A DNA stretch of 64,000 nucleotides, from assembly GCA_026874595.1 (NCBI GenBank), contig CM049320.1, positions 6,823,464-6,887,463 on the forward strand. Direction: 5' to 3'. The translations under genes were made by a program, and so were the position numbers. Below are positions 1 to 64,000 of this stretch, one piece after another. The DNA comes from Sipunculus nudus (taxonomy: Eukaryota > Annelida > Sipuncula > Golfingiida > Sipunculidae). The notes beneath the pieces are model-generated. The model ran no database searches. It saw only the letters and a list, made by a program, of their open reading frames with translations, and was not told the origin of the DNA. Each line of letters starts with the position of its first letter. The first letter of the stretch is position 1.

Positions 1-74
1 TTAACAAATTTGTTGCTGCATAGGTCCATTTTTGTTTATGATTTACCTTTTAATAAGAAGAAATCAATTCTTAC

Positions 75-102
75 ATGCCATCAATCGGTTTTCTCTGACC
101 AC
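75..102 (-). CDS. 28-nt micro-exon of a paralogue of the two-domain protein gene
   Basis: Between a 3' splice site (AG at 103-104) and a 5' splice site (GTAAG at 74-70) lie 28 nt reading VVRENRLMA plus one base. Length, phase and peptide match the micro-exon at 10888-10915 (VVGENRFVA). Both splice signals look intact. No matching first exon was found in the next 6 kb upstream on this strand, so this is either part of a gene with a very distant first exon or a relic left by the duplication at 236-3840. Later exons would lie outside the window. Confidence 0.5.
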
Positions 103-235
103 CTGTTTCAAATAAACATATTATAAACGGGTTCGTCTGTCTCTTACCATAAGATAATAAATGAAGTCAAGGTTAATAAGCCATCATAAAGCCTTTTAAT
201 TCTAACGACACGGACGCACAGACAATTGACGGAGG

Positions 236-3200
236 CATATCAGGTTTAATCAAATATTTGCGGACATAAAGAAATTAAACAGATAATAAAGTGAAAAGTG
301 GTATCGAAGGATGCATAAACTACGTCAAAAGATTACTTTCCCCTTCAGGTTGACATAAGGTATTAAGTTCAGATTTGAGCCAGCTTTACATGCAAATACC
401 GGGAGGATCATATTAAGGAAACGGACTGATGAGTGCTGTACTCCAGTTTGTGTCAGCCGATTTTGTTATTGTTAATAATTTAAGTGTTCATCTGTCTGAG
501 ATTTTAAAATTTTGTTCCACTATATCCATCTGAAGAATTCCGTTCCGGTTTTGGGCTACGTGATCCTACGTAAACCAGGCTCGGTGTGCATTACTCCTTC
601 GGGTAGATATCTTGGATCACCCTGTCGCCGACTCGGCTGAGATTCGAACTCACGATTTCCTTGATTTAGCCCTGTGCTTTATCCAAATCGACGTGGCCCG
701 CCATTATATGGGGTGAAATATTCAAATGGCTATAATTTCATAGCTATGACTCGTAGCACAAGCACTGTCCTCTAGTTTGTTTCGGGGACTGAGGTTTTGC
801 CGGTCAAATAACGCCAAGACTTTTTGTCCAAAGGGAAGAAAAAATGAGTAATTCAATTTTATAGAAATGTTAGCCTACCTTATTTAATTTTCCTGTGAAC
901 AATATTAAACCATTTTATGAGAAACTAATCTTTTCTGTAGTGACATCATATCGCCATATTATGAAAAGTGCATAGCAGGGAACAGGGATTACGTCATAAT
1001 ATACGTTACGCATAAAAGAAACAACCATATTCACGGGACTAAAATCAAGAGCTGCAGACCCCTGTTTACAGTGAGGCTTTTATTTATCTCGTGCACGTGA
1101 CGTCACATAACCTCATATCCATATCTTAGGAGGATAAACTGGTCACTTGTTGGGAATGACTTTTATATCATAAACAGTTTTGGTACAGAAAATTACGCAT
1201 TTTCCGCCTTCTACAACTTTTGCAAATTTTGTTTGGCAAGTTGGTTTTAAATAAAAAAAAAAACAAATGGACAGGGAAAGTGGAACGGACTGTAGCTGAC
1301 ATATAAACGCATTTCTGGTGTCAGTTCCATTTTCCATATTCCTATCATTTGGTCACACTTCTAAGGTTATGAACGGTACATATAAATATGGTCTAGGCCA
1401 ATGTCAAGTTTGGCAGGAAAAAGAGCAACGTTCACATAAAACAACGTGTTAAAGAAATATATTTTAAGATCTTGTTAGTGAACAAAAGTTTCAAAACCAG
1501 ATACAACAATCACCAAAAATCATTCCTCAATGTACACTCTAAAAAAGGAAAGGAACCTTTTAAATAAATTATTAGATTAATACGCAATATTTCCAGTTAA
1601 TCAGCTGTGAATCTATGCAACAATCAACACAACGAAGCAGGATTAAGGTCTTTGGGCAATATGTATAACCCCTGCTTTCAGTGATGAAATTAATCCTGTA
1701 TGACCTGACATTTGATCCAGCCACTGACAGACTTGCTTAGCCAGTATATGGAAAATCGTGATTCTAGACCTCATAGTACTCATTTCTTTTGTCAGCCTGA
1801 AGGACACGTGGCTCTATTTATTTTTCCTATATAACATCTGTAAAACAACTGAAGTATGGGCCTCTTTTAAATAATTTTCAAAATAAATCCTGATGTTAAT
1901 TTTTTTTTTACCTGAGAATTTGTTGTTTCTTCAGTCAAACTATACCAAGAAAATGGGGCTTGTGTATTTCCTATTTTAGCCATCCTTTGCCCGAATGCAG
2001 TGAAGCACAAAATACCCCTCCAAGCTGTCCAAATAAGCATGTGAATATGTCTTTGATTGGCCACAGATTAAATGAAATGACTAACCCTGTCAATTTTATT
2101 CGAGGTTACGCTTAACATACTAAAAATTCAATCAATTGGGTGTTTTTATGCTCCATCTGATGATGGTTAGAGCCAACCAGAGAAATCCAGATCATTCGCT
2201 ACTCTCCTTCAGGTCATGTTAATAAATAAGACCACGGGTCTAAACCATGGGTACTCCCCAAATCATCCGGGTAATCATTTTGCATAATCTTGAAATGACA
2301 ACAACTTGTGTTTCTGCACTATCACCTTTTATTTACATCTTCAGTATTTCTCGAAACAGTTGTAACACGTAAACTGTCCAAGAAAGCAAGTGCATTAGTT
2401 TCTGTTTATATTTACAAAACCGCGTCATATGCTACACTGCAAAAACAGACACACAGGTGAATCAATTAATCCATTAAATATTTTTCACGGACGTTATATT
2501 TGGGTTGGATGTTGACGCGGCAAACTTTATTTGCTCTATTTACTTATTTTATTTTGTTAATACACTTCTCAGGCAAAATAGCTCGATTTTTTGTGAGGTG
2601 GGTGTGCACTACCTCGTGTCACCTGGTTTAAGCACGTGTTTGGTATATGGACGTCTTTGTCCATGTGGTCAGTCAATTTTGTATACAGTCGATGCCCCGG
2701 GAATCTAGGCCAATGTCACGCAAGGCCACTGAGGTATCGTGCCGGGTAATCAACCAGTTGCAATGACCTATCATTTGCCTTAACCGATCTTGACCCTGCG
2801 CGGAGGTTTGTGACACAATGATAACAAGGACATAACGCGGTCGATACCAAGGGAGAAACAGGGCTCCACAACGAAGGCCTTCCATTAAGATTCATTAATT
2901 TAACTCTGTTTCCTTACCTTTAGTGATTTTTCACTTTAAGAAATCATTTTTAATCCCTCCAAAAAAAACATTATTCCTTAATTTGAGTGGTTTCCCACCT
3001 TAAAAGATATCATTTAGTACCTTCAAAACACATTTTTTAGAAGTTTGAATCTCTTTTACATCTACCGGTAGACATACTAACGAGATATTTCTTTCTTTAG
3101 AATCAGCATCCTTGCCTTAAAACCTACATTAAAGTCATTTTTTTCTATTTTCTTAAAATCCATATATTCCTTATTCGTCTAACAATAATAATATATGGAA

Positions 3201-3840
3201 CAAGTAAAAGATATTCGAAAATATGAGTGACCCCGCCTTCCATCCCGGCTCATAAATGTAAACATCACCACAGACCAGGTTTGAAAGGTAAACATACCGA
3301 TGTGTGAATTTCCAAGAGCACAGCGCCACAAAATAAATGAAAAAAAATATCTTATTAAGACAGTACCTCACTGAAAATCTTCATTTTATTTTAACATTTA
3401 GCACCTGCAAATATTAAGTTGATCGAATAGCCATTGATATTTTCTGACGTTAAGCTCGGGATATGAAAAGAATATAGTTTGACTGTTTCTGCAGTTATCA
3501 GCCCCTGTTTAAATTTACCGATTTGAAGGCAGTTTTTCACCTACAATACCTGTACAATTTATGTGGTTTCTTGCTTACTCTGTCTGCTAACGTATTAATG
3601 AACTGCAGGTATTTCATGCTAAGAAAGGATATTTTAATGCCTCGGTGACGTATATAAAACTAATGGCCTGTAGTCAAGATACATATTGTCCATGTTGTCA
3701 AAGAGAAATTCCATGTAAAATAAGGTAGCTGGAATGTGCTGAAGTTGAATGGTCACGAGATACAAAACGCAAGATGCTAAACTCTGGTTCGTCTGATTAG
3801 CCGCAAGGTGGCGTTGTTGTAATATTTTTGAGCCCCCCAC
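236..3840. repeat. Segmental duplication, copy A (diverged)
   Basis: Several blocks match 19431-23440 in the same order and orientation: about 236-440 with 19431-19580, 850-1340 with 21290-21840, 1380-1545 with 21890-22060, and 3030-3840 with 22780-23430. The copies differ by many substitutions and indels. Copy A lacks the 335-bp tandem repeat and the first-exon homologue present in copy B. Apart from the SINE, no coding exon is seen inside it. Confidence 0.7.
560..705 (-). mobile_element. tRNA-derived SINE (diverged copy)
   Basis: Read on the minus strand it contains a tRNA-like B box (GAGTTCGAATCTCAGCC) and shares the following 'GAGT' junction with the SINE at 53702-53900. The A-box part is decayed. 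A related copy lies at 19890-20010 in the paired duplication block. Confidence 0.55.
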
Positions 3841-4329
3841 ATGTTACATACAATAAGAACGATCAAAAGTGAAATAATTTTAATTTTTTATTATATATAT
3901 ATTAATATAGATTAATCAATATATATCTATTTATATATATGTATATACGTGTGAGTTGCCCATCTTACGAAGAAGCTTGTACATTTAGAAAGCTTATGTG
4001 GTAATAAATAAGTTCGTCTTTCTGTAAGGCGTCACGCATACTCTTTACCTACATATATATACTAAGTATGTGGATAATTTAATAATTTTGACAGACCTAT
4101 TATAACAGTTTTTTAGCACGTTAAGGTCTCTCGAATTCAGGGAAAATACAAATTCATTAACATTTTCCACGAGCAACACTGCCCGTAACAGTGTTCGGGT
4201 CTAATGAGCAAGCATTCAAGTTTCGTAAAATGAAATGACATGCATAAAAAGGTTATCCGTCGGGAACCTAACTGTTAAAGATACGGTGTGTTTATAATAA
4301 AAATTATGATCTTACTTGCCGATATAATA

Positions 4330-6385
4330 GAAAGGTCTATTAAAATGACGTATCTTGATGTAAATTAATTTAATGGAATGGTTTTGTCGATGACAGGTGT
4401 TGTAAGTGTGATGAGAAAGGTCTATTAAAATGACGTGTCTTGATGTAAATTAATTTTGTGAAATGGTTTCGTCGATGACGGGTGTCGTAAGTGTGATGAG
4501 AAAGGTCTATTAAAATGACGTGTCTTGATGTAAATTAATTTAGTGGAATGGTTACGTCGATGATAGTTGTCGTAAATGTGATGAGAAAGGTCTATTAAAA
4601 TGACGTGTCTTGATGTAATTAATTTTGTGAAATGGTTTTGTCGATGACAGGTGTCGTAAGTGTGATGAGAAAGGTCAATTAAAATGGCGTGTCTTGATGT
4701 AAATTAATTTTGTGAAATGATTTTGTCGATGACAGGTGTCGTAAGTGTGATGAGAAAGGTCTATTAAAATGACGTGTCTTGATGTAAATTAATTTTGTGA
4801 AATGGTTTTGTCGATGACAGGTGTCGTAAGTGTGATGAGAATGGTCTATTAAAATGACGTGTCTTGATGTAAATTAATTAAGTGGAATGGTTTCATCGAT
4901 GACAGGTGTCGTAAGTGTGATGAGAAAGGTCTATTAAAATGACGTGTCTTGATGTAAATTAATTTTGTGGAATGGTTTTGTCGATGACAGGTGTCGTAAG
5001 TGTGATGAGAAAGGTCTATTAAAATGACGTGTCTTGATGTAAATTAATTTTGTGAAATGGTTTTGTCGATGACAGGTGTCGTAAGTGTGATGAGAATGGT
5101 CTATTAAAATGACGTGTCTTGATGTAAATTAATTGTGTGGAATGGTTTTGTGGATGACAGGTGTCGTAAGTGTGATGAGAATGGTCTATTAAAATGACGT
5201 GTCTTGGTGTAAATTAATTTAGTGGAATGGTTTCATCGATGACAGGTGTCGTAAGTGTCATGAGAAAGGTCTATTAAAATGACGTGTCTTGATGTAAATT
5301 AATTTTGTGGAATGGTTTCGTCGATGACAGGTGTCGTAAGTGTGATGAGAAAGGTCTATTAAAATGACGTGTCTTGATGTAAATTAATTTTGTGGAATGG
5401 TTTTGTCGATGACAGGTGTCGTAAGTGTGATGAGAAAGGTCTATTTAAATGACGTGTCTTGATGTAAATTAATTTTGTGAAATGGTTTCGTCGATGACAG
5501 GTGTCGTAAGTGTGATGAGAAAGGTCTATTAAAATGGCGTGTCTTGATGTAAATTAATTTTGTGGAATGGTTTCGTCGATGACAGGTGTCGTAAGTGTGA
5601 TGAGAAGGGTCTATTAAAATGACGTGTCTTGATGTAAATTAATTTTGTGAAATGGTTTCGTCGATGACAGGTGTCGTAAGTGTGATGAGAAAGGTCTATT
5701 AAAATGGCGTGTCTTGATGTAAATTAATTTTGTGGAATGGTTTCGTCGATGACAGGTGTCGTAAGTGTGATGAGAATGGTCTATTAAAATGACGTGTCTT
5801 GATGTAAATTAATTTTGTGGAATGGTTTCGTCGATGACAGGTGTCGTAAGTGTGATGAGAAAGGTCTATTAAAATGACGTGTCTTGATGTAAATTAATTT
5901 AGTGGAATGGTTTCGTCGATGACAGGTGTCGTAAGTGTGATGAGAAGGGTCTATTAAAATGACGTGTCTTGATGTAAATTAATTTTGTGGAATGGTTTCG
6001 TCGATGACAGGTGTCGTAAGTGTGATGAGAATGGTCTATTAAAATGACGTGTCTTGATGTAAATTAATTTTATGGAATGGTTTCGTCGATGACAGGTGTC
6101 GTAAGTGTGATGAGAAAGGTCTATTAAAATGACGTATTGTTCACGTTAATTAACTTTGTGGAGTGCTGAAGTCGATGCAGGTTTCGTAAGTATGTAGGGA
6201 AAGTATATTAAAATGACGTATCGTACATGTTTATTAACTTTGTGGAGTGGTGACTTTGAGGAGGGGAGTTGCAAGTTTGATTGGAAAGTTCTAATAAAAT
6301 GACGCATCGTTTACTATAAATAACATTGTGGCGTGGTGACTTCGATGACATGTGTCGCAAGTGTATTGGGAAAGGTCTATTATGC
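4330..6385. repeat. 85-bp tandem array (minisatellite), about 24 units
   Basis: A unit of about 85 bp, recognisable by GAGAAAGGTCTATTAAAATG at one end and GTGTCGTAAGTGTGATGAG at the other, repeats head to tail. Central units differ by a few substitutions; the last three (after about 6120) are strongly diverged, and the first is slightly so. Every unit contains a TGACGT hexamer or close variant and an AT-rich TAAATTAATT core. There is no open reading frame through it and no spacer variation, so it is not a CRISPR array. Confidence 0.95.
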
Positions 6386-6389
6386 GCGT

Positions 6390-7116
6390 TTCGAATCCAC
6401 CCGCAGTCGGATCCAATTTTCCATTGAAGCAAAAGCGAAGATGTATTGCGATCAAATACTTGCGTGACTATGCTGTTGCTGTGTAGAATACATTGTTCCG
6501 CAATTAACATCGTTTATGGCGGATGTCCATGATGTTTGGAACTTTTTCTTCAAGGAAATGTTTCTTTTTACTGTGTAATTACGCTTTTTCACCAGATAAA
6601 CCGTCTGACTTACATTTAGAGAAACTTAAGGTCAATAGGAGTACTTGCACAGATATTAATGTAGACTATTTTCCTTCAATTGTTGTATTATTTTACTTCA
6701 TCCAAATATAAAAGCCTTGGATTTAAGATCAAAATGATAAAAAAATCAGTAAGTCTTAAGCGGACCTGCTTTAATCACTTTTTCGCCGACTAGTTAAAAA
6801 AAATTGCCGCCAAGTACCTGTGATAAGAGCTACAACGTTAGCTAAACAGCTTGGGTACCTTTCAACTGTTGAACACAAAATATTTGATATTTTGTTTTTT
6901 ATCCTTAAGGTACATGTCCAGAGATAAATATATTCAATCAAGTACGTTTAAAACTGGTAAGCTCAGAAGAAAGAATTTTCGTTTTTCGATTAATTAAGGT
7001 CATGCTGTCCCGAAGAGTTTATCTTGCTCGCATGCGTGCAGGTTCAATGATGGAGAGTAGTCACGGGATGCATTCTCACATAGTAACGGTTACCACGCAG
7101 AAACGGACCAATGTTT
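6390..7116. other. Non-coding stretch between the tandem array and the two-domain gene
   Basis: This is the 3' flank of the minus-strand two-domain gene and should hold its 3' UTR. I see no AATAAA close to the stop codon, no exon-like open frame bounded by splice sites, and no repeat beyond short A/T runs. Confidence 0.5.
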
Positions 7117-7248
7117 TCATTTTCTGCGGATGACCTTGACATTCTTCGCCGTGATCTGTACGTTTTCTCCATTTTTCTTCATTAAGGGCAACGAGAAAGA
7201 AACAGCGTCAACCTGACTTATGTTGTCCGCCACCAAGAACACGTGCAC
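7117..7248 (-). CDS. Two-domain protein, last exon
   Basis: 132 nt after acceptor TTTTTTTCAG. It reads [20 protein letters not shown], then [20 protein letters not shown], and stops at TGA (7119-7117) after RRK. Confidence 0.8.
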   Translation of the reverse strand: MHVFLVADNISQVDAVSFSLPLMKKNGENVQITAKNVKVIRRK

Positions 7249-10200
7249 CTGAAAAAAAGTATATGTTATGGTGTTACCAAATCCAAATAAGATATTATCG
7301 AGTTACCATAGAGCATATAAGATAGCCATATGTTAAACTTTATTTGAGTCTCCGCGGTGTATGATGCTAAATGACTACCAAACACATTTTAAAGGAGAGC
7401 CTCAAACTCAAGTTTGGTCACTCAAAAACGAAATAACCAATGACTTTCATCAAATCTTTAAAATGAGCTGCAATTGGCCTTTTACACGAGCATGCAGATT
7501 GTATTTATTAATCCTGTGCTGTGTTCGGTTTCTTTTTCTTAGCATTGCAAGTTTTGTCAAATAAAATGAAACATGGGCGTAGGGTTAAGAAGGGTGGCTC
7601 AATGTTGAAGAATGTTAACATGTATCATTCGAAACAAATTAAAATATGTTTTATTTAATCAATAGAATATACCCGAACTGTCAGTTTGATTCATCGACGA
7701 TATGTGGCGCAGTCAAGGTGGGAAGGTATATTGCTTGCTAAGATAGAAAACATTACGGTGACCGGCCATAAAAAACGGAGATAGATGTGTTGTCTTAGGC
7801 CAAAAAAATTAAAGGTATGGTTCTCAGGCACCGCCCGCATCAATTTTAAACCCCCGCATCAAAACTTTTTATTTTGATTTCCAATAAAAACTTTCCAATT
7901 TTGAGCTGCTGCCGCTCCGACATTTCTTTCAAGCAGATAAAACCATACAATATCCTTTGTTTTGTAGAGCGTTTACTTATTTAGCAAAATGAAACTGTCA
8001 TTTTCATGTTTTTTCCTTATCATTTGACATTTTTATCGAAACATACCAAAACAATTAAAATAAAAAAAGCGCCCGCCCGCATTGATTTCTGAAAAAAGTG
8101 CCTGAGAACCATAACCTTTTTTTATTTTGGCCTTAGCCTGTATGTATAAAATTAATCTAATCATGTTTATCACACAGAATAGGCTGATGGTTTACATTAT
8201 TGAATAACAGCAAATCTAGCTCTACAACAAAGACGACCCCTAAGCAGGGAATGCAAATGGCCCTTGGGATAAAATAAAGTGCGCTAACCTTCAATGAAAA
8301 AGAATCCCTACAATACGAAACGTATCCTGGTGATTAAGATAACATTCGTCATTTAATTATATGCTCCATCTAACTCCCCTAAAAACTTCATGAAATCCGT
8401 TTTAAAACTTTTGTGTAAATTTGTTACAGACAAAACAGACAAACAAACAATTCGGAAAAGACCAGTTATTGAATGTGGCTATGGAAGGTATTAGGTCCTT
8501 AAATCCGTACCATTATTTTTGGGTGTTTATTTTTCAATTATGGACCGATTCTTAAATACCTGGGGCGGGAGTGAAGTCTCGCATATGTCTGAATCGTCCT
8601 GTTACTGACACTTACTTCTCGCTGAAAGAGAGCCTTGTAAAGAACAACCTTGAACATTCCTTTCAGCCTCCCTCCAAGTGTAGTCGTGGCTTCTTCTTTC
8701 AAAATAGCAAGCAGTTCTTCAAATGTCTTACCTAGCATTGTAAAATATGCAAATTATGTAATCAAGCCTGCGTTGGTGGAGATGCTATATAAATAAAATA
8801 AATAAGATGTGCATGAACTAATTGTTTATTATTGTATTCACGTATAATCTTCGTTATTGGTTATTTTTCTTGACATAGGATGACAGTCGATAAAGAGCAT
8901 TGAAACATTTTAATGTGTAAATATAAATATTTATATCATATTCACGTCTGTAAGCAACTTGAATGACTCAGATGGACATTCAATGTTTAAATTCATTATT
9001 TACTTTGAAACAAATTGATGTCGCCAAAAAAAAAAAACCCGAAATAGCCCTGGCTATAGTATTTTCTCATTGAAATACCAATGATCATCATTATCATCCA
9101 AATGATCATCAAAGTAAATCTAAACGTTTATATATAAAAAGTTCAAATGGAGAACCTAAATGCCGCAAAGGCCACAGAAAAAGAACTACATGTGTAAACT
9201 AATCAGGCAAAATACAATGTGCAATCAACTTACATACATATTATAATACGACAATTAAAAATTAACGAACTAACTAACTCACCGGTATATTCCACCTTGG
9301 AATGTATCCAAAATACAAAGTCCTTTTCCGTCACCAGGAGCTCTGGGGCGTCGCCACATAAACTTGGGTCAAGTTCTAGAGTGCCCTTGGCGAAGTTTTC
9401 GTATTTGTGGAGAGGGCAGCACGTGACCTCTAGTTTGCCCCCCATGGAAGAGTTGAGCTTGGCTAGAGCCGCGTCTGGACTGTTTACCACTGAAAAATAT
9501 TGAAATGAAACTTAGATACAATTAATCCCAAGATATAATATGCCAAGGCTAAAGTATAAAAGAAATGGTCTAAAAATATTTGTATATCTACTTGTTCATT
9601 TTTAAAGGGTTGCAAAAAGTAATAACCTTTGCCGTAGGGGGTCAAACGGAGGTAAAATCGATCTTGGATGCAAGGACGTAAAGCAATTAATGTTCAAGAA
9701 GGTTAAGAGTATGACGTCGAACTAATACTGGCCTTCCCATTAAAAGAGAGATCGAGAGGATGAAACTATGACATCTAAAAAAAAAACTGCTGAAGGGGTA
9801 TCTTGCGAAAGTTAGAAACGACAGGGAGTATACCTTTTCCGCCTCACTGGTGACATCATTTGGTGATGATTACTAAGTTTTCGGGTATCTTATATCGACA
9901 AAGAAAGACTGGACTTGTTATCCCCCTCTTCTCGGAACGGGGGACATTGATTTGGCTATATCTGTCTCTCTGTCTGTGTGATAAATTTCCTAAATATTTC
10001 ATTCAAATTTGAGTCATTGATTGCTCTCACGCATACCTTGGTTGGAATTAGTTTTTGAGTGTATGTCTTAATTATCTTCAGTTCCAAAACAAAATATAAA
10101 GTTTCGTTCCCATTTCACAAGCCTAATAATGACATGTGGTGATATCTTGCACCATGAAAACTGAAACATATTGATCAGATAAGCATGAAAGACAACAAGA

Positions 10201-10927
10201 GGCAACGCGGGGAATTAAATTCCACAAATTTGCTTGTAACAGTTAACAAGATAAAACTAATGTAAAGCTATTTCAGTCTTAGAGGCGAAGATCCTGCCCA
10301 TTTCTTTTGCATTGTAGCAAAGACAACATACCTGGTAACTGGACCCGAACCCAAGAGGCGATTGTGATGCGTAGTGCGCTTCCCTGTGAAACTAGTCTAT
10401 TGAACCTGTTATGTGTTGTGTTAAATAAGGATCGATGCTCACCGCGGGTTATTGAAATGTCAATCTAAATGAAACGATATGATTACTGATTTAACATACA
10501 TATAATACAGCTAAACCTCGAAATTACGACCATTAACGGGACCTCGAGGAAGTGGTCGCATTCTAGAGGTGGTCGTCAAAGTGAGGTCTGATATTTAGAG
10601 GAAAAAAAATTTGGGTTAAGAAAAATGGGTCAATATTTTGTGGAGGTCGCTTAACTGAGGTGGTTGTTAAGTGAGTTTCACTATAGTTTACTGAAATAAC
10701 ATTTATAAGTTCTGTTTGGATATATGTAAGTTTAGTTAATTTTCGAGCGAATTTGAAAAAAAAAGAATCTTCACCATTATTTCCTATCCACAGCATGTCC
10801 AATATGTTTTGTGAGATCAATATTTAGAAATACCAAGTGTTGAAAATTGGTTGAATTTCTGAGGAAAATTACAAAAAAATCTCTTACCTGCCACGAATCG
10901 GTTTTCTCCAACAACCTGTAACATACG

Positions 10928-10970
<43 letters not shown>

Positions 10971-11007
10971 ATATATATATATATTTATGTGTGTGTGTGC
11001 TTGTGTG

Positions 11008-11063
<56 letters not shown>

Positions 11064-11346
11064 ACGTATTGTCAGTAATGGCTTATCCAGCACGTTCATT
11101 TTTTAAACTTATTTTTTTCATTATTGTTTTCATAATATTCCATTCCCTACGTAATATGCGGTACTTTTCTTCAATACAGAGATTACATTCTCCGTATTGA
11201 AGAAATCTAACACATATAACGCGGCAAAGCGACCAAACACAGCTGACTCTGAAAAGAAATAAAATGAATAGCTGGGTCGTTGTGCTTAGCAAAAATTACC
11301 TGACGATCGCCGCTTTCCTAACTTTGGAAACATGACGGTACACCAT

Positions 11347-11394
<48 letters not shown>

Positions 11395-12846
11395 GTGTTG
11401 ATGTGTAGGTGTGTGTATGTGGGGGTTGGGAGTAAATACTGGAAGTTGATTTTGCTTGGATGTGTTGTTGTGCGGACAAACAAACTCAATAAATAAAACA
11501 ATGTAAAATGTGAACAAAATACTTCTTACAATGTGGCCATTTCCTCAATTCCCGTAACCTTAATGCTATGGGGTCAGAAATTATGTTTTCCATCACATTT
11601 TCCTTTACAGAATAACGGCATCTGGGTATACCTGCCACTGAAGCTCATTCGTACTTGTGTACACGCACGCTGTCATGCCTAAATGGTGGTACTTGATCGG
11701 GAATATAAATGGGCGCTATATAAATGAACGCTTCTATGACTGTTTGCGATCATATATTGAACTCTGTTTTGCAGCCCCCCCCCCCCCCCCCCCGTTCAAA
11801 GTACAGAAAGATAACCTGAAAAGAAAATGGATCTGGGGGTCCATATATACACATACGTAGTATTGATTGGGCGATCACTTTTTATATGCAGTTGTTGGTA
11901 AGAAAACAGGTAGAGGGATCAGCATTCTGCCCCAGGTAAACAAGTGTACCTGGTTATAGAACACGGTGCGTGTAATTTTTTGTTTTCTATTTCAATTTTG
12001 GAACCTCTCCTTACGGGCACCTCTGTACTAAGAGCATCCTCCCATTTACGGCCATTTACATGCTGTCCCTTTAAATTTCTTCATAAATCTATAACCTTTC
12101 TACTAAGGGCTCTCTATTGCGGGGGAAATGTTTTACTGTTTATGTAATGTGGGGGAAAAGGGGGGCGTAACACCACCGCTGCGCCCTTTCGCTCCTACAG
12201 TAATCCCCCCACCCTCTCCCCCTCCCCTGACCCCGGCGTTATGTCAAGTGACAGAAGGCACCCATGAAGAGCCTGTCGCGTGTATTAAGATCAGCAGGGC
12301 AAACGTTAAATATAGGGCGCCACTTTATGGTAGGTGTTTACCTATATACTATGTATATTTATTAGGAATACCAGAGAAATTACCTGCGTATTGAGCAATT
12401 CTTATGTCTGCATATCGACAGGTTGTGTATAAATAACAAGGGCTTTATGTCAAATATACGCACAGCTCTGTGGCGACACAGAGATAGGGTTTATCAGGAA
12501 GACCTAGGTTTTTTTCTGTTTTCATATACATCATTTCTTAAAGAAACCAAATCTTACTTAATTCATAAAATTGCACAGACTTAATGTAGAGACAAAAAAA
12601 AATTGAGCAAGATCTAGAACTCAGCCGTTATGAATCACAGGAGGTTTTTTATTGTATATAAATGTTTAATGAGAGGAGCGAGTTTCACCGCACGTGCAAA
12701 GTACATAATTTTACCTTAAACACGTAAGAGCTGTCAGGTTGTATTAGCTTAGCCGCCTTTGCTATAACATCTCCAGCATCCGTGCAAGTTTGTACCGTAT
12801 GCACATCTAGTAATCCAAGGCATTCCTGTCCACGATAAGCAGCCAT
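7117..12846 (-). CDS. Five-exon gene for a 204-residue two-domain alpha/beta protein (possibly muconolactone-isomerase/DABB-like)
   Basis: Exons 12846-12715, 10915-10888, 9489-9283, 8731-8616 and 7248-7117 join with GT-AG introns and compatible phases (615 nt, 204 codons plus TGA). The start is the first ATG of exon 1, [14 protein letters not shown]. The product has two similar halves. Each has an FKVV segment, a hydrophobic beta strand (RFVAVV near residue 50; VHVFLV near 165), a helix, then a Gly-containing turn and strand ([21 protein letters not shown]). The second half resembles the C-terminal part of muconolactone isomerase-type ferredoxin-like domains, including the SLPL stretch. That assignment is tentative and no catalytic residue can be named. 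There is no signal peptide or membrane segment, so it is probably cytosolic. Paralogous exons at 75-102 and 22178-22309 show it belongs to a locally duplicated family. Confidence 0.8.
7798..8132. mobile_element. MITE, 335 bp, TTA target duplication (PIF/Harbinger-like)
   Basis: Ends are inverted repeats of about 35 bp with small indels, both starting GGCCAAAA and containing GGTTCTCAGGCAC. TTA flanks it on both sides (7795-7797 and 8133-8135), the target size used by PIF/Harbinger elements. It has no coding capacity and lies in the last intron of the two-domain gene. Confidence 0.7.
8616..8731 (-). CDS. Two-domain protein, exon 4
   Basis: 116 nt, acceptor ATGCTAG, donor GTAAGT. It reads [20 protein letters not shown] and then GMFKVV, the start of the second domain, and ends in phase 0. 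Confidence 0.8.
9283..9489 (-). CDS. Two-domain protein, exon 3
   Basis: 207 nt between acceptor TTTTTCAG and donor GTGAGT. It begins [17 protein letters not shown] and contains [17 protein letters not shown]. It completes the first domain and the linker and ends in phase 1. Confidence 0.85.
10508..10683. mobile_element. MITE, about 176 bp, TA-flanked
   Basis: Termini CAGCTAAACCTC and, inverted, TAGTGAAACTC, with TA on each side, fit a Tc1/mariner/pogo-type MITE related to the element at 47988-48162. It lies in the second intron of the two-domain gene. Confidence 0.5.
10888..10915 (-). CDS. Two-domain protein, exon 2 (28-nt micro-exon)
   Basis: Acceptor TACAG at 10920-10916, donor GTAAGAG at 10887-10881. 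The 28 nt encode VVGENRFVA plus one base and are required to put exon 3 in frame; joining exon 1 directly to exon 3 gives an immediate stop. The same micro-exon occurs at 75-102. Confidence 0.8.
10930..11060. repeat. Compound (AT)n/(GT)n microsatellite
   Basis: Alternating AT runs broken by two GT tracts, in the first intron of the two-domain gene and only 15 bp from its micro-exon acceptor. Length variation here could affect splicing of the 28-nt exon. Confidence 0.9.
11346..11392. repeat. (AT)n microsatellite
   Basis: Nearly pure AT dinucleotide run in intron 1 of the two-domain gene. Confidence 0.9.
11775..11793. repeat. C19 homopolymer
   Basis: Uninterrupted run of 19 C on the plus strand (poly-G on the minus strand), one of several long G/C homopolymers in the window. 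Confidence 0.9.
11998..12130. mobile_element. Diverged copy of the TA-flanked MITE seen at 47988-48162
   Basis: Shares AACCTCTCCTTACGGGCACC (compare CCTCTCCTTGTGGGCACCTC at 47996), a TTTACGGCCA block and the ACTAAGGG...CTCTATATTGCGGG block in the same order. The outer termini are decayed. Confidence 0.6.
12715..12846 (-). CDS. Two-domain protein, exon 1
   Basis: 132 nt, 44 codons from ATG at 12846, ending in phase 0 at YVFK followed by donor GTAAAA. The paralogous exon at 22178-22309 has the same length and about two thirds of the residues identical. Confidence 0.8.
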
Positions 12847-14321
12847 TTTACTACTCCTCTTGTCCCGGGCTGCAAGGCGAGTAATCCCAGTGTAAAGCTC
12901 ACTGTTTTTAACCTGTACACGTATTATGGCACAGTTTTTTTACCTGTTGTACATGCTACGGTTCAGTGACCGATACGCTTGGCCTTAGCATCGCTCTTTG
13001 TTCTTGAAATGTTAAAGGATGCATGACTTCAGCATATAGGAGTGACAAAAATCTGTTTTTGCTGCAGAATTGTTTGGGCAAACCGTCAGGTATAACCCAT
13101 GTTTGAAATTTTATTTTCTGATATAAGTACGTAACACGTATCCGTATTCAATATACGTCGTCTGTAACCGCTGTCCGGGTCCAAAACAGTTCGCTTTCCA
13201 TGACTAATCATGAGAAGCTGGGTGTATCAATGATAACAACAATTATATTAATAATCTAAGTCAGCTTATTTTTTGTAAGTAATGATTTTAGATCATTGGT
13301 AAGAAGTATATGTTTTGTTTCCGAAAGATTGTTACAAGAAATGCCATTGAAATGAGTTAGAAATATAGCATATCCATAAAACGGGACCTCGGTCTAGAAA
13401 TTGGATAAACTGTACTGACTTGGTTATTTGTATGAGTTTTCCTCAAGGATCACTTCCAATGACGTACGGATATCGACTGCGCATATACAGATTAACAGTA
13501 TATCGCTTGTGAACTAAGCACTTATGAAAAAAAAACATCAGTTCTCCTTGATGTGATTAAAACCTGTTGAGCAACATTCCTACCTTACTTAACTGTGTGA
13601 TTTGTACTTGATATACTTGATGTACTGAATACTTGATGGAGACAAAACATGAATTGCAATGAACGGAATTAATTTAAACTTAATTTTACTTTACATTGAT
13701 TTTATAAATAGTTATGATAACCAGAAAGAAGCACTCCCAATGGCACAGGTGGTGACATTCGGTTGTGTTCAGGTGTTTAGAAAACCAGAGGACCGCCGGC
13801 TTAAGACAAACTTGTACAACCCACCTTTGTAGCGGCGTTTGAGATCGGATTGGTCCGTGTGGGAAATCGAACTGGTTCGCCAACGACTGTCTAGGCTGAT
13901 TTAAGAGATATATATATACATTTCTAATCATTAATGTTGGTGATGTTCAATATAAAAAAAATTATTATCACAAAAGCAAGGAGATAAATACTTTGTTCAT
14001 CCGCCATTGCAAAAATGTTTGTTGGATATATACCTCACCCTCTACATTTGTATTAACGCACTTGTTCTCAAACATATCGAGAATGGAACATATGAATGAA
14101 AGTGATTGATTGATATGCTTTAACACCTCCAATATTCAAGTTACATCTAAATATTTCATGTGGAAGAGATGGAGAATAATTATTTAAATTAGTAATTTAA
14201 TAAATATATTCGTACATCTACATATACTAATGGACACACACACCCACACGTCTAATACATTAATGACATAGACATATGCAAGTGAATATACGACCGTAAA
14301 ATCTCAACATCACCTATATGC

Positions 14322-14322
<1 letters not shown>
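12847..14322. other. 5' flank of the two-domain gene and non-coding DNA
   Basis: The part next to 12846 should contain the promoter; I find no convincing TATA box. The rest is AT-rich and holds no exon-like reading frame that I can support. Confidence 0.5.
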
Positions 14323-14323
<1 letters not shown>

Positions 14324-14378
<55 letters not shown>

Positions 14379-14392
14379 TATATATATATATA
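14324..14392. repeat. (AT)n microsatellite
   Basis: AT dinucleotide run with one interruption (AATTA). Apparent peptides of alternating Ile-Tyr over it are artefacts. Confidence 0.9.
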
Positions 14393-14633
14393 CATACATT
14401 TTTACATTCATTCAAATATACTGAACTTAACATATACATTTCCATACATCTTTATATCTATATAAATATGCAATTACATAAATATTGCAGCATGTGCCAA
14501 CACGACATAGTTCCACCACATGCATTCCATTCTTATCAGCATTAATATACAGTTTACACTGATTATTGTGACTGTTACCATTTTCACCCCCATTGTATCC
14601 TTACCCCCAAATCACGATCAGGACCACCATATA

Positions 14634-14639
14634 TATTTA

Positions 14640-14680
<41 letters not shown>

Positions 14681-14682
14681 TC
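14634..14682. repeat. (AT)n microsatellite
   Basis: AT-rich dinucleotide run interrupted once by GT. Confidence 0.85.
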
Positions 14683-15400
14683 CTTTGTGTGTTTATATAC
14701 AAGACCATTTGAGTGGTTAATATGATGATCCCTAGGGCTGGGTTTTCATCTCTCTTTCTTTATACACGATTACTTATGATTCAAAGTTTAACATTCTCCT
14801 TCATTTGTTTAAAAACAGATTTGAATCAGTTGCCTCTGTCTATGCATGCAATCAGATAGTTTCTATTTTTTTCAAGCATCACTTAGTCTCTAAGCGATTT
14901 CAAGGAGTTTTTTTCCAGGGGCCCTTCCTAACCTGTAAGTATTCTACACATACTTAAATCTTTTTCATTCTCGTTTGAACAAAAAAAATTAAAACATCGA
15001 TATATGATGATAGTATCGCGATACGTAAACTACGAATCATCGTATCACGATTTACCGATATATCTTTTTTTTTTTTTTTTATTTTAATTATACAAATAAA
15101 CATATACAAAACTATGACAAAATACATATACAGAGAACAAATAACAAACATAACACAGTGTTACATATACACAAGTTAAAGCACGTTCATGTTCATATGT
15201 ATGAACTTATGATGAGCATATAAATATACTTCATTAAAGTTGATTAGTTTTAAATCAAATCAAAGTTACAATATTTCCAGGTTTCTTGAAATTCTGTCAA
15301 ACATCCATGTTTTTCTGCAATTTTTCTCTCAATATCATAGTACTTTTTCAATCTGTGAATAAAGCTGTGAATAGTTGGATTAACATTACTATATCTACAA

Positions 15401-17467
15401 TCATACAGGTATTTTTTTCCCTATTAATACTACAATGTTTTCCAGTTTTCTTAAATTGTTTTCTTCTGTTATTCCCAATATAACATTGTTCATATATTCT
15501 GCCCATCTTATATTAAAAGAAAATATTTTACATGTTTCAACTTCATGCCAAAATGTTTTGCTAATTCTACACTTGAATAAGAAATGTTCCAAATTTTCCT
15601 CTTCCCCTTCACAAAAAGAACATTGGTCAGTTTCTACTATTTTACATTTATACAGCCAGTCATTTAAGGTCAATACCCTATGAATAATTCTATATTGTAA
15701 TTCTTGAAGTTTTTTATCTCTTGTGAGTTTCCTTGGTAATTCATATATATTTTTCCACTGTTCATCTGTAATGTTATACATTTTGCTATGTGTCTTGACT
15801 CCAGCGCTCATTTCTATTGGTATTTCCCTCAGCAGGTTTGAGTAAATAAATTTAGCATTTATTTCTGAAAGTTGTTTACTGGAAAATTTAACAAAATAAT
15901 TTAAGTTTTCCATATTTTCAATATTTTTGTGAGTGTCAAACTGGTTTATCATAGTTTTGGTCTGAGAGATAATGCTTCTCCAGAGTATATACCATTTAGT
16001 TTTACAACCTCTTTTTATCCACTCAGAAAAGGGAATGATTTTCTTATCTTGATCCACCAAATCTGTAATATACCTCAAACCTGCTTTCAAAAAATTTTGA
16101 TTATATACAGTTTTTCCAGTTACCATTATATTTTTATTATTCCATACTATTTCACTACTTGTTCTAAGACGTATAACCTCCCATACTTTCAATAAATCCA
16201 AATAAAAGGTTTGTAAATTTTGTAATCTGGTAACCGAATAATTACAATGGAGGAGAAATGACAGTCCACCATACCTTTTAAAAATCAAATCTACCACTTC
16301 TTTCCATTGTTTACACCCACCGTACACATACCGTTTTATCCACATAACTTTCTGTGCATCTATCATACATTGTACATTTATCATCTTCTGACCTCCATAA
16401 TCTTCCATCAAAGTTCTTCGTTTTATCCGCCCCTTTCTTTTCCCTTTCCATATAAATTTGAATAACTCTCTTTCTATTTCTATTATGTAATTTTTTGGTA
16501 TGTCGATGACTGAAGCAATATATTGAAATTTTGAATAGCCAAGTGACTTTGATAATAAAATTCGTCCACTCAAAGTCAAATCTCTGAGCCTCCACATGTA
16601 CAAACTTTGTTTAACTTCAAGGAGTTTTGGTTTAATATTCTTTTCAGCCATATCTATTTTATTTTTTGTTATATAAACACCAAGCAGTTTTAAACCATCT
16701 TTAAAATTCAGAACTGAAGTAAATTTTGAATTTAGTTTTGAACCTATCTGCATTGCTTCTGACTTTTCTTCATTTACTTTAAGACCAGATATTTTGGAGA
16801 ATGATGATAATAATTTCATGAGTTTGATGGCTGAATTTTCATCTTTAATTAGAGCTGTTAAGTCATCTGCGTAAAGTACGCATTTAAGAATATTCTGGTT
16901 ATTTAAAGGGATACCTTTAATTTGATTATTCTGTCGTATTTTCTCTGCTAATATTTCAATACAGATAATAAATAAATATGGGGAGAGTGGATCCCCTTGA
17001 CGCACACCTCTCTCTACTAAGAAATAACCTGAGGAGTATCCATTGTTCATTATACATGAACTTATGTTAGTGTAAAAAAGTTTGACCCATGATATTAAAT
17101 TTTCTCCAAAATTAAATAATTTCAAAACCTCTATCATATAATTCCATTCCAATGAATCAAAAGCTTTTTCAAAATCCACACTGAGAAGTATCCCTTGTTG
17201 ATCTATTATCTTTAGATATTCTATTGTGTCTAAAATTGTTCTCAATGCTTCCCCTATATATCTGCCTTTAATAAAACCATGTTGATCTGAACTAATAATT
17301 GAAGGTAGAATTTTCTTTATTCTTTCTGCAATAACCTTGGATGCAATTGTATAGTCATTATTTAGAAGAGAAATTGGTCTCCAGTTTTTTATTAATAATC
17401 TATCTTTACCTTTTTTATCAATAAGTGTTATCACAGACTGCTTTTGAGAGGGAGACATTTCCCCCAA
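15401..17467 (-). pseudogene. LINE ORF2: reverse transcriptase and C-terminal region
   Basis: A continuous frame of 688 codons with RT motifs in order: SSDQHGFIKGRYIG, VDFEKAFDSLEW, GVRQGDPLSPYLF, YADDLTAL (catalytic YADD), GLKVNEEKSEA and LLGVYI. The L1/Tx1-typical thumb region follows (LSGRILLSKSLGYSKFQYIA; FKFIWKGK). Near the C-terminus is a Cys-rich motif CSFCEGEEENLEHFLFKC. The frame is shifted at its N-terminal side near 17570 and again in an A7 run near 15415, after which the same protein continues in another frame to about 15252 (IHSFIHRLKKYYDIERKIAE). Both breaks lie in A homopolymers, so either could be a sequencing error or a real mutation. Confidence 0.92.
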
Positions 17468-17564
17468 ATGAAGTGATTTATTAAACGAGTTAATAACTAA
17501 AGGACCTATTTTGTTCCAAAAATATTTATAGAATTCTATAGTTAATCCATCATTTCCTGGAGAC

Positions 17565-18257
17565 TTATAATTTTTTTAAATTTTTAATTATATTTTCACA
17601 TTCTCCTAACGTTATTGGTCCCTCACATAGCTCTTTTTCTTCTGTTGACAATTTTTTTATGGTCGAATTATAAAAAAAATATCGAGCCTCCAAAGAATTT
17701 AATTCTGTATTCTTACTTTTATAAAGATTAGCATAAAATTTTTTAGAATGATCCAGGATACCTTTTTCACTTGTAACAATAAAGCCTGATTCTAATTTTA
17801 ATTTCCGAATATGTTTCCTTTTGCCATTTCTTTTCTCCAATTGGTAGAAGTATCTTGTACTTCTCTCTCCATATTCTCTCCATCTAACTTTAGCTCTAAT
17901 AATGGTCCCTTCTACTCGTTTCATTTCAATATTATTTATCTTCTCTTTTATATCAAAATATTCTTCATTATTAGTTCCTCCACTTTCTAATGTTTTCAAT
18001 CTCTCCATTAATGTATAATAAAGCTGATCTGTTTCATGTTTAGATTTCTTTGCAAATATAATGGTTTCCTTCCTAATATAATACTTAATCATTTCCCATT
18101 TGTTTCTACAATCCATATCTGATAACTCATCAAGCCATATGTCCATTTTTTTATTCATTAATTTTATATAATGTGCATCTTGTAACAGAGCATTATTTAA
18201 TTTCCAATATCCCTTCCCTCGGTCAAGTTCAGCAATATTTTCAAATTCTATTAGGAC
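17565..18257 (-). pseudogene. LINE ORF2, segment between endonuclease and RT
   Basis: An open frame on the minus strand, Lys/Glu-rich and probably helical (AKVRWREYGERSTRYFYQLE, typical of the segment before RT in L1-type ORF2), ends at a stop just after NIIKNLKK. The following conserved KSPGNDGLT lies one base out of frame, so a single-nucleotide indel in the A-rich run at about 17570-17580 separates it from the RT frame. Its upstream end is the truncation point of the element. Confidence 0.85.
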
Positions 18258-18272
18258 ATTTACCGATATATC

Positions 18273-19430
18273 GATAATATAGCACACACCCAGTGGCACA
18301 GGTAAACCATAGAGTTTGCAGGTATGCGAAGCTGTGTGCATATACGTCGTGTGTTTTTTTTCCGCATGAATGGTTGTTCAGGTTTGTGAGCAAAGCCAGA
18401 GATACGCTCCCGAGGCAGCGGAAATCTTGCGATTCTAAAGAAGCAACTGATTTTCACGCTGCCAGCTTTGACCGTTTATGATATTTTTAGACACCAGATG
18501 GCGGTTCGTCGTCCGCTGATATAAACGTGCGTATGATGTAACAAGCAGCCAATCAGATGTCAATAAACAAACACTCGACAGGCATCCTGTCTCCGCCCAT
18601 TGCTGCGCTTCAAGCGCCGCTTGATGAGTTTCTGGTCGAATTTAAATTGCTCCCTCTGCATTCTCGCATCATCGACCGATTCGATTATGACATTATGACT
18701 GTGTTAGCGTAGCCATGTATTTGTTGTGTGCAGAACTGAAACAAGCCAGCGAGGTGTGCACGCAGCCTTTGTTGTTACGTTTCGTTTGAATTACAGCTCA
18801 CCGGCCGAGCATCCTATGTGCCCAAGGCCCTAAGCAAACCACGTCAGGGGCAATTCTCTCTGAGCCTGTGGTCTGTTCAGACGGTTACGCGGGGCGATGA
18901 GCTGTCACTCAAAACGAAATAAACATGATTGGCTCCGTGTATTCCTCGCTTGGCTTTGTCTTCCAGCACAAGGTCTCATCTGACTGGACAAAAATACAGT
19001 GCTCCCCTCTGGTGTAGCAATTCAGGATACGAGGTCATAACAAACAGCGCCTTACGATAAAGGTAGTAGCCCTATAGGTAAAGCGCTGTGTAAAGAGCGT
19101 AAGCCAGAGAGCGACAGGCCATGATCAAGTGGTGCTTTATCCACAGCATCCTTTTTCCAGTGTACGGGTATGCTGTTTCTCATTAGCGTTATGCATCAAT
19201 GAACTATGCATGGTAAAATATGTGATTGTGGAGGAGAGCGGGAGAGCGGTATTTATTTTTTTACCTGTGTTTTAAGGTGGTTCTTTAAGGTGGTTGAAGA
19301 GGTATGCTTCAGTGAAACTGCGTTGCCTCGCCACAGGAGAATAAAATAGCGGACTGCTCGTTGTGCAGGTATGCTTGGCTGGAGGTGCCGGTAAACAATT
19401 TTATTGCACATTTCGCCGACACTGCTGGGA
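18273..19430. other. Non-coding stretch, moderately GC-rich
   Basis: It includes a CCAAT-type motif (AGCCAATCAGA near 18547) and a CCGCCCAT box near 18594, which could be promoter-like, but no first exon or TATA box can be tied to them on either strand. No repeat or gene seen otherwise. Confidence 0.4.
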
Positions 19431-19889
19431 GGAATCAGGTTTAATCAAATGTGTGTGGACATAAAGAATATAAATAGATTTCTACCGTTTACATTCTGTA
19501 CTAAGGTTCAGATTAAAGCAAGGTTTACATTAGAGAGAGGATCATATTAATTAAACGGACTGATGAGTGTTGTATTTAAGTCAGTGTCAGGAGTTTTCTG
19601 TTGTATCAGAATATGAAAGTTTATCGATCAAAGGTCATTAAAATTGTCTTTGCGCTAGAGGTAACAGCCCCGATTTTTAAGGCTTGCGCTTGACTAAGTA
19701 TAATATTCATCTGAAGAATTCCAATCCCGTTTCGGTCTACGTGACAGGGGCTTACACGCAATGATCCTGCGTCAGCCAGGCTCGGTAAGGTACTCCTGCG
19801 GATAGATATCATCCTCAAAAATGGTTCATAACATCAAGGAACCCTCGAAAGGCCTACTAGTTTCTGAATGAATCACGACTTCCCAGAAA

Positions 19890-20010
19890 AACTCCAAAGG
19901 GCTTACCCTGGATGAGGGCACACCGTGAAAATATCGCCTCCTCGGCTGAAATTCGAACTTACGATCTCCCCGCTTTTAGCCCTGTGGTCTACCCCTAATT
20001 CACGATGTGC
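19890..20010 (-). mobile_element. tRNA-derived SINE relic
   Basis: On the minus strand it shows a decayed B box (AAGTTCGAATTTCAGCCGAG). Same family as 560-705 and 53702-53900. Confidence 0.5.
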
Positions 20011-20088
20011 GTTTTAGCTCAACTGACTGTAAGTCATCTGAGCTATAGCGATCACTCTCTGTCCGTCGTTCGTCTGCCCGTCTGTCCG

Positions 20089-21075
20089 TTAACCAGGCAC
20101 AAATCGTAACCGCTGGACCTAGAATCTTGTAATTTGACATTCTGAGAGGTCCATGGATAATCTCCTTGGAAACCAGAAATTAGGTCTCTGTTACTATATC
20201 CTTCGAGCTATGGGGCCCCAAAGTACCCCCAAGAATAGTCAAAAATTTCATACAAAAACTTCAATATCTCATTAATTACATCACTGATGGTCATGATTTT
20301 TGTCATACATATTGATCATAAGATGTTTCATCAGTTTCTGCAGACTGGTGGCGTCACCTGTTTTTTTCGATTTACTACAATTTGTTTCCTCTATTTTTGA
20401 GAACTTTAAAAATGTGAACATCTGTTAACAGGGCACAAATCGTAAAGGCTGGACCTAGAATCTTCATTCTTGACACAGTGAGAGACCTATGAAAAGTCTT
20501 CATGGAAACATGAAATACGGTCTCTGTTACCCATATCCTTTGAGCTGTGGGGCTCCCAATTACCCCCCAGAATAATGGAAAATTTATTTAAAAAACTGCA
20601 ACATCTCAATAACTACAACACTGATGGTCATGATTTTTGGCATACATATTGATCAAGAGGTGTTCCATCAGTTCCTGCAGACTGGTGGCGCCACCTGTAT
20701 TTTTTCAAACTTTTGAAATTTTTTTTATCTATTTTTGAGACCTTTAAGGATGTAGTTATCTGTCAACAGCGTAACGACTGGACCTAGAATCGTCATTCTT
20801 GACACACAGGGACACCCATGAAAAGTTTCCATGGAAACCTGAAATTAGGTCTCTGTTTCCCATATCCTTCAAGCTATAGGTCTCCGAAGTATCCCTCAGA
20901 ATAACGGACAATTTTATACAAAAGCTGAAGTATCTGAACAACTAATGCAGAGATCACCATGATTCTTTTACAAGGATATTGACCATTAAGTGTTTTTATT
21001 AGTTTTTGCAGACTGGTGGAGCCACCTGTATTTTTTTTAAAGTTTACGCATTTTTTCTCTATTTTTGATATAAAT
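20089..21075. repeat. Three tandem copies of a roughly 335-bp unit
   Basis: Units start near 20089, 20425 and 20761. Each contains GACCTAGAATC near its start, CATGGAAAC or close variant, a TATCCTT(C/T)GAGCT block, and CAGACTGGTGG(C/A)G(C/T)CACCTGT followed by a T-run near its end. Divergence increases from unit 1 to unit 3. No coding potential. Confidence 0.85.
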
Positions 21076-22177
21076 ACAGACACAATCTTGGCCTGTTGGA
21101 TAATCTGTTTGATGCTTCAGTTGAATAGGTATATATACTATTCAAATGATAAAATTTCCTTTGCGAATCTCTTCCCAGTCAGCTGAGCGTCATTACCCAT
21201 GGGTCACTTGTTATACGGGGTGAAATAATTTCATAACTATAGTCCAATCCACCACCCCTACCCACCTGTTGTTTTGTGATTGTTTTTGCTGGATATATTA
21301 GCCTACCTTATTTAATTTTCTTGTAAACAAGTTTAAGTCAATTTATGAGACACTAATCTATTCTGTAGCGATATATTTCCGCAAAACTATGAAATTCATG
21401 TGGCAGGGAACGGGGATAACGTCACAATAGACGTTACGCAGAAAAGAGGCACCAGTACTTAGGAGACCAATAATCAAGAGCTGCCGCCCCCTACTTACAG
21501 TGAAACATGTATTCTCCTCGTGCATGCGCTTCATTATTACGTCACATGACTCCATATCAATACCAAAGGAGGAAAAACGATGGTATTTTGTTTTGGACTC
21601 CATGAACCAGAGGTATAGATGCGACATGTCAAAATGGTCATAAAGTGAATAATAATTATATTATGAGCAGATATGGTACCGAAAATTATTCATTTGCCTT
21701 CTTCTGCGATTGGTGAAAATTGGTGAAAGTTTGTCCTACGTGGAAGATAATCGGGACGAAATAGGTGGACAGGGGTAGTGGGCGGACTAAAGGTGACATA
21801 AAACGCATGTAGGGGATCATTTTCAATTAACATTATTTCTATTCGTTTAGTTACACTTCTGGGGTTAGGAATAGTGCATATAATTAAGGTCAAGGGAAAT
21901 GTATAGTTTGGCAGGAAAGAGAGCAACATTGGACATTGATATGGCATTTTTACAACAACAGGTTACAGGATTATATTTTCAGATCTTGTGAGCAAGCCGA
22001 AATTTCAAAACTTGTTACAACAATAACAAAACAGCATTCCTCAATAACGGCTTTAATAAGGAAATATAGGCTTTATCACTAACGAACTATCCACGTACTT
22101 GTCACTGCTCGTCACTGCACGTCTCTCCATATAGTGGAAATAGGAGACTCGAGCACTCATGACAAAAAATTAGTTTC

Positions 22178-22309
22178 CTTGAATACGTAAGTGCTGACAG
22201 GCTGTATCAGCTTAGCTGCTTGCTTTATTGCAGCCCCAGCATCCGCACATCCCCTTAGAGTGTGCATGTCCAGACGGCCAAGGCATTCATGTCCACAGAT
22301 GGCAGCCAT
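22178..22309 (-). pseudogene. First-exon homologue of the two-domain gene with a lost splice donor
   Basis: 132 nt from ATG at 22309 read MAAICGHECLGRLDMHTLRG and continue openly to QPVSTYVFK, the same length and end as exon 1 at 12846-12715. There the donor is GTAAAA; here the next bases are GAAACT, so the normal 5' splice site is gone. A GTATTC three codons upstream could act as a weak substitute. No following exons are seen nearby. Either it is a recent pseudogene or it uses the shifted donor. Confidence 0.7.
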
Positions 22310-23440
22310 TTTCTTATTTCTTTAACCCAGGCAGTCAGACAGATCTGTATCTGTACTTCAGTTTTCAGTAGCGCCTGTTCAACACGGAGTATAGAAGATT
22401 TGTACCTGGTTTACACCTCGACATCCATCAATTTGCACGGGAGCCTGTCTGTGGAAAACACACAAGTATGTCGCAGATGATGGGTATAAATAACAATGAA
22501 TTGTTCGTTTGTCGATGCATTAAACGCACAATAAAGTGTCACTCATATATCATAAAATACAACCTGTTGAGCCCAATAACATGCACAATATTCTATCACG
22601 GCTGTCTTAAAGTGTGTTGCTGCATAACTTATTTGTTTAAATATCATGTTGTCTTGCGTGTTCATAAAATGATGTTATTAGGTCTCCTCCGTAGAAAGGG
22701 GGTGCTCTAAGGGGTTGATGAGTTTATTTTTTATATTCATAATTGGAGGTAGTGTTAATGTGTTAACCTATTTCCGTCCCTTCGAGTGCAAAACCTTTTA
22801 AAATACTTTCAAATTTTCTTAAATTTAATTTTTTCTTATGCCATTTTTGTATGTGCTATCTGCAATAGGACTGATTTTAGAAAGATAAAATTAGACACAG
22901 TATCAGTCTTAAGTTACATAATTGCACCTGATATATATTTTCCCCATTCTCGCTCAGTTGCAGGACAGAGGGGACGTCCAGTGATAGCATACATCTAGTT
23001 GTTAAATAGCCATTTTGTGTCGTTAAGCTTGGGATACAAAAAAATATAGTTTGATTGTTTCAGCATTTGTCAGCTCCTGTTTAAATTTATCGATTTGAAG
23101 CCAGTTATTTACCTACAATACTTGTAAAATTTATGTGCTTACTCTGGCACACTTAATCTAATTACCTGTTAATGAACTGTAGGTAATTCCTGCTAAGGAA
23201 GGATCTGGTAATGCCTTAGTGACGGATGTTAATTTGTTTATCTCCAAGCTGTCAGTAAACAAGGTACATGCGTCCATATTGACAAACAGAAACTCCATGT
23301 AACTGAAGGTGGTCGGTTGTATACGTGCGGAAGTTCATAGGTCACTAATTGCAAAACGCCATTTCCAAAACTCTGGTTCGTCCGACGTGCCACCAGAGTG
23401 CTTTGTTGAATGTGTTTGGATTATTTTTGCGCCCCTCACA

Positions 23441-24997
23441 AGTTATACACACGTGGATGCAAACAAAACGAACAATCAATAGTGAAATAGATTTATTTTT
23501 AATATATATGTGTGTGTACGCGTGTGCGTATGTGTGTATAGGTTTTTGGGTGTCAGTTGGTCGCAGTCATCCAATCACATTGCCTGCTTGTCTCGTTTCT
23601 TCATCATGGGTCATTATTTTCTTTTTTTTCAAGTTTTGTTTATCGGGTCATATTTTTTACGTCTTTGATTAACGGGTTGGAGGATACTGTAACTAGTGGT
23701 GGGCCGATCATCCAGTTTTATCGAAAGTCAGTCGCTTTGCTGCCACTTTTAAGCGCTTGATAACCAAAGACAACAATCGATAACATCATAATCATGATTT
23801 TTTCCCAGAATGCTTTTAATTAGTATTTTATAGGCCAAATGATGTTTCCATTTTTACAACAATCCGCGCTCGATATAATGAGTCTGTGTTCCCAAATAGC
23901 GCCTGTATATGTAACCGATTGTGACACGGTAGAAGCGAGGACAGAGGACTGAATAAACCTCTGTTAACTGACAGGGAGCTGCAGATTTATTGGGGAGTTT
24001 TCCAAAGTGATGCACATTGCAAATTATGTGCGTTAAAGTGGTCCATAAATTCCTAAGGTATGTGCCAATTAAGCGAGATTCTCTTAGAAATAATCTCTAC
24101 AATTGATGCCAGAAAAATATTTAGCAATTGGAAATGGTTCTCATTTGATTTCAAATAAGGCGGAAGTTTGTCGCTTTAAATAAAAGTTATCCCGACATTC
24201 ATGCTGTCAACTGACTAATTTTGGCATCTAAACCTTGTGACGCGTTGATCTGAATAAACACCTGTCTCGTCAACCCAATCATTCTTGTGATCGGCGGAGA
24301 GGTCACGTGTCATTGACAGAGAGCCAATAAGCGGTTCATAGTGAAAAAATGAACTCATGTGACTTCATTCATGCCTATTTCGCGGGAAAATGTTCACTGA
24401 CATTCTGACGCCTAAACGGTGGTTATATTTTTGCTACCGAGCGTATATAAAGTAAATGACAACAGCTTGTTAAATGAAACCCGCAACTGACGATATCTTA
24501 CGCACGATGTCCACAAATCAAATGTTTGATATTGCAAGAATTGCGTGATTCTGTGGCGATCATGACAGGGTTTTGCGAGCAGTCCGATTTCTGTTGAATC
24601 TTTTCTACCGCCACAGCTGATCAGAACACGCATAGAACTTTTAGGTTGTGTTTCTTTTTAACTGTTTTTGTACATTTATTCCATTTTGTGAACAACCTTA
24701 AAATTATCTGATATTTCCTGAACGTAGGGTGTTTCTCGTTTCGATGTAGATAAGATAGCGATCAACATTGCTTGTTATTCATTAATTACAGAAAAATAAA
24801 ACATGTTCCGCATTAGATACTGTGCCTGTCGTTAATTTTTTCCAGTGCAGTTTGCTGGTACGAAATTACTTACAAGTGGTATTTTTAAATAAAGAAAGTG
24901 ATAATAGACTAGAAAAAATAATGAGAAATAATCCTGAATATCCATGGGTAATATTACAAATTTTAGCACGTTCTTAAATTACACACTACTGCTGGTT

Positions 24998-25039
<42 letters not shown>

Positions 25040-25339
25040 AGAGTATGACCCGTCAGATGCAAAAAGTCGATGTCTGGTACATTTTTTAATTATGATCAAG
25101 CTGAAAACTGGCACTGAAAATCAAACAAAAGTGAAATAGAAAGATTTACAAATAGAAAGAAATACCGAGGCAGTTAACGTTTTACAAATAGATACGTGAT
25201 TTAATATATTTTAGCTTTTACTTTTTTAATTTTTAACACACAAAATAAATATGGGCCTTTAATGTTGTTTGCAGGCCTGTAAAACCAGTATACATGTCGG
25301 CAGTCTTCATAACTGTTATAAAATGAAAGTCCTAGCTGG
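23441..25339. other. Non-coding stretch with a (GT)n tract
   Basis: AT-rich DNA with no supportable exon. A pure GT run occupies about 25007-25038. Short open frames on both strands lack splice context or recognisable domains. Confidence 0.5.
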
Positions 25340-26900
25340 TAGTGAAGTCATTTGTAAGGGCGCCTTGCGGTGTCAGCCGTTGCCGTATGGTCGAATGGCT
25401 GCCGTGCGGGGTACGCACGGCTCCCTTTAGCCTCGATCACAACCGGTCGTTCGAGTTTCGTACGGAGTCCATGCGGCGGCCGCGCAGCTCTGCCGACCTC
25501 ATTCCGAATTTTAAAGCATACATATGATCTAAAATCGTCGGATTACTGCCCGAATAGCGAACAAATGTTGGACGATGCCCGAGCGATCTATGTGCAACCT
25601 GTTTACGAGCTCTGAGACCCTGCTGTATTCCTGCCAAAATGCATTTTCGGAGCTCGCAGAGAAGTCGGATGGGCTCCGTTTTTGATATGTGACGGTCCCT
25701 TTAAAACCAGCTTTATATAAAGCAGGAAATACCCATACGGTGGTCGCACGGTGCCAGCGATCGCCGGCCTGGCGCCTGCCGTTCAATGGTCGGGCACCGT
25801 CAATGGACTTGCTCCATGCATAGAATCCACACGGTCACCTAAAGCCGGCGTCTCATATCCAGTGGCCTCCGGCCGAATTTGTGGATCGCCAGAAAGTCGC
25901 CGAATTTCAAGTCCGCCAGAGTGTCAAGCGTATTTTTCGCTTAAAATCTACCCTGTCACATATTGGACTGGGGACGGACGGTGCCCTTTGAACAGAAGAG
26001 AACAAACGTGCCCCGACGCCCCTCAGTAAAACCAACAGCAGTCGAGTGACGCCCGCTCGCCATAATGGCGGGCGCCGTCCAAGTTTCAGTCGATGGTCAA
26101 TTGGTCTGTCGATGCCCGCCCGACACCCGGGAGAAGCCCGACTGGGCTCCGCCCCACTTCTTGCCTTATGACCTCCAACGTCCGCGCTTCGAGTATATAT
26201 CAGATATGTAAAAAGTTTTACACATTATATTTCAGATATATGAGAGAGTGAAGGGCACTACACTGCTAATAAGTAGTAGTGGCCAGATAAGATACCGGCA
26301 AAGAAGATCAAGGGGGTAAGGAAAACTCGTTCCCAAGAACAAGGTGGCACCAGAGCCTGAGTCCACTTCATCGTAGCAGGTACCCGGCCGAGGCCCGTAG
26401 AAACCACCCAACGGCGGCATGACAACAGCACGGAGCGCGCCCGAAGCACGTTCGACTTTGCACAAGTCGGGCGGGATACGGGGGGGGGGGGGGGGGTCGT
26501 TCATGTATCGTAGGGAGCCCATGCGGCGGCCGCTCAGCCCTGCTGACCTCCGTGTGAATTTCAAAGCAAACATATGGTCTAAAATCATCGTATTTTGTTA
26601 GAATATCGATCTAACGAGATGTTGGCCGATGCCCGAGCGGTCCAAAGGGCGACCTGTTTACAAGCTCTGCGACCTCAAAATTCGCCAATGGAAAATCACT
26701 GAATTTAGAACGGTTTTCGATGCCTTTCGAATGTCGGCCGATCCCGCTCCCCTACCAACAGAGTTTCGGAGGTCACCGTCCGGTCGCCGTTCATTCAGTG
26801 AGCGAAAACAAAGGGGATTAAAAATCACATGGTGACCGTAGGGTCTCGTAATCCCACGGCAAGTCGCTGGGTTGAAAACCCGTACGGGGCCCAGCGAATA
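25340..26900. repeat. GC-rich block with two related copies of a roughly 180-bp segment
   Basis: Strikingly richer in G+C than its surroundings. The segment at about 25445-25620 recurs at 26495-26670; both contain CATGCGGCGGCCGC, CATATG(A/G)TCTAAAATC and GATGCCCGAGCG. A G17 run lies at 26480-26496, immediately before the second copy. Short frames exist on both strands but share no recognisable domain. It may be a decayed mobile element or foreign segment. Confidence 0.55.
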
Positions 26901-27030
26901 TTAAGCTGGGCTTGATGTATGCAATCTCCTCTATACATGGTAGTCGTTACAGGTGCTCTTTTTATTGTGTGACACGGACGTAACTCGTGTTGTGACACCC
27001 TCGCCGGGCCGTTTGTTACATTCTCAGGTA

Positions 27031-27766
27031 AATCCGTACTGGTTGAACTCTCGTTGTCATGCAAGCCTTGGGCTTTCTCGTCTGGCCGAGGTCATGTGTG
27101 GGCCCTGGTGTGTATAGACACAGTGACGTTTTTCTAGATGATTCTTGAACGTGTGTTTACCGTGTATTGTGTTAAGTTCTTCGAATGTTCGAGAAATAGA
27201 AGCTTCTCGGCTTGATGTGAAAAGTTATATAAGGGGGCTGTGTTTTAGAGCCGAGAGAGAGAGCAGCAGAGAAGATTCTAGCGGACGCAGAAGCGTGTGT
27301 GTCGGTGTGTGGGACCTTATCCGACGAGTGCGGCAATTATAGATTTTCTTCAGACGTTCTCCTAGATTTTGTGACGAGTCTTGTTTGGACTTCTGTTTAT
27401 TTCGGGATTGTTACAAGAGCTTTACACTGGGCTGTCATTCTCCGAGAGTATACATTTAAAGAATTAACTTATCGTTGTGACGGTGGTTGTATTCAGGTAC
27501 TGTGCATATTGTTTATTTTACTGTGTGATTGTATTGATTTGTTGTTATACCGCTGTTTTACTGTATAATTGTAATGATTTAGTGTATTGTAATGTTAGGG
27601 TTGTTTTAAGAATAAATTATAGTTATTTGTTAACAAAAGACCACTGACCTCTTTGTTCATTCCCCTAGACATTTCACGCTGCCTAGTGTTACAGAATCTG
27701 ATTTTTTTTATTGACAAAATTTGTGTTCATCACGCATACGTAATCTGTTGATTAGGTTCCGTAACA
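27031..27766 (+). repeat. 5' LTR
   Basis: Matches 30909-31637 along its length, from AATCCGTACTG to GGTTCCGTAACA. It contains a TATA box (TATATAAG, 27226-27233) and an AATAAA signal (27611-27616), as expected for U3/R. Confidence 0.9.
27183..27195 (+). promoter_or_regulatory. Heat-shock-element-like motif in the 5' LTR
   Basis: GAATGTTCGAGAA is a perfect alternating three-pentamer array (nGAAnnTTCnnGAAn). A second pair, GAAGCTTC, follows at 27200-27207 and a TTCTTGAA pair lies upstream near 27142-27149. The TATA box is about 30 bp downstream. The motif is repeated in the 3' LTR at 31063-31075. Confidence 0.6.
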
Positions 27767-27772
27767 TAAAAT

Positions 27773-27790
27773 TGGGGGCTCCTCCGGGAT
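27773..27790 (+). other. Primer-binding site, tRNA-Pro type
   Basis: TGGGGGCTCCTCCGGGAT lies 6 bp after the 5' LTR end. It differs by one base from the classical proline-tRNA primer-binding site used by gammaretroviruses. Confidence 0.8.
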
Positions 27791-27903
27791 GCTTATTAGT
27801 TTTGACAATTTATTAGGCCTTGACTTGGACACATTGCTTTATCATACACTGTTTACAGGATTTATTTCAGTGTTTTTTTTTGTTATTATTTAAAGATCCT
27901 AAC

Positions 27904-29095
27904 ATGGCAGATCTCAAACCTGAGACATTTGTTGACGATCCAGACCCTGATCAACTTGAACAGTTGTCAAAGGAAGAGTTGTTGCGTTTGGGACAACACT
28001 TAGGGCTTGGTGTGAAAAAGCTTTGAGAAAGTCTGATATTATTGCTAAAATCATGCAAGCTCTAGTTAGCAAAGGTTTAATTGAAGAGAGTGAAGTTGAA
28101 ACATAAAAAAATGACAGCCTTGCTATGCAACTAGAAGTTAAAAGTTGGAAATGCAACATGAGCTTGCATTAAACAGTTAGAGAGGGATGAACATGAAAGG
28201 TTAAAAAGAGAAAGACCAGAAAAAGAAAAAGAAATTGAGTTAAAACGACTGGAGTTAGAAAGACTTAAACTAGGACATAGTCTACGTGTTGCCCAAACTC
28301 ACAGTTTTGATATTACTAAACAATTTAGACTTGTCCCAGCTTTTCAAGAAAAAGAGGTTTATAAATATTTCTTACACTTTGAGAAGGTAGCTGAAAATTT
28401 AAAATGGCCTAAGGAAAATTTGACTATGCTGTTACAAAGTGTATTGACTGGCAAGGCCAGAGAAATTTATACAGAGCTTTCAGTAGAAGCTGCTTCTGAC
28501 TATGACCTGGTAAAACGATTAATCCTAAAAGGTTATGAGTTAGTTCCAGAGGCTTACCGCCAGAATTCAGAAATTGGGAAAAGCGCAAAAATCAGACCTA
28601 CGTCTAATTTGTTAGGACAAAAGAGCAGTTGTTTGATCGATGGTGTAGTTCTAAAAATGTAATGAAAGATTATGACAATTTGCGCCAGGTGATTTTGCTT
28701 GAAGAATTTAAGCGCTGCATTAACGCAGGTGTTAAAAATTTTCTTGATGAGAAACACTTTACATTGCTGCTCAATTAGCTGATGATTATTTATTAACACA
28801 CAAAATGTCCTTTACTAGCAAATCACACCAGTCATTCACAAACAAGAATGTAATTCAGTATGGTCAAAAGAAGTTTAAAGCGCAGTCATCCCGTACTAGT
28901 AATCCTGATAGTTCAGCAAAGTCCATTACTACACCTCAGCCCACGTCCACAAGTCCAACAAAGACCAGTCACGTTCAAAGAAAACCTGTAATTACTGCAA
29001 GAAGGAAGGTCATCTAATATCTGACTACTGGAAACTTGCGAATAAACCAAATAGCAAACCTTCTGCGTTGTTTCAAAATCTATGCATAGCATAAT
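27904..29095 (+). pseudogene. Gag polyprotein remnant
   Basis: It starts MADLKPETFVDDPDPDQLEQ and contains a charged coiled-coil stretch (EIELKRLELERLKL) and a capsid/SCAN-like helical region (YFLHFEKVAENLKWP; LLQSVLTGKAREIY; ILKGYELVPEAYRQ). A CCHC knuckle near 28990-29035 has its last Cys changed to Tyr (YCKKEGHLISDYWK). Several frameshifts and stops interrupt it. Confidence 0.8.
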
Positions 29096-29559
29096 ACAAG
29101 AGCCAGGCTCTTTTCACGTAAATAAGGGGTACAACTCCTTTATTGACTCTAATAAAGAGTTTGATGCTATGGAGGCCCACGTGCCTTCTAAATCTAAAGA
29201 AGAATCCTAAGCTTGCGGGGTAAAAAACCTCAGTTGATTCCTGCGAGGAATTTAATAAGGCTATGTCCTTTCAAGACTCCTGCGGGGAGTATTCTCTAAA
29301 TGAGGCTAAGTCCTTTTATGACCCTTGCGAGAGTATTTCAAATGAGGCCAGGTCCTCTTATGACAAACAGAAGTTTGTTTCTGCTGAGGAGAATTCCTCT
29401 GTTGACTCCCATGAGGAGTTTGATGATAAAAGGAAGTAGATTCCTTAAATGACTCTGAAAAAGAGTTTATGACTGAGACTGTCAGTGTCAGTTCTTTGTT
29501 TGATGAGGCTGAGGTGATTGAGTTATTAAAGCCATTCATACATGATGGTTTTGTATAAC

Positions 29560-29942
29560 TTTCAAGTGATTTTTCAGATTATACCCCTATTAGAATTTTG
29601 AGGGACACTGGTTCAGGCCAGACTCTCATGTTAGCAAACACTTTGCCATTTTCTAATAGGTCTTTTACTGGTGCACATGCACTTGTTAATGGTGTGTTTT
29701 CAGACAGGCACACTTCAGTTCCGCTTCACAGTATCCATTTAAAGTCAGATTTGATTTCTTGGAATATTAATGTGGGCATAAGAACTACTTTACCCTTTAA
29801 GGGAATTCAGTTGCTATTAGGCAATGATGTTGCAGGTGACAAAGTACAGCCTGTACCAATAGTGACAGAGAGCCGTCACTTGATCAGGACACTGATCCCG
29901 AAAGTCAGGAAAATCCTGGTTTGTATCCTTCATGTGCTGTAA
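29560..29942 (+). pseudogene. Aspartic protease remnant
   Basis: Contains the catalytic DTGSGQT motif near 29603 and the downstream hydrophobic-Gly strand GIQLLLGNDVAGDK. Frame breaks occur before and after it. Confidence 0.8.
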
Positions 29943-30906
29943 CTAGATCTATGGCTAAGAAAAACACACATGAGGATAATGGTCCAGATAATAACACTCT
30001 GGGAGTCACTAGTGACTCGTCTAAGGACTCGCTCGTGCAGGATGCAGCATTCTCAAGGTCAGAACTTATCGCGGAACAGCATAAGGACCCTGATATTTCA
30101 TGTTTGTTTCCCAGGGCAGTTTCTAAAGATGAGCTTTCACAGAACCCAGTTTGTTTCTATGTTAAAAATGGAGTGCTTATGCGTAATGGCGACCACCTGA
30201 TGTATGCGCTGATGATGAGTGGGCCATCAAACATCAAATAGGAATGCCCAAAAGCTTTCGCAATGAAATCGTAAGCATGGCACATGAGGCTCCTTTGTCT
30301 GGCCATTTAGGTATAAATAAAACTTATCAGAAAGTTTGTACACACTTCTATTGGCCTAACCTCAGGAAAGATGTTGTACAATATTGTAAATCATGCCATA
30401 CATACCAGATGGTAGCAAGCCCAATCAGAATCCTTCTAAGGCACCACTTAGGCCAATCTTGCTTTCGAGTAACCATTCAGTAGGATTATTGTTGATTTTG
30501 TCGGACCACTGCCCAAAACAAAATCTGGACATGAATACTTGCTGACAATTATGTGCGCATCTACCAGGTTCCCTGAGGCAATACCATTGCGCCAAATTAG
30601 TGCCAAAAGTGTTGTCAAAGGTCTGACCAAGTTTTTTACAACTTTTGGATTGCCAAAATCCGTCCAGTCTGACCAAGGGTCTAATTTTATGTCTGGCTTA
30701 TTCCAACAAGTTATACTTGAGCTAGGTATAAAACAGTACAGCTCTTCGCCATACCATCCTGAAAGACAGGGCGCCCTCGAGCGTTTCCACCAGACATTAA
30801 AAAACATTGTCAGAACTTATTGCTATGACACAGAAAGACTGGGACGAAGGAATCCACCTATTGTTGTTTGCTGTCAGAGAATCCTTTCAAGAAAAACATT
30901 AAAAGT
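29921..30906 (+). pseudogene. Integrase remnant
   Basis: The N-terminal zinc-binding region is present (MAHEAPLSGHLG then FYWPNLRKDV then CKSCHTYQ, an HHCC pattern). The core shows DDE residues: VDFVGPLPK, SDQGSNF and GALERFHQTLK. A stop at 30239 and a frameshift near 30440-30490 interrupt it. It breaks off at the 3' LTR, before the C-terminal region and any RT. Confidence 0.88.
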
Positions 30907-30908
30907 TT

Positions 30909-31637
30909 AATCCGTACTGAATGAACTCTCGTTAACATGCTAGCCTTGGGCTTTCTCGCCTGGCCGAGGTCACGTGTAGACTCTGGTGTGTAGATTCACA
31001 GCGACGTTTTTTTCTAGATGATTCTTGAACGCGTGTTTACCGTGTATTGTGTTAAGTTCTTCGAATGTTCGAGAAATAGAAGCTTCTCGGCTTGAGGTGA
31101 AAAGTTATATAAGGGGCTGAGTTTTAGAGCCGAGAGAGAGAGCAGCAGAGAAGATTCCAGCGGCCACAGAAGCGTGCGTGGGACCTTATCCGACGAGTTC
31201 GGCAATTTTAGATTTTCTTCAGACATTCTACTGGATTTTGTGACGAGTCTTGTTTGGACTTCTGTTTATTTCGGGATTGTTACAAGAGCTTAACACTGGA
31301 GTGTCATTCTCCGAGAGTATACATTTAAAGAACTTATCGTTGTGACAGTGGTGGTAGCCAGGTACTGTGCACATTGTTTATTTTACTTGGTGATTGTACT
31401 GATATGTTGTTATACCGCTGTTTTACTGTATAATTGTATTGATTTAGTGTATTGTAATGTTAGGGTTGTTTTAAGAATAAATTATAGTTATTTGTTAACA
31501 AAAGACCACTGACTTCTTTGTTCATTCCCCTAGACATTTCACGCTGCCTAGTGATACAGAATATGATTTTTTTATCTCCTTGACAAAAGTTGTGTTCATC
31601 ACGCATACGTGATCTATTGATATTAGGTTCCGTAACA
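30909..31637 (+). repeat. 3' LTR
   Basis: Mate of 27031-27766 with scattered substitutions and indels. TATA box at 31106-31113, AATAAA at 31476-31481, heat-shock-element-like motif at 31063-31075. Confidence 0.9.
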
Positions 31638-32640
31638 TAGTAAATCTTGGACAACCTAAACTCACAGGATTTAAAGGAACTTTGGGATTTCCATGTCCAA
31701 AACTCTCGTGGCAAGTCCTTTCCAAAAGCTGTTTTCCTTTCCAAAGCTGGTACCCCTTCACGTTTATATACGCAACTCCACCAAAGTCAATGGTTAGGAA
31801 ATGATCACCGAATGGAAGATTGTGGGGTTCCCAAAGATCAAGTGTGCAGGGAACTGGTCATTGAGATTTTAATTTTTCAGGAGATATGCAAACGTGACAT
31901 GTAAACTCCTCACATTTAATACAGTTCTCCTTGCCACAAACAGGATGTCATGGAGGCACTTAGAGTCGGATGCTTTATGTAATGGGGACTCCCTATTGGT
32001 CCATCGATGAAAACGGTAGAATTGCAACTGGCGGACACTTCGCTTCAGTCAGTCATAACTAGTGCACATTCAGATCCACCAGTCTTCGAATATCGAGGTT
32101 ACAACCGACATTTTACTTCACAGCCTCTCCAGACAGTGTTCATCAACTCGATAAACATAACCACAACATGGTGGCATTTCAGTCTGGCAAGAATCACTCG
32201 CGACACCTGCCGGCGACGCCTGTCACTGAATGTTCAACTGCGTTATATCGACCAGACAGATCAAGTTTTGTTTCATTTCAAAAATGAACTTACCCCTCTT
32301 TATATAGTGATGTGTCTGCATTACGGAAGATTGGAGAAAGGTTTAGCCTCAAAGGGTTGCTATACGGAACAGAATGAGTGTAATGTGACACATATGTTAC
32401 ATTTATTTCAATCAACATCTTGCAGATGGCATGTTCTATCAAATGAGAATGAAAAAAAAAAAATCAAATTAACAATGGCGGAATAACGTAAAAAGAGGGG
32501 TCCCGCCCGGGAGGAAGTACTGACAAAACCATAAATGAGGTGCCCACGTCCAGAAAAGGGAATGTCCTGGCCGCAAATATTGGTCTGAGCCCCTTAAAAA
32601 TTTGTGGCAGCTGACAAAGGGGTGTGATCCGGAAAGAAAA
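31638..32640. other. Unassigned stretch with two unremarkable open frames
   Basis: Plus-strand frames at 31647-31904 and 32007-32486 (159 codons) have ordinary composition but no domain, no splice context and no homologue I recognise. They may be chance or mobile-element fragments. Confidence 0.3.
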
Positions 32641-32730
32641 GAAGTGTTTATTCAACTGTTTTACCAAGTCGCATGTATCAAATGGTTCATATCACGTTGA
32701 GGACACAATAAAGGACATATCAATGCCTTG

Positions 32731-32840
32731 GTCCTATCGTGTATCGTGTAATGATCGTGTTTTTTTTTTCAGACTTCCTGTGTTCGGGTCCAGCGCGATA
32801 GAATCATTCCATGGTGTACAGAAAATCAGCAGCTCACGAC
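32731..32840 (-). pseudogene. Decayed duplicate of quinoprotein exon 3
   Basis: On the minus strand the acceptor side and first codons read LLIFCTPWND as in exon 3 (50240-50111), preceded by similar intron sequence. Then a 5-nt deletion in the TTG turn and an A-run shift the frame. The 3' end keeps ACACGATAGGACCAA but is followed by GG rather than a GT donor. Flanking intron similarity continues to about 32640 (compare 50030-50110). No other exon of this copy is found nearby. Confidence 0.8.
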
Positions 32841-33649
32841 CTTTACAACATAAATGAAATGATGACTAGTATAACGAGCATAACAGCAAGGTGGTCATGG
32901 AACACGGGTTGTCGTCAAGCAGGTCCCCACTGTTTGAAGAGGAAACATATTATACAGACTTCACATGTTTTATTAATTTTGCCAAGATTCTTTTTACATC
33001 TTTGTCTGTACCCAGTGTTTTTTTTTTAATTTCAGGCTTACGCAAAAGCCACTCCACTAAAGCCAACTTTGAGCTTGCTTGAGGTGATTGGACATGGGTC
33101 CTAGATGACGTCATTAAATAATGGTGCGAAACCGAACACATGGTTGGATTAAGTTGCAAGGTTTTGCCATGTTGACAAATTGACTACTTTTGCAGACTGC
33201 CATCTGCTGTCATCTATCGGTTGATTTCTACACCAAACGATCCAGGCTTTCTATGTAGAAAGCACAAAGCTTAATTGCGGGCCAAGCTTTTTGAATTATG
33301 TAAACCTGGACTCACTTCCAAGAAAAGCATTCACAAGATACCGGTCACCGGGTATGTCATGACTTCCACTTTAAGAAATATAATAAATTAATAACATAAA
33401 ATCAACAAGTTGTTTCAACGGCACATCATCTGTGCAACTTAGATGCACAGTTTCAGGTGTTAATTAGGGCATATAAATACCAGCCTGATTAGCCCAATTT
33501 ACAATATGAAAGTGTCTTCTACCGGTGGCGAGGACTTTAGGCATATGACTCCGACACTTGAGAGGAATTGTTGGAATCAGAATAGATATAAACTGATGTT
33601 ACTTCTTTACATTCCAAAATACAGGCCCTATATTAATTGCTGCCACTTT

Positions 33650-34010
33650 TTTAATCTGGCAATATTTCTGTTCTGTTATAAGTTATGTTGTACAGTTACA
33701 GCAAAGCTAGCATGAATCTCCTAAATTGCAATGAGTCATGCAGGGCAGCAAATGTACTATCGTGCGGGGGGGGGGGGGGGTCCCGTTTAAATCGGAGCTT
33801 TGGACCTTTAATCTGGGCAGTCTAAATAACACACATAATGTTTTATGCACACATAATATGTTTATACCAACGCATGTATTCCCCTTTATCTGCTTCACTG
33901 TCTGCCTCTGTCTGTTTGTTTATCTTTGTTATCTGGTGTAAAAGGGTTTCGGGATAGAACCATATCTGTTTGTGAATACAACTTATACAATATCCATTTG
34001 TATGCTTTTA
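33650..34010. repeat. Duplicated non-coding block, copy 1
   Basis: Matches 34255-34580 in the same orientation (for example GTTGTACAGTTACAGCAAA and ATCTGGGCAGTCTAAATAAC). This copy has a G15 run at 33766-33780 where copy 2 has GATGGA. Confidence 0.85.
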
Positions 34011-34097
34011 AGTGTAATGTGCTTTCCGATTATTGTCTAGTATATAATTACTAACCAGAGTATAGCTTAATAGTTGGCACTATTCCTCTGTCAACGG

Positions 34098-34220
34098 GGA
34101 GACCGTTCCATTTATAGATATTAGGGCCAGCATTTGTTAAACAACTGACCAGGTGACTGACAACACGAGTAACTAGGGGCAACCTGGCCGACGTATCCAT
34201 ACAATATTAACTCTATGCAC
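34098..34220. repeat. Block repeated at 37330-37450
   Basis: Shares TCCATTTATAGATATTAGGG, then GCATTTGTTAAACAACTGAC, then GTATCCATACAATATTAAC with 37330-37450. Confidence 0.8.
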
Positions 34221-34254
34221 AACTACTTCAATATAGATGATTCAACGAAATTAT

Positions 34255-34580
34255 CTTAAATCTGGCAGTATTTCTGTTATAAGTAATGTTGTACAGTTAC
34301 AGCAAATCTAGCATGTATATTGTTTATTGGAATGAGTAATGCAGGGCGGCAAATGCAATATCGTGCGATGGATCCCGTTAAAACGGGAGCTTTGGACCTC
34401 TTATCTGGGCAGTCTAAATAACTTGCACACATAATATGTGTACACGGATACCCGCTTTCCCCTTTATCTGCTTCACTGTTTGCCTCTCTGTCTGTCTGTT
34501 TATCTTTGTTATCTGGTGTAAAGAGGTTTTCGGAATAAAACCATATCTGTTTGTGAATACAAGATCCATTTGTATGCTAT
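34255..34580. repeat. Duplicated non-coding block, copy 2
   Basis: Mate of 33650-34010. Spacing of about 600 bp suggests a tandem duplication that also included the 34098-34220 segment. Confidence 0.85.
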
Positions 34581-34599
34581 TTAATCTTTATCATAATAA

Positions 34600-36690
34600 A
34601 ACAACTGTCGCAGAAGATGCTGTCCGATTATTATACAGTATAGAATTACAAACGAAACTAGCGATCAGGGGCGTCAATATAGGGGATGTGGTATATACCC
34701 CCCCTCCCCCACTTTTGGCAAGGGCAGATGGTCAATGTAATTATTACAACTGCTATTCAGATAGTAATATTTATATATGCAAATGAAATGTATTAATAAA
34801 TATATATATATATATATATATAGAATTTGGTTCCATTTCTCAGCTTACATTGAATATGAATAATATGACAAAAACTGGGTTTAAATTATAAATACTGGAA
34901 ACATACATAATACAATGTACTTTATTTTTTAAAACCTTGTACTTAATTTTAATATATTTAAAATGTGTCACACTGCCCATAAAAGGTGTATATATGTGTG
35001 GACATAAACATCCCTTGATGTTATATTTAGGTATCTGTGACACCAATCACAACACTTAACGGGATCACAAAAACAATATTGACATTGGGATCTAAGTTAT
35101 GCAGACCTTTATTCACTCACTATAAACTCAGACAATTTAACATAAGATGACACAGATGTAATTTTCAATTGGACTAAAATAATTTCAAATTTTATTAAGT
35201 TAATACAAACATGAACTCGAACACTTGGTAATACTTTATATTTAATCATTCCAAATATCCTCATGAACTCATGCTTATTGTTAACCTTAACCCTACTCTT
35301 AACCCTACTCTTTAACTTATTCTCAACCTTGCTCCTAACTTATTTTTAAGTTAACTTAACCTTAACTCAACTCATTCTTATTCTTACTCCTTACTTATTC
35401 TTAATCTTACTCCTAACTTATTCTAACCATACTCCTAACCCTAATATACCAAGAGAGAAAAGAAAACAATAATCATTTGAACAAAGTACACATTAGCCGA
35501 CAATTCACACTTTACACAACTGTATTTAAATTTCAATCAGAAATTTTCTCTTCATAAAATTTTAAGAACAAACTTGTCATCCATAGTCAAAGCTACTTAA
35601 TATATCCTGTCACGGGGTCTGCAATACTCTGTTAATCAAACCAGAACTCACCCTACAAAAGCTTAATGCCGACATTTACACTCTCTGGTTGTGCTTTGTA
35701 ATTAATTGGGTCTGAAGAGAACACAAATTAGGGCGAACTCTCCGTACTCTCCTAAATTCTTTGGGTAATTTATGCAACATGCAGTTATATATATTTTTAT
35801 TGGAATAATGAGAGATAATTTGTTTACAGGAATTACATGCATTAAAATCTAGGCTTATCAGAGATCATTTCACACGTTCATTTCCTTTTTGTACAATAGA
35901 AATAATTCTTAATATTCCAGCACTAACAATTAATATTTGACCAATTCATTCCTAGGTCCTTATTAACTGACATATGCATGCATGTTCATCTTACTGGAGA
36001 AGATAATCTCATCATTGACAAAAGTGAAGCATCCTATACAGATCGGAACATAACACATAAAAATATGATACCGTCTCCTTAATTTTCTTATTATAGAAAT
36101 CTTAGCATTTTACAAATTAATTTATTTTATAACAATAATCTTTAGGTAAAGAACTTAATTCTTCTGTATAATACACTCTACTAACATAACTTTTCAGATA
36201 AGCGTAAGTGAAATGATTTGAAAATTACCTTATATCTGTTCAGAATGGGCTCTTCCGAGATAGCGCCCATTCGAAGCCAAGAACTACTTGTAAGCACAGC
36301 TTTTTATACACCCCCAGCAGGGGGGGGGGTTCACCCGACACCATATAAATGTTAAAACTATTAATTTGCGAAAGGCAAACACTCCAATAAGTATGCAAAG
36401 TTAAAAAAATCATTTGTTCAGTTTACATAAGTGAGTAACAGGAAATTATATGATTCAACTTTATGCTCAAGGATTACCATCCATTTAACTATAATTATGT
36501 TACAAGATATTCCTGCCCCCTGCATGCCTGGGAGACTTCAGACAAGCAGCTAGTGGACAATGGCTCTGGAGCCCCTGGATAAACATAAGAACAAGCGATG
36601 TGCCCTGGACTATGGAGCATCTTACAGGACAAACAATGTATTGTGATCAACAAAATATATGCACCAACATACAAGTATCATATCATCTGA
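34600..36690. other. AT-rich non-coding DNA
   Basis: It holds a short (AT)n at 34796-34822, the telomere-like tract at 35278-35445 and no supportable exon. Confidence 0.5.
35278..35445. repeat. Degenerate telomere-like tract
   Basis: Runs of TTAACCC, CTTAACC, CTCCTAACTTATT and CCTAACCC in irregular order over about 165 bp resemble decayed CCCTAA repeats with a superimposed 12-bp period. Confidence 0.6.
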
Positions 36691-36691
36691 T

Positions 36692-36693
<2 letters not shown>

Positions 36694-36744
<51 letters not shown>
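36694..36744. repeat. (AT)n microsatellite
   Basis: Pure AT dinucleotide run. Confidence 0.9.
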
Positions 36745-36746
<2 letters not shown>

Positions 36747-36783
36747 ACTAAAGTGCTCAATACAACAAGCAGAGCAAGTAAAA

Positions 36784-36938
36784 GTATTGGTGGTTCAATC
36801 CGTATCGCTACCACTGGTTTGACGCTAGAGGACGCTAGAGGCCATCATCACTATGAACCCCGTACAACAAGTCCATTCGCCTGATGATCGCCTAACGTGA
36901 AACCAGTGGTAGCGATACAGACTGAACCATCAGTACAG
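36784..36938. repeat. Imperfect 155-bp palindrome (hairpin)
   Basis: The left arm TGGTTCAATCCGTATCGCTA then CCACTGGTTT pairs with the right arm ending AAACCAGTGG then TAGCGATACAGACTGAACCA. Arms extend to roughly 40 bp, and inner segments (CCATCATC with GATGATCG) also pair. It may be a foldback MITE or a structured RNA source. Confidence 0.8.
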
Positions 36939-36943
36939 TATAT

Positions 36944-36972
36944 CATGTGTGTGTGTGTGTGTGTGTGTGTGT
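36944..36972. repeat. (GT)n microsatellite
   Basis: Pure GT dinucleotide run directly after the palindrome. Confidence 0.9.
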
Positions 36973-37329
36973 ATGCTTGGTGTCATGTTTATAAAATAAT
37001 GTCCCAACGTTTACTACCTCCCACACCTGCCAGTCACCCCCTCCCCCTTGACGATTCCTCTTAACGACGATTAACACTAGGTGTTTTATCGAATAAAATA
37101 ATCTTATTTTATTATGATGCCTCCGCAAGGAAGATTTTATGTTTTCCCTTGTAACGATTTTCTTTTCAGTTGCTTGGTCCATCTATTTTCAGTTTTGAGC
37201 AAAAGGTGTTGATTAAATTTTTTATAGGGTTAAGCTTATACTAAAGGAAGAATCCATTTTTTTATTAATTGGGTTCACAATAAACTGTTTTAAATTCAGA
37301 AGACTATATATTATTATTAGATTGGTGCG

Positions 37330-37450
37330 ATTCTCCATTCCATTTATAGATATTAGGGCCCGCATTTGTTAAACAACTGACCAGGTGAACTGAGGCTTGG
37401 CATATTGGCCGATGTATCCATACAATATTAACACTACACAAGCACTTCAC
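37330..37450. repeat. Second copy of the 34098-34220 block
   Basis: Same order of shared segments as 34098-34220, 3.2 kb away, with small indels. Confidence 0.8.
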
Positions 37451-38002
37451 TGCTGATGGTTTTAGAAATGAACCCACCCAATCTGTAAATAAATAGTAAT
37501 GTCTGATTCTGGGGTGTATTTTATTTCACTTGACAAAATCTACGTGTGCTACACACGCACCGGTTACTAGTATACACTGCAGACGTCCCAGATATCGTTT
37601 CGTGTAAACACTGCAACGTTTTCTGAGCAGGAACACCCGGGTGCGCACAGAGCAAGGAACTGTAATCAGGACACGAGTTCTCATTGGTCTGATTTTTGGT
37701 CCTGTGCCAGAACAGTTGATATCAGACCAACAAGAACGGGTGTCGCATGTTTAGAATTGTTGGAAAATGCTACCCAGATATGATGTATAGTTTACACCGT
37801 AACCCAGGAAGGAAGGCAATTGTCAGAGCAAAAAAAAAAGGCATTCAACTCATCAGATTTATCATTTCAAGAACTCACCAAAATCATAATAAATTTATCT
37901 TCTTCAAAAGATATAAACAATCAATATTATTATATATTATTTCGCTCAGATTGAAATATGTAAAAACCCCTAAACCACAGTATTTTTATATTTTCATTGA
38001 AC

Positions 38003-38008
38003 TTTATT
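38003..38008 (-). terminator. AATAAA polyadenylation signal overlapping the stop codon
   Basis: The stop TAA and AATAAA share two bases (TTTAATAAAG), implying a very short 3' UTR if this signal is used. Another AATAAA lies inside the last coding exon near 38045. Confidence 0.6.
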
Positions 38009-38448
38009 AAACTTCTCGGGCTATGTGTGCTTTACTATTTATGCTTTTATTACAGCACAAATTACAACAAGAAAATAAAATCAAACAGATGGTCAATATA
38101 CTAGGATAACACTGCGTTCCTACAGAGGCCGTTGGTTTAAGATTAACAGTCGTCTGTTCTGGTGTATTAGTAGTTTTTGGGTCTGTGTAGTTCTCAGGAA
38201 GCGCAAAGGCATAGATCATGTCACCTCGCGGGAACAGTGACGTCCAATGCCCGGCCACGTTTAAAATGACGTATTGACGTCCTCCACTCAAGTACGTCAT
38301 GGGGACGGAGGTGGCTTCGTACTTCATCTCGTCAGATCCCCACAGTTCCTCTCCTGTGTCCGCGTCATACGCCCATAAACGTAGGTCCTCACCTCCTGTT
38401 GCGAACACCAGACCGGAAGCTGTCACAATCACTCCGCCAATAACACGC
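38007..38448 (-). CDS. Quinoprotein exon 13 (last blade and membrane anchor)
   Basis: 442 nt reading RVIGGVIVTASGLVFATGGE, LRLWAYDADTGEELW, GGRQYVILNVAGHWTS and GDMIYAFALPE. D584 and H630 match mGDH Asp730 and His775. A Thr-rich stalk and the hydrophobic SILTICLILFSCCNLCC follow, then a 14-residue tail. Stop TAA at 38009-38007. Confidence 0.93.
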
Positions 38449-41400
38449 CTATTGCAAAAATATTCAGTTCATTTAAACTTAGCATAGGAAATGCCGGAAA
38501 TGTTTCATCATTTTCTGTCCAAAAGATATTTTATTACCGTGGCAGTCTACACCCTAATGTAAACATTGATGGATGGATGAATATGTACAAGCAGACGTTA
38601 AACATAATGAGCCATTTTACTGTTCGTTTTAGGTAAAGCATAATTTCAGTTACTGTAACTATTAAATGTCATACTTTGTTTTTCAGTTTTACAATTAACA
38701 GGTTGATTTACCATCGATATCCCCGGTATAGATATATAAACTGTATGTAAAAACCAGAAAGCATTGAGAGTTAACACATCCACTCACTCCAGAGAACACG
38801 CGACGAATGGTATAATTTAATTAATTTTAACCGGTTTTTACTTACTTACACATTGTCATGATTTATGTATGAGCAGACCAAATTAAACGCAAATTCATCT
38901 TAAGGGCATGTTCAACTTGAAAAAATCAATATCAAAGACCGTAAGTCTGCCTTGTAATGGAACATTATTAATATAAATTAAGAGAGTTTATAAGCAAAGA
39001 GGAAAACTAATTTTTAAAAAAGACGACCGGAGGTAACGCGATTGCTGGTAAAACCTGACCAAGATCGGAAGACAGATAACCAGAACATGCCATAAAGAAG
39101 ACAAAGAGGATTGGCAAAAGTTTGTTAAGATTGGGCCAATATTGACAAAGTTTCGATTGAAATAATAATCTGACGTGTTTTTATTACCTTGACCTTAAAC
39201 GTTGGTCTATTTAAAGAAACACAGCTTCTAGAAATCATTCCAATTGACGATAGGTGAAAGCTACAAAGGTATTCCTGGTAAATTGTGGCCTGTAGAATGC
39301 TATATAACAGAGGCAAGAACCAGCAAGAAGGCAACATTGAGGACAACTGACAAACAGACAGACATATTGTCAAAGTGACACTAGACTGAGACAAGTTGAC
39401 TAGACTAAGTTATGCAGAATACAAAGGTGAAACAAATGAGCCAAAGTTTGTGAAGATAGGACTAGAATTTGCAAAATTATTAGGAAGTCCAGGAAAATAA
39501 CACTTTGAAGTGTTTTGAAGTGACAGACATCCCTGCAGGTGACACAAAGCTGAGACCAGATGACTTGACCAAGTTATAAAGAAGACCCAGAGGAAGAAAA
39601 TGAGCTATAGTTTACGTAATTAAAGTTTATAGTTTCAGAGATATTGAACACAAATTATGTGTTTTGGTGTTTCCAGTGCAGCGCCCCCTAACGGCCATAT
39701 CCCGAAATGAAAAATCAGTTTTGAGATATAAGTACAAGTCATAAGATGTATCTGTTTCAAAAGGATTCCTGCAAAACTGTGGCCTGAAGAATGCTACATG
39801 TATGGCAAAATAACCAGAAAGATGGCGAAACTGAGAACAACAGACAGACAAACAGACATACTGACAAAGCGACACAGTCTTGAGACCAGTTGACTTGACC
39901 AAGCTATGGAGAAGACTCAGGGAAAGAAAGTAATAAGCTAAAGTTTATATAATTAAGGTTTATAGTTTCGGAGATATTGCCAAAAATGATATGTTATGGT
40001 GTTTCAAATGCAGCGCCCCCGATGTTTTTTTTCTCGAAAATTAAAAATCACTTTCGAAACATTAGTGCAAGACATACTGACAAAGCGACACAACGTTGAG
40101 ACAAGATTACTAAACCATGCTTTGCAAAGACATAAAGGAAGAAAAAGAACCAAGATTGTGAAGATAGGGCCAACATTGACAAAGTTATGATGAAAATAAA
40201 ATTTCGTCGTTTTTGGATTACTTTGACCTTGACCTTTGACCTATGTTCACCAAAAACAATAGGCTTCCAGGAAATTTGACTTCCAATCAACCATGTAAGT
40301 TTTAGATCGATTGCTCCAAAATTGTGGTGGACGGGAGTACTGACAAACAAATACACACACAAATACACCCACAAACAGACATACGCGACTGACCAACATG
40401 CTTGCCGAAATCGAAGATTTACGGCAAGCAACAAGGTCTAGGAGGACAGATCCTGAGGAAAACATAACTTCCATACATAACATAGGCGGAAGAATACACA
40501 GATGTTTTCGAACTGGCCATACCTTGCACCGTACTCCCTTTTCAAGCCAGCAGGTACTAGTAATGGAGTAGCATAAGGTCGTTCCCACTTTATTTTTCCT
40601 TGGCTTAGGTCAACGGCCACCAGTCTTGCCCAGGGTGGTTTGTAGCAGGGAACGCTGAGATCAGTACGCCCGAAAAATCCTCGACACGAGTGATAGGGAG
40701 AGCCATCTACCGGGCTGGCCCGGCAAAACCCTGAACCGGTCTCGTTGTTTTGAAGTACCTGCCGAACTGAGCACAGGGTGAATAACATCTTCATGATGGC
40801 GTGGTCACAAAGGATAGGGGTGTAATCACCAGTATTTGTCATTAAAAGAATAAAATCACTCAACACTAGCATACACTTGCCAATTAGCTTTTATAATTTA
40901 TCTAAGAATAAATAAAAAACTGCATTTCTAGCATTTTTTTTGTCGAAAGAGAAAATGAAAATATAGGAAATGAATTACTTTAGAAAAGTGTGTTTTCTTG
41001 GAAAACGAAACTGAGATTAAAAGATGTATTCAGGCCCACACACTTCATCTAACGTTCATGGGAAGAGCAAGCTTTCTGTAAATTTAAACGAATCTAGTTA
41101 GTTCTTATCGATTTTTAGGGAGTGAACTTTATTTTTCAGTATCCTATGGAGGTACTCATGACAACATGAAACCTTTGATTCATAAAAAATAAAGAAACAA
41201 TATTTAATTATAGTTTATTATAAAAACAATGATCGTTGAAATGCTTTTGAATGAAAAAGAAAAAAGGATATATAACGCAACATATTTTCTGAAATGACAG
41301 CAGTATGTATCTATTGATTACCTGTAATGAGATGATTGAGAGGAAGATAAGCGATCTGTTTCTCGGGATGTACCGCCAGACTCTGCCAGTTTCCGCCGCC

Positions 41401-44376
41401 CAGTTCTCCCGGTACCTGCAGGACACCCCGGTCTGTCGTAGGGGGCGTAAATAGCTGTAACAAGCAATCGGCGCAGTTTTATAAATATTGTAAATCAATT
41501 GATTCGGAAATAATTTCCAGAGTTCAAACATGAATCGATACCAAATTATATCTTCGACATTGTTTATTGTCTCTGGCTCAAAATTGAAATATTCTTATTT
41601 CGTTAAATAAAAATTTTAGAATATAATGAATTATTACGTGGAAACATGGAATTACATTTTTGATCATGTATTGCTAGTATGAGAAATACGCCATACGGAC
41701 ATTCATGGGAATTTGAAAATGCATATATCATCAGAGAGAACACTTTAACTAGTAAAAATACATTACATGATGGTATATGAATTAAAGCGATTCTTAAATT
41801 GAACTAAGGTACTTTGAAGGATTAAACCATTATGCAAATATATATTAAAATAGAATGAGGATCCGTTATGTTTAAAAAATTATACATCCTTTATAAATTT
41901 GCTATTTGCTTCTAGGTGTTTAACTATGGACTAAATAGGAATAATAAAGATTCCGTAATGTGTGCTCAGCTTAAGGTATATTTTTATTAAATATTTTGTG
42001 TATAAAATGAATCCAAATAACTAAGGAGCCATAATCTGCAGTTCAGACATCGGGGAGGGGGGGGGGGGGGTCGAGTGTCGAATGCCAAAGGGGAGGGTAT
42101 AGTAGGGGACCACCCCTATGGTAAAGACATTTTTTTAAAATTCTAGTCTAAAGGTTTCGGTGCTATTCTCGGCATAAAGCGTGTATTTTTACGTTTCTGT
42201 TTCTAGACTTAAGGGGGGGGGGACCTCACAAAATGCGTCCGGGGTCTCTGTGCTTTAGGTGAGATTTGTGCATTTTGTTTCTTTTGGCGCTACCGTAATC
42301 AATCCAGCTTAATTGTCCGATGCCGTAGGTGGTACACATACCTTTCCTTTGCCGTCAGGTATATTATAATCTTTTGTCAGTATATCTCGACATGCATTGT
42401 AATGTTCGTCATCAAAACGAAACAGATCGTCCATGGAGAAATTCTGTGGAATCAGGTGACCCAAATCACCAACCGGAAACCGCTGTGTTGGCCACGCGTA
42501 GTCATCCGGCATCTGATTGGATTGACATTTTAGATAATTTGCTTATCAAACTCATCCCCCCCCCAAAAAAAAAAATTATTGACACTTTTTAATTTTTTAA
42601 AATGTATGATTTTTAAATACACGCCATATCTTAATCCCTATACCAAATCCCAGTTATAACTAACCTTTCCCAGAAGGGCCACACACACACAAATAATTGT
42701 TCTAAGAACGCTGGAAACAAAACAGGGTGTGAGCGTTGTATTCACTTGTGCAAATAAAAATATATTGAATTTTACCTGCTTGCATAGAAAATTAAATAAT
42801 ATGCTTTAAATCTTGAAATGGTGAATGTCATCAAAATATTTGGCCCCTTTTTCATACCCTGAAAATCACTTCTAAGAAGTTGTACCATTTTACAAATTAG
42901 TAACATTATTGAGGTTCTGGTCTTCATCACAAAAAAAAAACAAGATTTGCCACAAACGTGAGCAGTGAATCCTTAGAACGCAATGTTTTTTTTTTCAAAT
43001 GACCCAACACAATAAATCACGGGTTTGCAAATATTATGAAAATTGAATGCGGATCTTTAATTAAAGGAATAACGAAATTATTATGATTTCAGCCCATTAA
43101 ACTTTATTTTTCATCTATGTAGTTGCCGGTCGTTTTAATATGATTGATGATTAGAGAAATATTGCAGCAGAATAAACAAACAAATGGCAATAGTTATGTG
43201 ATAAATGATATAAAGTGATATGCGATATAAAATGAATGGTATATAACATATGTTATAACAGACCGTGTGTGGTGGGACGGGTCGCTCTTCCACAGGAAAC
43301 AGGGGCTGACCTGTCGCTGCGTCCAGGATGAATAACATACCGGTCTTTGTTAACTAAAATTGAAACGATATGCACATGAATAAGAATATGTCCTCTTATA
43401 TGCATTTCTTACATGACATCAGAATAATATACAAAAACTAAACTCATCATTTCAAGCCCAGACGCACAGGAAAATACATATAACAAGAAGAAAAACTGAA
43501 ATTTGATTGCCTTTTTGAACAAAGAAAGGTTTTACCGCTGCAATATTTTACACCTCACTTGCCCCACCTGCTGGCAATGAAAGAAACTTAGGTTTCGAGT
43601 CCGTTATACTGACAGGTAAGATTACATTTTTTTAACGGCTTCTGTGGCTCAGGTGTAGAGCGCAGGACTAAAAGCCGGGAGATCGTGGGTTTTTCACGGT
43701 CGGCTCTCACCCAGGGTGAGCGCTCTGTAGGCTTAATGGGAAGGCTGTGCCCCATAGCCGTGTATCACCCACATACGAGTGCGTCTTTGGGGGGTTCCTC
43801 GGTTATGACCCAGCAATGGGGATGATTACACATCTAGGACCCGCAGGTGCAGTAGACACCGGGCCTGGGTGACACCAGGATACAAAAATAAAAAATGATA
43901 GAAACGAGTGCTACCGCCCTGTCAAGAAGTCCCAAACCAAATGGAAACTCTGCAGATGTACATACTTAGGTTACGAATTAGATAAGTCAGCATTAAAAAA
44001 TGGAGGCGGTTACCTCCACCAAAAATATAAAAAAAAATAATAAAAAAGATAACAATTTGTTATATTTCAAATTATAAATGCAAGTTTTCTACTCTATTTT
44101 TAAAAGCGGGGTATTTTGACTTGCATTTAATGGTATTTGACAAAACCTTGGAACATTAGTCCATATGACCCGAAGCCATGTAAGCAGACGATCGCAGTGC
44201 GCATGCTCGTGGAGAAGGTCTATGGCAACAAATCAAAGTGATAAAAATGACTATGATGATATGGACGTGAACATGCTTCCACAACTGAAATTCGGGTCAG
44301 TATCAGAATTCTAAATAATTTTTTTTTCATTAAAGAAGTTTTCCATTTTTAAGGACCCGTCCTCAAAAAAATTGTC

Positions 44377-44420
<44 letters not shown>

Positions 44421-44675
44421 GAATGTGTTATTAAAGAAAAATCTTATAAAATAACACCAATAAACGTAAACACTGACAAATAACCCTCCTTGATAACAGT
44501 AAAACATATTACCGTAAGTACAGCTTTCTTACGTGTGCCCTCATGGTCTATGGTGACAACGATTGGCTGACTGCCGAGGTCCTGAAAGATCAAACAGAAT
44601 GTATGAGAGATGTTTATTTGTAGTGCTTTTAGTTGAAGTCACGTCTAACTTAAACGAGTCTACAGTGGATTATTC

Positions 44676-44745
<70 letters not shown>

Positions 44746-47700
44746 CTATATAACATTTTGGGGCCGGTCAAAATAATCTAAACACATTCAACAAGGACAT
44801 CTTGATGCACGTCAGGAAACCAAGTTTTGCACTGGGCGTTTTGCAACTGATGATCTTTCAACTTCGGTACATACGCAAACAAACCCCTTATGTTACAAGG
44901 TTTGCCGTTCGACAACTTTCCTAACAGCTCGTAGAAAAAACTCATCATTCCGTGACAGGGGCGTTATAATAAGAGCTTCCCTGATAAATACATGACCTAT
45001 ATTTCATAACGCAGAGTAAGCCATAAACCAACAACAAGTCTATCGAAAGAGTAGGCCAGTTACTGGCTTTAAAAGTTAGTCACGTGGTTTGTTCAAGTGA
45101 AATATACGTATTTATGATGAATATTCAGCCGATTTGAACATGAAGAAGTTAACGGGAAAACGTTTTATTGGCCTAAGTTTTTTCCTAAATTTTAACGCTT
45201 TGTCAAATATTTTTAGACGTAAATAATAAAGGGACAGAGTTGCCATGTTCAAATTTGATGATCAGGTATGAGGGATAATTAATGCGTATATTGTGATCCT
45301 TATAAAAAAGTTGGCGACCTACACATGTTCTTTCAACATTGAACTTATTCATTATACTAGCTTCAAGCTACTTTTATTAATCATGGGAACTACTCATTTT
45401 ATTCATATTTAGTGACATAATACACAGCTGAGAGGCACAAGTCATGTCATTGTCGCTAAGAAAAATTTGTCGAACAACTCTAATAACAATTATGTATCCA
45501 GTCTTCTTAATTCTTAGTTGTATTATTCACTCATTACTTATCCCATAGTATTATAAATACTTGATCAGTTTATACTGCATAAGTCAAAGTCATTGTGTAA
45601 TTTTTATTTTGATAATCAGCTATATATGTTTTATGTTTGTCATTATATAAGAAATGTAATTTGTAAAGCACGTTTGAATGCGCTTTTGGTGAAAAGAAAA
45701 TAATAATCATCATAAAAATAATAATAATAATTACTCACATAGTTCCATAGGTCATGTTTGATGATTTGGTAGTACCACTTCATGCCGCCAGTCTCCGCGT
45801 CCACCGCCACCACGCTATCCGTGTACTCGTTCTCCCCCTTCCGGTTCCCACCCCAGTGATCATAGCTAGCAGACGATGTCGCCAAATACACCAAACCTAA
45901 GGCGATGTAGTATATATTAACATGAGAAAATAATCTAAATAATGATAAATTACTTCATAACTGGTGAACGGATGTATAAAGGCAATTCCAGCTGATGCCG
46001 TCAGTCAATACGAAGTCATAGGTCTTTAGTCTGGAAAGCCTTCTGTGTTGGGGCGTTTTTGGGGGTTTGCATTAGTAGGTCAAGGGGCGAATACAAATTT
46101 CTAGTTTATCATTGTATCGACCTTAAGTCTTGTATGTAGTGTTAAGTAGTAAACACAACAAAGATACAAATGAAGTAATATCCTTTAGGCAAGAAGTCCT
46201 TTCGCTTGTATTTTGACTGCTGATTTTTTTCATTTAAAATGGTGCTAAATCAGTATCCGCCTTCAAATGAAAACATAATATTCATCGGTGTGAGACTGTA
46301 ATCATATGTAAATTATTTAACAGTATGACGTCATGATTACCTGTTTCATCATCACCGCTGATTGGCGCCCACACGTTGCCACCTCCAACGTCTTTAGTTC
46401 CATTCCACCAAGTGCGGTAGGCGGGGTCAGCCTCGTTCTCGGGTATAACGTGAAATGTCCACTTTTTACGTCCTGTGCGGCAGTGGAATCCCCTAGGTTG
46501 ACCTTTGGCCCCTGCGCTCGTAAGTTCATCGTCTATGTCTGTCAATTTGTACAAATTAACCAGTGGCGGAACCAGAAATTGGAGAAAGGGGGGGGGGGGG
46601 GGGTGAGGCGCTAAACGTGGCTAGGGGGTTTATGAGTATTATGAAAAGTAAAGTTTTAAATTATACATTTAATTTGTTTTGCAGATTTAATTTATAAACA
46701 TGTTTACACATTCAATGTATGTATTCACCAATTGTTTGCAGCATGTTGATGTCAATAAGGAAACGGGTTTCACATATATAAGTTGCAAAATATCATCTTT
46801 CAATAAATCATGCTCGGGGTAAAATAATTCATATTGAAGTCTTTTGTTAAACTTTGCATTTTCCGGTTTCTTTGGTCTAGGCATCGCACAGGACTCGTAC
46901 ACCAGAGCACGTGAGTTCGAGTACCTGTATCAGTACATTTTAAGAGAAAAAGGGTTCTTTTAAGAACCTAAATGGTTTTGGGTAGAAACATAGTTCCTTC
47001 TGGAACTCTATTCTCCGCAAGAGGTTCCATCTGCCACTTGGAGGTTCGTGCCCTGACAATAACTTATAATAAGGTTGTTGCGCATGCACAGTTTATTTGA
47101 ACTAATGATGTCAGCTGTTACCGGTCGGTTGTATTAGTCTGCCAGATATTGGAAGAGGAAATAGTATGAGGCAAGACCTATGTTTATATATATATATTCA
47201 TGTGAAAGAAGTTATCGTTCTAGAGATTAATTATCCAGAGACTTAATATACCCAACTAGTCTCTGCTTGCAAAATATTTTACATTCAATTAATCAAAACG
47301 TTGATAAAGGCCGGTGATAAACATGCTATTACGTGCATAAATTGTTTGGGCCATGTGTAATACAAGTTCATAAATATCTCAGTCATTAGAAACAGTTCCA
47401 GCATTGTAAAAGGAAAATGGGTATCATTTTACAACAGATGCGACAGCAGTATAATAAGATCGAATAGGAACATTTGTCGCCTAAAACTGGTGAATAATAA
47501 TGTTAATAGGTTTTCTTCTATCTTATGTGATACATATATTGCTTGTACTTGCCTAATTTTTCTTTAGTCCCATCAAATGTGCCCTATAAAGACAGTTTAT
47601 TGAACCATAATGTCGCGCCAATTGTAAAATCTCTCCTGGAAAATGAAGGCTTTTAAACAAGGAATTTCGACAGTGAGTTGGCAATACAGTGCTGACTTAC

Positions 47701-50700
47701 CAAATGAAATATTTCGCTGGTCTATATGAAAGAATTACCATTTGGTGTGGATATTCCTTGCATCATCTCACAATACAAGGCTAAACGGCCTTGGAAATGG
47801 TGAAAAGGCACTCACTGTCACCAATGACGACGGTATCGCCGACAATGACTGGTCCTGTTGAGAAACCATACATCTGTGCACGTCGTCCGTCCCGGCGTTC
47901 TATGATGGCACCGGGGACTGTCAGATTCAGCCAACCCTGGTTACAAACGTAAGAAATGTATAAATATAACAACATCTGTTATATATACAGTGAAACCTCT
48001 CCTTGTGGGCACCTCTGTAAAAAGGGCAACACTTATTTACGGCCACTTATGGGTAATCCCTTGAACTAAGTCCCGATATCTATACCTACCTACTAAGGAC
48101 ACCTCTATATTGCGGGCAAAACCTCCGGTCCCGTCAGTGTCCGTTATTCGGAGGTTCTACTGTATTTAAAATGTGTTATGCAGCAATAGTAAATTTGAAT
48201 ACATAATTGCAAATATAACATCATATGTTAATTTTTTAGGATTTTTATGCGGCGATGACAAAGTTGCACATTAAATAGCAATTATTAAATCAGATGTTAA
48301 ATACCTAAGATTTGTTTCTCTGAGGGGCTTTTGTGAATATGAAATCATTGAAAACTCACAATTATTCAGCAATCGGGATTACTTTTCGTTAATATCCTCT
48401 TTCTCAAATATACATGCACGGCGCTTCTTAAAATACTGATGCAATTGTTAACGATGTGTTTTTATTTGTTTATTTTTTTGTTAATAGGTGTGAGCCAATA
48501 CAAACATGTTGGTACTTTCCATGGGGTACGTTATTCTATTAGCATTGTTCAAACAACTCATCCTAAAAGTCATCTTAACCTTTCGAGAGAAAAAAAGTTT
48601 TTCCGTTGTATTGTTTCACCTTTGTATGGACATTTTTTACTAAGGTGTAAACTAATATAAAATATGTAATTCATAAGATAACATAAAGATATTCCTTTTG
48701 CCTACTCTTTGTATATATAAAAAGTGTTGAAATAACCTAAAACCATTCCCGATTCTTTGTTTTTGTTTCGTTTAAGACGTAATTATGTTAATACGATCAA
48801 ATATTCTTTAGTTGTCCGTGGACAAACTTACTCGGTCACCGAATTCCGGACAAAACTGACCAGTGGCTGCATCGACGGCAACCAACATGGCGGCCAGGGT
48901 TCCCATATACACCATCTGCCGACAGAGGGCGCCATCCTTCTTCAATGGATCGAGCCAGGCCGCCACGCCGCGACAAGTCCTGAAAATAGTAATGTAGGAA
49001 TCGGTTGTAAATTCATAATCGATGACTGAAAGATGAAAAATCGGATGATCGATAATTAATCGACCATTTTAGGTACCATCTATATTACCGTGAAATATAC
49101 TGTATAGAATTATTCCTAAGATATTGATCGAGTACATTCAGTCTAGCTTGTACATCTTACTGAAAGGTCAAGGTTATTGACATATCTACCACAGCCCATG
49201 TGCTCTTTAAACCTAATTATTATAATGAATCCCAAAACGCTCGTAAACTGAAGGTCTTCCATGCCCATGGTATTGTTTACAACATAATAATGACGTCACA
49301 AAGGTCGATGACGTAAACATGTCGCATTGACTGACGTTATAAACTGGAATCGCTTCTCTGTTGATGAATATATCATAGTCATTGTGAACCGTCTTGCTAT
49401 ATTTTCGATTATTTGTCTCACTCATAGGAATTACGTGCCAGGTAGGCCATTATTATTCACTTTGTAGTGGGAGGAACAGCTCCTGCAACCTTAGGCTTGG
49501 AACTTTCTCTACTGTATCTTTTGTATAAAAATATCCCGGAAAACATGTCGACATGGGTAGTAGTACAGACTACACGTGTTCTGTTTGGCAGAGCTATGCC
49601 AAATTATGCAAATTTTGTTTAATGTTGGATGATTGACGGTTTACAATGTTTACGGTCACCTGATTGGTTACTCCTTATTCCAATGCTTATGATTATTCAT
49701 TGCATGAATATGCAATTAAGGCCACATAGAGTTCATGGGTAGGTCAATAGCCGTGATGTTGACATTTATTTGTTGCATAATGTTAAAATTTAACGCTCTT
49801 CTCTGTTTTGTATATGTTAAGTCTTCTCATATATCTGAAAGAACAAGAATATTTTCTCGGAATAATATGACATCTTTTGATGTGCAAACATGGTCATTTC
49901 TGATATATTCTACTATGAAAGAAAACGACCAATCATCGATATAATCGATTAATTTGCACCAACTAGTTAAAAGGCAAAGGTGTCCAAGGTGTGCGTCTAA
50001 TACTAAAAGCTAACTGGAAAAAACATTGCTAAGCTGTTTTACAACATTTCGTAGGTACCAAATGTTTCATATAATGTTCAAATTATTTAAATATCTATAG
50101 ATGTATTTACTTTGGTCCTATCGTGTAAAAGTCCGGGTCCTTTATTGTTGCTCCTGTTTGTTTCCAGACTTCGTTACCTGTGGTCGGTTCCAGCGCGATC
50201 AAGTCGTTCCACGGTGTACAGAAAATGAGCAGATCCCGTCCTACAGAACATAATGAAACTAGATATCTATACAATCACCCTTACGCTCGTAGGGGAATTT
50301 TCCCCGCCCCTCCCCTCCTTCCTTTCGACATCCATAATTAACGTTATCATATTTTGATAACGTCATGTTGTAATTTGAAATTTTATCTAGTAAGGTTATC
50401 CTTTAATTTATTCCGATATTTTTCAGTATTTTCTTGAATCCCTTTTTATGAATTGTTTAGAATCAAAACATTATTTACTTTCTGAGGATATCACAGAAAA
50501 AAAGATAAGATTTAAACATAAAAAGATGAATATAAAATATTGTATCTTTATTTAAAGAACAAACTAGTTCAGATCTTAAGAGGCCGTCCCCTAAACATCT
50601 AATCATGTAGAATCTTGTGTAAAATGCCAAACAGATCGGTAGGGTGAGGAAGGACCAAGTTTAAAGAATTTCTTAATAATAATCCATCATCTTATCATTC

Positions 50701-53700
50701 GGTTGTGTTGAATATATTTTGGTCGTCAGTTAAATGGGCAATACAATGCAATACAAAAATACAAAAAAAAAATATTACGAAAGAAGTCTTACCTTGCGTG
50801 CTGCCATCTGTAATCATAATGGGCGTTGCCTCGTGTGCCCATTGGTTATCCCCAGCCCTTCCATAGTGATACGTCCAGGCAACGCGGGTTTGATTGACGT
50901 TGTCACGGTTGATCTGAGTCAGTGGAGAAAACCTCTGTCCTTTTTCGTCTCTTCCATATTGCCTCCAGTAAGCTATAGGAAACACATTAAAGCTGTGTTT
51001 CCATTCATCCGTAAATCTCGTACGTCTCGTACGCAAAAAAATCGGATCCCTCTTTGTAAGATGAACTGTTTCCATATGTACGTTTTAACGTGCTCCGCAT
51101 GCGTATCCGCAAAAACGGACAGCATCGAAACGGATCGGTGAGCGATTCATCCGTTTTGCGGATGGCAAAAATGCCTACATTCCCCAACAGTGCCCCGGCG
51201 CCAGGTGTGATGAGACATATTGGCCTTCTTCCTGCCTGTCGTCCTTGCAGTTTCAAAAGAGGCACGCGAAAGGGCATCCGCAAGAAAAACGTACGTATTT
51301 ATGGAAACAGTTTTTGCAAACAGCGCACTATGGGACGTACGTACGTCTTTTGCGGATACGTTTTTTGCGGATACATGGAAACACAGCTTTATAACAAGAA
51401 CTGCAGTCAGTGGATACATATGTCTCCGCCTGGGTTTTAACTAATGTCATGGCTCACCGGTCAGAGTCTGAAGAAATCCAGCCCCTAATTTCAATGAAAA
51501 CCTCATCATGGAAAACAATTATTTGAATATAAAAAAAGAAATGTATATGATGATGATTCACAATACCTCCGGAATTGAAAGGATTGTTCATTTTAAACTC
51601 TATTTATTTTACATGGACTGTTCAGTTAGGTATAGTAACCAACACAAGGCACTCTCCCTGGCTCGCAGGATGGCGTTAGGTAGTCTGTAGGGATGGAGAA
51701 AACAGGAGAACCCCGAGAAAACCACCGACCTTGGACAGGCCACTATTACTACCCACTTGCATAGCCAAGTCGGAGATCGACTGGTCGCCAGCGTGGAGAG
51801 CTGAACATTTTATCACTCACTGTTCAGGCCCCTTGGATGTTACCCTTATCCTGCGTAAAGTTTCATCAAAATATGTTCGGTCTTCTCTGAAGTAATAAAG
51901 TAACAAATGAAGTAACGTCTCAGGGGGAAAATATGATGCTTTACAACATATATGTTGTATATATGTGTGTGTATGCTTTAGTCAATGTTGCAGTCTGTGT
52001 GTTTTTTAGTCTTATTACGTGATCAGTAATCTTCATAAACAGCCTAGAAAGAAAAGAACAGGCACAAAGTTTACATAAAAGTACCTGGTCACACTAAATG
52101 ACAATGTCTGTTTTACAATAATGAGATATAAGAAACAACAGACGGTTCCATATCGATTCAGTCAATGTGTGAAAAGTGAATATAGCAATTTATAAATTGA
52201 CTGAAAATTTCAGGCAATTTAAAATTGACTGATTTTACACATTGACTGTAACACACACACACAGACACATATAAGAATGAATACAGATGTGAGGATACTA
52301 GTATCAGCAGTATCAGATTACTTCGGAAAAAATAGTTTGGTATCAGATCACTTCGGGAGGATAGTAAGGTATTTGCAGGCGCGGATCCATGGGGGGGGGG
52401 GGGGGGGGGGGGGGGTCCAGGGAGAATTACTCATCGTTCGCTAGCTGGCAGCTAAATATAAACGAACAGAACTCACGTATGAACTAACCAAGCGTTGAAG
52501 TATAAAAAGAAACCAAGCGACACCTGTCGTTTCAGTTAGTAAACACTTTTTAGATCGTAGGGACAAACAGCTGATCGGCCATTACGTCGCCTAGCAACAT
52601 GACCGCAACAAACATATATTCGGTCACTCTCGAAACAATCTGGAAAAAACCTTTCATTTTTTTTGGGCATAATCGAACAAAATAAAATGATAATCTGCAC
52701 ATCAAAGTCGAAAATGACAAAGACACTACACTGTAATATTGATGTCTTGGGGGCTGAAGTTTCAATCGTCATGTCCCACTCGGCGAGAATCCAAACGTCT
52801 TGTTCCAATAAACATCTTGAAGATCGAGTGGTAAGAACATTTAAATACTCAGCCTATCTTAAATTAAAGGAGAAAACATGATTTAGTTAAAAATTAAAGA
52901 GAAAGATGCCTTGAAACCAGAGTCAAAACATAAGAGGTAGTCTACATGTGTAGTGTGAATCAGCCGAAACCAAACAACACTTGAGGTCAAGTCAAGGTCA
53001 AGGCCATCAGCCGAGTAATAAAAAAATAACAAAATAACACAGACACTTGTCAAGAACTGCACTGTTCAGTGCCTTTGCAAAAAATGTCCTGAACCATGAC
53101 TGAGACTTGCGTCCGCCGTCTCATGTTAAATGACTGAAAAGAATTTAAACTCATGACCCCGATAAATCTATTAAATTATAGTATATTGGCAAGTATCAGA
53201 ATTTAAATAGGCCCCGAACAGTCCAGTTCTTGACTACAGTACGCAGACAAAAAGTTTCATTGGTCTCCCAGGGAACGTGTCCATGATCACATCCTTCAGG
53301 TGCGGCCATTTTATGTTTGTGCACGAAGGCTTATTCCTCTTTGTCAGAGTTTTACCAGTTTCAAACAGGCCCCGGCCAAGTTCTGGATTTCAGTACACGA
53401 ACAAATAGAACAGTCATCGGCAATAGTCGTAACTCTGTTAAACGAGAGCTGGCTAAAACTTTTTTGAATCGCGTGAAAGGGGAGCTAAAATCATACAAGT
53501 TAAGCAAGTACAGAATCGTGGACGATGTCTGTAAGTTCACACATTATAAAAGAAAGCTACTCATAGAAAAGAGACAAACTAAGGAGAGGTGGATTCATAG
53601 CGCGGATCTCTTTAACCAGACAAGCGAGCCTCGTATATAAACAGAGAAACACATGGAAGACTATCCTACCTGAAAATATCTCAATAAAAAAAGGAAGTTA

Positions 53701-54868
53701 TCCGGGTTCTGTGGCTCAGGGGTAGAGCGCGGGACTCAAAGCCGTGGGTTCGAATCTCAGCCGAGTTGAGGTTTTTCACGGTCGGCCCCTTCCCAGGCTG
53801 AGCGCTCTGCAGGCTTAATGGGAAGGATGTGCCCCACGGCTGTGTATCACTCACATACGAGTGCGTCTTTTGGGGGTTCCCTGGTGTTATGACCCAGCAA
53901 GTGCGGATAACCTCCTGGATTTTGTGGCAGGTGGCGCCATCTACATACACATTTCGGCTGCAGACATCCATGCTAATATGCAACCCACCTCGCTATATTT
54001 CCCTTTGCCACTCAATCCATGCCTCAGTTCACCCGTCTCACTCTAATTTCGGTGGATACACGGAGTCACTTGTCGACTACCTGTATTCTAGTTTAGTATG
54101 TGCTTGATACGTCACATTTTATCTTGACTCTATGTTGAGGTTGTCTGTTGAACGTCACAGTAGGATTCCTAGACAAAAAGTGAGCCTCGCCGCACGTTGT
54201 GACAGGTCATCCATAGAATACATTTACCAAGGTTACCGAGTTGGCTGGTATTGTCTGTATCTATATTATTACAGGTAAGAATAGTATATATTGTACTGCA
54301 CTGCACAACGCCCACAGAGGGCATCATGGTTATAATATTACTACATATCCAATCCGGATGTAAAATACTGTTTCTGGCACAATGGACTCTATATATTGTC
54401 GTTCAATCATATTTATAGGCTCCTGTGTTAATAAACAAGTTAGTCTTTCTAAATGCGTCACTAATTATCTTTACCTACGCTTTATATATATATAATATAA
54501 ATCAATTACAAAAAAGCACATGTATTACGTCTTTTAAAATGAAGAATAAGGTTTCCGGAAAAGGTAACTTCTAAACCGCGGTTTAGATATATATTTTAGA
54601 GTAAACTTAGAAATGGTACAAAAGCCTCTACTACTAAATATCAATATATATTGTATTTCCTATATAAAAATATAATTCTCTGAATAGCAGGGGGTGACTA
54701 CATTGACTACTCCTCTTGATAAAAAGTGGGAAGAAATATACCCCAATACTAACCATATTGACGCCTCTGGAAAAAAAATTAACAAAAGGTTAAAAGATAC
54801 CATCCTGCTAACCACATATGTTTTAGCGATTTGCTATGCTAGTCAGGGGAAACATACCTGCCAAAAGC

Positions 54869-54909
<41 letters not shown>

Positions 54910-57900
54910 TATATATATATAAATGCATGCTTCAATTGACCTTGGCAAATATGAGGAAGTGGGCATGCGTTGAACTGGCTGGTCATGGAAAGAGTCCAAT
55001 CTGGTTTGTCACTAATTTCATCCTAAATATTTATCAATACTGAGTTTCATCTCCTGTCATTGGTGCCAACCCCTTTTTGGAAATTGTAAATTCTGGTTCA
55101 TTTCGAATGGCCTAAACAATGAAGTTCAGACCCGTCTTACTGAAATATTGGATTCCCCGGGCTTTGATCGGTCTGGCACGAGCAAGGTCAACACGTCACC
55201 AGAGAACACAATGAACCTTAAATATTTTAAACTGAAACTCAAGATGTTGCTTCACTTGAATTGTCAACCAGTGTGTTACTAGACAACATAAATTATTCGA
55301 TTCCCTCAGAATCACCATCGCCTTCACAACTATTCTGTTTGGACACAATGTATCTAGACAACAAAAACCAACAACAATAGGATTAAGACATAGGTCGTGG
55401 AAGGTCGTGCTCAAGCCAGCAGCCGATGCGAAGAAAACGAAACACGGGCAAACGGCAATCAAACAGACACACTAGGATATTGCACTGAACGGAACAATGC
55501 CGCCATGGTAAAGAGTACGCTGACCAACCAATGGATCGATTCTGTATTCGAATTGTCTGGTACCACCCTGTGTGTGTTGGTGAGAGTAAGGCATCACATA
55601 ACTGCATTATGTGCGACGGTATCCAGGACGCTGGATACCGCCGCATAAAAAGCTTCAGAGTAAACTGGCGAACTTCAAACCCTTGTCGGAAAAAAAATCG
55701 TGTAAAATCAAATACATGTAGTACGTTTGTGACAAGTAATCTAAGGGAGATATAGTATTTTATTCGAATGACCAAGAAATTCAGCTAAATATTATGTTTT
55801 GGTATGTAAACAAGACTCACTTTTAAAACTTTGCAACGCTGGCGCTTGAAACTGTCTCAGAATCTGAAACAATGAACTGTATGACCTTTGCTCGCTGAGC
55901 CAACACGGCCCGCTACCACTGGTTACACAGGCGGCTGCCGGCCTGCCGTGGCTGGGGGAAAAACCCAGAGCAGACATCGTTCCCCGTGTATCACCGTTTA
56001 TTAGGATAATACATATTCTTCTAATCAACATTTAAAGTGGACAAACACTGTCTAAGGGATATGTTATATGCGTATTTGATAAGAATATCTTTATTTCTTA
56101 ACGAATACGACATTTTAAGACGAAATATAAGAATTTAATTGTCATGTGGAATGTCTCCAGTTTCCTCAAGTCATCTTCTAGGGCTCTCGCACAGCGTAGC
56201 GTAGTAAGAGAGGACGGGTGCTAGGGCGTAGCGTAGTAAGAAAGGACGGGTGCTAGGGCTAGGCATCACATTGAATATTGACCCGATATGCATGTAGAAA
56301 TATGTGAAATATATGACAGTGTGTTACAGTCTCTGTCTTCTAACGTCGAGGTGCTGTTTAGATTAACCAAAACTGACAACAAAAAATAAACAGGCAGACA
56401 AAAAAAAAACGCGCACTCTTGTCTTCATTGTCTTTGTGAAGCCTCGGTCACAAACCGGTGCGGTCACCGCACACCGAAGAGAACCGTACGGTTTTGGGGA
56501 CCGCAGGAATACCGCAGCATACGAAAAAAACTGCGCTTATTCAGTACATATGATATATCCAAGTCTGCTGATCAAATCCTGCAAAATAAAACCAGTCACA
56601 ATCGTATCCTTCAGTAGACTATACGCTGACTATAATCAAGCCGCCATTCAAATTGAATCGGCTTAGTGGGAAGATGTTACAGACCAACTTTCAAACAACG
56701 ACCCATCTGAAACTCGTGCGGTCTAATCCTCAACTCAAACTACTTACCAGCCTCCTAATGTAACTGTACTTAAGGACTCAATGATAAAAAATATAGACTC
56801 TGTTTCCCCCTTTGTATCAACAAACGCACAGGTAACTGCAGACTCTACTGTCAACACATTTGAGCTGCAGTTGAAAAGTTCAATTTATAAAATCTAAATA
56901 CTTATCATTCTTGTAGGCACCAACCATGTAAGCAATGAAACCACTGATACCACCATCCGCAAATAAAAAAAAATGAAAACAGTTATTCATCGTTACCTAT
57001 TCATGATTATTCAAAGGCCTTCACAAGTTCATTCTAAAAAAAAAAATACAAATAAAAAAATGCTACCCTTGAACATTATGTAAAGAAAAATGGATGGTCA
57101 CTCTTAATAAATGAAAACCTGATCCTTCAATTCTTAAATCTGACCAATGTCATTTGAATAAAAAAAGATTACAAATCATTTAGTTCAAGCATACAGGATA
57201 TAATGTAATGGCAACTTGTCTTTCAACACTTACAGTAGTATCAGATGATTCTGTGTCATGAACTACGCCCACCTCTCCGAGTCCAGATCATCGACTGGTA
57301 GATAGATCCTCATTATCTAAAGCAAACAACGCCCGCGACACGCCCGGCTTAAACAATCTCAAATTCTTACTAAAAGAAGCTTTAAAATAATCGAGGACTT
57401 ATCATCTACTTGAATGTAATGTGTCTGCTACCTAAACTCGAGGTACTAACATGGTTGTTTGGATCTTGTAAGGTACACATAGTTTGCCTTAGTGAAACTT
57501 AGTTTGACTCAACTAATTTGATTTTGATTAGTTTGATTAAGTACTCCAGACTACCATATCTACCGTAAGGACAGAAATAGGCATGGTGGAGGCGTTTCTA
57601 TACATGTTATGGATGATTGATGCTCCCAGTATTGTTCTTAACTGTATGAAAATGACTCCGAATGGGTCTAGGGTAGAAATAATTCTGAACAACATGCATG
57701 TTTTAATAGCGTGTATATATAGACCACTATCTTCTGACCACAATTGCTTATAGAAACTTATGAATAATCGCCATAACATCGCCACATATTAGGGGATTTT
57801 AATATAAAATACTCTGCTCGGGATATATTCTTTAAATCAGAGTTATTAAATAGGGAATCTTCCTTTAATTTTATCAGCTAATCTGCTGTCCTTAATGGAT

Positions 57901-60301
57901 AATTCCTGCATTCTCTACTTTGATCGATCTTACTTTTACTTACCGCCAAACAAAACACTTGATCTCTAAATGACCATCATATAATTTATATACACCTTAT
58001 TTTACCATGTTAAGAATAATGTACATATAGACATATTTGTCACCATCAGATCATATAATACATACGACCCTAGTGCTTTCAGATAAGCCATTGAAGCTTC
58101 CGTAACATTTCGCTGTCTTTGTGATATACACGGTGTGTGCTCAGCCTGGGAACTCTGGCGGGATGAATTCCTAACTATTTGCAACAAGCATGCCCCTTTA
58201 ATGACCTTTCGTGTCAAGTGTGACCGTGAAAATCCATTGATGACACATTCATAATTTATCGTCAGGAAAGAGCTAGAAAATAATTGCCCTGAAAAACGGT
58301 AGTTCTGCCTCATGGAACAATTCTACGCAATCAGGTGACCTGCGTAATAAGAACCATAAAAAGTCAAAGTTTACCATCATAAAATAACCGCATCAATCTT
58401 TTACATACATATGTGGCCAACTCTTAAAAACGTGATTCAACCACAAATAGCTGCAGGCATAACTCAACGAATATTTTACTTTAATCGTAGAGAAATACGA
58501 AATCGAATACGTTTACCCATGAACCACTAAAGCAATGCCATTTCCTTAGTTCCTCTGAATCAACTGATGCGTTTGCACAAATTAATTGCCTTACTGTTCT
58601 TAATCATCAGCGAGAACGGAAACGCAAACCTGGCCTTGACCTTTTAAACTTGTCTGGTGCATGGCTATCTGATGCCGCAGATCTTCTCGCTTCTTCTCTT
58701 ATGCATATTTCAACCTGTCCTTTACTACTGGAGTAGTTCCCCATGAATGGAAATGCGCTGGAGTAGTTCCAATATGTAAAGGTAAAGGTAAATTAAAGGT
58801 AGTAGGTAATTACCCTGCTAGATCTATAACATTGTCAAATTTCTTGAAATGCACGTCAAAATTTCTCTTGTTTATTTGCCTAGTCATGATCTCCTTTCAA
58901 CTGAACCACCTGCTTTCCTGTCAAATAACTCCTGTCAAACTGCACTTGATCATTAGTCGACAACTGTCTCACTGTTGGTGATCAGGGGCGGGTTAATGGC
59001 GCGTTTCTCCCGATGTTAAAGGGACTTTTATTCACTAACACAGTATTTTTTAACAAATTATAACAATATGGAGTTCATGGGACTACTCTACAGTGGTTTC
59101 ATTCATATTTAAATGTTTGCAAACAATTTGTTACCTTCGCTAACAGTTTTTCGTAGGGAAAAAATATGATAACGGGTGTGCCTCAGACACAGTCCTTGGG
59201 GCGTTACGGTTTTTAACCTATCTGAACGACATAAATAATATAACCCTCGAGCAAAATGCTCTATTAATGCCGATGACGTCATGATATATATAAACGGCCC
59301 TGACGTCATTACTGCACAAAAGAAGCTTCAGACTGGCTTATTCCAAGGAGTAAATTGATTGCGTAAAAATAAGTTCTCAATTATTGATGTAAATTCAGCT
59401 TTCACGTGAATACGCTCCAAAGAACGTAGGTCGAATGATAAACCATCAATAAGTATAGGTGATTGTACTGTTTTGAGTGTTGAAGCTGTTCGACATTTGG
59501 GCATTGCAATTGATTCCCATCTATCATGGACGAATAAGACAAAAGTTAACAAGAAATTATGCTCAAAGATAGGATAAATACAACGAATTTGTAAATTTTT
59601 CCCTAAAAATACTTGAATGTCTTTTTTTCCTTGCCTTCATTCAGCCAAATATTGACTATGGCCTTACTGTTTGAGGAAAGTGTGGGCGTACATTTCATTT
59701 TCGCATTCAGCAGCTTTAAGAACGAGCAGCAAGAAAAATTTCGGACATTTATGATCAATCGTATAGCAGCTTGACAATCAAACATGACAATATATGGATG
59801 GACATAGAGCAAAGATATATACAACTTTTATCGATATTGACATATAAATGTTTCAATGGACTCGCCCCTTCTATTCTTACAAAGAATTTTCCTTTTACCA
59901 GTGATGTTCATCAGCATAACACTTGTTCATCAGTTAACTCCTACGTTAATATTCCGAAACCGCACAAAAAAAACCCTCATTCTTTAATGCAGGTAGTATT
60001 ATGGAATAGCCCTTCGATAAAAATGCTAAAAAAATGCTAACAATCTAAAGGGCTTTAAAAGGCTATCTAAAACCAAAGTGAATCAATTTCCTTTTACTTT
60101 CTACTTGTGTTGCTTAATGATACTATTTAGTTTGAGGGTCATCTAATTTTTTACATAAAAGTTCTAATGTACATTTTATCTAGACTTTTATTTACACGTT
60201 TTATTTCAGTTGAACACTATGGTGCTTTCTTTGTGTTTTAAGCCAAGCCGCGTTTAATGTATTTATTAACTCTGTAGAATAATTTTCCCAACGTTTCTCT
60301 A

Positions 60302-60363
<62 letters not shown>

Positions 60364-60822
60364 CACATTCAGCTGTGCCTACGGCGTGTTCTTTGCTTAA
60401 TATTTTTTGATTGCGTGATGCCTTTTAAGTTTAATGGACAAACCGAAAATTGCATTTTATTGTGATTTCACCTATATTTTAAAAGGCCTTTCTGTTAACA
60501 GATTTTTATTCTGAAAAAGCTTCCCTGGAAGATAAATCATGTAATAAATAAATAAATATTTCGGCCACCTCCCCTCCCTCAATCCTGGCTTTGCCTCTGA
60601 CCTTCCATCCGCTACACCGTAAAACGGCCGCGGCCCACAGATGTGCACTGTGATCACGCAGCATCTGTTCTATAACTAACACAATTTTACGTGTAATAAC
60701 AAGTAAGTATTAATCACTGAACGCCTGAGGTAAGGTTAAAAACTCCTACCTTTGCCTTCAGGAGCGGCTGTTGTCAGACAACACAGTGCTGCGAACATAA
60801 AGAAAATCAACGAGAAAGCCAT
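38007..60822 (-). CDS. Animal-encoded quinoprotein (PQQ) dehydrogenase of the membrane glucose dehydrogenase type, 13 exons
   Basis: Thirteen exons (60822-60750, 50972-50793, 50240-50111, 48979-48832, 47936-47816, 46511-46341, 45896-45739, 44581-44513, 43353-43264, 42512-42342, 41454-41322, 40766-40523, 38448-38007) join in phase to 2130 nt, 709 codons plus TAA. Residues 1-20 form a signal peptide. About 25-650 form the eight-bladed quinoprotein propeller shared by bacterial Gcd/mGDH, with CRGVAAW, CPEFGD, RGFHCRTG, GNVWAPIS, YDHWGGNR, KHDLWNYD, LTKTGMLF and GGRQYV. About 679-695 is a hydrophobic anchor, then a short polar tail. Bacterial enzymes oxidise sugars or alcohols with PQQ and pass electrons to a quinone. 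Counterparts of mGDH Trp404 (W265), Lys493 (K353), Asp730 (D584) and His775 (H630) are kept, but Asp466 reads Asn326. It is probably secretory-pathway or cell-surface. Activity and substrate are unknown. Confidence 0.93.
39040..40420. repeat. Diverged tandem repeats of about 330 bp in the last intron
   Basis: Recurring phrases in order: AGATAGGGCCAA-type and GACAAAG near 39130, 39455 and 40160; GACTTGACCAAG near 39560 and 39891; GTTTATAGTTTC(A/G)GAGATATTG at 39625 and 39958. Unit boundaries are irregular. Confidence 0.65.
40523..40766 (-). CDS. Quinoprotein exon 12
   Basis: 244 nt. The acceptor CTGTGCTCAG, not the later GGCAG, is required for frame. It reads VRQVLQNNETGSGFCRASPV and PCYKPPWARLVAVDLSQGKI. 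The Cys-rich insert before PPW resembles that of mGDH. Donor GTATGG, phase 2. Confidence 0.9.
41322..41454 (-). CDS. Quinoprotein exon 11
   Basis: 133 nt reading LFTPPTTDRGVLQVPGELGG, then GNWQSLAVHPEKQIAYLPLN. The TPP and GG-NW elements are family hallmarks. Acceptor GTTACAG, donor GTAATC, phase 1. Confidence 0.92.
42342..42512 (-). CDS. Quinoprotein exon 10
   Basis: 171 nt, 57 codons, reading MPDDYAWPTQRFPVGDLGHL, then FSMDDLFRFDDEHYNACRDI. It matches the PTQPFP linker and the following helical segment of the family. Donor GTATGT, phase 0. Confidence 0.92.
43264..43353 (-). CDS. Quinoprotein exon 9
   Basis: 90 nt reading LTKTGMLFILDAATGQPLFP, then VEERPVPPHT. K353 corresponds to PQQ-contacting Lys493 and is 27 residues from Asn326, the same spacing as Asp466-Lys493. 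Acceptor TTTTAG; the donor GTCTGT is weak but keeps the phase. Confidence 0.85.
43637..43880 (+). mobile_element. tRNA-derived SINE lacking its B box
   Basis: Begins GCTTCTGTGGCTCAGGTGTA (A box), then jumps from GATCGTGGG to TTTTTCACGGTCGG where the copy at 53702 has TTCGAATCTCAGCCGAG. The downstream body (GGCTTAATGGGAAGG, CACATACGAGTGCGTCTTT) matches that copy. It lies in intron 8 of the quinoprotein gene. Confidence 0.8.
44380..44418. repeat. (AG)n microsatellite
   Basis: Pure AG run, about 100 bp beyond the donor of quinoprotein exon 8. Confidence 0.9.
44513..44581 (-). CDS. Quinoprotein exon 8
   Basis: 69 nt: DLGSQPIVVTIDHEGTRKKA then VLT. Matches the DLPAQP region of mGDH. Acceptor TTTCAG, donor GTAATA, phase 0. 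Confidence 0.88.
44678..44741. repeat. (AT)n microsatellite
   Basis: Pure AT run in intron 7 of the quinoprotein gene. Confidence 0.9.
45739..45896 (-). CDS. Quinoprotein exon 7
   Basis: 158 nt reading LVYLATSSASYDHWGGNR, YTDSVVAVDAETG, and ending KHDLWNY. Asn326 occupies the place of the catalytic Asp in the bacterial HDLWD motif. Donor GTGAGT, phase 0. Confidence 0.93.
46341..46511 (-). CDS. Quinoprotein exon 6
   Basis: 171 nt reading RGFHCRTGRKKWTFH and, near the end, GGGNVWAPISGDDETG. W265 matches the Trp floor of the PQQ pocket in mGDH. Donor GTAATC, phase 1. Confidence 0.93.
46561..46603. repeat. Motif CAGTGGCGGAACCAGAAATT followed by G16
   Basis: The same arrangement, a CAGGGGCGNATC-like motif leading into a long G run, recurs at 52377-52415 and 61193-61242. 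Confidence 0.7.
47816..47936 (-). CDS. Quinoprotein exon 5
   Basis: 121 nt reading GWLNLTVPGAI, then FSTGPVIVGDTVVIGD. Acceptor AACCAG, donor GTGAGT, ends in phase 1. A TA-flanked MITE lies about 50 bp upstream of the acceptor. Confidence 0.92.
47988..48162. mobile_element. TA-flanked MITE, 175 bp
   Basis: Termini CAGTGAAACCTCTCC and, inverted, CAGTAGAACCTCCGA, each with TA outside. Related copies lie at 11998-12130 and, more distantly, 10508-10683. It lies in intron 4 of the quinoprotein gene. Confidence 0.7.
48832..48979 (-). CDS. Quinoprotein exon 4
   Basis: 148 nt reading TCRGVAAWLDPLKKDGALCR, then a strand MVYMGTLAAMLVAVDAATG and CPEFGDR. The CRGV motif and the second Cys match the bacterial pattern. 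Donor GTAAGT, phase 0. Confidence 0.93.
50111..50240 (-). CDS. Quinoprotein exon 3
   Basis: 130 nt reading RDLLIFCTPWNDLIALEPTT. The His found in the bacterial T-x-H segment here (the substrate-site His262 of E. coli mGDH) is Trp. Ends in phase 2 at GPK, donor GTAAAT. A decayed duplicate lies at 32731-32840. Confidence 0.92.
50793..50972 (-). CDS. Quinoprotein exon 2 (first propeller blade)
   Basis: 180 nt after a 9.8-kb intron. YWRQYGRDEKGQRFSPLTQI and then NRDNVNQTRVAWTYHYG are the family's N-terminal signature; HEATPIMITDG follows. Acceptor CCTATAG lies only 17 bp from a MITE. Donor GTAAGA. Confidence 0.92.
50990..51389. mobile_element. TA-flanked MITE, 400 bp, next to a splice acceptor
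   Basis: Perfect terminal inverted repeat AAGCTGTGTTTCCAT with TA on both sides (50988-50989, 51390-51391). Inner inverted GCGGAT and ACGTACG motifs recur. It occupies the end of intron 1 of the quinoprotein gene, so overlapping short frames there are not genes. Confidence 0.85.
52160..52245. repeat. Imperfect palindrome, about 85 bp
   Basis: AGTCAATGTGTGAAAA at one end pairs with TTTTACACATTGACT at the other. The interior repeats CAATTTA(T)AAATTGACTG. Confidence 0.7.
52391..52415. repeat. G25 homopolymer
   Basis: Uninterrupted run of 25 G after AGGCGCGGATCCAT. The true length is likely uncertain in any assembly. Confidence 0.9.
53702..53900 (+). mobile_element. tRNA-derived SINE (best-preserved copy)
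   Basis: A tRNA-like head has A box TGGCTCAGGGGTAGAGCG and B box GGGTTCGAATC at normal spacing, followed by a body shared with 43637-43880. The head is part of a longer repeated unit, so it is a SINE rather than a tRNA gene. Confidence 0.85.
54870..54920. repeat. (AT)n microsatellite
   Basis: AT run with one AAAT interruption. Confidence 0.9.
56194..56266. repeat. Short tandem duplication, about 37 bp twice
   Basis: GCGTAGCGTAGTAAGAGAGG then ACGGGTGCTAGG occurs twice in a row with one mismatch. Confidence 0.8.
57230..60060 (+). mobile_element. Decayed CR1/Jockey-like LINE
   Basis: Endonuclease traces: CLSET-FDSTNL near 57490, YRKDRNRHGGGVSIHV near 57560-57605, LGDFN near 57786. RT traces: VVPICKGKGK and NYPARSITLSNFLK near 58770-58850, GVP-Q--LG near 59175, LNDINN, NADDVM near 59265 (ADD core), LGIAIDSHLSWTNKT near 59500. 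Frameshifts and stops are frequent, so it is an old copy. It lies in intron 1 of the quinoprotein gene, on the opposite strand. Confidence 0.8.
60303..60360. repeat. (AT)n microsatellite
   Basis: Pure AT run downstream of the decayed LINE. Confidence 0.9.
60750..60822 (-). CDS. Quinoprotein exon 1 (signal peptide)
   Basis: 73 nt: MAFSLIFFMFAALCCLTTAA then PEGK plus one base. Donor GTAGGAGT. Phase 1 fits exon 2. The hydrophobic core and small residues before PEGK suggest cleavage near residue 20. Confidence 0.85.
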
Positions 60823-60880
60823 GTTCGGAATATTACCTGTCTTCGTTCAAATGGTGAATCTGACATGCGTTGCGCTCAAC

Positions 60881-60890
60881 CTTTATATTA
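60881..60890 (-). promoter_or_regulatory. TATA box of the quinoprotein gene
   Basis: On the minus strand TAATATAAAG lies about 60 bp before the ATG at 60822, placing a likely transcription start near 60850. Confidence 0.55.
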
Positions 60891-61192
60891 TTTCAACCGT
60901 GACTCTGGCAGCCATCATTTTCCATGTGTGTTGTTTTTTTTTGTTTTTTTTTTTTTTAGCCACGTAAATCTTTTCAAGTAATTGACGTTACTCTGGCATT
61001 ACATGGCGACCGCAAGACATTTTATTGAACAACAGCCGACTTGTGAGATATGCCTCGCTTCTTGGGCCAAGGTCACTTCTGTTATGTATTTCGTGGTTAT
61101 ATTCGCTCTGTGTTAGCAGATCGGCAAAGTTTTAGTCCGAAAATGTGAACAAGAGGGACAGTTTTTTTTTGTGTCTCCTTCATCATGACAGC

Positions 61193-61242
61193 AGGGGCGA
61201 ATCAGAGATTTTTCAGTTTTTCAAGGGGGGGGGGGGGGGGGG
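61193..61242. repeat. Motif CAGGGGCGAATCAGAGATTT followed by G17
   Basis: Third instance of the motif-plus-poly-G arrangement, about 370 bp upstream of the quinoprotein start codon. Confidence 0.7.
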
Positions 61243-61299
61243 TTGAATCATATTATCTGTGTAAATTGATACAGATAAAGTGCAATTTATAATGAATAA

Positions 61300-64000
61300 T
61301 TGAATATTTTATTCAGAAAATATAAGGCCCCTGGCCAATTATACCATAAGTGCTTGCATAATACAATATATATAAGTGATAAAAGCAAAAATCAAATAAA
61401 AAAAAATAATTTTAAAATTTTAATAAAAAAGTACATGCATTCAAAAACATCAACAAAGTAATTTATCACAAATAGGTAAATTCTCAGGTTCAGATTTTAA
61501 TATCAGGTCATTATCAATCTCAATACCGACTTTTTTTTATTATTCTAACTTTCCTTTTCTGCTCTGCATAAATCAACATCAAACTGGCTGCCCACAGACA
61601 GCCTGCATGGTCAGCATGCTGGGTGGATCTCAACAAGTCCCAATGGAACACTTGAATAACAATTTATATGATCATTTTAACCTTAATCCAATGAACAGAA
61701 TATTCAATCCATTCAGAGTGATATCTTTAAATGCAATTTATGATAAATGATTTTCCAAAATAGGTTTCAGTAGAGTTTACATCAATATTTAATAAGAACC
61801 ATTGTATATACCTTAATAATGAATTATACCTGATCATTTCTTCTTTTAAAAGCATAATATACGAAAGCTGCTAGATAATTAATAATAGTAGGATATTTAT
61901 TTGACAGAAGTTATAAAAATAATTTACCTATTTTAAAAGAAAACGGTCTCTCAAATCATTATATAATGGACACTTCATTATGAAATGAGATTTAGTTTCA
62001 ACTAAATTTTCACCATGATTTTAGCAGTAGGTACAATTTCTCTCAGTCCAGTGCATCTTATTATGTCTTCCTAATTCAATTTGCAATTTATGAGATGAAC
62101 ATATGAGTCTAGCTAAACTAGTTTTATAACTATTATTTTTCAAAACATTCAAGTACATTTCACTGGTTTGGAGTGATTAAAACACGGAGTATGTTTCTTA
62201 ACGTTTATTATTTGAAATGTTTTTCAACCATTCTTGCAAAAATTATATTTTAGTCTAAGATGTAGCTCTGACAAAAACAATAATTGTGTATACCCTAAAT
62301 CATGCGATACGCAAAGGAAACCAAAACCCAATAATATTAATAATTTTTTTAACTTTTGTTGACAAAGTTTTCCTTCCCTGTTCATCAAGACGACATAATT
62401 AAGCATTTAGTTGTTTAGGTTACATATTTGGTGTAATCCTTAATATTTTGGTCCAGTACTTAATACATCTGAATACATAATGAATTTTCAAGAGCAATCG
62501 TCCACATTCACCAAGTGCAGCAGCAGTTGGTGATGAAGAATTAATTTTAAGAATGTATTTGCAAAATTTTATTAAACTGATTCAATATTGTCACAGTGTT
62601 TATGGCCCCATAATTCACTGCCGTTACATAACATTGGTAACACGATTCTATCAAAAAGTAAAAAGGACAGATCCACTGTTAGATATTTATATTTACTAAT
62701 AAGTTGGTTAATCATTTTAATAGCCTTATAGTTTGATATGCTTAACGTTGTTTCATTTTTGACCAGTTAGGAAAACTTGTGAAAATGTCCCCTAAATATT
62801 TATAACTACTAGCTATTCCAACTGCTTTTCTTTAAAGTTCCACTTTTTACATCTTATTAAGAAACCATCATTCTGAATACTCTGTTTTTCATTTCATTCA
62901 TGACATATAAATCACAAAATATTTCTTATTTATTTATATGCGTTTGACACCGTCCAAATGTATCTGCAAAACATGCAACGTCATCTGCAAACATAACCAT
63001 GGAAAGTGATTTTGCTTCTTTACTAACATATATACATTCTCCTTCTGAATGCAGCGTAAAGTATAAATCATTTATAAAGAATGTGAACATTAAAGTCCCT
63101 ACAGTGCATGATAATTAATCAGTTAATTTCAGTTAATACGCAAGATTTTAATTTTAAATACATGGATTCTAGGATGTATTTTTTTCCTCTAATACCTATT
63201 TTATAGAACGTGAAATAATAACTGATGTTTTATACCGTCAAAAGCTTTAGAAAAATCTATGAATATTGCAATAAAATCTGCCTTTTTTCTTTTGATAAAC
63301 AGGATTTATTTAATGTCATTAGTTTAAACATTTTATAAATTTTTAAAAAATCTTTTGTGATTTTCAGCCCACAGTATTAATCTTTCATTTAAAATTTTAG
63401 GTGAATTATTTTCCTATTGTATTAAAAGAGCTATGCCTCTGTAATTATTTGCGTCATTTATACTTCCATTCTTATATAAAGGTGAATGAAACTGCTTTGG
63501 ACCATTCGGTATGAATTTGCGTGAAAAAAAATTGATTAAATAATGTTTCATAAAGTGGCAATAAAATGACTTTATTTTCTATAAACAGTTCGACAAAGAT
63601 ACGATCGGGTCGAGGTGTTTTGCCATTTTGAAGCCTAGATATGTGTCTAAATATTTCTGTTTGATCCATATCAAAAATTAATTCCATGTTAGAGGTGTTT
63701 GTATCTGCTGGTTCAAAATATTAATATTTATTAATCTCATTCACATAATTAAGATTTGTAATACTTGCATTTGTTAATAGCTGATTGAAGAATTATATGC
63801 AACTTCCCCTGATATATTATTCTTAACTTGCTTTTGTGATTTTTCTCTTTCTAAAATTTTATTGGTTGTAGAACAAGAAGTTATTTGTTCAATCTTACCT
63901 TTTAATGTCCCTTTTTGTGATCTGTAGGATTCTGCTTTGAATTTAGCTATCATTTGTTTGTATGCAACGAAATCTATATTATCATTTGTACATCTAAATT
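61300..64000 (-). mobile_element. Decayed LINE reverse transcriptase, continuing beyond the window
   Basis: Read from 64000 downward: IFRHISRLQNGKTPRPDRIF near 63640-63590, then LFNQFF and WSKAVSF, FIDFSKAFDG near 63265-63236, MVMFADDVACFAD near 63000-62960 (ADD core), and LPMLCNGSELWG near 62640-62600. Frames are broken throughout. The boundary near 61300 is a guess. Confidence 0.75.

Follow-up and report, generated by a model that had tools for sequence, protein, structure and literature searches.

Whether any animal protein makes use of PQQ is a long-standing question, and it is raised again by a locus on chromosome 15 of the annelid Sipunculus nudus (assembly of 1.43 Gb, 153 contigs), where a reading made from the DNA letters only had proposed a spliced animal gene for a bacterial-type quinoprotein dehydrogenase. 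Is this gene real, does it belong to the animal, and is its product still a dehydrogenase? We analyzed a window of 64,000 nucleotides, the whole stretch of DNA that holds the gene, and found 13 exons on the minus strand, running from 60822 to 38007, with GT-AG borders at 12 of 12 introns (Table 1). The joined exons make up 2157 nucleotides, or 718 codons followed by TAA, with no internal stop or frame break; the coordinates of the sequence-only reading were exact; its count of 709 codons fell nine short. The encoded protein matched PF01011 across positions 1–595 of 595 (579.7 bits, cut-off 26.7, E value 1 × 10−173), and by the criterion of that family it has the quinoprotein dehydrogenase propeller fold. 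The original proposal is borne out in that this is a spliced gene of the animal whose product belongs to the Gcd-like PQQ propeller family. A six-frame PF01011 search of the genome, which is blind to splicing, placed 8 of the 13 exons above the cut-off singly; the stretch that it found at exon 11 overruns the exon border via one TAG. Chance is excluded by these single-exon scores, the end-to-end match and five paralogues with the same exon pattern, and the predicted exon set is confirmed as a real spliced gene. The exon 9 donor, GTCTGT, is non-consensus, and the identical six letters are present in one of the paralogues (C12a). Rfam gave no match at the gathering score in the window.

Table 1. 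Exons and other features of the quinoprotein gene, in window coordinates
Feature	Position	Strand	Remarks
Exon 1	60750..60822	-	ATG at 60822, signal-peptide-like start; homologous exon in C12a
Exon 2	50793..50972	-	Six-frame PF01011 search and exon join
Exon 3	50111..50240	-	Exon join
Exon 4	48832..48979	-	Carries Arg131 (Gcd Arg266)
Exon 5	47816..47936	-	Exon join
Exon 6	46341..46538	-	Carries Asp221 (Gcd Asp354), Asn272 and Trp274 (Gcd Trp404)
Exon 7	45739..45896	-	Six-frame PF01011 search and exon join
Codon AAC, Asn335	45742..45744	-	At the place of catalytic Asp466 of E. coli Gcd
Exon 8	44513..44581	-	Exon join
Exon 9	43264..43353	-	Lys362 (Gcd Lys493) at 43345-43347; donor GTCTGT
Exon 10	42342..42512	-	Exon join
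Exon 11	41322..41454	-	Six-frame PF01011 search and exon join
Exon 12	40523..40766	-	Six-frame PF01011 search and exon join
Exon 13	38007..38448	-	Includes stop codon
Hydrophobic C-terminal stretch, residues about 681-704	38052..38123	-	After Thr-rich linker; from hydropathy; putative membrane or GPI anchor

The gene has close company in the genome. A genome-wide PF01011 search yielded at least 48 matches, 46 of them in six loci: one on C14, one on C6, three on C12 near 19.34–19.39 Mb (C12a, C12b, and C12c), and the window gene on C15. Of the other two, one lies immediately to the right of the window in a broken copy, which shows exons 10–12 with in-frame stops (L024 5300–7852), and one lies on C128, in a bacterial BamB-like lipoprotein. 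Exon borders equal those of the window gene at all 12 introns in C12a, at 11 introns (exons 2 to 13) in C14, C12b, and C12c, and in every exon except 1 and 12 in C6; C12c has three extra bases in exon 2, and exon 1 was credibly found only in the window gene and C12a among the six loci. Splice phases of the paralogues were set from the window gene, so part of their agreement in phase follows from that choice; the tblastn ends are independent of it. Part of the C12 cluster appears to have been duplicated to C15, since the window gene and C12a can be aligned through their introns (segments of 70–88% identity, exons included) and the broken neighbor aligns with C12c. In the 3 of 10 paralogue pairs with unsaturated synonymous sites, dN/dS calculated on exons other than exon 1 was 0.26, 0.20, and 0.19, which indicates purifying selection on the protein. 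The window gene is thus a member of a gene family under purifying selection.

Bacterial genes are present on other contigs of this assembly and would fit a reading of the locus as bacterial contamination or an assembly artefact. We give that reading practically no credence: the window gene has 12 introns, the six loci are spread over four chromosome-sized contigs, introns are alignable between copies, and the chromosomes were anchored by Hi-C, as described in the available part of the assembly paper (PMC10212961). The earlier argument against simple contamination, which had invoked introns and a eukaryotic signal peptide, holds up: hydropathy finds a signal-peptide-like hydrophobic start in exon 1, and the Hi-C-anchored chromosome adds to it. 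The available text of the same paper (PMC10212961) contains none of the words “dehydrogenase,” “horizontal,” or “quinone.”

Which branch of the quinoprotein family does the protein belong to? The best NCBIfam model was TIGR03074 (membrane-bound glucose/quinate/shikimate dehydrogenase), at 433.9 bits, short of its cut-off of 832.65. Alignment with the profile begins at its position 154, and the worm protein thus has no counterpart of Gcd's N-terminal membrane region; with the score also below the cut-off, we rejected membership in membrane Gcd. E. coli Gcd itself (mGDH, TIGR03074) has 31% identity with the worm protein and the same motif order, but differs by its own N-terminal membrane region and by Asp466. 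Bacterial glucose/quinate-family dehydrogenases that lack this membrane region are alike over 86–93% of the worm protein (36–41% identity) and have the domain and the counterparts of Lys493 and Trp404 in common with it; they differ in being single uninterrupted frames and in having the catalytic Asp, which is present in 275 of 277 rows, Gcd included. Their named organisms belong to Gemmatimonadota, Acidobacteriota, Pseudomonadota, Bacteroidota, and others. A Pfam scan (E value 0.001) found PF01011 and PF13360 only, with no heme domain; on this result we also rejected the fungal AA12 family, whose propeller is of the soluble-GDH type.

We compared the active site residue by residue, using Gcd numbering verified on the E. 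coli sequence for Asp466, Lys493, Asp354, Asn355, Trp404, Thr424, and Arg266, which we take to be the PQQ-site residues of that enzyme. Their places in the worm protein are occupied by Asn335, Lys362, Asp221, Glu222, Trp274, Ser294, and Arg131, respectively. Asn stands at the Asp466 place in all seven animal genes examined (six of six aligned, plus C6). Among 277 other rows, namely 61 bacterial loci, 215 database proteins taken as bacterial (few name an organism), and E. coli Gcd, with 18 of the best 80 bacterial loci and L116 left out of the counts, the place holds Asp in 275, Asn in one (P0140), and Gly in one (P0030). The worm Asn also lies opposite the Asp of four solved alcohol dehydrogenases in alignments with them. 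We take Asp466 of Gcd and Asp303 of methanol dehydrogenase to be the catalytic base and mutual counterparts, an equivalence that fits the spacing to Lys493 and Arg331. As far as the available texts go, the metal site of methanol dehydrogenase has been modeled with Glu177, Asn261, and Asp303 and with Arg331 as a second-shell residue (PMC8028316), and in a PQQ alcohol dehydrogenase the catalytic aspartate contacts the substrate hydroxyl (PMC10975547).

The counterparts of Lys493, Arg266, Asp354, and Trp404 are conserved in the aligned animal genes, and that of Asn355 is lost in six of six. All six aligned animal genes are also changed at other columns that are at least 85% uniform in non-animal rows. 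These changes include Lys or Arg for His461, a hydrophobic residue for Arg298, Ala for Arg502, and Trp for Arg734. These changes, added to the replacement of the catalytic Asp, make the earlier label “dehydrogenase” doubtful, and the worm protein has probably ceased to act as an ordinary sugar dehydrogenase. What is odd here is less the presence of the family in an animal than the loss of the catalytic Asp throughout the clade while purifying selection acts on the protein.

How far the family extends among animals bears on where it came from. We searched 5.8 billion proteins, with 4844 matches among the 8000 candidates scored. The best of the 120 matches listed was DgyrCDS13300 from the annelid Dimorphilus gyrociliatus (638 bits, 43% identity over 92%), and the runner-up among them reached 454 bits. 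An organism was named in 4 of these 120 (Dimorphilus and three bacteria) and in 12 of the 120 rows listed for a search with an animal profile (Dimorphilus and eleven bacteria), so that Dimorphilus gyrociliatus is the only named animal relative among the matches listed. The worm's own noggin served as a control: it gave 67 matches in the same database, and ten of these named animal species, with Capitella, Potamilus, Gigantopelta, and Elysia among them. The quinoprotein gene looks patchy in animals; absence from others is weak evidence, as most entries are unnamed and spliced genes often go unpredicted. DgyrCDS13300 resembles the worm protein in having Asn for the catalytic Asp, a hydrophobic N-terminus, and a Ser/Thr-rich, hydrophobic C-terminus, and differs by its long branch. 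A genome scan for relatives returned at least 595 stretches, 588 of them confirmed; the best 80 of the 588 come from many bacterial phyla, and no bacterial donor was found among these 80, all of which have at most 38% identity in their best segment. P0140, the sole non-animal row with Asn, was considered as a donor and rejected: it sits in a separate Pseudomonadota group away from the animals and is thus not an evident donor. In titles and abstract beginnings of the open-licence literature, we found no report of a Gcd-type gene in annelids; the Dimorphilus record already contained a family member, without comment found in the same literature.

We built two trees, both without C6, in which the search did not recover the 5′ portion of exon 12. 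The first had 90 rows (six animal genes, Gcd, and 83 drawn from 179 less similar rows), and the second had 50 rows chosen by hand and was rooted on two alcohol dehydrogenases. Rooted on Gcd, the 90-row tree places the animals in one clade with SH-aLRT 100, and the stem of this clade is long (1.81). In the 50-row tree the animals again form one clade (100/100), with a stem of 1.38, within the glucose/quinate family (100/99); they branch early: a small Emticicia-Acidobacteriota group splits off before them (weak, 82/16), and the remaining 40 rows, mGDH included, group together without them (97/92). This single clade and the Asp to Asn change common to the Sipunculus and Dimorphilus genes make two separate transfers, one into Sipuncula and one into Dinophilidae, very improbable, even though Dimorphilus is distant (43% identity, end branch 1.41–1.71).

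When the bacteria were held together without the animals, the AU test gave p = 0.829 for the 90 rows, the held tree being 22.5 log units better, and p = 0.434 for the 50 rows, the held tree being 1.7 log units worse. Neither test separates animals nested among the sampled bacteria from animals outside all of them. The sequence-only reading had predicted that the animal sequences would form a clade nested among bacterial Gcd-like proteins, and the trees do not bear this out, as the outside position is not rejected. That position, the long stems, and the many introns common to the copies are what one would cite for an ancient eukaryotic gene, vertically inherited and lost almost everywhere. We consider such a history improbable: Dimorphilus is the sole animal among the named rows, an absence that counts weakly, and the noggin control in the same database named ten animal species. 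It is likely that an early annelid acquired the gene from bacteria by horizontal transfer, and we infer this from the distribution of the family, which is most simply read in this way; the ancient transfer proposed earlier thus remains the likeliest history by distribution, but the tree does not show it.

Where in the cell might such a protein act? By hydropathy, both the N-terminus and the C-terminus of the window protein are hydrophobic, and a Thr-rich linker precedes the C-terminal stretch; the structural model of the Dimorphilus protein has helices at both ends, with a low-confidence linker before the C-terminal helix. A putative signal peptide combined with a Thr-rich, hydrophobic C-terminus suggests a surface anchor, which may be of membrane or GPI type. 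Some bacterial relatives, including P0002 and P0003, which score best, as well as P0114, have hydrophobic C-terminal extensions of their own, so this trait is not unique to animals.

We consider it reasonably probable, going by the sequences, that this is an annelid family of ultimately bacterial type whose members are putative surface quinoproteins that bind PQQ or sugar without ordinary dehydrogenation. A bacterial gene, related to PQQ-dependent dehydrogenases that lack the Gcd N-terminal membrane region, would have entered the worm lineage, gained introns and a signal peptide there, and multiplied to the six loci of Sipunculus nudus. The catalytic Asp would have become Asn and other near-invariant residues would have changed, with the cofactor cavity largely kept. 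The propeller would be secreted and anchored at the cell surface, where its ligand may be a sugar, a polyol, or an o-quinone (PQQ, for instance), bound without ordinary hydride transfer. With no heme domain and no Gcd membrane region, there is no evident electron route for the worm protein.

An active animal PQQ enzyme, using dietary or microbial PQQ and another residue as base, is unlikely in our judgment but is the main rival reading. A candidate base is at hand: five of the six aligned animal genes, and C6 as well, carry His at the Thr424 place, where none of the 277 other rows has it, and soluble GDH is presumed to use His144 as its base according to the available text of PMC6881810. The conserved counterparts of Lys493, Arg266, Asp354, and Trp404 and the purifying selection on the paralogues point the same way. 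Against an active enzyme stand the window copy, which has Ser and not His at that place, the loss of the Asn355 counterpart, and the result for PqqE, for which nothing exceeded the cut-off in the assembly, bacterial contigs included; as 0 of 14 control genomes passed either, this is weak evidence, and only weakly does it suggest that PQQ would come from food or other microbes. Searches for PqqC and for the annelid blood-pigment linker gave no match, and no control matched in either case. Slow or altered chemistry could also, by analogy, proceed with Asn in place of Asp; in fungal AA12 more than 25% of sequences do not conserve the His that is presumed to act as base (PMC6881810, available part).

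We hold as tentative, and rather unlikely, a rebuilt version in which early annelids captured a bacterial PQQ dehydrogenase, remade its active site, and brought the protein to the cell surface, giving either the first animal protein of this class to make real use of PQQ, with new chemistry, or a PQQ sensor. The remaking would comprise the Asp to Asn change and the gain of His at a position where none of the bacterial rows has it.

The Sipunculus quinoprotein genes are a real, unusual animal gene family, and a clear case of a bacterial-type enzyme gene that is intron-rich and multiplied in an animal. The family is also testable; its cofactor pocket is largely kept, and its catalytic residue is changed throughout the clade. 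Two eukaryotic systems invite comparison. Fungal AA12 dehydrogenases are likewise eukaryotic and of PQQ type, and in the available part of a 2019 paper they are called the first and only known eukaryotic PQQ-using family; they differ in having a structure like soluble GDH and a His as presumed base (PMC6881810). Centipede GDH genes are animal PQQ-type glucose dehydrogenases reported as bacterial transfers; they differ in being described as PQQ-sugar dehydrogenase-like in the available text (PMC9151784), and are presumably of the six-bladed soluble type.

At its C-terminus (window:38007-38100), the window copy of the quinoprotein gene exceeds its paralogue C12a by 18 residues. The DNA of C12a encodes a similar C-terminal tail, but in another frame, and a frame change has therefore occurred near the C-terminus in one of these two copies. 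A decayed copy of the family, whose closest paralogue is C12c, lies immediately to the right of the window on the same contig, C15. For the C6 paralogue, we recovered exon 12 as its 3' part only (near position 5128 of L012, a stretch of contig C6); this copy may be decaying, or it may be spliced differently. In the C12b paralogue, exon 5 is present as a tandem duplicate with identical translations (positions 2496-2651 and 2879-3034 of L019, a stretch of contig C12).

The window itself carries a tandem array, a mobile element and the possible remains of another. In the non-LTR type retroelement, a 270-residue frame adjoins the 724-residue frame, and a second region possibly represents the remains of an LTR-type element.

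Decayed family copy, repeats and mobile elements (L024, stretch of contig C15)
Feature	Location	Strand	Details
Decayed family copy, exons 10-12	L024:5300-7852		In-frame stops
Tandem array	window:4329-6382		85-base unit, 24 copies, 92% matches; strongly G-skewed stretch
Non-LTR type retroelement	window:15401-18377	minus	Reverse transcriptase and zf-RVT domains in 724-residue frame
LTR-type element, putative remnant	window:28162-30910	plus	Integrase core at 30473-30907

Elsewhere, bacterial genes are present on assembly contigs C60, C61, C62, C66, C72, C74, C75, C89, C123, and C128 (stretches L027-L036), and bacterial cobionts seem to be represented in unplaced contigs of the published Sipunculus nudus assembly. 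Long frames of COX1 type occur on eight contigs (one of these frames was read), and two measured stretches of contigs with such frames have a GC content of 37-38%. A frame on C123 resembles cbb3 oxidase, and C128 carries a BamB-like frame.
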